A stretch of 35,094 nucleotides of DNA. It comes from Nitrospirota bacterium. Lineage in GTDB: Bacteria > JACPQY01. The stretch covers positions 1 through 35,094 of the forward strand of contig JACPQY010000085.1 of the NCBI GenBank assembly GCA_016190245.1, in the 5' to 3' direction. A program made the translations under genes and the position numbers. Below the pieces are notes generated by a model. The model was given only the letters and a program-made list of their open reading frames with translations. It had not been told where the DNA came from and ran no database searches. Each line of letters starts with the position of its first letter. The stretch's first letter is position 1. Below are positions 1 through 35,094 of this stretch, piece by piece.

Positions 1-64
1 ACGCGCCGACCGCGCCGCGAGCCCCGCACCCTCCCAGGATTCCCCGGTTTCCCAGACGGAAGCC

Positions 65-119
65 GGTAGTCGCGGGCTTCAGCCCGCGTCCAGGGCGCAG
101 CCTGAAGGCTGCGGCTACC
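65..119. repeat. Paired REP-like hairpins
   Basis: Two adjacent palindromes, CGCGGGCT/AGCCCGCG and CGCAGCCT/AGGCTGCG, each with a 2-nt loop, are bracketed by GGTAG and CTACC. Related hairpins recur near 1185 and 25110-25180, so this is a dispersed family. The rest of 1-182 shows no credible gene. Confidence 0.75.
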
Positions 120-182
120 CGGAATAGGTTGAAAATGCTGCGCAAACCGGGCTGGAAGCTGCGCGAAACACGCGTTGTTGAA

Positions 183-440
183 CTAGTCGGCCATCTCATC
201 GGGCGATTCCTTCTTGTAGGACCTCGGATAGGAATGCATGGGCAGGATGATCCGGTCCTGAGGGGGGGGGAGAGGCTCGACTCGCTGGAGTGCTGAAGGG
301 GCGGTGGAGTCTGGGGAGGCCGGATCGGACGAACCCTCGCAGCCGCCGCAGGACTGGAGCGCCAGGGCCAGGCCGAGACAGGCTGCCAATAGAGCTGCAA
401 GGCTCCAGCGGTCGGTGGTTTCCAATGACCCTCCGGTCAC
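183..440 (-). CDS. Small putative lipoprotein
   Basis: I do not recognise this protein of about 85 residues. The N-terminus has a hydrophobic stretch (SLAALLAACLGLALA) followed by LQSC, close to a lipobox, so it is probably a lipoprotein with a short Pro/Ser-rich, charged tail. The GTG at 440 lies 2 nt after the stop of the preceding gene, which suggests translational coupling. A TTG at 425, preceded by GGAGGG, is an alternative start. It is the last gene of a three-gene minus-strand operon (1054 to 183). Function is unknown, and because it is short and low in complexity the call rests mainly on operon position and the signal sequence. Confidence 0.5.
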   Translation of the reverse strand: MTGGSLETTDRWSLAALLAACLGLALALQSCGGCEGSSDPASPDSTAPSALQRVEPLPPPQDRIILPMHSYPRSYKKESPDEMAD

Positions 441-442
441 TC

Positions 443-775
443 TCAAAGCAACTGAGCCCCGGCCCAGGCGGCCACGGCTATCAGGGATAGGCCAGCCAGC
501 AGCATTCCTCCCCGCCGCCGACTCGCCAGTTGCGTGACCATGTACCGCGAGTGCTGCGACCACCTCGGGCTGATGACAAGGTCGTAGCTTCGCACGGCTC
601 GCACCGCTTCGGGGCCCCGCTCCACGGCAGGGGGGAGCCCAAGTTCGAGGGGGCTTGCGGCGTGCTGCTGCCAGCCGGTCTCCGCGGCTGCCGTCCGAGC
701 GCCAAGGCTCACCACTTCAGCCGGCCAGGAGACCTCGTCCGTCTGCACCAGTCTGAGCGCCGTAACTGTTCCCAT
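443..775 (-). CDS. Small protein with C-terminal membrane anchor, unknown
   Basis: A 110-residue protein I do not recognise. The start is well supported: AAGGAGGAG lies just upstream of the ATG at 775. Residues about 90-109 form one hydrophobic helix (MLLAGLSLIAVAAWAGAQLL) after a basic RRR motif, so the chain is probably tail-anchored with its soluble part in the cytoplasm. It sits 12 nt downstream of the Cys-containing small gene and just before the putative lipoprotein gene, so the three are likely co-transcribed. No enzymatic motif is visible. Confidence 0.55.
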   Translation of the reverse strand: MGTVTALRLVQTDEVSWPAEVVSLGARTAAAETGWQQHAASPLELGLPPAVERGPEAVRAVRSYDLVISPRWSQHSRYMVTQLASRRRGGMLLAGLSLIAVAAWAGAQLL

Positions 776-787
776 GATGGCTCCTCC

Positions 788-1054
788 TTATCGAATCAAG
801 AACGAAGCCCGGGCCGGGGTCTCGGGAAAGCCGACGAAGGGAGGCAGGTAGATTTCCACCCCCAATCCGTCGAATGCCCCGCTCGACTCTTCTATCCGCG
901 CGAGCTGAAGCTCCAATGAGGCTCTCATGACGGCCCTGCCGACATCCACCCCGAACCGGAGCCACCCCAAGTGGCTGGCGCACGACCAGCAGACGGGGGA
1001 CGTGTCCTGACGATGTTCGTACGGGCAACCCACACTCACCTGATCTGTTTGCAT
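788..1054 (-). CDS. Small CxxC-containing protein, unknown
   Basis: An 88-residue protein, first in a compact minus-strand operon. GGGAGG precedes the ATG at 1054 with good spacing. Residues 10-25 contain Cys10 and the pair CWSC, with a nearby His, which could bind a metal or form a disulphide. The remainder is a short helical segment and a Pro-rich tail. I do not recognise a family. Together with the downstream membrane-anchored protein and lipoprotein it could form a small envelope-associated system, but that is inferred from order alone. Confidence 0.5.
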   Translation of the reverse strand: MQTDQVSVGCPYEHRQDTSPVCWSCASHLGWLRFGVDVGRAVMRASLELQLARIEESSGAFDGLGVEIYLPPFVGFPETPARASFLIR

Positions 1055-1184
1055 AAACTACCTCCCTATTTAGATTAGACTCCTGAGAGGGTCGTTTTGT
1101 TCCAAACCGCGTACCGTGTTCAACGTTATGCTGTTACAATACGTTACAGGCCAACCATTGGCTTGTTTCTACCGGACAGGGGAA

Positions 1185-1285
1185 CGCACCCTGAAAGGGT
1201 GCGGCTACCCGCGCTGCGGTCGGCGGCACGGGAACGTCGTCCCGCGCGTGCAGAACCTGGTGCGGCTACCCGCACTGCGGTCGGC
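1185..1285. repeat. Dispersed hairpin plus direct 26-nt repeat
   Basis: CGCACCCT (1185-1192) pairs with AGGGTGCG (1196-1203). From 1199 a 26-nt unit beginning GTGCGGCTACCCGC is repeated at 1260 with one mismatch, a 61-nt offset. It belongs to the same GGCTACC palindrome family as 65-119 and 25110-25180. It occupies the spacer between the small-gene operon and the hydrolase 3' end. Nothing else is recognisable in 1055-1300. Confidence 0.6.
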
Positions 1286-1300
1286 AGGGGCCGGGGCTAC

Positions 1301-2287
1301 TCAGGCGGACGCGGCAGCCGCGTCACTCCGAACATGCCTATCCAGGAACTCGAACAAGGACCGCCACTTAGCCCTGGCAGCAGGGCGCCAGAGCATCGCG
1401 TTGAAGCCATGGATCTCGCCGGGGTAGATGTGGAGCTCACTGACCGCGCCTCGATCCTGAACCAACTCGTGCAGGCGACGCGAATCATCCAGCAGGGGAT
1501 CCGCCGTGCCCACTGGGATGAAGAAGGGGGGAATGGGGCGCGTCCCGTCCGCGGGTGGCTGGGCGAAACAGCGCAGCGGGTGAGCGAGCGGCGCTCGTTC
1601 CGGGTCGCGGCCGACATAGGCAAAGGCGCACCATTCGAGCTCCCGCTTCACCAGGAAGCTCATCTTTTCGGCCTTGCCCGGTTTGCGCCAATATCGAGGA
1701 ATGTCCTGGAGATCGTGGATCCCGTAGATCGGGACGACGGCACGCACATTCGGCGCGCGATCAAAGACGGCTCTCGCGAACGGCTCCTCCCGGCGGTGTG
1801 TGATCACATAGGCCAGGGATGCCGTGAGGTTGCCGCCAGCCGACTCGCCCGCAATGACCAGCCGGTCCGGGTCCGCCCCATGTTCGCGGGCGTGATCCAT
1901 TACCCACCCCAACGCGGCGCACACATCCTCCAACGCCGCCGGGTACCGGTGCGTCGGACCGAGACGGTAGTTGATGTTGAAAACGACGTATTTCTGCGAC
2001 GCGAAGACGAGGGCGAAGATCCGATGGGTTTCCTTCGAGCACACGCTGAAGCCGCCGCCATGCGTGTACATCAGCGCGGGAAGGAGGCGGTCGGACTTGG
2101 GGCGATACACATCCAATCTATGCGCAGGGTCGCCGGAGTCCAGATAAGGAATATCGCGCAGGAGCTCGACGCCGTACCGCCTGGGGTTCGCCGCCGGGTG
2201 GAGCCGGTACCCCACCCATGCGAGGGCATGCGTGATCCAATCCACGAGCCGGTGAAACAGATGAACAAGCCACTGCTTGAGGGTCAT
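1301..2287 (-). CDS. Alpha/beta hydrolase, HSL/acetyl-hydrolase type
   Basis: A 328-residue serine hydrolase of the alpha/beta fold, hormone-sensitive-lipase-like group. Visible elements in order are the oxyanion motif HGGGF near residue 76, the nucleophile elbow GESAGGN near residue 145, the acid Asp in GTADPLLDDS, and the catalytic His in EIHGF near the C-terminus. Such enzymes hydrolyse carboxylic esters of small or medium acyl chains; the substrate here is unknown. I start at ATG 2287 (MTLKQW) because the open frame upstream is Arg/Pro-rich and unlike the family. The N-terminal helix could associate with a membrane. It appears monocistronic, followed by repeats and preceded by the SBBP gene. 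Confidence 0.85.
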   Translation of the reverse strand: MTLKQWLVHLFHRLVDWITHALAWVGYRLHPAANPRRYGVELLRDIPYLDSGDPAHRLDVYRPKSDRLLPALMYTHGGGFSVCSKETHRIFALVFASQKYVVFNINYRLGPTHRYPAALEDVCAALGWVMDHAREHGADPDRLVIAGESAGGNLTASLAYVITHRREEPFARAVFDRAPNVRAVVPIYGIHDLQDIPRYWRKPGKAEKMSFLVKRELEWCAFAYVGRDPERAPLAHPLRCFAQPPADGTRPIPPFFIPVGTADPLLDDSRRLHELVQDRGAVSELHIYPGEIHGFNAMLWRPAARAKWRSLFEFLDRHVRSDAAAASA

Positions 2288-2474
2288 GCCGTCCCGGAGT
2301 GTAGCACTGCGACCTGGGTTTTTGGAGATGCGGCGGGCTTGTCCGCCGTGGCGGACTTCCGCGGAGGATCGGGAGCGGCCCTCCCGCGTGGGGGCGTTCG
2401 TCGCTCCCGTCGGCGGCGCCTTGGGGCGCCGGGGGCGCCCCAAGGGTTTTGGCGTGCAATCCCGAAAGCGCTTG

Positions 2475-5012
2475 CTACGGCAGCGGGATCGTGTGGATCA
2501 CGTTGGCCGCGCCGCAGATCAGTCGGTTACCCTCGTGGAGGATGATCAGGTCGGGGTTGCCCGGGTCCGTCACCAGGTAGTTGGTGCGCTTGATCACCTC
2601 ACCATCGAAGTTGCCGAGGAAGGTGCGGGCGCGGTCGTTTCGCCCGTTGTTGAGCGCCTGCTGCACGCGGCCAAGGATGTAGTGCAGGGTGCTCTTTGTC
2701 GCGCTGCTGGTGCTGAGCAGCTCCACCTCCGCGTCGAGCTCGTCCACGGTGAGGACGGGCGACTTGCAGACGGAGAGTGGCGCCACCTGGAGCCAGAAGG
2801 CATCGCGAGCGCCGGCCGGTTGCGGCTGAAACGCGTCGAAGGTGAGCGGGAACTGACCCGCGAGTGCATCGGTGAATCCGGCGGCGTAGATCAGCCCGGC
2901 GCCGTCCACCCCCGCGGCCGTGGCGTTGTCGCCCGCGGGCGACCCCACATAGCCTGAGAGGACAAGCGACAGGCCATCCGCCGCGATCTGCGAGATCACC
3001 GCATCGCCGAGGAGTCCTCCTTTGAAGCCGTAGAGCGGGGACGCGACCGGATAGTCGCTCGACGTGGACGAGCCTGCGACGCAGGCCTGCCCGAGGGCAT
3101 CCAGAGCGATCACCTGTCCCGCCTTTTCCGGCGCGGCGAGGTTGAACTGTTCATCCCCGCTCCCACCAAGGAAGGTGGAATACGCCGGCGCGGAGCCGGT
3201 CGTGTTGAGCTTGGAGACGAAGAGATCCCAGCCACCGCCATGAGTGGGCTGGATCGGATTGTGAAGCGGGAAGTCCGTCGAGGCGGTGTAGCCGGCGACG
3301 TACGCGTTTCGCGCCGCGTCGAGCACCACGCCCATCGCGGCATCGTCCGCCGATCCGCCGAGGAACGTGGAGTACTGGAGCTGACCGACGCAGAAGGGGC
3401 AGTAGTAGGTCACGAAGGCGTCCTGCGCGCCCGCATGAACGGTCTGGAACGCGCCCGGCGTCACCGGGAAGTCCGCGTGCGCGGTCTTCCCGGCCACATA
3501 GGCGATGGAGGGCGATGACGGGACGCCCGCGATGCCGTAGCCGACGTCGCCTCCGGTCAGCGACGTGCCCTGCCCTCCGCCGAGGAAGGTTGCGTGGTAC
3601 GCGCTGAGATCCTCGTTGAGAGCGAGGACGAACGCATCGCTCAGCCCCTTGCACGTTCGCTGATAGGCGTTCGCGCTGGTCCGGAAGTCGCAGTCCGCTT
3701 CGCCCGTGGTCCACTTGAACGCCGGACGGGCATCAATGTCATGGATGGCGATCGTGCCCTGGACGCAGCCCGAGGCCTCGATGGAGGATCCATCCTGCGC
3801 GAGCCGTGTGACGAATCCCATGGGCGCGCCGGAACAATCCCCCGCCCCGAGACTCTGCGAAACGGTGGAGGGGAAATCAGTGGACGCGGTGAGGCCCGTC
3901 GCCCATGGACGCCCTTGGACGTCCACGCCGATGGCCAGGATCTCGTCTTCCGCGGAGCCCCCGAGGTAGACGGAGTACTCCATGGGAGAGCCGCCCGGCG
4001 CGAACTTGGTGATGAACCCGTCGGTCCCCGCAACGGACCCCTGCCCGAGCGAGGTGGCGGGGAAATCCGCGGAGTCGGTCTTGCCGGCGATCCAGACCGC
4101 CCCGGCGGAATCCACGGCGAGATCGTAGGCCTCATCGTCCGCCGATCCGCCGAGCAGCGTGGAGTAAGACAGGACGGGATCGATGACGAGTGGCTGCGCG
4201 GGATCGTAAGCCGCGACCCAGAAACGCGCGCCATTCTCGCCGTCCAGCACGTAGCCGCCGTCAACCTCGCGCTTTTCCCCATCGAAGGTCTGATGGAGAC
4301 GAGGCCGCGCCCAGCGCAGTTCCTCTCCCTCGCCACCGAGGACGAGGTCGCCATTCGCCTCCAGCCGAAGCCCCACGGCCCCCTCGAAATCCAGGCGAAG
4401 GAGGCCGGGGTCGGCCCCTGCTGCCAAAACAAAGTCGTACTCGAGCCGGCCCTCCGAGGCATGGAAGAGAACGTCAATGCCGGGATAGACACCCTCGTAC
4501 CGGACGGCGCCGAAGTGGGACACGCCGGTCCGCCATTTCGACGGATCCCGGCCGGTGAAGTAGTGACTCTTCGTCGGACTGGGCTCTTGACCGTGGAGCC
4601 GAGCGTCCGAGCGTCCCCCCGCAAGTCGCATCCGATAGACCCGACCTCCCCGGCTCGCGAGCACGGCCCCCTCTGGGACCAGGAACACCGTTGCCCCTTC
4701 GGCGCGCGCGACGAAGCGGGCCCGAGGGTCAACCTGCCCGAGGCTTTCCTCGAACGTGAGCGGCGCGCCGACGCGACGGACCTTTCGCGACGCCTCATCA
4801 GACAACACACTCGCCGGCGGGTTGGAGCCACGCGACTTGGCGTGGACCTCCAGGTCCCCCTTCTCGCGCGCGTGACCTTTTGCAGCCGACTGAGACACCA
4901 CGAGCGCCGCCGCCATGACGAAGCGGCCGAGCCCTCCCTCGCTGAGGAGGCGCCGGGCGCGGCTCGGCCCCTCGATTCGTTCGATGCGTTGGTGAGCGGA
5001 TTCCTGATCCAT
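2475..5012 (-). CDS. Secreted SBBP-repeat beta-propeller protein
   Basis: An 845-residue exported protein. AAGGAGG lies 4 nt before the ATG at 5012. A basic N-terminus and a hydrophobic segment (FVMAAALVVSQSAA) suggest a signal peptide. The next 250 residues resemble the domain usually found before SBBP propellers (HFGAVRYEGVYPGIDVLF, DFVLAAGADP, ending near VIDPVLSYSTLLGG). Then come repeated blades of the form YSTFLGGSADD..A.GV..D..G..YVAGYT.S.DFP, about seven copies. Near the C-terminus LLSTSSATKSTLHYILGRVQQAL...FDGEV resembles a FIMAH-type helical domain. Such proteins are extracellular or surface-associated and may mediate binding; the ligand is unknown. Cys pairs in the blades may form disulphides. 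Confidence 0.85.
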   Translation of the reverse strand: MDQESAHQRIERIEGPSRARRLLSEGGLGRFVMAAALVVSQSAAKGHAREKGDLEVHAKSRGSNPPASVLSDEASRKVRRVGAPLTFEESLGQVDPRARFVARAEGATVFLVPEGAVLASRGGRVYRMRLAGGRSDARLHGQEPSPTKSHYFTGRDPSKWRTGVSHFGAVRYEGVYPGIDVLFHASEGRLEYDFVLAAGADPGLLRLDFEGAVGLRLEANGDLVLGGEGEELRWARPRLHQTFDGEKREVDGGYVLDGENGARFWVAAYDPAQPLVIDPVLSYSTLLGGSADDEAYDLAVDSAGAVWIAGKTDSADFPATSLGQGSVAGTDGFITKFAPGGSPMEYSVYLGGSAEDEILAIGVDVQGRPWATGLTASTDFPSTVSQSLGAGDCSGAPMGFVTRLAQDGSSIEASGCVQGTIAIHDIDARPAFKWTTGEADCDFRTSANAYQRTCKGLSDAFVLALNEDLSAYHATFLGGGQGTSLTGGDVGYGIAGVPSSPSIAYVAGKTAHADFPVTPGAFQTVHAGAQDAFVTYYCPFCVGQLQYSTFLGGSADDAAMGVVLDAARNAYVAGYTASTDFPLHNPIQPTHGGGWDLFVSKLNTTGSAPAYSTFLGGSGDEQFNLAAPEKAGQVIALDALGQACVAGSSTSSDYPVASPLYGFKGGLLGDAVISQIAADGLSLVLSGYVGSPAGDNATAAGVDGAGLIYAAGFTDALAGQFPLTFDAFQPQPAGARDAFWLQVAPLSVCKSPVLTVDELDAEVELLSTSSATKSTLHYILGRVQQALNNGRNDRARTFLGNFDGEVIKRTNYLVTDPGNPDLIILHEGNRLICGAANVIHTIPLP

Positions 5013-5361
5013 CCATCCTCCTTGCCAGAGGCAAGTCTTTGCGCCCGACCCCGCCAAACCCGCGGACAGTCCTCCGCGGCGGCCCGGGCCGGGCCTGAGA
5101 AGGGTCCCCCCCCCTCCTCGTATCCGCTCACGATCATCAGCGATGGCGGACTCTCCCGAGCCGCCACGCCCCCGTGTTAGCCCCCTGGATCAAGATATCT
5201 TCGTCAGGTTTGTGAAGATCTTTACCCTGCACGAGACTGGACCGGTTGCGGCGCCGCCCCATCCCCTCGGGCCTCCCCCACCTCGTCCGCCGGTACAATC
5301 CGTGGTATGGAGTCGGCGTACTCTTCATGCGCCACGCGTTCGCCTCCGGGATGGGTCGCCC
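5013..5361. promoter_or_regulatory. Divergent intergenic region
   Basis: This 349-nt spacer separates the divergent SBBP and Ycf48-like genes, so it should hold both promoters. TACAAT at 5294-5299 is a plausible -10 for the plus-strand cluster, but no good -35 is visible. GATCAAGATATCTTCGTC near 5189 contains the palindrome AAGATATCTT. No convincing gene was seen here. Confidence 0.3.
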
Positions 5362-6459
5362 GTGAAATCCCTCGTCGGGCTCCTCGGGTTGGTGTTGACC
5401 CTCGCCGCACCCGAGCCGGCGCCCTTCAAAACCGACATCCACGGCCTGTTCGTGAGGGCGGACGGGAGCTTCGTCACAACCGGCAAGCGCGGCACAATCT
5501 GCTCCCTTCCCGCCAAGCAACCAAACGTCCCCACCGGAACCTGCAGCTTGCTGGGCGACGGGCTCCTCACCGCCGTGGACTTCAAGGGAGATCTCGGCAT
5601 CACCGTCGGTGAAGGCGGCACGATCTTCGTAACGACCGACGGCGGTCAGACATGGGCGCAGAAACCCTCCCCCGCCACCTACCATCTCCTTGACGTTGCC
5701 GTTCTCTCGGGCACGTCGGCCGTAGCCGTTGGAGACTGGGGCACCGTCGTTCGCACCAAGGATCAGGGAAAGACCTGGCTCGACGTATCACTCGAGGTGC
5801 CCTACACACCTGAAGCCGTCGCGGTGCCGGTCCTTTCGCGAGATGTCCGTGATCCCTCGACCGGCGAAACACAGGCCCGAGGGACCGAACTCGGCCCCGC
5901 CGAAGTTGAGGCCCTCACGACCGCCGGTACTGCCCTGTGGGTGAGAGACGACACCATCCTCAACGACCTCCTCCCCCTTGCAGCGGATCGGCTGTATGCC
6001 GTCGGCGAGCGAGGCCGGATCTACCTCTCCACCGACCAGGGGCGATCGTTCCGGCTACTCGCCAGGACACGACCGGCGTCGCCGGACCCCTTCGCCGAAG
6101 GCGACGCAGAAGAAACGCTTTTCTTCGCCACCGGCGAGGGGCGGACGCTTTGGGTCGGCGGCTCGCTGGGCTACCTGGAGAAAGTCGAACTCAAGGCGGA
6201 CGGCAGCATCGCATCCTCGGCCAGAATCGATCTTCCCGAGGCGCGAGAGCGAGCCATCTTCACGGGCGCGACACGTGGCGCCACGCTCTGCCTCGGGGGC
6301 GCCGAGGGCCTGATGATCGCGAGTTTCGACGGGGGAAAAACGTTTCGATCCGCCGACCACCCCGACTACGCGGCGCGGTGGGTCCGGCGCGCCGCGGCCT
6401 CGGACGGCGAGTGCCTCTTCGCCGGCGAGAAAGGGCTCATCCTCGCGGTGAAGCCATGA
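5362..6459 (+). CDS. Ycf48/BNR-like exported beta-propeller protein
   Basis: A protein of about 365 residues. I place the start at GTG 5362 because it is immediately followed by a signal-peptide-like segment (VKSLVGLLGLVLTLAAPEP); the frame is open further upstream, so the start is uncertain. Several Ycf48-type blades are visible: GEGGTIFVTTDGGQTW, GDWGTVVRTKDQGKTW, GERGRIYLSTDQGRSF and GLMIASFDGGKTF. Ycf48 in oxygenic phototrophs is a photosystem II assembly factor, but in heterotrophs homologues commonly sit beside RND/MMPL transporters and DUF1302/DUF1329 genes, as here. Its stop overlaps the next ATG (ATGA), so it is co-translated with the transporter and probably is a periplasmic accessory protein. 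Confidence 0.8.
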   Translation: MKSLVGLLGLVLTLAAPEPAPFKTDIHGLFVRADGSFVTTGKRGTICSLPAKQPNVPTGTCSLLGDGLLTAVDFKGDLGITVGEGGTIFVTTDGGQTWAQKPSPATYHLLDVAVLSGTSAVAVGDWGTVVRTKDQGKTWLDVSLEVPYTPEAVAVPVLSRDVRDPSTGETQARGTELGPAEVEALTTAGTALWVRDDTILNDLLPLAADRLYAVGERGRIYLSTDQGRSFRLLARTRPASPDPFAEGDAEETLFFATGEGRTLWVGGSLGYLEKVELKADGSIASSARIDLPEARERAIFTGATRGATLCLGGAEGLMIASFDGGKTFRSADHPDYAARWVRRAAASDGECLFAGEKGLILAVKP

Positions 6460-8738
6460 GCGCCCGCTACCTCGCCTTCATCCTGCGCCACCGCGTCGCC
6501 ACGCTGGCGATCGTCTTCCTCGGCACGATCTTCTTCCTCGTTCAACTCAGCCAGGTGCGCGTCCACACCAACTTCTTCGAGCTCTATCCGCCCCGCCACC
6601 CCTTCATCAAGGTCTACCGCGAATTCCGCAAGCTCTTCGGCACGGCCAACCTTCTCCTCGTCGTGATGGAGAAGAAAGACGGGACGATCTACGACACGGA
6701 TTTCATCCGCAACGTGGACGAGGCCACGCGCTTCCTCATGGACACGCGCGGCGTCAACCCCTTCCAGGTCATCTCGCTCACTCACCCCTCGCTTCGCGGC
6801 TTCCGCGTGCGCGGCTACTCCGTGGCCTCCGCCCCCATCGTGGAATCGCTCCCTCGCAACGAACGCGAGGTGGAGGAGATCCGCCTCAACGTGGAACGCA
6901 ACGAAGGCGTGAAGGGGCTTGTGGTCTCGGAGGACTCCCGCTCCACGCTCCTTGTGGTCGGTCTCTGGGAAGAAGAGCTGGATTTTCACGAGCTGGGCAC
7001 CCGGTTGGACGAACTCGTTTCCCGGTTTTCGTCGGAGCAGGTGAGCATCCACGTCACCGGCTTCCCCGCGCTCTACGCCTGGATCCACCGATACATGCCG
7101 CGCGTCTATCTTGTCTTCGGGGCCACCGCCCTCACACTCCTCGTGCTCCTCTTTTTCTTCTTCGGCGACGGTAAGGGCGTGGTGATCCCTTTTGCCGCCG
7201 GTTTCGTCTCCGCCGTATGGGGGCTCGGCATGGCCGGCGTGGTGGGCCTAGCGGTGGATCCGCTCCTTCTCGTCGTGCCTCTCCTCCTCTCCGCGCGTGC
7301 CCTCAGCCACTCCGTCCAGATCATGGAAAGGTACTACGACGACTTCGACCGCCACCCCACCAAAACCGACGCGATCATCGGCTCGTTCAAACCGCTCATG
7401 AGCCCCGCCCTGCTTTCGATCATCACGGACGGTCTCGGGATCCTCACGATCGCGGCCTCCGGCATCCCGCTGATGTGGAAACTCGCCGTCTATTCGAGCT
7501 TCTGGATCGGGAGCATCACGATCGGCGTCCTCACGGTCTCCCCGCTCCTCCTCTCGCTCTTCCCCGCCCCAACCGGACGCGCGCTCTTCACCTCCCGCGG
7601 GATCTACGACCGCGTCCTGAATCTCCACGTTCGGCTCCTCTCCCGCGAGAGCCGAATCCCGTGGCTGTTCGCGCTGTTCTTGATCCTCACGGTGGCTGGC
7701 GGCATAGTGGGAACCCGGCTCCGCGTGGGCAACGTGATGCCGGGAGCCGCCATCCTGTTCCCGGACCATCCGTACAACGTGGCGATGGACCGCGTGAACG
7801 CGCAGTTCTCCGGCGCCAATCGCTTCGTCGTGATCGTCGAGGGAAACGAGCCGGGCGCGATGAAAAAGATCGAGAACCTCCAGCGGATGGACCGGTTTGC
7901 CACGCGCCTCGAGGAATCCAGCGGCGCCAGCGGTTCGCTCACGCTGACCAAGGTGGTGCGCCGTGTGATGCGCTACTACCGCGAGGGAGACCCCAACTGG
8001 GAGATCCTGCCGTACCGGGAGCGGGACGTGGGCGCGATCGCGTTCCCGCTGGCGCAGGGCCGCGAACTCCAGAGCCTGTTCAGCAACGATTTCAAGGACG
8101 CCACGATGACGCTCTTTTATCGTTCGTTCTCGGCGGGCCTCATTGATCGGATCGTCACGGAGGCGCAGCGAATGGCCGACGAGATGGGGACGGCCGAAAC
8201 CCGCTTCCGGCTCGCGGGCGGACTCCTCGGCGTCCTCGCCGCCGTGAACGACGAGGTGGAGCGGTCCTACTGGCTCATCCTCTTCACCGTCCTGGCCACC
8301 ACCTTCGTGCTGGTGGCGATCTTCTTCAAGTCTCTGCGCGTGGCGATCGTCCTCGTTCCACCCCTCGTCACCGCCCAATTCCTCAGCGAGGCTTACATGT
8401 ACCTCGCCGGGATAGATATGAACATCAACTCCCTCCCCGTGGCGGCCGTGGGGATCGGCATTGGAATAGACTACGGCATCTACGTGTTCAGCCGCCTCCG
8501 AGAGGAACGGACCGCAGGCCGCGATTTCGTCGAGGCGTTCCGCGTGACCGTGCAGACGACCGGAAAGGCCGTCCTCTTCACGGCGACCACCCTGGTGGCC
8601 GGGGTGATCTTCTGGGCCTTCACACCGCTCAAGTTCACGTCCGAGATGGCCGTCCTCCTCGCGCTCCTCATGGTCCTCAACTACGCCTTCGCGCTCATCT
8701 TCGTCCCCGTCCTCGCGCGCGTCTTCCGCGCGGTGTGA
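6456..8738 (+). CDS. RND/MMPL superfamily transporter
   Basis: A 760-residue inner-membrane protein with RND architecture: TM1 at about residues 13-33, a large periplasmic domain, a block of helices around residues 215-370, a second half beginning with a helix near 405, another periplasmic domain, and terminal helices from about 600. GIGIGIDYGIYVFSR in the second half is the characteristic TM motif with an Asp used in proton coupling. The length fits the short MMPL/HpnN-like group, which moves lipids or other hydrophobic molecules rather than drugs. ATG 6456 overlaps the Ycf48-like stop. The nearby DUF1302 and DUF1329 genes support a multi-component envelope export route. Substrate is not evident. 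Confidence 0.85.
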   Translation: MSARYLAFILRHRVATLAIVFLGTIFFLVQLSQVRVHTNFFELYPPRHPFIKVYREFRKLFGTANLLLVVMEKKDGTIYDTDFIRNVDEATRFLMDTRGVNPFQVISLTHPSLRGFRVRGYSVASAPIVESLPRNEREVEEIRLNVERNEGVKGLVVSEDSRSTLLVVGLWEEELDFHELGTRLDELVSRFSSEQVSIHVTGFPALYAWIHRYMPRVYLVFGATALTLLVLLFFFFGDGKGVVIPFAAGFVSAVWGLGMAGVVGLAVDPLLLVVPLLLSARALSHSVQIMERYYDDFDRHPTKTDAIIGSFKPLMSPALLSIITDGLGILTIAASGIPLMWKLAVYSSFWIGSITIGVLTVSPLLLSLFPAPTGRALFTSRGIYDRVLNLHVRLLSRESRIPWLFALFLILTVAGGIVGTRLRVGNVMPGAAILFPDHPYNVAMDRVNAQFSGANRFVVIVEGNEPGAMKKIENLQRMDRFATRLEESSGASGSLTLTKVVRRVMRYYREGDPNWEILPYRERDVGAIAFPLAQGRELQSLFSNDFKDATMTLFYRSFSAGLIDRIVTEAQRMADEMGTAETRFRLAGGLLGVLAAVNDEVERSYWLILFTVLATTFVLVAIFFKSLRVAIVLVPPLVTAQFLSEAYMYLAGIDMNINSLPVAAVGIGIGIDYGIYVFSRLREERTAGRDFVEAFRVTVQTTGKAVLFTATTLVAGVIFWAFTPLKFTSEMAVLLALLMVLNYAFALIFVPVLARVFRAV

Positions 8739-8754
8739 TCGGACATGGACACTC

Positions 8755-8781
8755 TTGTACACACGGTGTATGATATGGTGT
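8755..8781 (+). promoter_or_regulatory. Putative vapBC promoter/operator
   Basis: Between the RND stop and vapB lies an AT-richer stretch with TTGTAC as a possible -35, the palindrome ACACGGTGT, and TGTAC/GTACA arms enclosing the vapB start. TA operons are usually autoregulated through such palindromes. Exact promoter elements are not certain. Confidence 0.35.
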
Positions 8782-9021
8782 ATGCGTACAAACATCGTCC
8801 TGGATGAAACCCTTGTTCGAGAGGCCATGAAATACGCGCGCTCGACCACGAAAAAGGGCCTGGTGGAGGAGGCGCTGCGGGAGTTCATTCGTCGGAAGGA
8901 AGCCGAGCGGCGCGCCGGGGCCTACCGGGACAGAATCCGGGCGCTCGATACGAAACTGCGAGGTCTCGACCTGCGCGAGAGCCCGCACAAGGTGCTTCGG
9001 GACGACCGCGAACGGGCGTGA
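8782..9021 (+). CDS. vapB: VapB-family antitoxin
   Basis: A 79-residue antitoxin of the short VapB (DUF2191-like) group. It begins MRTNIVLDETLVREAMKYA, the typical N-terminal beta strand plus helix of a ribbon-helix-helix DNA-binding unit, followed by TTKKGLVEEALREFIRRKE. The C-terminal tail (ALDTKLRGLDLRESPHKVL) would wrap the toxin. The ATG at 8782 is chosen because it matches the family N-terminus. Its TGA overlaps the vapC GTG (GTGA), the usual coupling of antitoxin and toxin. In this family the antitoxin neutralises VapC and represses the operon. Confidence 0.85.
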   Translation: MRTNIVLDETLVREAMKYARSTTKKGLVEEALREFIRRKEAERRAGAYRDRIRALDTKLRGLDLRESPHKVLRDDRERA

Positions 9022-9443
9022 CCACGCGAGTACTCGATACGAGCGTGGCCGTGGCGTGGTACCTGCCCGAACGGTTCAGCACCCAAGCCCGCCGATGGCG
9101 CGACCTCATGCTGGAGGGCAAGGCCCGCCTCCTGGTGCCCCGCCTCCACTACTGGGAATTCGCCAACGTCCTCCGTACGTATGTCCGCCGCGGCGAACTG
9201 GATCGCGATCTGGCCCTGGAGACATACGAGGTGCACTTGGACGCCCCCCTGGAATCGGTCGAGCCCGGAATCGAGAGCGTCCTGAAGACCACCCTCGAAT
9301 ACCAGGCCACGGCGTACGATGCCGTCTTCATTTCGCTCGCTCTCGAACAGCAGGTCCCGCTCCTGACGGCCGAGCGAACGACGGCCCCCTGGGTTGCGCG
9401 GCTGGGCCGACAGGCCGACGTCCTGCGCCCGGACGGCCGCTGA
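9018..9443 (+). CDS. vapC: VapC-family PIN-domain toxin
   Basis: A 141-residue PIN-domain ribonuclease. Acidic active-site residues are visible: Asp7 in RVLDTSVAVAWY, Glu47 in HYWEFANVL and Asp101 in YDAVFISLA. The fourth position, usually Asp, is Glu119 in LLTAERTT. Family members cleave tRNA or rRNA in a Mg-dependent manner; the target here is unknown. It starts with GTG overlapping the vapB stop. The TA pair sits between the RND transporter and DUF1302 genes, splitting an otherwise functionally coherent cluster, which suggests later insertion. All key metal-binding positions are acidic, so it appears intact. Confidence 0.85.
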   Translation: MTTRVLDTSVAVAWYLPERFSTQARRWRDLMLEGKARLLVPRLHYWEFANVLRTYVRRGELDRDLALETYEVHLDAPLESVEPGIESVLKTTLEYQATAYDAVFISLALEQQVPLLTAERTTAPWVARLGRQADVLRPDGR

Positions 9444-9502
9444 CGCCCGGCCCGCCGCAGCGCACGCGCCGGCTGTTCCCGCCGATTCCCCAAACGCCCC
9501 TC

Positions 9503-9561
9503 TTGTCTTTTTCTTTTTCCTGTGATGTATAGTGAACCCGTCGTGTCCGGGAGGTGAGTGA
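9503..9561 (+). promoter_or_regulatory. Promoter and RBS for DUF1302-acylase-DUF1329 operon
   Basis: A T-rich tract after vapC is followed by TTGTCT (9503-9508) and TATAGT (9528-9533), a possible -35/-10 pair with a long 19-nt spacer. GGGAGGTGA lies 4 nt before the ATG at 9562, a strong ribosome binding site. The T-rich tract may also end vapBC transcription. Confidence 0.4.
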
Positions 9562-11322
9562 ATGCACCGGTTCGGTTTGATCCTGCTCCTCCTCGGTGTG
9601 GCCGTCCGGCCCGCCTGGGGCGTGGTCTTTCTCGATGAGGACCGCGCCATCGTCTTCACTCTGAGGGCCTACACGCAGGGACGCCTCCTCACCCAGGAGC
9701 CCGAACGGTACCGGAAAGGCTTCTCCTTCTTCGACGCCGATTCCCAAACCCAAGGCTTTCAAGAAACCTTCGCCGTGGGAGCGCCGAGCCTCCTCCAACA
9801 CCGCAACTACGTCGAGCCCCAGCTCAACATGGACCTTTCGCGCCGGCAGAACGTCACGCCCCTCCTGCAGACGCTGGACGAGAAATTCACCCTCGACAAC
9901 GTAAAGTTTTTCATGGGCGCCCGCGTGGAGTACGACGCCGTGTACCGCTACGGGCCCGATCTCTACACGGACAGAATCCCCGAGGCCGCCCGCGACGACC
10001 TTCGCTCCAAGGCGCGCCTCTTCGAGATCTACGGCGACGCGCGCCTCTTCCGCCGGGTCACCACCCGCGTCGGGCAGCAGAACATCTCCTGGGGAGAGGC
10101 CGACGTCTTCCGCATCCTCGACAACATCAACCCGCTGGACAACACCTTCGGCGGATTCCTCACGCCCCTCGACGAGCGCCGCGTGCCTTCCTTCATGATC
10201 AAGAGCACGGTGGATCTCGGCTCCACCGGCCCGATCTACAACGCGGCCCTCGAAGGATTCATCGAGCCCAAACCCGCGCTCGTGCCGGGTCCGACCGTGC
10301 CCGCGGAAGGCCCGTGGTCCGTTGTGACCGGCCCGCCCTCGCCACTCAGCCTGAGACTCCCGAAAAAGGACCGATGGGACGATGCCCGCGGCGGCGGACG
10401 ACTCCTGTTCAACTGCATGGACACGAGCATGAGTGTGGCCCAGTACTGGACCTACACTGAATCGCCCACGCCCCGCCTCGCGTTCGACACCGCCACGCCC
10501 GCCCAGATCAAGAAAGGCGTGCCGGCCACCGCGACGATCGTGGATGCCGAGTATCCCAAGGGCACGCCGTATCTCGAACTGGCCTACCCACGCATCATGG
10601 TCACCGGCGGGACACTCTCGCGGCCGGTTCCGTTCTCCCCCTATACGATCCTGCGAATGGAAGGGGCATACCTGTTCGATCATCCGTATTTCCTGCCCGA
10701 GGAAAGCCTCCCGCTCGTCGCCCCCACCTTCGAATTGGACGAGACGAAGCGAAAGAACCCGTCCTCCATCGTGGACGTTCTGGCCCGGCAGAAAGCCATC
10801 ATCCAGACCGGGCAGGAAGGCGGGCTCCCCAAGAGCGACCTTGTGAAGTGGGCCGTCGGACTGGATCACAACGCCTGGCTCAGATTTCTTAACCCCCGCC
10901 AGACTTTCTTCGTCAGCGCCCAACTCATCGGCGAACACTGGCGCGACCTCGAACCCGGCGCGGCGTACTCGGTACAGGCCGACTCCTACGTGGCCCGCGT
11001 GCTGCCCCCCGGGCAGTCACAGGCCCAGTTCATGACGCAGCCGGACTTCATCCCGCTCAAGACCAATGCCTACCGGTCCACGCTGCTCGTGCAAACCGGC
11101 TACCCGCTCGGCCACGGGTACATCCAACCGGCCTTCGCCACGATCGCCGAACTTGGCGAATTCGACGCGCTGTCGTACCTGCTGCAACCCTCACTCCAGT
11201 ATCTCCTGGAGCCCTTCCGCGTCAGGCTCGAATACAACCACATCGCGGGCGCCTATGCCGGCGGCGTGGGATTCCTCAAGGACCGGGACAATCTCATGCT
11301 GAAACTGGAGTACGTGCTGTGA
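9562..11322 (+). CDS. DUF1302 outer-membrane beta-barrel protein
   Basis: A 586-residue exported protein. Residues 1-20 form a signal peptide (LILLLLGVAVRPAWG). The central block with GQQNISWGEADVFRILDNINPLDN and GGFLTPLDERRVP is the hallmark of the DUF1302 family, and the rest shows the alternating aromatic pattern of a barrel, ending in an amphipathic strand (LMLKLEYVL) typical of outer-membrane insertion. DUF1302 genes usually neighbour DUF1329, Ycf48-like and RND/MMPL genes, as here. A role as the outer-membrane component of hydrophobic-compound transport is inferred; its direction and substrate are unknown. Its TGA overlaps the GTG of the acylase gene. Confidence 0.85.
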   Translation: MHRFGLILLLLGVAVRPAWGVVFLDEDRAIVFTLRAYTQGRLLTQEPERYRKGFSFFDADSQTQGFQETFAVGAPSLLQHRNYVEPQLNMDLSRRQNVTPLLQTLDEKFTLDNVKFFMGARVEYDAVYRYGPDLYTDRIPEAARDDLRSKARLFEIYGDARLFRRVTTRVGQQNISWGEADVFRILDNINPLDNTFGGFLTPLDERRVPSFMIKSTVDLGSTGPIYNAALEGFIEPKPALVPGPTVPAEGPWSVVTGPPSPLSLRLPKKDRWDDARGGGRLLFNCMDTSMSVAQYWTYTESPTPRLAFDTATPAQIKKGVPATATIVDAEYPKGTPYLELAYPRIMVTGGTLSRPVPFSPYTILRMEGAYLFDHPYFLPEESLPLVAPTFELDETKRKNPSSIVDVLARQKAIIQTGQEGGLPKSDLVKWAVGLDHNAWLRFLNPRQTFFVSAQLIGEHWRDLEPGAAYSVQADSYVARVLPPGQSQAQFMTQPDFIPLKTNAYRSTLLVQTGYPLGHGYIQPAFATIAELGEFDALSYLLQPSLQYLLEPFRVRLEYNHIAGAYAGGVGFLKDRDNLMLKLEYVL

Positions 11323-14285
11323 GGACCGGGAGTCGGCGGAGAAAACGCAAAGGCCGGAACAGCTTTCTCGCACGCGGGCCGGCGGACCCGCCAGTTCTGA
11401 AATCCCTCTTGCTGCTCGCTGCTTACTGCTTACTCGGCTTCCATGCCTGCGCCGAGCCTTCGCGCGGGACCGGCAAAGTGATCGACTTCCCCGTCACCGA
11501 GCGCATCGAAGCGGACGGGCTCTCCGCCGCGGTCGAGGTGGTGCGGGACCGCTACGGCGTTCCCCACATCTACGGCGCATCGGAAGGCGATGTCGCCTTC
11601 GTACAGGGCTGGATCCACTCGCGGGACCGCCTCTTCCAGATGGTGGTCCAGCGCGCGGCGGCGCTCGGCGAGACGGCCGTCCTCATCGGCGCGAGCCGCA
11701 TCCCGGACGACATCCTTTCCCAGATGTTCAAGTTCAAGGACGTCGCCCTGAAACTCTGGGCAAGCGGCACCACCGAGGACGAGCGCGCCTTCCTTCAACG
11801 CTACGCCGACGGCGTGAACGCTTCGCTTCGCGCCATGCAGCCGCAGGACCTCCCGCTCGAATTCCTCGGCCAGGGGATCAACGATCCGGACACGATCTAT
11901 AGCCAGCTCCTCCGGATCAATGACAGCCAGGACGGATGGAGCCCCATTGATACGATCGCCTTCGCCCGCCTCATGACCCACCAACTCAGTTTCGATGACG
12001 AGGGCAGCGAAGGGGAGCGATTCGAGGCGATTCTGAAGTACCTCGCCCCGGAGTTGGTCAAGCGCGGCCTCGCGACCAGCGGCACCGCCGCTCAACTCAC
12101 GGCGCTTTCATGGCTCAAGGACCTCTATCCAACAGTCGGCAACACCGCCGCCATCATTGATCAGCCCGGCACGTACGGTCGGCGCGAGTCGGCGCCCGGC
12201 CGCTGGCGGGCCTCACGCTCCCGACAGACTCGCACGGCTGCGACCGAAGGCACGCGCGCGCTCGGCCGCTACGTCGAGGACCTGCGCTCCCTCACCGGCC
12301 TCGTGCCCGCGTCCAACAACTGGGTCGTGCGCGGAACGATCAGCGAATCCGGCCACCCGATGCTGGCCAACGACCCCCATCTCTCTCTCCAAAATCCACC
12401 TGTCTTCCACGAGGTCCACATCAACACCAAGGAAAAGGGCGGAGACCTCAACGCAGCGGGCGTGATGTTCCCCATGGCACCGGGAGTGGTGATCGGTTTC
12501 AACGAACGCCTTGCGTGGGGAGACACCGTGGTCGGCTACGATGTGACGGATTTCTACGTGGAGCCGGTGGTCTCCGGGGACGGCCCACCCGAAAAATGGA
12601 TGATCAAAAGCCAGGGCCGGGAGGACGTTGCCCTCAAGGCCGTTATCGGCGGCTCGCTGTACAACTCTCCCGGCGGGACCTGCTCCCTACCCGCCCAAGT
12701 CCAGCAGCGGTTGGATGAAATGCTTGTCACGGTCACGTCGAACAACCCGTTCCTGGGCCGGTGCAAGCTCGACTTCCGAACCTACGAAGTCGCCGGCCAC
12801 GGCCCCGTCGTCCACGTCTCGCGAGACGACAGCGGCAAACCGACCTCGCTCATCACCGTGAAGTGGACAGGCATGGAACCGTCCGCGGAGCTGCGCGCGT
12901 TCCATCGCTACCTGACGTCCCAGACGATCCAGGACTTCGAGGCCGCCGTCTCCGAGTTCAAAGTCGGCGCGCAGAACCAAGTCGTGATGGATGCGGACAA
13001 CAACATCGGCTGGTACCCCAACGCCTGGGTGCCAAGACGCGATCCCCTGACCTGCAAGGATCCCAGCGGCCTTTCCGTCCCCTTCTACCTCCCCCAACCC
13101 GGCACCGGAGTGTGCGAGTGGCAAGGCATGATTGACGAAAACGACCTCCCGCGCCTCAAGAACCCCGAACGCGGCTACATCGCCACCGCCAACCACCAGC
13201 CCACCGCCAGCAAATCCTACTATCACGGCTCGTTCTACGACATCGGCTACCGCGGCGCGCGGATCACGCAGCTTCTGGAAGAGAAGAAGAACGCCGGGAA
13301 GATCGGCGTGGCGGACATGAAACGGATCCAGGCGGACACGCACCTCCTCCTGTGCGATGACTTCCTTCCCGTCCTCAAGTCGGCCATCGCGGGCCGAGCG
13401 GCCGAGGCGGGAGCTTCCGGGGAATCCGCCGGCTCCCTCCTCAACGACTACGACTGCTCCTCCCCCTCCGGCTACACGTACGACCGCCTCCGAGGCGCGG
13501 ACTCGCTCGACGTCTCGGCCGATCCGAAAGAACGCGCGCGCTCGGCCGCCGCCTCAATCTTCCATTCCTGGTTCTCCAACTTCGTTCACCTCACCTTCGA
13601 TGACCAGCTCGGCGGGCAGAACCTCGCCGGGCAACAGTACGCCCGCGCGATCTACACGATCACGTTTCGCAAGAACTGCGCGGACGGCGCGCTGAGCTCC
13701 GGCGAACCGTGCCAATCCTCCGGCACCGCCGCCACGGGCACGAGTCCCTTCTGGGATGATTGGTCAACGTCCGACACGATCGAATCGCGGGACGATATCG
13801 CCCGCCGCGCCTTTGCCGACGCGCTCGCCGGCCTCACTGTCAAGTTCGGCACACCCGACCCCTTGCAGTGGCTCTGGGGCCGTCTTCACACCCTCACCGT
13901 CCGCCACTTCGCCTCGGACACCTTCAACAGCCCCTCTCCCTCCGAAAAGCGATTCCAGGAACTCGGACTGAGCGGCTTCCCCCGCCCCGGCGGCGCCTTC
14001 GTGGTGGACGCCTCCGACCCCGGCTTCGGGGTGATGAATGCGGCCACCCAAGCCGACTACGCCTACCGCTCGGGACCGTCCTACCGTCTCGTGGTGGAGA
14101 TGACACCCTCCGGCCCTGAAGCGCACACGGCGCTCCCCGGCGGAAACGTCGCCCACCTCCGCAGCGCGTTCTACGACAACCAACTCCGCGAGTTCTGGTG
14201 GGCTAACCAGTACAAAGAATTTCCTTTCACCAGGGACGAGGTCGAGAGGGCCGCCCGCGAACTCTTCCTGTTCGCCCCGAAATGA
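11319..14285 (+). CDS. Penicillin/AHL-acylase-type Ntn hydrolase
   Basis: A 988-residue precursor of an N-terminal-nucleophile amidase. The alpha-chain motif RDRYGVPHIYGASEGDVAF...QGWIHSRDRLFQM is clear. The autocleavage site and nucleophile are Ser332 in VPAS|NNWVV. His23 of the beta chain (His354 in NDPHLSL) resembles AHL and cephalosporin acylases rather than penicillin G acylase. GFNERLAWGDT follows. The substrate may be an N-acylated lipid, peptide or signal, but it cannot be read from sequence. GTG 11319 overlaps the DUF1302 stop. The N-terminus is odd: a 27-residue Arg-rich leader, then LKSLLLLAAYCLLGFHAC, encoded by a repeat shared almost base for base with the secretin junction at 33554-33616. 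A canonical lipobox is lacking, so lipidation is doubtful, but export is likely. Confidence 0.88.
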   Translation: MRTGSRRRKRKGRNSFLARGPADPPVLKSLLLLAAYCLLGFHACAEPSRGTGKVIDFPVTERIEADGLSAAVEVVRDRYGVPHIYGASEGDVAFVQGWIHSRDRLFQMVVQRAAALGETAVLIGASRIPDDILSQMFKFKDVALKLWASGTTEDERAFLQRYADGVNASLRAMQPQDLPLEFLGQGINDPDTIYSQLLRINDSQDGWSPIDTIAFARLMTHQLSFDDEGSEGERFEAILKYLAPELVKRGLATSGTAAQLTALSWLKDLYPTVGNTAAIIDQPGTYGRRESAPGRWRASRSRQTRTAATEGTRALGRYVEDLRSLTGLVPASNNWVVRGTISESGHPMLANDPHLSLQNPPVFHEVHINTKEKGGDLNAAGVMFPMAPGVVIGFNERLAWGDTVVGYDVTDFYVEPVVSGDGPPEKWMIKSQGREDVALKAVIGGSLYNSPGGTCSLPAQVQQRLDEMLVTVTSNNPFLGRCKLDFRTYEVAGHGPVVHVSRDDSGKPTSLITVKWTGMEPSAELRAFHRYLTSQTIQDFEAAVSEFKVGAQNQVVMDADNNIGWYPNAWVPRRDPLTCKDPSGLSVPFYLPQPGTGVCEWQGMIDENDLPRLKNPERGYIATANHQPTASKSYYHGSFYDIGYRGARITQLLEEKKNAGKIGVADMKRIQADTHLLLCDDFLPVLKSAIAGRAAEAGASGESAGSLLNDYDCSSPSGYTYDRLRGADSLDVSADPKERARSAAASIFHSWFSNFVHLTFDDQLGGQNLAGQQYARAIYTITFRKNCADGALSSGEPCQSSGTAATGTSPFWDDWSTSDTIESRDDIARRAFADALAGLTVKFGTPDPLQWLWGRLHTLTVRHFASDTFNSPSPSEKRFQELGLSGFPRPGGAFVVDASDPGFGVMNAATQADYAYRSGPSYRLVVEMTPSGPEAHTALPGGNVAHLRSAFYDNQLREFWWANQYKEFPFTRDEVERAARELFLFAPK
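11392..11454 (+). repeat. Repeat-derived signal-peptide module (copy 1)
   Basis: These 63 nt match the reverse complement of 33554-33616 at 59 of 63 positions by eye. The centre is four heptads (CTTGCTG, CTCGCTG, CTTACTG, CTTACTC at 11408-11435). Both copies are read in the same frame and give VLKS..LLAAYCLLGF.AC. At the other locus this segment is the downstream end of a four-helix-gene cassette, so this copy may be a remnant of such a cassette. Weaker similarity extends about 25 nt upstream. Confidence 0.75.
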
Positions 14286-14308
14286 CCCGCACGAAAGGAG
14301 CCCCCCCG

Positions 14309-15628
14309 ATGCTTCGCTCACGCCTGCTCGCGATCGCCCTCCCCCTTCTGCTGCCGGCCCTCGCCCTGGCAGACGCGCCTCCCGCGGGGCAGAAGATCTC
14401 CAAAGACAACATCGCCGCCCACCGCGATCTCCTCCCCGCCTCCGTGGCGGACCGGGTCGCCTCCGGCGCCTACGAGATCACGATCGGCGATCTGAAGCCG
14501 GCCTCTCTCTCCACCGTGTACGCCAAGGGCTTCTACGAGGCCTCGTCGAACAACAAGGGGAAGTTCAAGCTCGCCGACGGCGGCGGCCTCGTCTCCACCG
14601 CGTCCGGAGAGCGAACGCGACTTCCCTACGGCCTCCCCTTTCCGGACATCACCGCCTCGGACCCCGATGCCGGCACAAAGATCATGTGGAACTTCTATGC
14701 CACCGAGTTCCAGAACAACGCCCAGGAGGCCATGTTCGTCCTCCGCACACTCAAAGGGAATTCGGTGGAGGTCGAGGTCATCGGCAAGGTCGCCCGCCTC
14801 AACGTGGATTTCAGCACCCGCGAATTGCCCGGCGCGGCCAAGGGGAATTCCTACATGGAGAACGCCCTCTACCTCGCGCCGGCGGATCTCTTCGGCACCG
14901 TGACGCTCACGTGGCGATGGCAGGACTCCGCCAAGTGGGACACCACCTGGGCCTACTCCCCCTCGATTCGGCGCGTGCGGCGCACGTCCTCCGCCAACCG
15001 GTCGGACCCCATCGGCCCGACGGATTTCATCCTCGACGACCTCAACGGCTATTCGGGCAAGGTCGAATTCATGAACTGGAAGCTCATCGAGGAGAAGGAC
15101 ATGCTCGTCGCATATCTGCCCGATGACGCGGACTCCAACACGGTCACCTTCCCGCGCGTCGGGGCCGCGGCCCCCAAGTTCGGCGCGCGCGCGTTCAACC
15201 AGCCGCGCTACACAGTGCGATGGGGATACGGCGACCCCACGAAGGGCCTCTCCGCGTGGTGGCCGCTCAACTGGGTGTGGGTGAAGCGCCCCGTGTACGT
15301 CGTGGAAGGCACCTCCAAAGATCCCTACTACAGCATCGGCAAGCAACACCTCGTGATCGACCGGGAGACGTTCCGGATCCACATGAAGCTCGGGTGGGAC
15401 CGCGCGGGCGAATACTGGCGGACCCAGGTGATGAACCAGAGCTACTACATCTCGCCGAAGAAAGACGTCTCCGCGGCCGCCGCTGAAATTTCGTTCGTGG
15501 TGGACGAAAAACGAAACCGGGCCTCGGTGTCCAGCCGGGTTGACGAGAAGATCAACCCGACGGCCTTCGATATCCAGATCGATCCGTCGCTCTTCTCGTC
15601 CAGCAATTTCCTCAACTATGGCAAGTGA
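14309..15628 (+). CDS. DUF1329 periplasmic protein
   Basis: A 439-residue exported protein. I prefer ATG 14309 because AAAGGAG lies 7 nt upstream and a clean signal peptide follows (LLAIALPLLLPALALA|DAPPA); an ATG at 14282 overlapping the acylase stop is the alternative. Family features include the N-terminal ITIGDLKPASLSTVYAKGFYEASS, RRVRRTSSANRSDPIGPTDF and the C-terminal WRTQVMNQSYYISPKKD. DUF1329 proteins have a LolA/LolB-like fold in structural annotations and occur beside DUF1302 barrels, so a periplasmic carrier of lipid-like molecules to the outer membrane is a reasonable inference. Here the acylase gene is interposed between the two. Confidence 0.82.
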   Translation: MLRSRLLAIALPLLLPALALADAPPAGQKISKDNIAAHRDLLPASVADRVASGAYEITIGDLKPASLSTVYAKGFYEASSNNKGKFKLADGGGLVSTASGERTRLPYGLPFPDITASDPDAGTKIMWNFYATEFQNNAQEAMFVLRTLKGNSVEVEVIGKVARLNVDFSTRELPGAAKGNSYMENALYLAPADLFGTVTLTWRWQDSAKWDTTWAYSPSIRRVRRTSSANRSDPIGPTDFILDDLNGYSGKVEFMNWKLIEEKDMLVAYLPDDADSNTVTFPRVGAAAPKFGARAFNQPRYTVRWGYGDPTKGLSAWWPLNWVWVKRPVYVVEGTSKDPYYSIGKQHLVIDRETFRIHMKLGWDRAGEYWRTQVMNQSYYISPKKDVSAAAAEISFVVDEKRNRASVSSRVDEKINPTAFDIQIDPSLFSSSNFLNYGK

Positions 15629-15647
15629 CACTGCCAAAGGAGGCAAC

Positions 15648-16520
15648 ATGAAACATCTGCGACCACCCATGCCGTGCTCGGTGAATCATCCTCAAAGTGT
15701 CCGATCCGTTCTGCGCGAAGCCCGGCTTCCGCTCCTGCCTCTCCTGCTCACGGTTCTATGTTCGCTGTTCACGATCCCGGCTTGCGGCGACGACGAGGAG
15801 GCCGGCATCACCGCCCCGGCCGGCTGCGAGTGGACGGACGCATGTCCGACCGGCTGGAAGAAGAGCGGGAACACCTGCGAGTACACGGCGGGCGCCACGA
15901 CCACGATCGAAGGCAACGTCGCCGTGTTTTCGTTCAACAGCCCCGTCGCGAATGCCGTCGTCAAGGTACAGAACTTCGGCACGGAACTGCCCGCGTGCGG
16001 CGTGTCCGATGCAGCCGGTCTCCTGAAGATCGAGGGCGTCCCGACGAACATCGATCCGACACTCGCCGCGAAGGCCCCCGATGCCTTCCTCGGCAAGCCC
16101 ACCTACACTTTCCATGCCGACTACGTCACGAGCCTCGCGGGCCCAATCACGGGAGCCACGGTTTACGTGATCAACGATCCCCTCGCCAAGATCTTCCTTC
16201 CGGCCCTGGGCATCACAACCGCCCCCCCAAGTGGACGCGGCTTTGTGGCCGGGGCAACGTACGACGCGGCCGAAAACCCCATCGGCGGGATCACCGCGTC
16301 AGCGAGCAGCACGGACGCCGGGACGAAGACGCTCTATACGGCCAACAACCTGCCCAATACCGCGGCCACGGAATCAGACGCCTCGGGACAATACATTCTC
16401 GCCGGCCTCCCCGTCGGTGAAACCACAATCACCGTCTCCAAGGGCGGTGCCGCCATCGGGAACACCAAGGCGATCGTCTACGACCAGGCGGTGACGTTGG
16501 CGAGTGTGGTGGTGAAGTAG
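15648..16520 (+). CDS. Putative lipoprotein with carboxypeptidase-regulatory-like repeats
   Basis: A 290-residue protein. AAAGGAGG lies 4 nt before ATG 15648. The N-terminus ends in LLLTVLCSLFTIPAC|GDDEE, a signal peptide with IPAC as a plausible lipobox. Next is a Cys-containing segment (CEWTDACPTGWKKSGNTCEY), then two beta-sandwich-like modules: VFSFNSPVANAVVKVQNFG...DAAGLLKIEGVP and ASGQYILAGLPVGETTITVSKGG, resembling carboxypeptidase-regulatory domains. The gene closes the DUF1302-acylase-DUF1329 operon, so the product may be a cell-surface partner. The DNA for the hydrophobic core is built of four in-phase heptads. Specific function is unknown. Confidence 0.65.
   Translation: MKHLRPPMPCSVNHPQSVRSVLREARLPLLPLLLTVLCSLFTIPACGDDEEAGITAPAGCEWTDACPTGWKKSGNTCEYTAGATTTIEGNVAVFSFNSPVANAVVKVQNFGTELPACGVSDAAGLLKIEGVPTNIDPTLAAKAPDAFLGKPTYTFHADYVTSLAGPITGATVYVINDPLAKIFLPALGITTAPPSGRGFVAGATYDAAENPIGGITASASSTDAGTKTLYTANNLPNTAATESDASGQYILAGLPVGETTITVSKGGAAIGNTKAIVYDQAVTLASVVVK
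15745..15772 (+). repeat. Four-unit heptad array within lipoprotein signal sequence
   Basis: TGCTCAC, GGTTCTA, TGTTCGC and TGTTCAC follow in strict 7-nt phase and match a rotation of the YTYACTG heptads at 32-34 kb. They encode LLTVLCSLFT, close to LLLTAYCSLV at the end of the four-helix gene at 31642. Only four degenerate units, so chance resemblance is possible. Confidence 0.4.
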
Positions 16521-16521
16521 A

Positions 16522-16605
16522 GCAGAAAAGGGGACATTCCTATTTTCTCGTCCCCCTGCAGATTCTGGAAATCCCGCGGGTGAAAATAGGAATGTCCCCT
16601 TTTCT
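16522..16605. repeat. 25-bp perfect inverted repeat, possible MITE and bidirectional terminator
   Basis: The 25 nt at 16522-16546 (core GGGGACATTCCTATTTTC) are the exact reverse complement of 16581-16605, with a 34-nt spacer. The element fills the gap between the convergent lipoprotein and SDR genes and could act as a terminator for both. GGGGACATTC-type ends resemble palindromes I associate with REP-linked transposases in deltaproteobacteria, but no transposase gene is present here. Confidence 0.75.
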
Positions 16606-16607
16606 GA

Positions 16608-17381
16608 TCAGAGCGGCGTCACGTAGGCGGCGGTGATCCCGCCGTCCACCAGTAGACAGGTGCCGGTAATGAACGAGGCCGCATCCGACGCGAGGAACAG
16701 CGCGGCCTGAGCCACCTCCCGGGCCTCGCCGAACCGCCCCATGGGGATGTGCACGAGGCGCCGCCGCTTCTTCTCCTCCGTATCCAGAATCTTCATGAGG
16801 AGCTCGGTGCGCAGGGGCCCCGGGCAGAGGGCATTGACGCGGATGTTCTCCCTCGCGTGGATTACGGCCAATTCGCGGGTAAGGGCGACGACGCCGCCTT
16901 TGCTCGCTGTGTAGGCGATCTGCGGCATGGCCGCCCCCATGAAGGCGACGAACGACGCCATGTTCACGATCGCGCCCCCACCGGCGCGCCGAAGGGCCGG
17001 GATGCCGTGCTTGCAGCCGAGAAAAACCCCCTTGAGGTTCACGGCGAGTGTCTTCTCCCACACGGACTCCTCCGTGCGCACGGCATCGTCGTCCGTGCTC
17101 TCCATGATGCCGGCATTGTTGACAAGGACATCAAGCCCGCCGAAGTCGCGCTCGGCGGCCGCCACCATCGCCTGAACGTCCGAGCTGCGCGAAACGTCCC
17201 CCTTCACGAAAGCCGCTCGACCCCCCTGCTTCTCGATCAGCGCAACCGTCTCTCCCCCGCCCACCTCCATAACATCGGCCACCACCACTATCGCTCCCTC
17301 CGCCGAAAAGAGGGCCGCGATTTCCCTCCCGATCCCGCTTCCGGCGCCCGTGACGAGCGCCACCTTGCCCCTAAGCCGCAT
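16608..17381 (-). CDS. Short-chain dehydrogenase/reductase
   Basis: A 257-residue classical SDR. The dinucleotide-binding motif TGAGSGIG is at residues 11-18, NNAG near residue 90, and the catalytic Ser and Tyr-x-x-x-Lys in NMASF...IAYTASK near 145-160. The C-terminus has FITGTCLLVDGGITAAYV, typical of the FabG-like group. The Asp in VVVADV after the second strand favours NAD over NADP. It oxidises or reduces an alcohol/ketone whose identity is not visible. The ATG at 17381 lies inside the 3' end of the PuuD-like gene (11-nt overlap), so it belongs to that operon; an auxiliary step in polyamine or amino-aldehyde breakdown is possible but unproven. Confidence 0.88.
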   Translation of the reverse strand: MRLRGKVALVTGAGSGIGREIAALFSAEGAIVVVADVMEVGGGETVALIEKQGGRAAFVKGDVSRSSDVQAMVAAAERDFGGLDVLVNNAGIMESTDDDAVRTEESVWEKTLAVNLKGVFLGCKHGIPALRRAGGGAIVNMASFVAFMGAAMPQIAYTASKGGVVALTRELAVIHARENIRVNALCPGPLRTELLMKILDTEEKKRRRLVHIPMGRFGEAREVAQAALFLASDAASFITGTCLLVDGGITAAYVTPL

Positions 17382-18093
17382 GTCTCACCTCCCGAAATGC
17401 TCGCGCCGCCCCCACAAGCCCGTCGAAGAGGCGCTGGTGGACGGCCTCCTCGTGGGCCGTGATCTCGGGGTGCCACTGAACGCCCATGAGCCAGCGCTGG
17501 TCTGGTATCTCCACGCCCTCGATCGTACCATCCGACGCGCGCGCTACCACCTTCAGGCCCTCCCCCGGCTTCCGGATCGCCTGGTGGTGCCATGAGGACA
17601 CCTCGACCTGCGTATCACCCAAGACCGCCGCCAGCCGAGACCTCGGCTCGACCCGCACGGCGTGTCGAACGGGCTCCCGGGCTTCCGAGCGGTGCAGGAT
17701 GCGGGTCCCCACCTCGTCCGGGAGGTGCTCGATGAGTGTCCCTCCCAACGCCACGTTCAACACCTGGAGCCCCCGGCAGATGGCAAGCATGGGGATGCGT
17801 CCCATGACCGCAAGACGGGCCAACTCGAGCTCGCCGTGATCCCGCTCGGAATTCACGGCGTAGATCTTTTCATGAAGGGTTCCACCGTACCGGGCGGGTT
17901 CGATGTCGCCGCCGCCGGTCAGGATGAGGCCATCTATTCTCTCCAAGAGGCCTCGCCGATCCGTCTCCACCGGAGGAAGAAGGATCGGCGTACCGCTCGC
18001 CCTCACCACAGCCTCACAGTAGTCCGCCGTGAGATGGAACTCGTCTTCCGCGTTGCGCGGGTAGCTCGTCAGACCGATGAGTGGTGAATCCAT
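17371..18093 (-). CDS. puuD: Class I glutamine amidotransferase, PuuD-like
   Basis: A 240-residue peptidase C26/class I GATase protein resembling gamma-glutamyl-GABA hydrolase. LTGGGDIEPARYGG lies near residue 59, the nucleophile Cys in AICRGLQVLNVALGG near 109, and the His-Glu pair in GVQWHPE near 213. In the Puu pathway PuuD releases GABA from gamma-glutamyl-GABA. I start at ATG 18093 (MDSPLIGLTSYPR); the open frame further upstream reads only through a CCCCTTT array. That array ends 7 nt before this ATG, leaving a poor ribosome binding site, so the neighbouring cassette may affect its expression. The upstream glutamine-synthetase-like gene supports a polyamine role. Confidence 0.78.
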   Translation of the reverse strand: MDSPLIGLTSYPRNAEDEFHLTADYCEAVVRASGTPILLPPVETDRRGLLERIDGLILTGGGDIEPARYGGTLHEKIYAVNSERDHGELELARLAVMGRIPMLAICRGLQVLNVALGGTLIEHLPDEVGTRILHRSEAREPVRHAVRVEPRSRLAAVLGDTQVEVSSWHHQAIRKPGEGLKVVARASDGTIEGVEIPDQRWLMGVQWHPEITAHEEAVHQRLFDGLVGAARAFREVRHAA

Positions 18094-18100
18094 CGAGGAA

Positions 18101-18614
18101 AAAGGCGAAAGGGGAAAGGGGAAAGACACCCCTCCGCCCGTCGCGAGCCGGGCGCCCCACCCGCGATCGGAGTCATCGGCCCGTTGGCACCTGGCTGCGG
18201 ACAGCCCTTCGAAACCCCGACAAGATGCGGCTCACTTCTTCCGCAGATCGCACCAGGCCCTCGAAGGCCGCACCGTCAAGATAGCCTTGGTCCCTAGCCA
18301 CATAGAGTTGGGAGCGGATCTCCCCGCAAGACCCCTTCGCAACGGCAAGAAAGCGGCTCAACTCAGCCCTTGAAGTTCGTTCGTATCCTTCAGCGATGTT
18401 GGACATGACCGAAACCGACGCTCTCCTGATCTGATCCCGCAGAGCGAAATCACGCGAAAAGGGAGAAGACTTTGTCGCGGCGTAGACGTCGCGAGCCAAC
18501 TCCCTGGCCTTTTTCCAGACGATCAAGTCTTCGAACCGGTCTCCACCCATCTCCCACCTCCCTTCACACGCCCCATTCAGTCCGATCCTCTTTCACCTTT
18601 CCCCTTTAGCCTTT
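18101..18614. mobile_element. Four-helix-gene cassette A with inverted AAAGGGG arrays
   Basis: The 26 nt at 18101-18126 match the reverse complement of 18589-18614 at 24 of 26 positions. Each end is a run of heptads (AAAGGCG, AAAGGGG, AAAGGGG). Between them lies a single four-helix-bundle gene. The cassette fits exactly between two functionally linked genes, ending 7 nt before the puuD-like start and 13 nt after the synthetase stop. No transposase is encoded. Mobility is inferred from the layout, shared with two cassettes at 31.6-34.2 kb. Confidence 0.55.
18173..18550 (-). CDS. Four-helix-bundle protein (S23/IVS family), cassette A
   Basis: A 125-residue protein of the 23S-rRNA-intervening-sequence/four-helix-bundle family, related in fold to Avd, the reverse-transcriptase partner of diversity-generating retroelements. 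Family signatures are FEDLIVWKKARELARDVY near the N-terminus, RRASVSVMSNIAEGYER near residue 42, and SRFLAVAKGSCGEIRSQL. GGGAGG precedes ATG 18550. These proteins are small, basic and thought to oligomerise and bind nucleic acid. Its position between two polyamine genes does not suggest a metabolic role; it is better seen as cargo of the repeat-bounded cassette. It is clearly more divergent than the two copies in the conjugation operon. Confidence 0.85.
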   Translation of the reverse strand: MGGDRFEDLIVWKKARELARDVYAATKSSPFSRDFALRDQIRRASVSVMSNIAEGYERTSRAELSRFLAVAKGSCGEIRSQLYVARDQGYLDGAAFEGLVRSAEEVSRILSGFRRAVRSQVPTGR

Positions 18615-18627
18615 GACCTTCTTGCCG

Positions 18628-19980
18628 TCAAATCCGTTCAAAATACCTCCGCCGCTCCCAATCCGTCACCGCGCGGTGGAAAGCGGCCTGCTCGGTCCGG
18701 AAGAAATGTGCATAGTGCTCCACCGCATCTTCCCCAAAAGCCTCGCGGGCGAAGCGGCTCAAGGCGAAAATCTCCGTCGCCTCCGGCAGCGATCTCGGCA
18801 CGTGGGGAACATCCCGGGCCGTGTAGGCGTCACCTTCAAACATGGGCGGCGGTTCCGTCTTCCTCGCAATCCCGTCCAGCCCCGACGCAAGGGCGGCCGC
18901 GTACACCAGGTAGGGGTTGCAATCGGCGCCCGGGATTCGACACTCGATCCTGAGATCCTGGCTCGCGCGACCGACGACGCGGAACCCGGCCGTTCGGTTG
19001 TCGTAGCTCCAGGCCAGCCGCGTGGGCGCCCAGGAACCGGGCTTGTAGCGCTTGTAGGCGTTCACGGTGGAGGCGTAGAACACCATCATCTCCGGAACCC
19101 TTGCGATCCACCCGCCCAGAAACCATCGGAAGGCGTCGGACGTCTGCACCGGTCCCATCTTCCTCCGGCCTGGAAACGCGTTCCTGTCGCCTCTCCACAG
19201 ACTCAAGTGCACGTGGCAGCTCGACCCCGCCTGATCCTCGTGCGGCTTCGCCATGAATGTCACACTGATCCCCTGCGCCTCGGCGATCTCCTTCAGACAC
19301 TGCTTGAACACGACGTGCCGGTCGGCCATCTCGAGGACCTCCTCATACCGGATGTTCAGCTCGTGCTGCCCTTTGCCCCACTCGCCTTTGGAATTCTCGA
19401 CCGGAATCCCCGAGGCCTTCAGGTGACGTCGGGCCGCGCCGTTGAATGTCTCCTCCCTCGTGCCCTGAAGTGCATGGTAGTCCTCGATGTACCAACCGGC
19501 GGGCCGCAGACCTTGATACCCGCGCTCCGCCGCCTCCCGAAAGGAATCCCGGAAGATGTAGTACTCGAGCTCCGAAGCGGCCAGTGCGCGGTAACCCAGG
19601 CGCGCGGCGCGCTCGATCTGCCGGCGAAGAATCGTCCGCGGTGCGACAGCCACACGCTCGTGCGTGCGCGGGTCGAGGATGTCGCACACCACGAGCACGG
19701 TTCGGTCGAGCCAACTCGCCCTTCGGAGGGTGGAGAGGTCGGGTGCCATGTGGAAATCGCCGTAGCCCGTCTGCCAATTCGAGTAGCGATAGCCCTGGAC
19801 AGGCTCCATCTCCATGTCCACCGTGAGGAGGTAGTCGCACGCGTGCGTGCCTTCCCCTCCGCTCTCGAGGAAGAAATCCGCGTCGAGCCGCTTCCCCATC
19901 AGACGGCCGTAGAGATCGGGAAAGACAAGGAGGACGGTGTCCACTCGCCCGGCCCGAACCTCCCGGGCCAGCGCCCGCAT
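18628..19980 (-). CDS. Glutamine-synthetase-like gamma-glutamyl-polyamine ligase
   Basis: A 450-residue protein of the glutamine synthetase superfamily. Landmarks are LVFPDLYGRLMGKRLDADFF at the N-terminus, the catalytic ASELEYYIF, ENSKGEWGKGQHELN with metal-ligand Glu residues, FMAKPHEDQAGSSCHVHLSL, and YKPGSWAPTRLAWSYDNRTAGFRVV for ATP and substrate. The length and NRTAGFRVVG variant fit the PuuA/GlnT-like group, which ligates glutamate to putrescine or other amines, rather than classical GlnA. ATG 19980 gives the family N-terminus. With the PuuD-like gene downstream and agmatine-to-putrescine genes nearby, gamma-glutamylputrescine synthesis is a fair inference. Another amine substrate cannot be excluded. 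Confidence 0.8.
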   Translation of the reverse strand: MRALAREVRAGRVDTVLLVFPDLYGRLMGKRLDADFFLESGGEGTHACDYLLTVDMEMEPVQGYRYSNWQTGYGDFHMAPDLSTLRRASWLDRTVLVVCDILDPRTHERVAVAPRTILRRQIERAARLGYRALAASELEYYIFRDSFREAAERGYQGLRPAGWYIEDYHALQGTREETFNGAARRHLKASGIPVENSKGEWGKGQHELNIRYEEVLEMADRHVVFKQCLKEIAEAQGISVTFMAKPHEDQAGSSCHVHLSLWRGDRNAFPGRRKMGPVQTSDAFRWFLGGWIARVPEMMVFYASTVNAYKRYKPGSWAPTRLAWSYDNRTAGFRVVGRASQDLRIECRIPGADCNPYLVYAAALASGLDGIARKTEPPPMFEGDAYTARDVPHVPRSLPEATEIFALSRFAREAFGEDAVEHYAHFFRTEQAAFHRAVTDWERRRYFERI

Positions 19981-20014
19981 GTCCAGCCTGCCTGACGCCG
20001 AGCTGTCGCGTCGA

Positions 20015-20443
20015 TCAGAAGAATTCGTTCGGATCGTAGCGCTTGAACTCCGCGTAGTCTCGCAAGAGTTTCTGAAGGGCGCGCACCGCGCCCCCCACGA
20101 CGAGGGCATCATCCGTGAGCCCCACCACGAGAATGGCGTCCGGGATCAGATCGAAGGGGTTGAGAAAGTACAGGATGGCCGCCGCCGCGATGGCCAGACT
20201 GAGACCATCGAGCGTGCGATATGTCCCCTCCACCACGTCGCGGACGAGGCTGAAGAGAAGCCGTACCTGGCGCCCCATCTTGCGGAAACGGCTGGGCAGA
20301 TCGTTGAGGCGGGAGTCCAGCATCTCACCCTGCCCGAGAACCTCCGCCACCCGCTGCTCGGAGATCCGCTCCGATTGTCCCTCGACCGCGGTGACACGCG
20401 GATCGCCCTGGCCCTCGCTTCCGCCGGCGGCCGGTGCTTCCAT
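20015..20443 (-). CDS. DUF1232 (YkvA-like) membrane protein
   Basis: A 142-residue protein whose C-terminal half carries the DUF1232 signature: LAIAAAAILYFLNPFDLIPDAI followed by LTDDALVVGGAVRALQ. This small membrane-associated domain is widespread and of unknown function. The N-terminal half is a charged helical segment (ISEQRVAEVLGQGEMLDSRLNDLPSRF). ATG 20443 is preferred over the adjacent TTG. It is separated by 34 nt from the downstream glutamine-synthetase-like gene and could be co-transcribed, but no functional link is evident. Confidence 0.8.
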   Translation of the reverse strand: MEAPAAGGSEGQGDPRVTAVEGQSERISEQRVAEVLGQGEMLDSRLNDLPSRFRKMGRQVRLLFSLVRDVVEGTYRTLDGLSLAIAAAAILYFLNPFDLIPDAILVVGLTDDALVVGGAVRALQKLLRDYAEFKRYDPNEFF

Positions 20444-20529
20444 CAACCGGAATCATGATGCGTCCGGGCCCCGAACGCAAGCGGGGACAGCCAGCCTTGA
20501 TCCGTAGACAACACCGGATTCCCGAGCCA

Positions 20530-20650
20530 GGGGGGCCCACCCGATGGGTGTGCCTCCGTCGTAGGGACCGATTCTGATCGGTCCGTCTTTCCGGACGCAT
20601 CGGAATGCGTCCCTACGGGACACGGACGCCCAGCGACGGATTAAGGGCCA
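20530..20650 (+). repeat. Composite hairpin repeat R1
   Basis: Three palindromes in series: CCCACCCGATGGGTG, then GGACCGATTCTGATCGGTCC (20565-20584), then GGACGCATCGGAATGCGTCC (20592-20611). They are followed by a conserved tail to about 20650. An inverted and interrupted copy lies at 27425-27642. The element fills much of the 361-nt gap between the FapA and DUF1232 genes, where I see no gene. The paired hairpins resemble a REPIN. Confidence 0.75.
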
Positions 20651-20804
20651 GGTACCTCTCGACTTGAGATCGCCGCGCCCCTTTCCGCCTATCGCGGACT
20701 CGCGATGACAAGAAAACCGCGTCATTGCGATCCGCCGGCCGGCGGAAATACAATCTCAAGAAGCACCAGCCCCGGAAGCGCGGACTCCTTCCGCGTGCCG
20801 AACG

Positions 20805-22268
20805 CTACTTCTGAATCAGCCGCACTTCCTTCTTCGTCGCGTCCTCGACCAGGAAGACGTTGTGGTAGTCGCGGTCCGTATTTATCGTGGAGGTGGGAAA
20901 CCGAACGCGCACGCGGGCCGACAACTGGTCCAGAACCCGTACCACCGGGCGTGCCTCCCGGTCCCGCGATGCCCCGCCCACGGCGTTTTCCTTCCTCCAC
21001 GTGAGGTCCTTGCGCAACTCGCGAAGCTGGTACCATCTCGCCACCAGCGCCTGGGCCTGCCCCTTACGCTCCTCCGGGAGCGAACCGAAATTCGCCTGCT
21101 GAAGAATCTCGGGCGCCACGGCACGCTCGATCTTCGAGAGCATCGCGTCCACGTCCGCCAACTCCTCCGCGATCGCTTTCAGGTTGCGTTCCTGCCCGTA
21201 CTCGAACCCCACATCCACCGTCGTCATCCCGGCGACGTCGGACCCGAGCTGGCGCGCCTCCACGCCCCGTGAGGCCCTGATCTCGCCGCCGACGATCCGG
21301 CCTCGCCCGCGCAAGGCCCTGACCATACCGCCCGACGTCACACGGCAGTCCAGCAAAGCCCCATCCACTTCCACGTCTCCACCGGCCTCGATCGTCGCCC
21401 GCTCCACGTAGAGGGCGGAGAGGCAACCGCCGCACTTGATCTTCCCCTTGCCCTGGCCTTTCACTCCGCGGCGCAGGCGCACGTCCCCGCCGGCCACGAT
21501 CTCCGCCGCCTCGACGGCCTCGTGGATGTCGAGGTTGCCCTCCACTTCCACCTTGAACCCGGCAGCGACTCCCCCGCGGATCTCCAGACTGCCGTTGCAG
21601 CGGATGTTCCCGGTGGAGAAGTTCACGTCGCCCTCCACTACGGTGAGCTCACTGACCAGCACGTGGCGATCGTCCTGCCGGTATGCTCCGCTCGCGGCCG
21701 CGCGGAACGTCAGCGTCCCGTCCTGAGCCTTCTCCACCTCCACGTTTGAGCCGGCCACCGGAGCGATATCCCGCCCCGGCGCAGCAGGGAGCCACTTACC
21801 CGTGACGGTGAAGCCCGCCCTGCCCGGCTGAGGCGGTCGCCGCGAGCCGAGAACCTCGCCTTTCGTCACCGGCAGGATCGTCGGGTGTTCCTTGTAGTCA
21901 ATCGTGCCCTCCTCGGTGAGGAGAGGCCCCGAACGGACAAACTTCTCCACCGGCACGAACTCCGAGTCGCGCCCGTCTTCCGGCGATGCGCCACGCGCCA
22001 CGATCGCCCCCGCGAAACTCTCCATCCTGCGGATCTTCTCCACGCACTCCAGCGCGACTTGGGGCAGAACGCCCCGGCGTACGCCGTGGGCCACCAGGAA
22101 ATCACGCAGGTGGACCGCCTCAACCTTGGCCGCCAGGACGGGCGAGATCTCGGGTGAATTGAAATTGAGGTAAGCCTCCATCTCGCCCGCGGCCACGTCA
22201 AGCCGGAGCGGGAGGAGTATGGACCCCCTTGCCTCCTCGGCAGCCTTCCCCAACGTTGTCTGCCCCAT
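20805..22268 (-). CDS. FapA-family (DUF342) protein
   Basis: A 487-residue protein of the FapA/DUF342 family. The N-terminal part (VEAVHLRDFLVAHGV...GAIVARGASPEDGRD, then DYKEHPTILPVTKGEVL) is followed by a long right-handed beta-helix of repeats such as VVEGDVNFSTGNIRCNGSLEIRG, VEVEGNLDIHEAVEAAEIVAGGDV and ATIEAGGDVEVDGALL. A C-terminal coiled-coil segment (NLKAIAEELADVDAMLSKIERA) follows. FapA proteins have been linked to flagellar placement and to polymer-like scaffolds; no flagellar gene is seen here. The region about 380-450 is strongly charged and helical. The start at ATG 22268 has only a weak ribosome binding site, so it is tentative. Confidence 0.85.
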   Translation of the reverse strand: MGQTTLGKAAEEARGSILLPLRLDVAAGEMEAYLNFNSPEISPVLAAKVEAVHLRDFLVAHGVRRGVLPQVALECVEKIRRMESFAGAIVARGASPEDGRDSEFVPVEKFVRSGPLLTEEGTIDYKEHPTILPVTKGEVLGSRRPPQPGRAGFTVTGKWLPAAPGRDIAPVAGSNVEVEKAQDGTLTFRAAASGAYRQDDRHVLVSELTVVEGDVNFSTGNIRCNGSLEIRGGVAAGFKVEVEGNLDIHEAVEAAEIVAGGDVRLRRGVKGQGKGKIKCGGCLSALYVERATIEAGGDVEVDGALLDCRVTSGGMVRALRGRGRIVGGEIRASRGVEARQLGSDVAGMTTVDVGFEYGQERNLKAIAEELADVDAMLSKIERAVAPEILQQANFGSLPEERKGQAQALVARWYQLRELRKDLTWRKENAVGGASRDREARPVVRVLDQLSARVRVRFPTSTINTDRDYHNVFLVEDATKKEVRLIQK

Positions 22269-22427
22269 CTACGGGTGGCCTTACTACGCCGAGCGTAGGC
22301 AGTCAAGCGGGAACAGCGCGCAGGCTCAAAGCCCCTTGCCATGGAGGGCATGGGGCCATGCAAGGCCACGTTGATGGCAGCCCCTCTCCGCCGCGGCGGA
22401 CGGACTTCGGCGGGCAGGCAGCCCGCG

Positions 22428-23510
22428 TCACCGGTGGGAGACGCCGCCGTCTCCCACCGGCTCCTGCTGCGTCACGCAGTGACACGTCCCCAGTCCCCAC
22501 ACGAGATCCCGCGCCGGGATGCCGACCACCCGACGCCCGGGAAAAAACGACGCGAGCACCCGCGCCGCTTCGGCGTCCGCCGGATCGTCGAATACCGGAA
22601 GCAAGACCACCCGATTGCCGATATAGAAATTCGCGTAGCTCGCGGGAAGACGTCTGCCTTCATGCACCACCGGCCGCGGCATAGGCAACGCACACAGATC
22701 GAAGGGCCTACCCCGCGCATCGGTCATCCACTCAAGCCTGCAGCGGTTGTCCTCCAGGGCCCTGAAGTTCTCGTCCCGAGGATCGGCCTCCCGGCAGTAG
22801 ACGATCGTCCGCGGATCCACGAACCTCGCCAGATCGTCCACGTGCCCGTCCGTATCATCCCCGACGATTCCGTCGCCCAACCAGAGCACTTGGCGCGCGC
22901 CAAGATAGTCCATCAGCCGGCTCTCAATCTCCTCCCGCGAGAGTTGCGGATTCCTGTTCGGGTTGAGCAGACACTGCTCGGTCGTGAGAAGCGTGCCTTC
23001 GCCGTTGACGTCAATGGAGCCGCCCTCGAGAACCATCCCCGCCTGATACCTCGGCACGCCCAGCCACTCCGACACCCTCTCCGGTATCCGGTTGTCATTC
23101 TCGTAGGGCGGGTACTTTCCCCCCCAGGCGTTGTAGATCCAATCCGTGGCCGCAATCTCCCGCCTCGCGGCTCGCGGCTCGCCACTCATGACCTCCGACC
23201 TCTCCCGACTGCCGACTCCCGACTGCCGAACCACGAATATGGGTCCATGATCCCGCGCCCACGCGTCATCCGTCAGGGCCCGATAGAACTCCACCCGCGA
23301 CGTCAGCGCCCCAGCCGCCAACAACATCGAGCGCGCCTCCGCTTCCAGGCGCTCGTCTCGGGCGATGATCCGAACTTTCTCACTTTCCTGCAGCGCGGCC
23401 GTCATTTGCACCCACACCGCGGGAATACGCTCGATCATCCTCGGCCACGTCTCCGGGTTGTGCGGCCACGTCAGCCACGTGGCCTCATGCGGCTCCCATT
23501 CAGCGGGCAT
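22428..23510 (-). CDS. aguA: Agmatine deiminase
   Basis: A 360-residue agmatine deiminase of the guanidine-modifying superfamily, converting agmatine to N-carbamoylputrescine. Family motifs are MPAEWEPHEATWLTWPHNPETW, WARDHGPIFVV near residue 84, ATDWIYNAWGGKYPP near 121, LEGGSIDVNGEGT, GDDTDGHVDDLARF with catalytic His/Asp, and the nucleophile Cys in LGTCHCVTQQEP near the C-terminus. ATG 23510 gives the conserved start; upstream is an octanucleotide array. Residues about 95-119 are an insertion with no family counterpart, encoded by ten heptads at 23161-23230, yet frame and catalytic motifs are intact. It follows aguB in the same orientation. Confidence 0.92.
   Translation of the reverse strand: MPAEWEPHEATWLTWPHNPETWPRMIERIPAVWVQMTAALQESEKVRIIARDERLEAEARSMLLAAGALTSRVEFYRALTDDAWARDHGPIFVVRQSGVGSRERSEVMSGEPRAARREIAATDWIYNAWGGKYPPYENDNRIPERVSEWLGVPRYQAGMVLEGGSIDVNGEGTLLTTEQCLLNPNRNPQLSREEIESRLMDYLGARQVLWLGDGIVGDDTDGHVDDLARFVDPRTIVYCREADPRDENFRALEDNRCRLEWMTDARGRPFDLCALPMPRPVVHEGRRLPASYANFYIGNRVVLLPVFDDPADAEAARVLASFFPGRRVVGIPARDLVWGLGTCHCVTQQEPVGDGGVSHR
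22431..22460. terminator. Hairpin at the 3' end of aguA
   Basis: CCGGTGGGAGACG pairs with CGTCTCCCACCGG in a long GC-rich stem with a 4-nt loop, covering the last aguA codons. There is no U-tract, so it may be a 3' stabiliser, a repeat, or a weak terminator. The gap to the FapA gene (22269-22427) shows nothing further. Confidence 0.45.
23161..23230. repeat. Ten-unit heptad array inside aguA
   Basis: The 70 nt divide into ten consecutive heptads in strict phase: CGCCTCG, CGGCTCG twice, CCACTCA, TGACCTC, CGACCTC, TCCCGAC, TGCCGAC, TCCCGAC, TGCCGAA. They encode the residues of agmatine deiminase that have no family counterpart. The TGCCGAC/TCCCGAC class also appears inside the secretin gene near 33450-33492. 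Confidence 0.7.
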
Positions 23511-23530
23511 TCTGTAGCCGAGCTCGCGCG

Positions 23531-23641
23531 GCGCCGAGGCGCCGAGAGGTCGAGACGTCGAGGCGTCGGGAGGTCGAGTCACTGGCCGTCTGGCGCCCCG
23601 CTCCGCCTCGTCTTCCCGACCTCCCGACTTCACGACTTCAC
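23531..23641. repeat. Inverted octanucleotide arrays between aguA and aguB
   Basis: From about 23531 to 23580 units of 8 nt run in phase (GGCGCCGA, GAGGTCGA, GACGTCGA, GGCGTCGG, GAGGTCGA). From 23610 to 23641 the opposite strand shows related octads (CGTGAAGT, CGTGAAGT, CGGGAGGT). GTCGGGAGGTCG at 23564-23575 is the inverse of 23620-23631. The right array supplies the final aguB codons and its stop at 23630. Confidence 0.6.
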
Positions 23642-24532
23642 GGGCGGTTCGTCCATGAAGCGCCTCACAAGGCCCTCATACGCGTCGATCCGGCGGTCGC
23701 GAAGGAACGGCCAACCGCGGCGTGTGCGGTCAATTTCCCGCAAGTCACATTCCGCCACCAGCACCTCTTCTTGCTGCTCCGACGCCTGCGCAAGCACGCA
23801 TCCGAAGGGATCACACACGAAGGAAGATCCCCAGAACCTCAGCCGCCCCTCACGGCCCACACGGTTCACCGCTGCCACAAACACCCCGTTGGCCACCGCG
23901 TGCGCCCGCTGAGTGACCGTCCACGCCTCCCGCTGCCGCCGGTTCTCGGCCGCCTTCTCGCCCGACAGCCAGCCGATCGCCGTCGGGTAGAACAGTATCT
24001 GTGCGCCCTGGAGCGCAGCGAGCCGCGCCGCCTCGGGAAACCATTGGTCCCAGCAGATGAGGACCCCGATCTTGGCGTATCGCGTGCGAACCGCTTGAAA
24101 ACCCAGGTCGCCGGGCGCGAAGTAGAACTTCTCGTAGTACAGCGGATCGTCGGGGATGTGCATCTTCCGATAGTGCCCCGCCATCCGTCCATCGGCGTCC
24201 AGCACCACGGCGCTGTTGTGATACACACCGTCGGCCCTCTTCTCGAAAACGGGCACGACGAGGACGACCTCCAATTCCCCCGCGAGAACGGACATCGCCT
24301 CGGTGGTCGGGCCGGGGATTGCCTCGGCCAGGCCGAACAGCCGGGCATCCTCCTCCTGACAGAAGTAGCGCGATCGAAACAATTCCTGAAGGCACACGAT
24401 CCGCACGCCCCGCCGGGCAGCCTTGCGCACGCCTTCCTCGGCCCGCGCGAGATTTTGCTGCGGGTCACGGCCGCATGCCATCTGCACGAGCCCTACACGC
24501 ACACTGGGGCCGGCGCTTTTCGGACGAGTCAT
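23630..24532 (-). CDS. aguB: N-carbamoylputrescine amidase
   Basis: A 300-residue nitrilase-superfamily amidase. The catalytic triad is visible: Glu in VCLQELFRSRYFCQ near residue 50, Lys in YRKMHIPDDPLYYEKFYF near 142, and Cys in VLICWDQWFPEAARL near 179. These flanking sequences are diagnostic of N-carbamoylputrescine amidases, which give putrescine, CO2 and ammonia. With aguA downstream it completes the agmatine-to-putrescine pathway. The last codons (PPVKS and the TGA at 23630) fall within an octanucleotide array, so its natural end may have been replaced. ATG 24532 has GAGGAAG upstream at a rather long distance. Confidence 0.92.
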   Translation of the reverse strand: MTRPKSAGPSVRVGLVQMACGRDPQQNLARAEEGVRKAARRGVRIVCLQELFRSRYFCQEEDARLFGLAEAIPGPTTEAMSVLAGELEVVLVVPVFEKRADGVYHNSAVVLDADGRMAGHYRKMHIPDDPLYYEKFYFAPGDLGFQAVRTRYAKIGVLICWDQWFPEAARLAALQGAQILFYPTAIGWLSGEKAAENRRQREAWTVTQRAHAVANGVFVAAVNRVGREGRLRFWGSSFVCDPFGCVLAQASEQQEEVLVAECDLREIDRTRRGWPFLRDRRIDAYEGLVRRFMDEPPVKS

Positions 24533-24573
24533 GCGCAGAACTTACTTCCTCTGGCCGGCAACTTCAAACGAGC

Positions 24574-24588
24574 TACAATACAGCCGTG
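24574..24588 (+). promoter_or_regulatory. -10 element placing a start codon at the predicted transcript start
   Basis: TACAAT (24574-24579) is a near-consensus -10, with the GTG of the next gene beginning 7 nt after it. Transcription would be expected to begin at or next to that GTG, so the mRNA may be leaderless. No Shine-Dalgarno is visible, and the -35 region is poor. Confidence 0.4.
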
Positions 24589-24825
24589 CCTTCCGACGAT
24601 CCGGTCAGGGCTGAAACCCGAAACCTCCGCCGCGTCCAACTCCTGGTGGATACCGCCTGTGCCTACGCCGCCACAGGTGCCTTGAGCCCGGAACAGATCC
24701 CGCGATTTGTCGAGGACGTGAAAGCGGCCGTGTTGCGCGTCTTCCCGGACAAGGGAACCGTGTTCGAACTGCTGTATCGTCCGCGCCTCGAACGCGCCGC
24801 CAGCTACTGCCCGCTCCCTACGTAG
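24586..24825 (+). CDS. Small conserved-looking protein, unknown
   Basis: A 79-residue protein divergent from aguB. It reads RAETRNLRRVQLLVDTACAYA, then LSPEQIPRFVEDVKAAVLRVFPDK, then FELLYRPRLERA, a compact helical protein. I have an impression of similar short proteins in deltaproteobacteria but cannot name a family. The GTG start is chosen because it follows a TACAAT element and gives a balanced helical sequence; there is no ribosome binding site. It is the only plus-strand gene of this region and is followed by repeat-rich DNA. Confidence 0.5.
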   Translation: MPSDDPVRAETRNLRRVQLLVDTACAYAATGALSPEQIPRFVEDVKAAVLRVFPDKGTVFELLYRPRLERAASYCPLPT

Positions 24826-24884
24826 CCGGCCACACTCGGCCGTGATGAGTCATGTGTCCTCAGTGATGAGCCCTGCTTCCCTCA

Positions 24885-25008
24885 ATCCGCATTCCGAAAT
24901 CCGCAATTCAGAATCCGCATTCCTTCTTTCCCCTCCCGATTCCCGATTCACGAAGCCATCCCCTTTCCCTTCTTCCTCCCCCCTCACCCTTCGCTGTTCA
25001 CTCTTCAC
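24885..25008. repeat. Degenerate heptad tracts
   Basis: CAATCCG, CATTCCG, AAATCCG, CAATTCA, GAATCCG, CATTCCT run in 7-nt phase from 24885. CCGATTC heptads follow near 24938 and CCTTCGC, TGTTCAC, TCTTCAC near 24988-25008. Several consensus classes occur side by side. The rest of the 400-nt gap (24826-25225) holds the MITE-like element and no gene I can support. Confidence 0.6.
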
Positions 25009-25219
25009 AACTGGCATTTGGCACATTTGTTTGAGCGTAACACCTTGAAATCACACGGATCGTTCAATATCGCACCGATCCCATCCAGCAAAGGATCGAA
25101 ACGAAATTCAGGACGCGGGCATAAAGCCCGCGACTACCGCCTGTGTCCCAAGTTGTGTGGTAGCCGCACCCTTCACGGGTGCGTCTTCAAGTCCCACGAG
25201 AATGTGCCAAAGGCCAGTT
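25009..25219. mobile_element. MITE-like element with 19-bp terminal inverted repeats
   Basis: AACTGGCATTTGGCACATT at 25009-25027 is matched by the reverse complement of 25201-25219 at 18 of 19 positions. Inside are two REP-like hairpins of the window-wide families (CGCGGGC/GCCCGCG and CGCACCCT/AGGGTGCG types). There is no coding capacity. It lies between the 24885-25008 heptad tract and the small exported-protein gene. Confidence 0.5.
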
Positions 25220-25225
25220 CACAAC

Positions 25226-25564
25226 CTACGGCCGAATGATCACCACATCGTCCGGATCGGTCCACACCGGCTCGATCTTCAGAATCACGACCTTCCCATC
25301 CACCGACTGCAGCACGGCACGCCCCTTGATGTGAAGTCGGTTGGTGAGCAGCACGTGCTTACCCCCATCCTTCAGCTCGGCCCGGATCTCGTTGCCCGAG
25401 GTGGCGAGCACCCCCCCCACGCTCGCGCCCTCCAGGACGATCACGACCGCCTCACCCATCTTCGTCTTGATGGCCACATCTCGCGTCTCCCCCACGCTCG
25501 CCTGACGGAAGCCGACCCACAAAAGTCCTGCCCCCACCATCAACGCGAACCTGAACGCTTTCAT
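25226..25564 (-). CDS. Small exported protein, unknown
   Basis: A 112-residue protein with a hydrophobic N-terminus (FRFALMVGAGLLWVGF) serving as signal peptide or anchor. The mature part is a beta-rich domain (TRDVAIKTKMGEAVVIVLEGASVGGVL...RLHIKGRAVLQSVDGKVVILKIEPVW). GAGGTGA precedes ATG 25564, which is 2 nt after the stop of the FHA-GGDEF gene, so the two are coupled. I do not recognise the family. Its location suggests a periplasmic partner or output of that signalling operon, by inference only. Confidence 0.6.
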   Translation of the reverse strand: MKAFRFALMVGAGLLWVGFRQASVGETRDVAIKTKMGEAVVIVLEGASVGGVLATSGNEIRAELKDGGKHVLLTNRLHIKGRAVLQSVDGKVVILKIEPVWTDPDDVVIIRP

Positions 25565-25566
25565 TG

Positions 25567-26544
25567 TCACCTCATTTCCCCTTTCGGCTTTCCGCTTTCG
25601 GCTCCCAGCTTCTCCCCTTCCTCCTCCCAGACCCTCACACAGTTTCTTCCCCCTTCCTTGGCCTGATAGAGCGCCCGATCGGCCCGCTCGATCACACTCT
25701 CTCCCGTCAAACCCTCCGACGTCCCGTTTACCACACAAACCCCCACACTGACAGTGACCGTGAAGGCCCCCTCTTTCTCGACAAACGGTCCGGCCTCGGC
25801 GCTTTTCCTCATCCGCTCGCCCAACCGTAGCGCGGCCGACTCATCGGCATTGTTCGCCACGACCACGAACTCTTCTCCACCGAACCGCGCCAACACGTCC
25901 CCCTGCCGCACGCACTCTTGGAGCCGCCCGGCCAGTTCCTTGAGCACCCGATCACCGGCCAAGTGTCCAAACCGGTCGTTGACGCTCTTGAAGCGGTCCA
26001 CGTCCACCATCAGCACCGCAAACGAATCGCGGTATCGTCGGGCCAAGCTCAGCTTAGCGTCCAGCGCCTCCACCAAATAAGCCTTGTTGAAGACCTCCGT
26101 GAGACCGTCGCGCGTGGCCATCCGGTACATCTCATCCAACCAGGCCCGCTCGAGATCGTCGGCACGCAGGAACCTGAAGATCGTGCCGCCCACCTGGAGG
26201 CGATCCCCATCCCGCAGCGTCGCTTCGGTTACTCTGTCGAGGTTGACGAACATGCCGTTGCTGCTTTCAAGGTCGGTCACTCGGCAGCCGTCCGGCCCGA
26301 CATGAATCTCCGCATGCCGCCGCGAGGCGAACCGGTCGGTCTCGATCCGGATGTCCACACCCTCCCCGCGCCCGATGAGAATGAGCGGGCGATCCAGATC
26401 GAACCGGCGGCCCTGAAGATCGCCGTTGAGAACGACCAGGCAGCCTTTCTGCACGCCCGCTCGCGCTCGCGGTGAGACCTCTTCGAAAACGGTCGCTCCC
26501 TCGCCGTCCAGCGTCAGTTCGTCGGGATTGAAAGGATCACCCAA
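25567..26544 (-). CDS. FHA-GGDEF diguanylate cyclase
   Basis: About 325 residues. An N-terminal FHA domain is shown by ILIGRGEGVDIRIETDRFASRRHAEI, then SSNGMFVNLDRV. It is followed by a GGDEF domain: RDGLTEVFNKAYLVEAL, VLMVDVDRFKSVNDRFGHLAGD and the active-site ARFGGEEFVVV, ending with ADRALYQAKEGGRN. The GGEEF signature is intact, so it should make cyclic di-GMP from two GTP. FHA domains bind phosphothreonine, so a Ser/Thr kinase may control it. The start is uncertain; I use TTG 26544, which overlaps the upstream stop, while the frame is open to 26628. An RxxD inhibitory site precedes the signature at a usual distance (RLQECVRQGDVLARFGG). Confidence 0.88.
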   Translation of the reverse strand: MGDPFNPDELTLDGEGATVFEEVSPRARAGVQKGCLVVLNGDLQGRRFDLDRPLILIGRGEGVDIRIETDRFASRRHAEIHVGPDGCRVTDLESSNGMFVNLDRVTEATLRDGDRLQVGGTIFRFLRADDLERAWLDEMYRMATRDGLTEVFNKAYLVEALDAKLSLARRYRDSFAVLMVDVDRFKSVNDRFGHLAGDRVLKELAGRLQECVRQGDVLARFGGEEFVVVANNADESAALRLGERMRKSAEAGPFVEKEGAFTVTVSVGVCVVNGTSEGLTGESVIERADRALYQAKEGGRNCVRVWEEEGEKLGAESGKPKGEMR

Positions 26545-27082
26545 GGATCGCGTCGCCTCTCGCCTCGCGGGGCGGGCCAAGCTTGAGCACGGCCATCGGG
26601 AGCCCCGCTTGGCGCCGCGCCACGTCAACTCGGATCATCTTCACGAAATCGCCCCCAAGAGTGGATTCTACCACGCCGACGCACACCATCCGGCGTGCTT
26701 TCCGCCGCGCCGAACAGGCCAGCATGAGCGGTCCCGCTTCGCCTCCCTCTCCCAGGTTCACCGTGGCATCAAGGATGCCGATCGTGGCCTGGATCGCCCC
26801 GACCCGGCCGGGCAGACGATCGCCCCACGGCATGATCCTTCGCAGCCCGATACCGCGATCCCTGCACCATCCCGTGAGCTCCTCCACGCTTGCTTTCGCC
26901 GGAATGCCGGCAATGGAGCAAAGCTGGCGTCGAGTGGCGTAAAGATGATCCACCGCCCTCAGAAGTTGGGGAAGCGACGGACATGGTCCGCCCGCCGCAT
27001 CCTTTCTCCCGCGCCCCGTTCCGCGGCCGCGGCCCTCGTGCCCGTTCCCCCCACTACGGTTCTCAGTTCTGGACTCGCGCAT
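26537..27082 (-). CDS. Unknown protein upstream of diguanylate cyclase
   Basis: About 181 residues. After a Gly/Arg-rich, probably disordered N-terminus, a folded part begins near LPQLLRAVDHLYATRRQLCSIAG and continues with LTGWCRDRGIGLRRIMPWGDRL, GILDATVNLGEGGEAGPLMLACS, and MVCVGVVESTLGGDFVKMIRVDVA. I do not recognise a family. ATG 27082 follows a GGGGGTGCAGGT stretch. Its 3' end overlaps the FHA-GGDEF gene by 8 nt if the TTG start is right, so it likely acts with that protein. Confidence 0.5.
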   Translation of the reverse strand: MRESRTENRSGGNGHEGRGRGTGRGRKDAAGGPCPSLPQLLRAVDHLYATRRQLCSIAGIPAKASVEELTGWCRDRGIGLRRIMPWGDRLPGRVGAIQATIGILDATVNLGEGGEAGPLMLACSARRKARRMVCVGVVESTLGGDFVKMIRVDVARRQAGLPMAVLKLGPPREARGDAILG

Positions 27083-27274
27083 ACCTGCACCCCCTTGACC
27101 ACCAAACCCTCGGGAACGACAAACCAGGGGGGCCTGCCTCAAAGGCAGGGTAGCCCGCCACACTCATTTTGATGATCTCTCAGCAGTGCCCGCCTGTCTG
27201 TGACTTACATCACATTTCCCACCTGCGGGCGTGGGCTCGCAGGCCGTATCTGCCAACCCGCCGGACATCCGCCA

Positions 27275-27399
27275 TCGGACCGATGAGAATCGGTCCCTAC
27301 GAAAACATGGGGTCCACGACCGCCGGAATTCTTCCCATCTTCGTAGGGACGCATTCTGATGCGTCCGTATCTGAGCATAGGCACGTAGTATGCCTATGC
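27275..27399. repeat. Hairpin cluster of the GGACCGAT/GGACGCAT family
   Basis: GGACCGATGAGAATCGGTCC (27277-27296) and GGACGCATTCTGATGCGTCC (27347-27366) are oriented so that CCCTACGAA and TTCGTAGGG face each other between them. GCATAGGC pairs with GCCTATGC at 27375-27399. These are relatives of repeats R1 and R2 in a different arrangement. I see no gene in 27083-27649. Confidence 0.75.
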
Positions 27400-27424
27400 A
27401 CATCATTTAGGTCAAGGCGCTTGA

Positions 27425-27642
27425 AGGGTCCCTGATCCGTCGCCAGGCATCCGTGTCCCGTAGGGACGCACCTGGGCAAGGAGCCCTGGTGCCATGAGCA
27501 GAAAGCAGCCCAGGAAGGGCTGCGATCAGCATGGCATTCCTATGCGTCCGAGAAGACGGACCGATCAGAATCGGTCCCTACAGCGTTGAATGCAGGCCAT
27601 CCTGGGCCAGGTACGACGGAGGCACACCCATCGGGTGCGCCC
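27425..27642 (-). repeat. Composite hairpin repeat R2, inverted and interrupted copy of R1
   Basis: Read on the plus strand, it follows the reverse complement of R1: ATCCGTCGCC, CCGTGTCCCGTAGGGACGCA, then ATGCGTCC, GGACCGATCAGAATCGGTCC (27558-27577), and GACGGAGGCACACCCATCGG. Two extra segments interrupt it: about 60 nt near 27471-27530, with an internal GCAGCCC/GGGCTGC hairpin, and about 33 nt near 27581-27613, flanked by TAC. Both look like small insertions. Confidence 0.7.
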
Positions 27643-27649
27643 CTCCCGA

Positions 27650-28249
27650 TCAGAACCTGAGCTCGAACGAATCCCCGTCTATCTCAATCACCGCGCGCGA
27701 CGGGCCTACCTCCTTCAGCGTGACGTCGCCGATCCTCTCCCCCACCCTTTGAAAAGAGTGGACTCGCCCGTTCACCTCAACCACGGCACCGCGCTCGTCC
27801 ACCGCCACGAGTTTCAACTTGGGTCTCGGCTTGGGAGGCGGGGCCTTCGCCTTCGCCTCCTCCACCTTCCTCTCGGCTTCCCGGCGTGTTGCCACATCCG
27901 CCTGCCGGACCTCCGCCTGGGCCTTCGCCAGGCGCGCCCGCAACTCTGCACGGTAGACATCCATCCTCAGCGCATCCAATTCAGGATCTTCCAGCCAGTC
28001 GAGCCTGGGGAACGCGGCGGAAGATGGGGCGGTCTTCGGCGGCGCCGATAAAGGCACGGCGGACTCGGGCGCCCCCGACTCCGTCGCTTCCGTCCCTGCC
28101 TCTCTCTCACTCCCGAACGAGCCGAGAGGGCTCTCCTCGCCCTGCGCGCGGGCGCTGGAGTCCTCTGACGTCGGCCACCCCCTCCAAAACCATCCGTATG
28201 CCACGGCGATGGCCACAATCGTCGCTGCGATCCAACCATTCTTCTTCAT
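27650..28249 (-). CDS. PilP/GspC-like inner-membrane protein
   Basis: A 199-residue bitopic protein. GGAGG precedes ATG 28249, which overlaps the previous stop (ATGA). One N-terminal TM (WIAATIVAIAVAYGWFW) is followed by a Pro/Ser linker, a coiled-coil-like segment around residues 90-130 (ARLAKAQAEVRQADVATRRE), and a small beta domain: LKLVAVDERGAVVEVNGRVHSF...RIGDVTLKEVGPSRAVIEI. This last part resembles the PilP/GspC HR domain that contacts secretins. It follows the PilO-like gene, matching the order in type IV pilus operons. It is the last recognisable gene of the operon before the repeat-rich gap. The fold call is by pattern and not certain. Confidence 0.55.
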   Translation of the reverse strand: MKKNGWIAATIVAIAVAYGWFWRGWPTSEDSSARAQGEESPLGSFGSEREAGTEATESGAPESAVPLSAPPKTAPSSAAFPRLDWLEDPELDALRMDVYRAELRARLAKAQAEVRQADVATRREAERKVEEAKAKAPPPKPRPKLKLVAVDERGAVVEVNGRVHSFQRVGERIGDVTLKEVGPSRAVIEIDGDSFELRF

Positions 28250-28950
28250 GGATTGCCTCCTCTCGGCATAATGCCTGCCGATACCGCCGGCCCAGCCGCC
28301 GGCCGCTCCAACACGCGACCGACCACGGACGCCGTCACATCGAGTCTCCCTCGATCCCAGGTCACCAGCTCCACGACCACCGGCCACTGGGAAAGTCTTT
28401 CGAGAAATACGCCAACCCCGCTCAACGCCGGCACGGGGACTCGGATCACGGATCCGCACGTCTCCCACGTCTCCTGGCGCGCACATGTCCCCCGCTCTAT
28501 TTGGCCCTCCAGCGCCTCTATGCCGTCTCCCAGCGCCCCCAAGGTGTCTCCGGCAGCGGGGGGATCCTCGCCCGCGGGCCACGCTCCTCCCGCTGCGCCG
28601 GACTCGCCGATCGGCCAGGAGCACCGGCCGCGCCCAAACGCCCCGCCGGCGGCCTCGCAGGCCTCAAGACCCGGACCTTCGACTTCAATGGACGTGGAAC
28701 TCCACGTCAAGCTTCTCACACCGCCCAAGCCGGCCAGTGCCGGCGGTCGCTCGGGGATCGGGAGCCTCCGGCCGGACCGCCACTTCGCCAGCGCACGGGT
28801 CGCCGCGTCCTCGATGACCGGCTTCGACCGCTCGGCCCATCGAGCTTGTTCGACGGCGTCCCTTTCCTTCGACTCCCGCGATCTCATCCAGTACTCTGTC
28901 CCGGTCGCTCCAAGCGCAACAAGAGCGACAAAGACTGCAACCCTATTCAT
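28246..28950 (-). CDS. PilO/GspM-like inner-membrane protein
   Basis: About 234 residues. One N-terminal TM (RVAVFVALVALGATGTEYW), a coiled region (RESKERDAVEQARWAER), a Gly/Ala/Pro-rich middle, and a C-terminal domain reading VIRVPVPALSGVGVFLERLSQWPVVVELVTWDRGRLDVTASVVGRV. The last pattern, a helix then strands describing a ferredoxin-like fold, resembles PilO and GspM, which link the inner membrane platform to secretins. ATG 28950 is used; the frame continues upstream through a CGATTCT heptad tract that is unlikely to be coding. It is placed between traC and the PilP-like gene. Confidence 0.5.
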   Translation of the reverse strand: MNRVAVFVALVALGATGTEYWMRSRESKERDAVEQARWAERSKPVIEDAATRALAKWRSGRRLPIPERPPALAGLGGVRSLTWSSTSIEVEGPGLEACEAAGGAFGRGRCSWPIGESGAAGGAWPAGEDPPAAGDTLGALGDGIEALEGQIERGTCARQETWETCGSVIRVPVPALSGVGVFLERLSQWPVVVELVTWDRGRLDVTASVVGRVLERPAAGPAVSAGIMPRGGNP

Positions 28951-29010
28951 CCGAGACGCCCCCCCTCCGTATTTCGCCATTCGGAATCCGGTTTCTCCTT
29001 CTTCCCTGTT

Positions 29011-29038
29011 CGATTCTCGATTCCCGATTCTCGGTTCA
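29011..29038. repeat. Four-unit CGATTCY heptad array containing the traC stop
   Basis: CGATTCT, CGATTCC, CGATTCT, CGGTTCA lie in strict 7-nt phase. The traC stop (TGA at 29038-29036 on the minus strand) falls within the last unit. The array separates traC from the PilO-like start. Confidence 0.65.
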
Positions 29039-31642
29039 CGACCCCTTCCCCCTCCCCGCCGCCACGCCCATCGGATACTTCTCCGCGAGCATCCGCACCG
29101 CATCCACCTTGCTCCCCGTCTCCTTCACCGCGGCATGGAAGGCCTGCACGTCCGCCCCATCCGTGGTGGACACCCAGTACGAGACCGGGTCCGGCACGAG
29201 CCGGAGCACTCCGTCCCTCGTGGCTCCTTCGAAGGTTGTGAGGACGAACGCCTCGCTGTAGTACCCCTTGCGCATGTGCACGGTCTGGATCGTGCGCACC
29301 TGGTTCGGGTTGAGGTGCAAGTGCTTCGCCAGGGTCTCCAGCGCCTTCGGCTGCTGCTTGAGCAGGAAAAGGTTCGGAGCGTTCGAGACGATCGCCTCGC
29401 CGGCGGGGAACTGGACGAGATCGAGCACGTCCTGCGTGATCACAAACACCAGACCGGAGTACTTCCGAAACGTTTTGTAGCCTTCCTGGATGAAGGCCGC
29501 GGCGGCCGGGTCTTTCAGGAACGCCCACGCCTCGTCAATCATCAGGTACTTGCGGACGCCGCGAATGGCCTCATCGCGCACCACGCGGATGATCAGGTTC
29601 ATCACGGCCATCATGAGTGGTCCCCGGAGGTCGGGCTGGTCCTTGGCCTCGGTGAGGTCAAACACGGTCATCCGGTTTCCCAGTCGCAGCCTGGTCGGAC
29701 CGTCGAAAAATGCCCCGAAACGCCCCTGCCGCGTGAACGGATAGAGCTTCAGCGCAAGCCCCTCGCCCAGGCTCCCCTCCTCTTTCAGGGCTTGAGTGAT
29801 GTCGCTGACGAAGACCTCCTCGCCCCGCTTCCGCTCGAACGCCTTTCTCAGCGCGATCTCGAAGAGGACCTTCTGATCGCGCGTCACGGGCTCCTGACTC
29901 TCGGGGTCCCGCACCATCTGCGCGAGGAGGGGCACCCAGAGGGCCACGCTGGCGTCGTTCAGTTCGTCCGCAAAGGGATTGATGCATGTCGGATTCTTGA
30001 GAACGATCTGGGCATAGTCGCCGTCCAACATTTCACATAGTTTCTGGTAGGAGCCCCCAACATCTATGATGAACACGAACGGGCGCGGGTTCAGCCGTTG
30101 GGCCTGGATGAGCATGTCGTTCGTGAAGAAGCTCTTGCCGGCGCCGGAGGTGGCCAGGATGAGGCCGTGGGGGCTCGTGTCGCAGTCCATCGGGTCCGCT
30201 GTGACGGGCACGCCCAGGCGGGAGACATAGAGCTGGGTGGGCGTGCGCGTGCCCGCGAAGTACCCCCAGAGGGGGAGGAACATAACGAAGCGGTCGGAGA
30301 GGACCTTTCGCAGTCGCCTCAAGTACGTGTCGAGTCTCGGATCGAAGCCGAGGGGGAGGCTGGAGAGGAGGACCGGCAGAACCACGTCCGTCTCGATCGA
30401 GGCCGTGGCGCCGACGAACGAGAAGGCGCGCAGCAAGGCGTCGGTCGTCTCGGCTTGCTGGGCGGGGGGCGAGGACGCGACGACGTGGACGGCGAACGAC
30501 ACGATCCGGCGGTTTTTCCCTTCGATTTCCTTGAGAACGTCGTCCAGTTCATCCAGGATGACCTTGGCCGCGAGGTTCTCCTGGCCCGTGATGGACCGCG
30601 CCTGCCGTCCCGCCAGGAACCGCTTCGCGCCAAGGGCGGACTTGGACTCGGCCAACGTCAGGTTCACGAAGTTGATGGCGACCAGGAGGTTGCCCGTGTA
30701 CCGTTCGAGGAGGGTGTTGATCAGGGCGGGGCCGACACTCCCAGGAAGGCCCGTGAGGCTGAGGACCTGCGTGCACAGACCGTCGAGCAACAGGTGGTCC
30801 TCCCGAACCTCGCAGTTCCCGAAAGCGATCTGCTCGCGCAGCGGCCGCCCGTCCGGAATGAATCGTCCACCCCCACCTGCCTCCTCCCCCATCGAGGGGG
30901 AGGAACTTTTGGGCGCCCCCTCCCCCCTTGCGGGGGAGGGTGAGGGTGGGGGGTGATTCCCGAACGCGAAAGAGCGCGCCCTCCCCGGATTCAGCGCCCG
31001 GTACGCAATCCCCAACAGCCCCGTCATGTCGAGCCGCTCCGGGCGGAACCCGTACCCTTGCAACCCCCTCTCCAGCCCGAGCCCCTGCCGCATGAGGTCG
31101 GCCTTGCGCGCGAGGTAGTCCCGATGGATTTCGCCCGCGATCGCCCCCCGGCCCTTGGCGGCCCATGCCAGAATGCCGCCTGCCGTCCGCGTCGGCGGCG
31201 GCGAGATGAGCATGAGGTAGACCGCAAACCGGCGGCACCGGTACGGATCTCCCGGCCAGAAGCCGTGCACCGCGGCGTCGCGATATCGCGCCGACTTCCC
31301 CTCGCACAGCAGTGTTATAAGACTGTCAGGTGGGAGTTCCGAAGCACCCAAGAACTTGTTCAGAGTGTCATCCACGTCCCCGCTGACCTCGAGAAGGAAC
31401 TGCCCGCAGAACCCCTGGGGTATCTCCAGGAGCAGCCGCTCCACCACCTCGCCCATCCGAGCCTTTGCCTCATCCGAATCGGTCTCGCTCGGCACCGGCG
31501 AGATCCGCCAGCCCATCCCCAGCCGCCCGTCCACCTGGATGAACACCTGCCCATCGGGGTCGTAGTCGTAGTAGGGCAGCAGTTCGGCCACATCGGGGCC
31601 GCGATCATTCAGCGCCGCGAGGCGCTCACGGGAGATAGCCAT
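29036..31642 (-). CDS. traC: TraC/VirB4-family type IV secretion ATPase
   Basis: An 868-residue ATPase of the F-type TraC group, which energises pilus assembly and transfer at the inner membrane. The N-terminal TraC domain (LLPYYDYDPDGQVFIQVDGRLGMGWRI) is followed by Walker A (ATSGAGKSFFTNDML near residue 490) and Walker B (RKYLMIDEAWAF near 695). VFVITQDVLDL and NAPNLFLLKQQP complete the motor core. ATG 31642 shares one base with the stop of the four-helix gene (TGATG). Residues about 229-259 are a Pro/Gly/Ser insertion encoded by a GC-rich palindrome, in frame. Its last codon lies in a heptad array. Neighbours traB and traV-like support an F/SXT-type conjugation system. Confidence 0.93.
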   Translation of the reverse strand: MAISRERLAALNDRGPDVAELLPYYDYDPDGQVFIQVDGRLGMGWRISPVPSETDSDEAKARMGEVVERLLLEIPQGFCGQFLLEVSGDVDDTLNKFLGASELPPDSLITLLCEGKSARYRDAAVHGFWPGDPYRCRRFAVYLMLISPPPTRTAGGILAWAAKGRGAIAGEIHRDYLARKADLMRQGLGLERGLQGYGFRPERLDMTGLLGIAYRALNPGRARSFAFGNHPPPSPSPARGEGAPKSSSPSMGEEAGGGGRFIPDGRPLREQIAFGNCEVREDHLLLDGLCTQVLSLTGLPGSVGPALINTLLERYTGNLLVAINFVNLTLAESKSALGAKRFLAGRQARSITGQENLAAKVILDELDDVLKEIEGKNRRIVSFAVHVVASSPPAQQAETTDALLRAFSFVGATASIETDVVLPVLLSSLPLGFDPRLDTYLRRLRKVLSDRFVMFLPLWGYFAGTRTPTQLYVSRLGVPVTADPMDCDTSPHGLILATSGAGKSFFTNDMLIQAQRLNPRPFVFIIDVGGSYQKLCEMLDGDYAQIVLKNPTCINPFADELNDASVALWVPLLAQMVRDPESQEPVTRDQKVLFEIALRKAFERKRGEEVFVSDITQALKEEGSLGEGLALKLYPFTRQGRFGAFFDGPTRLRLGNRMTVFDLTEAKDQPDLRGPLMMAVMNLIIRVVRDEAIRGVRKYLMIDEAWAFLKDPAAAAFIQEGYKTFRKYSGLVFVITQDVLDLVQFPAGEAIVSNAPNLFLLKQQPKALETLAKHLHLNPNQVRTIQTVHMRKGYYSEAFVLTTFEGATRDGVLRLVPDPVSYWVSTTDGADVQAFHAAVKETGSKVDAVRMLAEKYPMGVAAGRGKGS
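30865..30957. repeat. Palindromic repeat inserted in frame in traC
   Basis: CCTCCCCC/GGGGGAGG (30883-30903) and CCCTCCCCC/GGGGGAGGG (about 30917-30940) form two stems. They are enclosed by outer CCACCCCCACC and GGTGAGGGTGGGG arms. This is the CCCTCACCCTCCCCC-type interspersed palindrome common in bacteria. It adds about 30 residues rich in Pro, Gly and Ser between conserved parts of TraC. Confidence 0.75.
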
Positions 31643-32082
31643 CAGACCAGTGAGCAGTAAGCAGTGAGCAGCAAGCCCGATGTCAGGCCTGAAGCGGATG
31701 AGACGCTTGCAGACATTCGCTTCAACGAGCGAATCAGCCCCGTCAACATCTTGCTGACGGAGACCGAGGTCTCTTCCAACCGCGTGTCCGTCCGATATTC
31801 CAGCAGACGTGCGATTTCAAGGTGCGTGTCAAGTTCGCTCAGCGAGCCCTGAGCATAGTGAAGGAAGTTCGCGAATTCCTTGCGCGTCTGCCGACCCGCT
31901 CCCTCGGCAATGTTCGACGCGATGCTGACAGCGGCCCGACGAGCCTGTGACGTCAGCCCATATCTCTCTTCCTCCGGCCAACTCCGAGTCGACTCATATA
32001 CAGCCTTGACCAGCATCAGGCTTTGCCTCCACACCTGCAGCCGTTTGTGCGGTTTCACACGGCCGGCGTCATGCTTCTCCAT
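31642..32082 (-). CDS. Four-helix-bundle protein (S23/IVS family), cassette B
   Basis: A 146-residue protein of the 23S-IVS/four-helix-bundle family. Signatures are PHKRLQVWRQSLMLVKAVYE, SQARRAAVSIASNIAEGAGRQT, EFANFLHYAQGSLSELDTH and SKMLTGLIRSLKR. AGGAGGTGG precedes ATG 32082. It is about two thirds identical to the copy at 33.6-34.0 kb by eye. The C-terminus runs into the left heptad array and becomes GLLLTAYCSLV, a hydrophobic tail not typical of the family, and its TGA overlaps the traC ATG. Members may bind nucleic acid; related Avd proteins assist retroelement reverse transcriptases, but no RT is present in this window. Confidence 0.88.
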   Translation of the reverse strand: MEKHDAGRVKPHKRLQVWRQSLMLVKAVYESTRSWPEEERYGLTSQARRAAVSIASNIAEGAGRQTRKEFANFLHYAQGSLSELDTHLEIARLLEYRTDTRLEETSVSVSKMLTGLIRSLKRMSASVSSASGLTSGLLLTAYCSLV

Positions 32083-32289
32083 CAGCCCACCTCCTCCTCC
32101 GTCCCTGTTCACCGTCTGACCGCTTACTGTCTTGCTGTTCACTGCTTACTGCTCACTGCCCACTGCTCACAGCTTACTGTCTTGCTGCTCCCTATCCTGT
32201 TGCTCCCTGTCCTGCTGCTCACTGTCCTGCTGCTCACTGTCTTGCTGCTCACTGCTTACTGCTCACTGTTCACTGCTCACTGTTCACTT
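31648..32289. mobile_element. Four-helix-gene cassette B with inverted YTYACTG arrays
   Basis: The left end is four heptads (CAGTGAG, CAGTAAG, CAGTGAG, CAGCAAG at 31648-31675). The right end is a long array of the complementary heptads (CTTACTG, CTCACTG, TTCACTG) from about 32104 to 32289. Thus the ends are inverted and surround one four-helix gene. On the minus strand, entry through the right array meets TGA/TAA in every frame, while exit through the left array is open. The downstream stop of the secretin (32277) falls in the right array. Confidence 0.55.
32173..32289. repeat. Heptad array with 15-nt higher-order units
   Basis: From 32173 five 15-mers follow each other (CTTACTGTCTTGCTG, CTCCCTATCCTGTTG, CTCCCTGTCCTGCTG, CTCACTGTCCTGCTG, CTCACTGTCTTGCTG), each a heptad plus an octad. 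Six plain heptads run on to 32289. Less regular units extend back to about 32104. The secretin's final codons and stop are embedded in it. Confidence 0.75.
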
Positions 32290-34007
32290 TGCCCCGTTCG
32301 CAGCACGCGCACGATGAAGACAGCCTGCTCCGTCCGCTCCGTATCTCCGAACCACCCCTTCTCCGTTGTGGAACCCGCGCCCGTGGAGACAATGAGCGGC
32401 TGGCCGATCTCCGCCGTGGACGTGGTGGAGAAACTGTGATTGAGGCGGTCGGCCACGCCCCCGGCCATTTCGACGATCACGCGGCCGGTGTTCGAGTAGT
32501 CCCGGTGCGGCGTAACGTACAGCTCCCAGCCGCCGGCCTGGGAGCCCGGCGAAGATTCAACCGCCATGTGGACCGTCCACCCGTTCAGCGCGACCACCCG
32601 CGGGCGCGACACGAGCCGGGCCTTTTCGGGCGCGAGCCCCGCCAGGAAGACGGCCGCGGGGTCCGTGTCCTCCCCCTTGAGTTTCCCCTCCAACGCGACC
32701 GGTCCACCGGGAAGGATCCGATCCAGACCGATCCGCTCCGCCACGCTTTCCCACGAGACTCCGTCCTTGCCCGGCGAGGCGAGCAGGATGGCCACCTCCA
32801 CCAGCCAGGGCTCCCGCGACTCGGCCTCGATCTGCCGGAAATAGCGGTCCAGCGCCCTTATGTTTTGGTGCTCGTCGCGCACGATGGCCGTGCCGCTGAT
32901 GGGATCCACCATCACCTTCCCCTCGGGGGAGAGGAACGAGCGGATGGAGTTCTGCAAAGCCGTGCCCGGGTCCTCGGCGTATCTCACGGTTACGCCACCT
33001 CCGTTCGAGCCGGGCAGCGCCGCGGGCCGACGCGCCCACACTTCGGGAAGGTAGAAGACCCTTTCGATGTACCTGCGCACGAGGGCGGTGTGCGCCGTGA
33101 AATCGAACTCCGCGGTGTATCCCGCCTGAGAAACGAGGCCGTCCACAGCCACGTGGAAGGGAATCTCGGTGAGGTCGGCTGATACCGCTCTCTCCGGGTC
33201 CACCCCCTCGTCCCACTTCACACTCCATTCCGCCTGCAACCCCAGCCTCTCCAGCGCCATTCGCAGAGGCAGACCGGCGGCTTGCAGCGTAACCGAAGGT
33301 GTCGCCCGGGCCATCATCTCCTCGCGATCCGACCCCATCCCGAATGCGCGGTCGAGATCCCGACTCCCCCTCTCATCCGACCTCTCGCCCTCCCCCCTAC
33401 CCCGGCTTCCCGGTTCTCCGCCGCGGCGGGCTCCCTGTTCCCTGGCTTCCCGACTGCCCACTGCCGACTCCCTCCTGCCGACTCCCGATTCCGCCACCGA
33501 CTGCATGATCGCCTTCTTCTCCTCCTCGTCCATCCCGTAACTGTCGGTCTTGCCGGCGCAGGCCTGGAAGCCGAGTAAGCAGTAAGCAGCAAGCAGCGAG
33601 ACGGATTTCAGAACTGATGGGGCCGCGAACCCGTTGCGAGCCGACTTCAGGGATCGAATCAAGCCTGTCAGCATCTTGCTGACTTCGGTTGTGCTCCGTG
33701 CGGCGCCGGAGTCCACCCGGTAGCCAAGCACGCCCGCAATTTCGAAATGGGTATCCAGCTCACTGAGTGAAGCTTGAGCGATGTGGAGGAAGTTGATGAA
33801 CTCCTTTCGAGTCTGGCGGCCGGCCCCCTCCGCGATATTGGCTGCGACACTGACAGCCGCCCGCCGCGCCTGGGAACTCAGCCCGTATCGTTCTTCTTGC
33901 GGCCACAGTGTCGTCATTTCATAGGTCCGTTTCACGACCTCGAGGCTTCTTTTCCAGACCTCCAACCTCTTGTGCGGCTTGAGATCATTCCGAACTGCAT
34001 CCACCAT
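32277..34007 (-). CDS. Four-helix-bundle domain fused in frame to a secretin-like protein
   Basis: One 576-codon frame. Residues 1-125 are a complete S23/IVS four-helix protein (PHKRLEVWKRSL, SQARRAAVSVAANIAEGAGRQT, SELDTHFEIAGVLGYR) with AAGGAGGG before ATG 34007. Residues 131-150 (SVLKSVSLLAAYCLLGFQAC) are a signal-peptide-like core. Residues about 172-215 are a low-complexity heptad-derived linker. From about 230, VTLQAAGLPLRMALERLGLQAEW, IPFHVAVDGLVSQAGYTAEF and ARLVSRPRVVALNGWTVHMAVESSPG...GQPLIVSTGAG...QAVFIVRVL match secretin N-domain and core. A secretin forms an outer-membrane ring and needs export, so ATG at residue 112 may be the real secretin start, or the fusion is not exported. 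The stop is supplied by a heptad array. Confidence 0.72.
   Translation of the reverse strand: MVDAVRNDLKPHKRLEVWKRSLEVVKRTYEMTTLWPQEERYGLSSQARRAAVSVAANIAEGAGRQTRKEFINFLHIAQASLSELDTHFEIAGVLGYRVDSGAARSTTEVSKMLTGLIRSLKSARNGFAAPSVLKSVSLLAAYCLLGFQACAGKTDSYGMDEEEKKAIMQSVAESGVGRRESAVGSREAREQGARRGGEPGSRGRGEGERSDERGSRDLDRAFGMGSDREEMMARATPSVTLQAAGLPLRMALERLGLQAEWSVKWDEGVDPERAVSADLTEIPFHVAVDGLVSQAGYTAEFDFTAHTALVRRYIERVFYLPEVWARRPAALPGSNGGGVTVRYAEDPGTALQNSIRSFLSPEGKVMVDPISGTAIVRDEHQNIRALDRYFRQIEAESREPWLVEVAILLASPGKDGVSWESVAERIGLDRILPGGPVALEGKLKGEDTDPAAVFLAGLAPEKARLVSRPRVVALNGWTVHMAVESSPGSQAGGWELYVTPHRDYSNTGRVIVEMAGGVADRLNHSFSTTSTAEIGQPLIVSTGAGSTTEKGWFGDTERTEQAVFIVRVLRTGQSEQ
33361..33492. repeat. CCGACTN-type heptad tract inside the secretin gene
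   Basis: Heptads related to TGCCGAC, TCCCGAC and TCCCGAT are clear from about 33449 to 33492. More degenerate CT-rich units reach back to 33361. They encode an Arg/Glu/Gly/Ser-rich linker (RRESAVGSREAREQGARRGG) between the signal region and the secretin domain. The same class lies inside aguA at 23200-23230. Confidence 0.6.
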
Positions 34008-34222
34008 GAGCTATCCCTCCTTCATTTCAATTCCGAATTCTTCACCTCTTACTGCTCACTGTTCACTGTTTACTGCTTACTGTTCACTGCTCACCATTCA
34101 CTGTTCACTATTCACTGATCACTCTTCACCCTTTACTCCTTGCCGTTCACTGTTTACTGCTCACTGCTTACTGTTCACTATTCACCATTCACTGTTCACT
34201 GCTTACTGTTCACCCTTCACAC
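33573..34222. mobile_element. Four-helix-gene cassette C with inverted YTYACTG arrays
   Basis: Left end: GAGTAAG, CAGTAAG, CAGCAAG, CAGCGAG at 33573-33600. Right end: 26 consecutive heptads at 34041-34222 on the opposite strand sense. A four-helix reading frame lies between and continues through the left end into the secretin. The left end with 19 nt outside and 16 nt inside is the 63-nt module also found at 11392-11454. The cassette lies between the traV-like gene and the secretin. Confidence 0.55.
34041..34222. repeat. Perfectly phased 26-unit heptad array (YTYACTG)
   Basis: All 182 nt divide into 26 heptads without any insertion or deletion: TTCACCT, CTTACTG, CTCACTG, TTCACTG, TTTACTG and so on. 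Substitutions are frequent but phase is never lost. The plus strand reads as repeated LLTAYCS/LFTVHCS in every frame. The minus strand carries TGA or TAA in every frame. Confidence 0.85.
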
Positions 34223-34228
34223 CTCGCC

Positions 34229-34669
34229 CTACGGGCGGCCCTCCGGCGCGGGCTTCGATTCCGGATGGAGGGGCAGCGGGGGGGCGGAACGCCCCGAGCC
34301 TCCCGGCCGCTCGAATTGGATGATGTCGGGATTCCACCGCCAGTCCTTGATCCTGTAGTAGATCCAGTGGCCGTTCACATAGATTTCCGGCCCCACCGTA
34401 TGGGGTGCAACCCACACTTCGATGTGTTCGGGAGGCACGACGAGGGGCACGTAGGGTTGCTCGTATCCGAAGGGGCGCTCCACTTTAAAGTGTTCCTGGA
34501 GATCCCGAATACCCTCTCCGGCTCCCTCCTTCAGCCCCTCTTTGAACGCATCGGCCGTGTTCTTTCCCTGGATCTTGGCGCTGCAGGCCACGCCGAGAGC
34601 GATGAGCGACAGGAGATGAGTAATGACGACCAGACGGGTGAATCGCCTCACCCCTCGGTTCTCGCGCAT
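34229..34669 (-). CDS. TraV-like conjugation lipoprotein
   Basis: A 146-residue protein. The N-terminal VVITHLLSLIALGVAC is a lipoprotein-like signal; the lipobox is loose. The C-terminal part (EHIEVWVAPHTVGPEIYVNGHWIYYRIKDWRW) resembles the end of TraV, where a VWIAPW...YVY.EI..RRW pattern is usual. TraV is the VirB7-like outer-membrane lipoprotein that forms the core complex with TraB and TraK. ATG 34669 overlaps the traB stop (TGATG). Order traB-traV-...-traC matches F/SXT-type operons. The final Pro-rich tail runs up to the heptad array. Assignment is by position and C-terminal pattern. Confidence 0.6.
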   Translation of the reverse strand: MRENRGVRRFTRLVVITHLLSLIALGVACSAKIQGKNTADAFKEGLKEGAGEGIRDLQEHFKVERPFGYEQPYVPLVVPPEHIEVWVAPHTVGPEIYVNGHWIYYRIKDWRWNPDIIQFERPGGSGRSAPPLPLHPESKPAPEGRP

Positions 34670-35094
34670 CACTCCACTCCCCCGAACAGGTTCGCAATCT
34701 CGGGAATGTCGACTCCCTCGCTGAGCATCAAGGCGGCATCAATGCCGCCGGGGATGTCCACTGTGGGCATGAGCCTGGCGGCCTCCTGCTGCATGAACTT
34801 GGCAATGTCCGCCATCGCCTGGCTCAGGGCCGACGTCCCCGCGTGCGTGATCGCATCGCCGGTCACGATCTGTCTCTCCGTCCCGTCCGCCGAAATCACC
34901 CGGGTCACCTCCTGGACGGCGAAGGCCTGGCTGAGACCCGCGGCAAACCCTGCTATGAAGCTGAGCCCCAGCTTCCGGCCCCGGCGATCCGTTACCTTCC
35001 CCGCGATGCCCAGCCCGCCATCCGGCCCTGCCACCCAACCCTGAAGCGGCCGATCCAAACTGCGGCCACCTGGGAAAACGCAACTGAAAAGTCG
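34669..35094 (-). CDS. traB: TraB/VirB10-family protein, C-terminal part
   Basis: The visible 141 residues are the C-terminus of a TraB-type VirB10 homologue; the frame stays open to the window edge, so the gene starts outside. It reads RLFSCVFPGGRSLDRPLQGW, then VAGPDGGLGIAGKVTDRRGRKLG and FIAGFAAGLSQAFAV, a pattern typical of TraB, where this domain forms the outer-membrane channel cap. The end, ARLMPTVDIPGGIDAALMLSEGV, corresponds to the family's last strand. TraB spans both membranes and forms the core complex with TraV and TraK. Its stop overlaps the traV-like start. Confidence 0.85.
   Translation of the reverse strand, partial: RLFSCVFPGGRSLDRPLQGWVAGPDGGLGIAGKVTDRRGRKLGLSFIAGFAAGLSQAFAVQEVTRVISADGTERQIVTGDAITHAGTSALSQAMADIAKFMQQEAARLMPTVDIPGGIDAALMLSEGVDIPEIANLFGGVE

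Follow-up and report, generated by a model that had tools for sequence, protein, structure and literature searches.

A secretin gene and S23 genes between inverted heptamer arms in an F-order type IV secretion locus of a Nitrospirota bacterium

The window, meaning the whole stretch of DNA analyzed, comprises positions 1 to 35,094 of contig JACPQY010000085.1 (GCA_016190245.1) from a Nitrospirota bacterium (JACPQY01), given in forward-strand coordinates. Its genome (G000, 85% complete) was compared with that of a relative from another genus of the same phylum (G001). On the minus strand of this one contig the genes run in the order traL, traE, a TraU-like giant, traK, traB, traV, a secretin gene, traC, a PilO-like gene, and a PilP-like gene, a set common to G000 and the one related genome compared, G001. 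The features that lie within the window are as follows:

27650..28249, minus strand: inner-membrane protein, GspC/PilP-like C-terminal domain (PF11356, PF16537)
28246..28950, minus strand: N-terminal membrane-helix protein, PilO-like by shape only (homologue in G001, no family match)
29036..31642, minus strand: traC ATPase, VirB4 type (TIGR02746, E 4.7e-92; PF11130, E 2.5e-18)
31642..32082, minus strand: second S23 gene, between secretin and traC (PF05635, E 4.1e-34; ATG at 32082, alternative ORF start at 32142)
31648..31675, minus strand: downstream arm of a 28-bp inverted repeat; its end lies 5 bases upstream of the traC ATG
32241..32268, minus strand: upstream arm of this inverted repeat, perfect over 28 bp, around the second S23 gene (arm-pair search)
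32277..33674, minus strand: lipoprotein secretin, MshL/BfpB-like, with N0, N1, and core (hhalign)
33666..34007, minus strand: first S23 domain (PF05635, E 1.3e-30), in frame with the secretin
34039..34229, minus strand: heptamer arrays upstream of the first S23 gene (lag-7 scan; GTGAACA type on the coding strand)
34229..34672, minus strand: traV-like lipoprotein (PF09676, E 1.6e-4, above cut-off)
34669..35094, minus strand: C-terminal part of traB (PF03743 TrbI, E 1.5e-13; the gene runs on to about 36033 of the contig)

A sequence-only reading of this DNA had named traB, traV-like, and traC, and these identities proved right by the family matches listed above. The G001 homologues are 38% identical for traB (PF03743, E 2.4e-23), 43% for traV, in the equivalent position, and 75% for traC. 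The DNA beyond 35094, where that reading proposed to look for further tra genes, does contain traL, traE, and traK on the same contig, and the homologues of traL, E, K, B, V, and C stand on one strand in the order that marks an F-type type IV secretion system (T4SS). TraK is a separate gene upstream of traB, matching PF23536 (TraK_C) at E 2.9e-6 in G000 and 6.9e-13 in G001. The 1190-aa protein encoded between traE and traK is TraU-like by eye; neither homologue has a Pfam TraU match at E up to 1. As to whether all this is one tight operon, the genes, their coordinates, and their overlaps are real (TGATG at traB/traV and where the stop of the second S23 gene overlaps the start of traC, ATGA between the last two genes), but repeat tracts and S23 genes interrupt the series. 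The traC gene also carries an in-frame insert of a dispersed repeat at about 30866-30979.

The gene previously described as secretin-like is a secretin by profile-profile comparison: hhalign against 18 external secretins (three rows of the set were checked, and all three carry PF00263) gave a probability of 99.3 and an E of 2.2e-20 over N0, N1, and the core. At E up to 1, HMMER did not match this protein to the secretin core family, PF00263, and the best PDB match, BfpB, is weak (E 0.028). The homologue in G001 is 57% identical. An ordinary TraK is ruled out, since TraK has its own gene upstream of traB. Judged by its sequence, the product is a true MshL/BfpB-type lipoprotein secretin, distinct from TraK. 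When this gene order was sought in other genomes, the set was present in G001, but none of the 15 other TraC neighborhoods examined included a secretin. The secretin ORF as a whole spans 32277-34007, its N-terminal portion being the in-frame S23 domain. Such a fusion would put a cytosolic domain ahead of a signal peptide and would be workable only with an internal translation restart or cleavage; a possible internal start lies at 33674.

The last two genes had been likened to PilO and PilP and read as a pilus alignment subcomplex. The PilO identity of the 28246-28950 product was not confirmed: neither this protein nor its G001 homologue (38% identity, directly 3' of traC) has a Pfam match, hhalign against a PilO profile gave E 0.043, with a score of 18.7 against 18.2 for the best of 200 shuffles, and the single-sequence AlphaFold model reached a pLDDT of 47. 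Rows L123, L129, L130, and L131 of the PilO set, likely wrong frames, were left out of the profile comparison. For the 27650-28249 product, matches to T2SSC (PF11356, E 1.6e-4) and T2SSB (PF16537, E 2.9e-4), weak and both below the Pfam cut-offs, point to a GspC/PilP-type C-terminal domain; the G001 homologue is 43% identical. Profiles of the two proteins gave nothing firm against PilO and PilO-neighbor alignments, and the genes upstream of the external secretins, gathered as a comparison set, were too mixed and were not used. Among the matches listed, fold searches with the poor single-sequence models (pLDDT 47 and 37) brought up neither a pilus nor a secretin protein, which is not evidence. 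By eye, no PilM or PilN was seen among the ORFs of the operon. The proposed subcomplex has partial support at most, from the weak PilP-like matches. Because both genomes carry canonical PilO at a separate locus, we regard the PilO-like and PilP-like genes as additional genes.

Conjugation, the function first assigned to the operon, found no clear support: in G000 there is no match to TraH (PF06122) or to the coupling protein family PF12696, and PF10412 gives sub-cut-off matches only. The TraH match in G001 (PF06122, E 0.0017, under the cut-off) lies in that genome's other system. No relatives of the locus were found in plasmids or IMG/VR; two scans of GTDB contigs, each with only two short peptide patterns, also found none and say little. 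The idea of a hybrid transfer machine keeps its central part, a secretin added to an F-order T4SS operon with a separate TraK; its PilO and conjugation parts are less certain. It is improbable, in our view, that the secretin and the PilP-like protein have no part in the transfer machine, being left over from a pilus or type II system, sitting by chance in the operon and serving the cell's separate type IV pilus. That no PilM or PilN was seen in the operon and that both genomes carry a canonical PilO at another locus would suit such a remnant; however, in both genera the three genes (secretin, PilO-like, and PilP-like) remain among the tra genes, the PilO-like and PilP-like pair immediately 3' of traC, and inspection by eye showed no neighboring gene for a pilin or a pilus ATPase. 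On balance, we think it probable that a type IV secretion locus of F-type order here gained an MshL/BfpB-type secretin, a GspC/PilP-like protein, and one further membrane-anchored protein, and that S23 elements invaded its operon. In such a machine the usual channel would most likely consist of the TraC ATPase and a complex of TraK, TraB, and TraV. The secretin may add an outer-membrane gate, either a second one or an alternative, and docking of the PilP-like domain on the secretin N0 could tie the secretin to the inner-membrane part. A true secretin in a tra operon, if real, would be a rare case in which the outer-membrane gate of type II/IV-pilus systems is linked directly to a T4SS core.

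The S23 genes and the insertions that break up the operon were passed over in the sequence-only reading. S23 four-helix-bundle genes (PF05635) occupy three junctions, traL-traE, traV-secretin, and secretin-traC, and account for three of the four over-cut-off S23 copies in G000. Two of these three junctions are without S23 in G001. At traL-traE, filled in G000, the G001 genes meet in a 4-base overlap (ATGA); the traV-secretin junction holds a copy in both genera. The T4SS-linked copies (three from G000 and one from G001) share 46-70% identity with one another and only 35-41% with the copy at 18 kb in the window.

Each operon S23 gene is bracketed by inverted heptamer arrays, with heptamers that vary among loci. 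Upstream of the first S23 gene, the best arm (34143-34172) pairs with 33574-33604 at a score of 20, and this downstream arm encodes the hydrophobic core of the secretin's lipoprotein signal peptide. Heptamer-built signal peptides as a genome-wide habit found no support beyond this region: none of the 10 lipoproteins examined on 20 other G000 contigs was of this kind. Around the second S23 gene, the downstream 28-bp arm occupies the place of the traC ribosome-binding site, whereas G001 traC has AAGGAGG before its ATG. The 28-bp arms pair in the predicted RNA fold of this region (z -3.2); for the first S23 region as a whole, the predicted stability does not exceed that of shuffled sequences (z -0.02), a weak test in that shuffling leaves a large share of the repeat composition in place. 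Inverted heptamer-type arms with scores of at least 20 were found at eight of the nine over-cut-off S23 genes of G000 and G001, the ninth scoring 18. At the traE insertion, the heptamer resembles bases at the target. The gene identities, the arms, the presence or absence between genera, and the arm replacing the traC ribosome-binding site are read from the sequence itself.

A survey of 70 other genomes at one S23 locus each, taken from the earlier part of the match list (G164, at a contig end, and G247 were left out), found matched inverted arms at 49 of the 70; the other 21 are without arms by this measure. The threshold of 20 was set after the first loci had been seen, and the next 40 served as an independent repeat with the threshold unchanged: 20/30 loci reached it in the first set and 29/40 in the next, against 3/29 for PilO genes, the control. 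Mismatched upstream and downstream arms reached the score in 36 of 1210 pairings. The bracket pattern recurs in many genomes and was not found described in the literature searched.

These data bear on two other ways of reading the S23 genes. They might be working parts of the secretion machine, such as chaperones or RNA-binding regulators, rather than insertion elements, and the closer kinship of the T4SS-linked copies and the junction filled in both genera speak for this; but the two junctions without S23 in G001 and the arms at S23 genes elsewhere (0 of 20 such loci overlap an Rfam family) make it unlikely. We give still less credence to the arrays being ordinary slippage-prone repeats that S23 genes merely tolerate or prefer. 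Heptameric repeats, convergent pairs included, are over-represented in many bacteria according to one report (PMC4692102), and similar heptamers occur in G000 and G001 signal peptides away from S23; yet the arms flank the S23 gene in inverted orientation and match within each locus, as the excess of true over mismatched pairs indicates.

In the reading that we think probable, each element, an S23 gene between inverted heptamer arrays, resembles the intervening sequences (IVSs) of 23S rRNA but lies in an mRNA, where pairing of its arms can give a long stem. Translation of S23 would open this stem and lead the ribosomes on to traC through the TGATG overlap, while RNase III could cut it, releasing the S23 segment and splitting the polycistronic message. 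A wider reading is more doubtful: S23 genes outside rRNA may be a widespread class of mobile, IVS-like elements that insert between protein genes and build inverted heptamer arms seeded from target-site sequence, and they would be tolerated because the arms are cut from the mRNA or opened as S23 is translated. Three copies would have landed in the tra operon, and host genes would have recruited arms as a translational coupler and, at the secretin, as the core of the signal peptide. The S23 result may outweigh the secretin: it connects the small proteins of a large, functionally uncharacterized family with matched inverted seven-base arms in genomes across the bacterial domain, offers a mechanism open to test (RNA processing or element mobility) for them, and suggests an origin for some heptamer repeats.

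Among known systems, the F/SXT tra operon has traL, traE, traK, traB, traV, and traC likewise ordered on one strand; here there are, in addition, secretin, PilP-like, and PilO-like genes, the TraU-like giant is without a Pfam match, and TraH and a coupling protein were not found in G000. With the MshL/BfpB secretins of type IV pili the protein shares a lipoprotein signal and the N0-N1-core layout, but it sits in a tra operon, its core is too diverged for PF00263, and no pilin, PilM, or pilus ATPase was seen by eye adjoining it. A secretin-type domain within a T4SS has a parallel in Dot/Icm (T4BSS), where DotD is a lipoprotein with an N0-like domain only (PMC2951367), in contrast to the whole secretin here. 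As for the S23 genes, the Coxiella burnetii 23S rRNA IVS (PMC4990558) has an S23p ORF between complementary termini forming a 28-bp stem, with heptameric repeats upstream. The operon likewise contains an S23 ORF between complementary ends, 28 bp in both cases, but in a protein operon rather than in rRNA (the window has no Rfam match), and with heptamers on both sides, inverted and locus-specific. By this comparison, the bracketed S23 genes appear to be rRNA intervening-sequence elements that reside in protein operons.

The tra locus extends well past the window, which forms bases 1-35094 of contig C79 (132,860 bases) in a 3.29-Mb genome of 86 contigs that is 84.8% complete (G000). The sequence-only reading had looked to the DNA beyond 35094 for traL, traE and traK, and all three are there. 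The genes that matter here, with contig coordinates for the first three and window coordinates for the rest, are:

C79 about 55.0-54.7 kb, minus strand, traL (PF07178, E 1.2e-8)
C79 54169-53486, minus strand, traE (PF05309, E 2.2e-9)
C79 just before TraB, minus strand, TraK (PF23536, E 2.9e-6; 6.9e-13 in the relative, G001)
32277-33674, minus strand, secretin
29036-31642, minus strand, traC
28246-28950, minus strand, PilO-like protein
27650-28249, minus strand, PilP-like protein

Between traE and TraK, on the same strand, are genes with no evident role and those for a lipoprotein (176 aa), a TraU-like protein (1190 aa), and proteins of 425 and 384 aa. The 3' portion of the operon, within the window, runs from the end of traB through traV, a PF05635 (S23) gene joined to the secretin, a further S23 gene, traC and the PilO-like gene to the PilP-like gene, all on the minus strand. 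By eye, the surrounding genes look chromosomal, and "conjugation" as a label for the machine is a guess from homology. A REP-type Y1 transposase gene (C79 43690-44706; PF01797, E 7.9e-13; weak C-terminal DnaA-like match) lies inside the locus. Elsewhere on C79, 70000-77600 holds a second TraU-like giant and lipoprotein genes resembling the first set by eye, with no second traC in the genome, and 115651-121300 encodes a 946-aa Cas9-like protein, small for Cas9, that has HNH and matches RRXRR weakly, adjoining Cas1 and, by eye, CRISPR-array-looking repeat units.

By HMMER alone the secretin is weakly recognized (Secretin_N, E 0.017; HofQ, 2.5e-4), and its closest PDB sequence match is BfpB at E 0.028. 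A profile built from the two homologues matched proteins in 18 other genomes of the 386-genome set at E 0.001 or less. These 18 are ordinary secretins: the three scanned carry PF00263 (7.7e-35 to 1.3e-46) and some adjoin PilM/PilO/PilP-like genes by eye. Profile-profile alignment to them, with both query rows excluded from the target, gave probability 99.3 over 299 columns, from N0 to core, and E 2.2e-20, a value somewhat flattered because the 18 rows were picked for matching the query. The earlier view of a secretin-like gene distinct from TraK is borne out, TraK having its own gene. Both homologues have a lipoprotein-type signal (LLAAYCLLGFQAC in G000). Our literature search, which did not reach most subscription journals, turned up no paper describing a complete secretin within a tra operon.

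The PilP-like protein has, by eye, an N-terminal membrane helix, and its C-terminal domain matches T2SSC (1.6e-4) and T2SSB (2.9e-4), both below cut-off; its G001 homologue also matches T2SSB. No family match was obtained for the PilO-like protein, and its single-sequence structure model is unreliable. Its profile aligned to a PilO set with score 18.7 (E 0.043; best of 200 column shuffles, 18.2), which is a hint only.

Recurrence of the gene set elsewhere holds for G001 (same family, different genus), the one genome compared within the phylum, where the set is split over three contigs: TraU-like to secretin, traC to PilP-like, and traL-traE. Protein identities are 77% (traL), 61% (traE), 44% (TraK), 38% (traB), 43% (traV), 57% (secretin), 75% (traC), 38% (PilO-like) and 43% (PilP-like); nothing matching the 425-aa protein was seen in the searched G001 loci, and two additional lipoprotein genes precede traC there. 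Recurrence did not extend to the other TraC loci examined. Of 386 genomes, 16 have TraC at E 1e-20 or less. Thirteen of the 14 besides G000 and G001 were covered by 15 stretches, each at most 20 kb (leaving out G222 and a second locus of G063), and in none did either secretin profile match at E 0.1. The secretin also had no match among 72,556 plasmid records or in IMG/VR. G001 carries more F-like tra genes on contig C20 (a second traC, traL and a coupling protein), on two stretches of which the same profiles found no secretin, and relatives of traE, traK, traB and traV on C25. The G000 traC has an in-frame insert (window 30866-30979, about residues 222-259, PPPSPSPARGEGAP...) missing from that of G001; as similar stretches are encoded at several other sites in both genomes, the ATPase gene seems to have taken in a dispersed repeat.

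The operon is interrupted by S23 genes. G000 has four over cut-off, all on C79: the tra locus contains three, preceding the secretin, preceding traC and at the traL-traE junction, and the fourth is at window position 18.2 kb. The chance of at least three of four falling within 27.4 kb is 2e-6 if copies are independent; local duplication is likely, however, as two copies are 70% alike. The traV-secretin junction of G001 likewise holds an S23 gene, whereas traL and traE of that genome overlap by ATGA with no S23 between them, and its traC has no S23 before it and an AAGGAGG preceding the ATG. In G000, traC lacks AAGGAGG; a perfect 28-bp inverted repeat (32241-32268 paired with 31648-31675) has its 3' arm there instead, and the traC start falls within the stop of the second S23. 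The first S23 frame continues into the secretin without a stop, and its downstream arm codes the hydrophobic part of the secretin signal peptide. At G001 C10:31693, an S23 gene with CAGGAAC arms runs in frame into a pilin-like prepilin sequence downstream of it, so that S23 again leads an envelope-machine gene.

Such arms recur at many S23 loci. All seven loci first displayed had seven-base short tandem repeats in the flanks, inverted across the gene, with heptamers varying between most loci (GTGAACA at two copies, CAGTCGG, AAAGGTC, CAGGAAC, GATTTGA, others). Each locus was scored by how well its upstream flank matched, at best, the reverse-complemented downstream flank (350 bases on either side), with a threshold of 20. 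Eight of the nine over-cut-off genes of G000 and G001 reached it and the ninth scored 18; one of the nine has, by eye, a period of eight, and one of three sub-cut-off matches in these genomes passed. With one locus per genome elsewhere, 20 passed in an initial set of 30 and 29 in a following set of 40, leaving 21 of 70 without arms by this score. Controls passed rarely: 3 of 29 PilO loci, drawn from partly different genomes, 36 of 1210 mismatched flank pairs, and 5/600 and 22/800 (the two S23 sets) and 21/580 (PilO) shuffled pairs. A lag-7 identity window of 0.66 or more was present at 15/30 and 27/40 S23 loci and 0/29 PilO loci; the corresponding counts were 1, 0 and 1 at lag 6, and 4, 3 and 0 at lag 8. 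None of 20 S23 loci checked in other genomes overlapped an Rfam family, rRNA included.

Translated by the genetic code, (TGTTCAC)n gives CSLFTVH whichever frame is used, a cysteine-containing hydrophobic stretch. At a lag-7 cut-off of 0.44, picked after seeing the data, 3 of 8 lipoprotein signal peptides on C79 and 9 of 13 in the fetched G001 loci were periodic, against none of 10 on a further 20 G000 contigs and 0 of 18 in other genomes, a result that is no more than suggestive. Those at window 11319-14285 and 15540-16520, C79 43063-43593 and 46145-46954, and G001 loci L007, L018 and L100 resemble products of (TGTTCAC)-type repeats.

What is observed is which genes are present, the arms, the junctions with and without S23, and where the arms lie relative to traC and the secretin. 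On this we would place a mechanism in which the S23 arms pair in the mRNA, RNase III cuts them and S23 translation opens the traC start, while the secretin may work with TraB, TraK and TraV. Predicted RNA folds have z -3.2 for the traC copy and -0.02 for the secretin copy.

No paper linking S23 genes outside rRNA to inverted heptamers turned up in the literature searched, to which most subscription journals were closed. An excess of heptamer repeats in bacteria, and convergent paired sites in Xanthomonas, are described in a report whose accessible portion makes no mention of S23 (PMC4692102). PF05635 proteins are described as similar to Avd of diversity-generating retroelements (PMC10053308). 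The Coxiella rRNA intervening sequence (IVS), according to PMC4990558, contains an S23p ORF preceded by two or three GACAGAT heptamers, has inverted-repeat ends forming a 28-bp stem, undergoes RNase III cleavage, and may be what remains of a mobile element.

Follow-up and report, generated by a model that had tools for sequence, protein, structure and literature searches.

Why should three genes for four-helix-bundle (4HB) proteins, within one 35,094-nt stretch of Nitrospirota bacterium DNA (the window), each lie between facing arrays of 7-nt units? A preliminary description, made from the sequence alone, regarded these structures as an undescribed mobile element of protein-coding operons, perhaps moved through RNA. 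We consider it probable (about 0.7) that the cassettes are copies of a small mobile S23 element, similar to the intervening sequences (IVSs) of 23S rRNA and carrying one gene between heptad-array termini.

The cassettes of the window

The arrays were found where the preliminary description had placed them (Table 1), and the other claimed features also hold for all three cassettes: the 4HB gene is the sole gene, and the site is a gene-gene junction. The gene is on the same strand as both neighbours. Facing arrays are inverted copies of one another, with a local complementarity of 14.5-28.5 and a direct similarity of at most 4. A period-7 scan of the window detected 14 regions, whereas 20 third-order Markov sequences averaged 0.15; no region appeared at periods 5, 9, 10, 11 and 12, and one or two at periods 6 and 8. 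The analysis placed the long arrays of cassettes 2 and 3 at 32132-32294 and 34042-34210, within the bounds given in Table 1. The middle part of the long array of cassette 2 (32180-32240) is an irregular 14/15-nt version. No Rfam family reached its gathering score in the window. Cassettes 2 and 3 can be aligned from array to array (659 nt, 67%, E 9e-41) and their proteins are 61% identical.

Table 1. Positions of the cassette components and of an empty junction in the window
Feature	Positions	Strand	Unit or composition	Evidence
Cassette 1, 3'-side heptad array	18094-18129		AAAGGGG on + strand	Inverted partner of 18586-18620, score 21 vs 3 direct
Cassette 1, S23/4HB gene, 125 aa	18173-18550	-		PF05635 E 6.9e-37, TIGR02436 E 2.1e-34
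Cassette 1, 5'-side heptad array	18586-18620		Purine-rich on gene strand	Period-7 scan
Cassette 2, 3'-side heptad array	31643-31677		CAGTRAG on + strand	Period-7 scan, inversion score
Cassette 2, S23/4HB gene, 147 aa	31642-32085	-		PF05635 E 3e-34; structure model
Cassette 2, long 5'-side heptad array	32104-32294		YTYACTG on + strand	Period-7 scan
Cassette 3, 3'-side heptad array	33570-33604			Period-7 scan
Cassette 3, S23/4HB gene	33597-34007	-		PF05635 E 7.6e-32
Cassette 3, long 5'-side heptad array	34041-34222		YTYACTG	Period-7 scan
Empty junction, 4-nt overlap of genes 34669-35058 and 34229-34672	34669-34672	-

The view that the arrays package 4HB genes applies to all three cassettes, but arrays also occur without such a gene, both in the window (at 11405, 23153, 23199, 24880, 25571 and 29002) and in the 275 kb of this genome (G000) that were scanned, where they form the majority of 37 arrays. 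Inverted pairs about 0.4-0.6 kb apart number only four in these 275 kb, and each of them encloses a 4HB gene. A fourth heptad-flanked 4HB gene is located on the same contig beyond the window (C79:54276).

The three proteins belong to PF05635/TIGR02436 (profile search, E about 1e-31 to 1e-37). The best solved structure for the cassette 2 model (pLDDT 86.5) is 2gsc, i.e. XCC0516 of X. campestris (Z 19.8, 48% identity; sequence match E 7e-29), and the same four-helix fold is present in Avd of diversity-generating retroelements (DGRs; Z 13-14), to which the cassette 1 protein also shows weak matches (bAvd, DivGenRetAVD). Both sequence and fold thus place these proteins with solved members of the S23/Avd group. 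The ratio of dN to dS (approximately 0.1-0.15) indicates that the 4HB protein evolves under purifying selection, and this conserved protein is likely to be a mobility or processing factor. Profile searches revealed no recognisable transposase in the cassette.

Heptad-bounded 4HB genes in unrelated genomes

If flanking inverted heptads were peculiar to this genome, 4HB genes elsewhere would lack them. We therefore compared 82 non-redundant 4HB genes from unrelated genomes with 86 control ORFs (the collection scan used alignment A2, the broad alignment A1 being too divergent). A 7-nt array was present within about 200 nt, on any side, at 64 of the 82 genes and at 12 of the 86 controls, and on both sides at 36 and 2, respectively (p=1.5e-11; this and the p-values below are nominal, since the loci are partly related). 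The same test with periods 5, 6, 10 and 11 gave 0. Nine of the 82 genes have no array of period 7-9. All ten plasmid-borne 4HB genes have arrays. Each array is complementary to its own partner and not to those of other loci (median 18.5 for own pairs versus 8.0 for cross-pairs; 46/82 above the 99th percentile). Purine-rich arrays predominate upstream of the gene (44/55) and are in the minority downstream (12/56). The heptad-bounded S23 cassette occurs across many phyla.

It might be argued that heptad arrays are common intergenic microsatellites among which 4HB genes fall by chance, as the many gene-less arrays of G000 would permit. The excess of genes with arrays on both sides, the complementarity restricted to own partners and the presence of a 4HB gene within four of four inverted pairs of such spacing make this explanation practically negligible.

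Empty sites, target duplications and copies

The claim of a mobile cassette in protein-coding operons is borne out by empty and occupied sites, one clean target duplication and recent copies at different junctions. Plasmid C of Trichormus contains a 423-bp cassette that is absent from six near-identical plasmids, and only the occupied plasmids carry the 5-bp duplication GTAAT, the one unambiguous target duplication among the insertions. This site is occupied in Trichormus and Scytonema and empty in Nostoc linckia, Fremyella, Aulosira and N. carneum (flanks 96-99%). A second site, with unrelated flanks, holds a member of the same element family (78% over 411 nt, almost the full length); both of its ends are conserved, and relatives with an empty site exist. 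The candidate 5-bp duplication of this second insertion (TTCTA) could belong to an array unit, while that of a third (TAATG/TTATG) has one mismatch. Presence/absence was also observed in Nostoc plasmids and in Nitrospira, and a Desulfacinum cassette is missing from two congeners. At the Cas10-Cmr3, cas6-cas4, TraM and Aulosira junctions presence and absence are clear, with imprecise end positions. The Nitrospira trxB-thiI junction was discarded as a source of exact ends (too diverged, with many alternative short inserts).

Two junctions of G001, a relative of G000, contain copies that are 98% identical over 114 nt, and the junction listed as empty in Table 1 is occupied in G001 by an internally deleted 4HB cassette. 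Another genome (G030) has four related copies, one of them a 0.2-kb deletion form. For the three cassettes of the window themselves, comparison with relatives revealed no clean empty site. The glutamine-synthetase-like neighbour of cassette 1 was rejected as an anchor, because its G001 homologue is only 32% identical and permits no empty-site comparison.

These data have to be weighed against the idea of an immobile RNA-processing or regulatory module, whose arrays arise by polymerase slippage at junctions and whose old 4HB genes are lost site by site. In agreement with it, the 4HB gene is common to several species at Nitrospira trxB-thiI and Desulfacinum L194, so many copies must be old, and short inverted heptad hairpins without a 4HB gene occur at these same junctions. 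Loss does not readily explain empty relatives with nearly identical flanks, a 5-bp repeat confined to occupied plasmids, the occurrence of a single element family, conserved at both ends, in unrelated surroundings, or the recent copies of G001; moreover, the patchy presence of 4HB genes in Nitrospiraceae requires at least four changes. We regard an immobile module as rather improbable.

What moves the element?

Movement through RNA, as suggested in the preliminary description, would mean that the cassette's RNA is excised, that the Avd-like protein binds it, and that a reverse transcriptase acting in trans copies it into DNA for insertion. The Avd fold and the location of the classical site in an RNA gene are consistent with this route, and co-transcribed cassettes would need no promoter. 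Their orientation is mostly sense: 45 of 66 4HB elements are co-directional with both neighbours, versus 39 of 83 (p 0.013). However, an RVT_1 match is absent from G000 (85% complete), G001 (97% complete) and eight more of the 17 carriers searched. A resident reverse transcriptase, missing from most carriers, was therefore rejected as a general mover. Apart from the fold, resemblance to DGRs is also lacking on the side of the arrays: none of 14 Avd genes beside reverse transcriptases has an inverted array pair, and their flank complementarity has a median of 8.5. The RNA route thus found no backing and seems unlikely.

A resident transposase could act in trans, e.g. a Y1 enzyme (TnpA_REP/RAYT-like), with the 4HB protein as a passenger or helper. 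Y1_Tnp genes are indeed present in 15 of the 17 carriers, with eight in G000, two of them on the contig of the window. Yet they are flanked by other inverted repeats: none of 20 in the carriers has a heptad array pair, which led us to reject these enzymes as owners of the arrays. Carriers G043 and G060 lack Y1_Tnp altogether, and target duplications are not known from IS200/IS605-type enzymes. Such a mover is quite doubtful, and the mobility factor may be the cassette's own 4HB protein.

Relation to rRNA IVSs and to other elements

In Azospirillum, heptad ends of this kind also delimit a 4HB element inside 23S rRNA, and one rrn copy of the same cell is IVS-free; this insertion replaced 19 nt of a hairpin rather than duplicating them. 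On these sequence grounds, classical IVSs represent one of the niches occupied by the heptad-ended S23 element. Tandem GACAGAT heptamers, variable among strains, precede the S23p ORF in the IVS of Coxiella burnetii (23S, helix 45; PMC4990558). The window cassettes share with 23S rRNA IVSs a single S23/PF05635 gene, a 0.4-0.5-kb element and ends whose complementarity would allow a stem (PMC4990558), but are located between protein genes and not in rRNA. The IVS literature examined describes no heptad arrays as element ends, no dispersal in operons and no target duplications.

The cassette resembles insertion sequences and transposons in its inverted termini, but these are arrays of variable length and no transposase is encoded; a search for duplications of fixed length yielded a clean 5 bp at one site, a probable 5 bp at a second, ambiguous sequences at others and the 19-nt replacement in rRNA. 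Like REP/REPIN sequences with RAYT and like MITEs, it forms short, dispersed inverted structures with gene-less beside gene-bearing forms, but it lacks a Y1 or DDE transposase and its ends are tandem heptads of changing sequence. STRRs are heptanucleotide repeats of cyanobacteria. Others include GGGAATC in Xanthomonas, with 70-75 inverted pairs per genome (PMC4692102), and TAACTGA in Beggiatoaceae (PMC4679880); the main text of neither paper mentions four helix, S23 or intervening sequence. All three are intergenic 7-nt arrays, often in inverted pairs and with variable unit number, whereas those of the cassettes bound an element that carries a gene. A full-text literature search found no paper linking 4HB genes to heptads, apart from the Coxiella heptamers, and no description of a repeat-bounded 4HB cassette, in line with its claimed novelty.

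It is conceivable, with somewhat less than even odds, that an unrecognised class of mobile elements with ends of tandem heptads is spread throughout the bacteria and has S23/4HB genes at its core. rRNA IVSs would be one niche of this class, scattered heptad arrays (STRR, the GGGAATC pairs of Xanthomonas and others) would for the most part be its gene-less copies or debris, and the 4HB protein itself would be the mover, by a mechanism unseen in known transposons. More generally, the heptad-bounded cassette brings the origin of rRNA IVSs with their orphan S23 protein and that of intergenic heptanucleotide repeats under one testable question, and it provides a functional hypothesis for a large family whose members mostly carry the bare name 'four helix bundle protein'. 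Where 4HB genes occur within CRISPR, tra and other operons, they should probably be regarded as passengers and not as components.

Proposed life of the element

We envisage the S23 element as one promoter-poor 4HB gene with an array of tandem units, 7 nt (rarely 8-9 nt) long, on either side, the two arrays facing each other. The element would insert, usually in sense orientation, at junctions of co-transcribed genes or, in some lineages, into a 23S rRNA gene at a helix tip, presumably with the aid of a DNA-joining enzyme, and would then be transcribed together with the host operon. Once transcribed, the purine-rich array upstream of the gene could pair in vivo with the downstream one, leaving the 4HB message in the loop of a long stem; the sense-strand wobble bias is weak (118 versus 86, p 0.03), which counts against this reading. 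If rRNA IVSs are a guide, RNase III would cut at this stem, so that neighbouring genes would be little disturbed. The 4HB protein, as an oligomer, may bind the repeated units. Arrays would gain or lose entire units by slippage, and copies from which the gene had been deleted would persist as array-only debris.

Arrays also enter reading frames, where the repeats come to encode lipoprotein signal peptides or change C termini. The 4HB frame of cassette 2 reads through the 3' array (giving GLLLTAYCSLV), and its stop overlaps the start of a VirB4-like gene (29036-31642). In cassette 3, the 3'-side array also supplies the next gene (32277-33576) with its lipoprotein signal peptide (LLAAYCLLGFQAC), and the 4HB frame therefore continues into that gene as an in-frame fusion (ORF 32277-34007).

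Heptad-bounded cassettes in the Nitrospirota genome

The three S23/four-helix-bundle (4HB) genes of the window are PF05635/TIGR02436 members, and the inverted 7-nt arrays that the preliminary description had placed around them were confirmed, period 7 lying far above chance in the window. Cassettes 2 and 3 align from array to array (659 nt at 67%) between unrelated flanks and are, by this alignment, copies of one element. Cassette 1 and a fourth cassette on the same contig, C79, differ from the others in heptads and 4HB lineage, and several separate acquisitions are therefore likely. The genome (G000) is a 3.29-Mb draft, 85% complete, and the window corresponds to C79:1-35094. In 275 kb of it we found 37 arrays, with four inverted pairs 0.4-0.6 kb apart, all enclosing a 4HB gene, and one pair that encloses no gene, with a spacing of 52 nt.

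Cassettes and other heptad arrays
Feature	Location	Remarks
Cassette 1	window, ~18094-18620	AAAGGGG; gene on - strand
Cassette 2	window, ~31643-32294	YTYACTG; gene on - strand
Cassette 3	window, ~33570-34222	YTYACTG; gene on - strand
Fourth cassette	C79:54094-54680	
Arrays of other sequence, no 4HB gene	window, 23153-23192, 23199-23232, 24880-24907, 25571-25610, 29002-29041	mostly at gene ends
Signal-peptide-coding arrays	window, 11405-11436, 15674-15760, 33570-33604	stop-free, pyrimidine-rich
Signal-peptide-coding array	L219:9985-10050	
Signal-peptide-coding array	L217:7511-7580	
3' array, Desulfacinum cassette	L042:5390-5562	~23 perfect CTAACGC copies

C79 has 30 arrays in 133 kb, a density several times that of the other sampled contigs of this genome (7 in ~142 kb). 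Some arrays code for lipoprotein signal peptides (LLLLAAYCLLGFHAC, LLTVLCSLFTIPAC, LLAAYCLLGFQAC, LITLHSSLFMSLPAC); these are repeats converted to coding sequence.

Arrays are a general feature of 4HB loci

The preliminary description had proposed testing 4HB genes of related genomes for inverted 7-nt periodicity. We sampled 4HB loci irrespective of repeats: some came from distant genomes and some from a search through 84,980 species, and further copies from the genomes concerned were added, leaving 82 after duplicate removal. A strict period-7 array lies within ~200 nt upstream of 49/82 genes and downstream of 51/82; 64/82 have at least one and 36/82 have both, against 12/86 and 2/86, respectively, for other ORFs of the same loci, the p-values being nominal, since some of the loci are related to one another (several Nitrospira copies occupy the same site). 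If arrays of period 8 or 9 are counted too, the 4HB totals rise to 73/82 (at least one side) and 46/82 (both); no arrays of period 5, 6, 10 or 11 occur around these genes. Heptad sequence varies from locus to locus, and the two sides of each gene match as reverse complements (median score 18.5, versus 8.0 between different genes), and on the gene strand purines mostly prevail in the upstream array and pyrimidines in the downstream one. This arrangement is seen, in finished records, at all ten 4HB genes carried on plasmids. The perfect CTAACGC copies of the Desulfacinum locus L042 look like a sign of very recent expansion.

Occupied and empty sites

As for the proposal that the cassettes are mobile, loci with and without them do exist on cyanobacterial plasmids, one with a clean 5-bp target duplication. 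This site, by sequence comparison the cleanest case of mobility, is occupied in Trichormus variabilis ATCC 29413 plasmid C (L226), strain 0441 and Scytonema NIES-4073 (L249), and lacks the cassette in Nostoc linckia NIES-25, Fremyella NIES-3275, Aulosira NIES-50, N. carneum NIES-2107 and two Tolypothrix plasmids, the last two scored on the search table alone. The empty site reads AAAAAGTAATTAACAAATAA; the occupied one reads AAAAAGTAAT, then a 423-nt element (starting AAATCAGAATTCAG, ending GAGTTCTTCTTT), then GTAATTAACAAATAA, with the duplication flanking the element; on the two sides of the junction the sequences agree exactly over 175 and 67 nt. The Scytonema copy has a 5' array shorter by 14 nt (two heptads). 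A second site (L224, L245) carries the same element family (78% identity over 411 nt) in other flanks; empty relatives exist, and TTCTA is a probable target duplication. One such relative (L247) holds a different 4HB cassette in the next junction. Another short insert interrupts a 4HB gene belonging to the Nostoc element in Nostoc N6 plasmid pNPM1 (L244).

In the single family relative compared (G001), the order ORF34669-lipoprotein-secretin-like gene is conserved. The lipoprotein-secretin junction holds a 4HB cassette with differing heptads in both genomes, and the ORF34669-lipoprotein junction an internally deleted cassette in G001 versus a 4-nt gene overlap in G000. A third G001 cassette, after the secretin-like gene, shares 98% identity with the deleted one over 114 nt, demonstrating recent copying. 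The VirB4-like neighbour of cassette 2 sits on a different G001 contig, and the cassette 1 neighbour has no orthologue in that genome.

Elsewhere, D. infernum (G044) carries a Desulfacinum cassette (L180) that two congeners lack and whose array extends the C terminus of the preceding gene; in genome G030, four related copies lie inside 4.4 kb, one of them a deletion form of 0.2 kb. In some genomes the Nitrospiraceae trxB-thiI junction contains a 4HB cassette, in the remainder different short inserts, and the tree requires at least four changes. A second short element (~140-230 nt, ends GGGATGCTCAAAA...TTTTCAGCATCCC), resembling a MITE or structured RNA, fills this junction in other species (L100, L103, L139, L144, L150 and others).

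Cassettes also lie within CRISPR operons of Picosynechococcus PCC 7003 (L227), Pseudanabaena galeata (L228) and Anabaena sp. 90 (H144), as cas10-4HB-cmr3 and cas6-4HB-cas4, and are absent from related plasmids; they may explain why '23S rRNA IVP' is counted among CRISPR-associated proteins (PMC10910872).

Relation to rRNA intervening sequences

Azospirillum lipoferum plasmid AZO_p2 has a 4HB element within 23S rRNA (RF02541, 2529 bits), with ends formed by the heptads GACGGAT/GACAGAG/GACGGAG/GACAGAA and their complement; the cell has a second rrn copy in which a 19-nt hairpin tip replaces the 473-nt element between identical flanks (737 and 691 nt). In Coxiella, a variable number of GACAGAT heptamers precede the S23p ORF, and the intervening sequence has a 28-bp terminal stem within which RNase III cleaves (PMC4990558). 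We therefore take the rRNA intervening sequence as one niche of the same element. As a kind, the cassettes extend the rRNA intervening sequences; a full-text search of incomplete coverage found no literature joining 4HB genes with heptad arrays or calling them mobile, and a mobile element that ends in tandem heptads and resides in operons appears to be undescribed.

The 4HB protein and a possible mechanism

The protein is predicted to fold into a four-helix bundle (pLDDT 86.5) resembling XCC0516 of Xanthomonas campestris (Z 19.8), BT_0352 (16.1) and Avd of the diversity-generating retroelement (DGR) ribonucleoprotein (13-14), with no nameable catalytic motif. In most estimable pairs dN is at most one tenth of dS (maximum 0.15; dS was not estimable in two over-diverged pairs, including cassettes 2 and 3), and the protein is therefore important for the element or for its host. 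Cassettes prefer the co-directional (sense) orientation (45/66 versus 39/83). Beyond the units, ends, presence/absence, single clean short target duplication, selection on the gene and sense preference demonstrated here, we envisage that the cassette would be co-transcribed, its arrays, which the 4HB protein might bind, forming a stem that RNase III could cut, and that insertion would occur at the DNA level. A search for reverse transcriptases gave no match in 10 of 17 carrier genomes, G000 included. Array pairs were absent from Y1-transposase genes (0/20). Of 25 loci above the bAvd cut-off, 14 lie within 1.5 kb of a reverse-transcriptase YxDD motif, and these too lack array pairs (0/14) and flank complementarity. 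Some DGR avd genes (L265, L267, L269, L275) have a one-sided, pyrimidine-rich stretch of 8-9-nt periodicity upstream.
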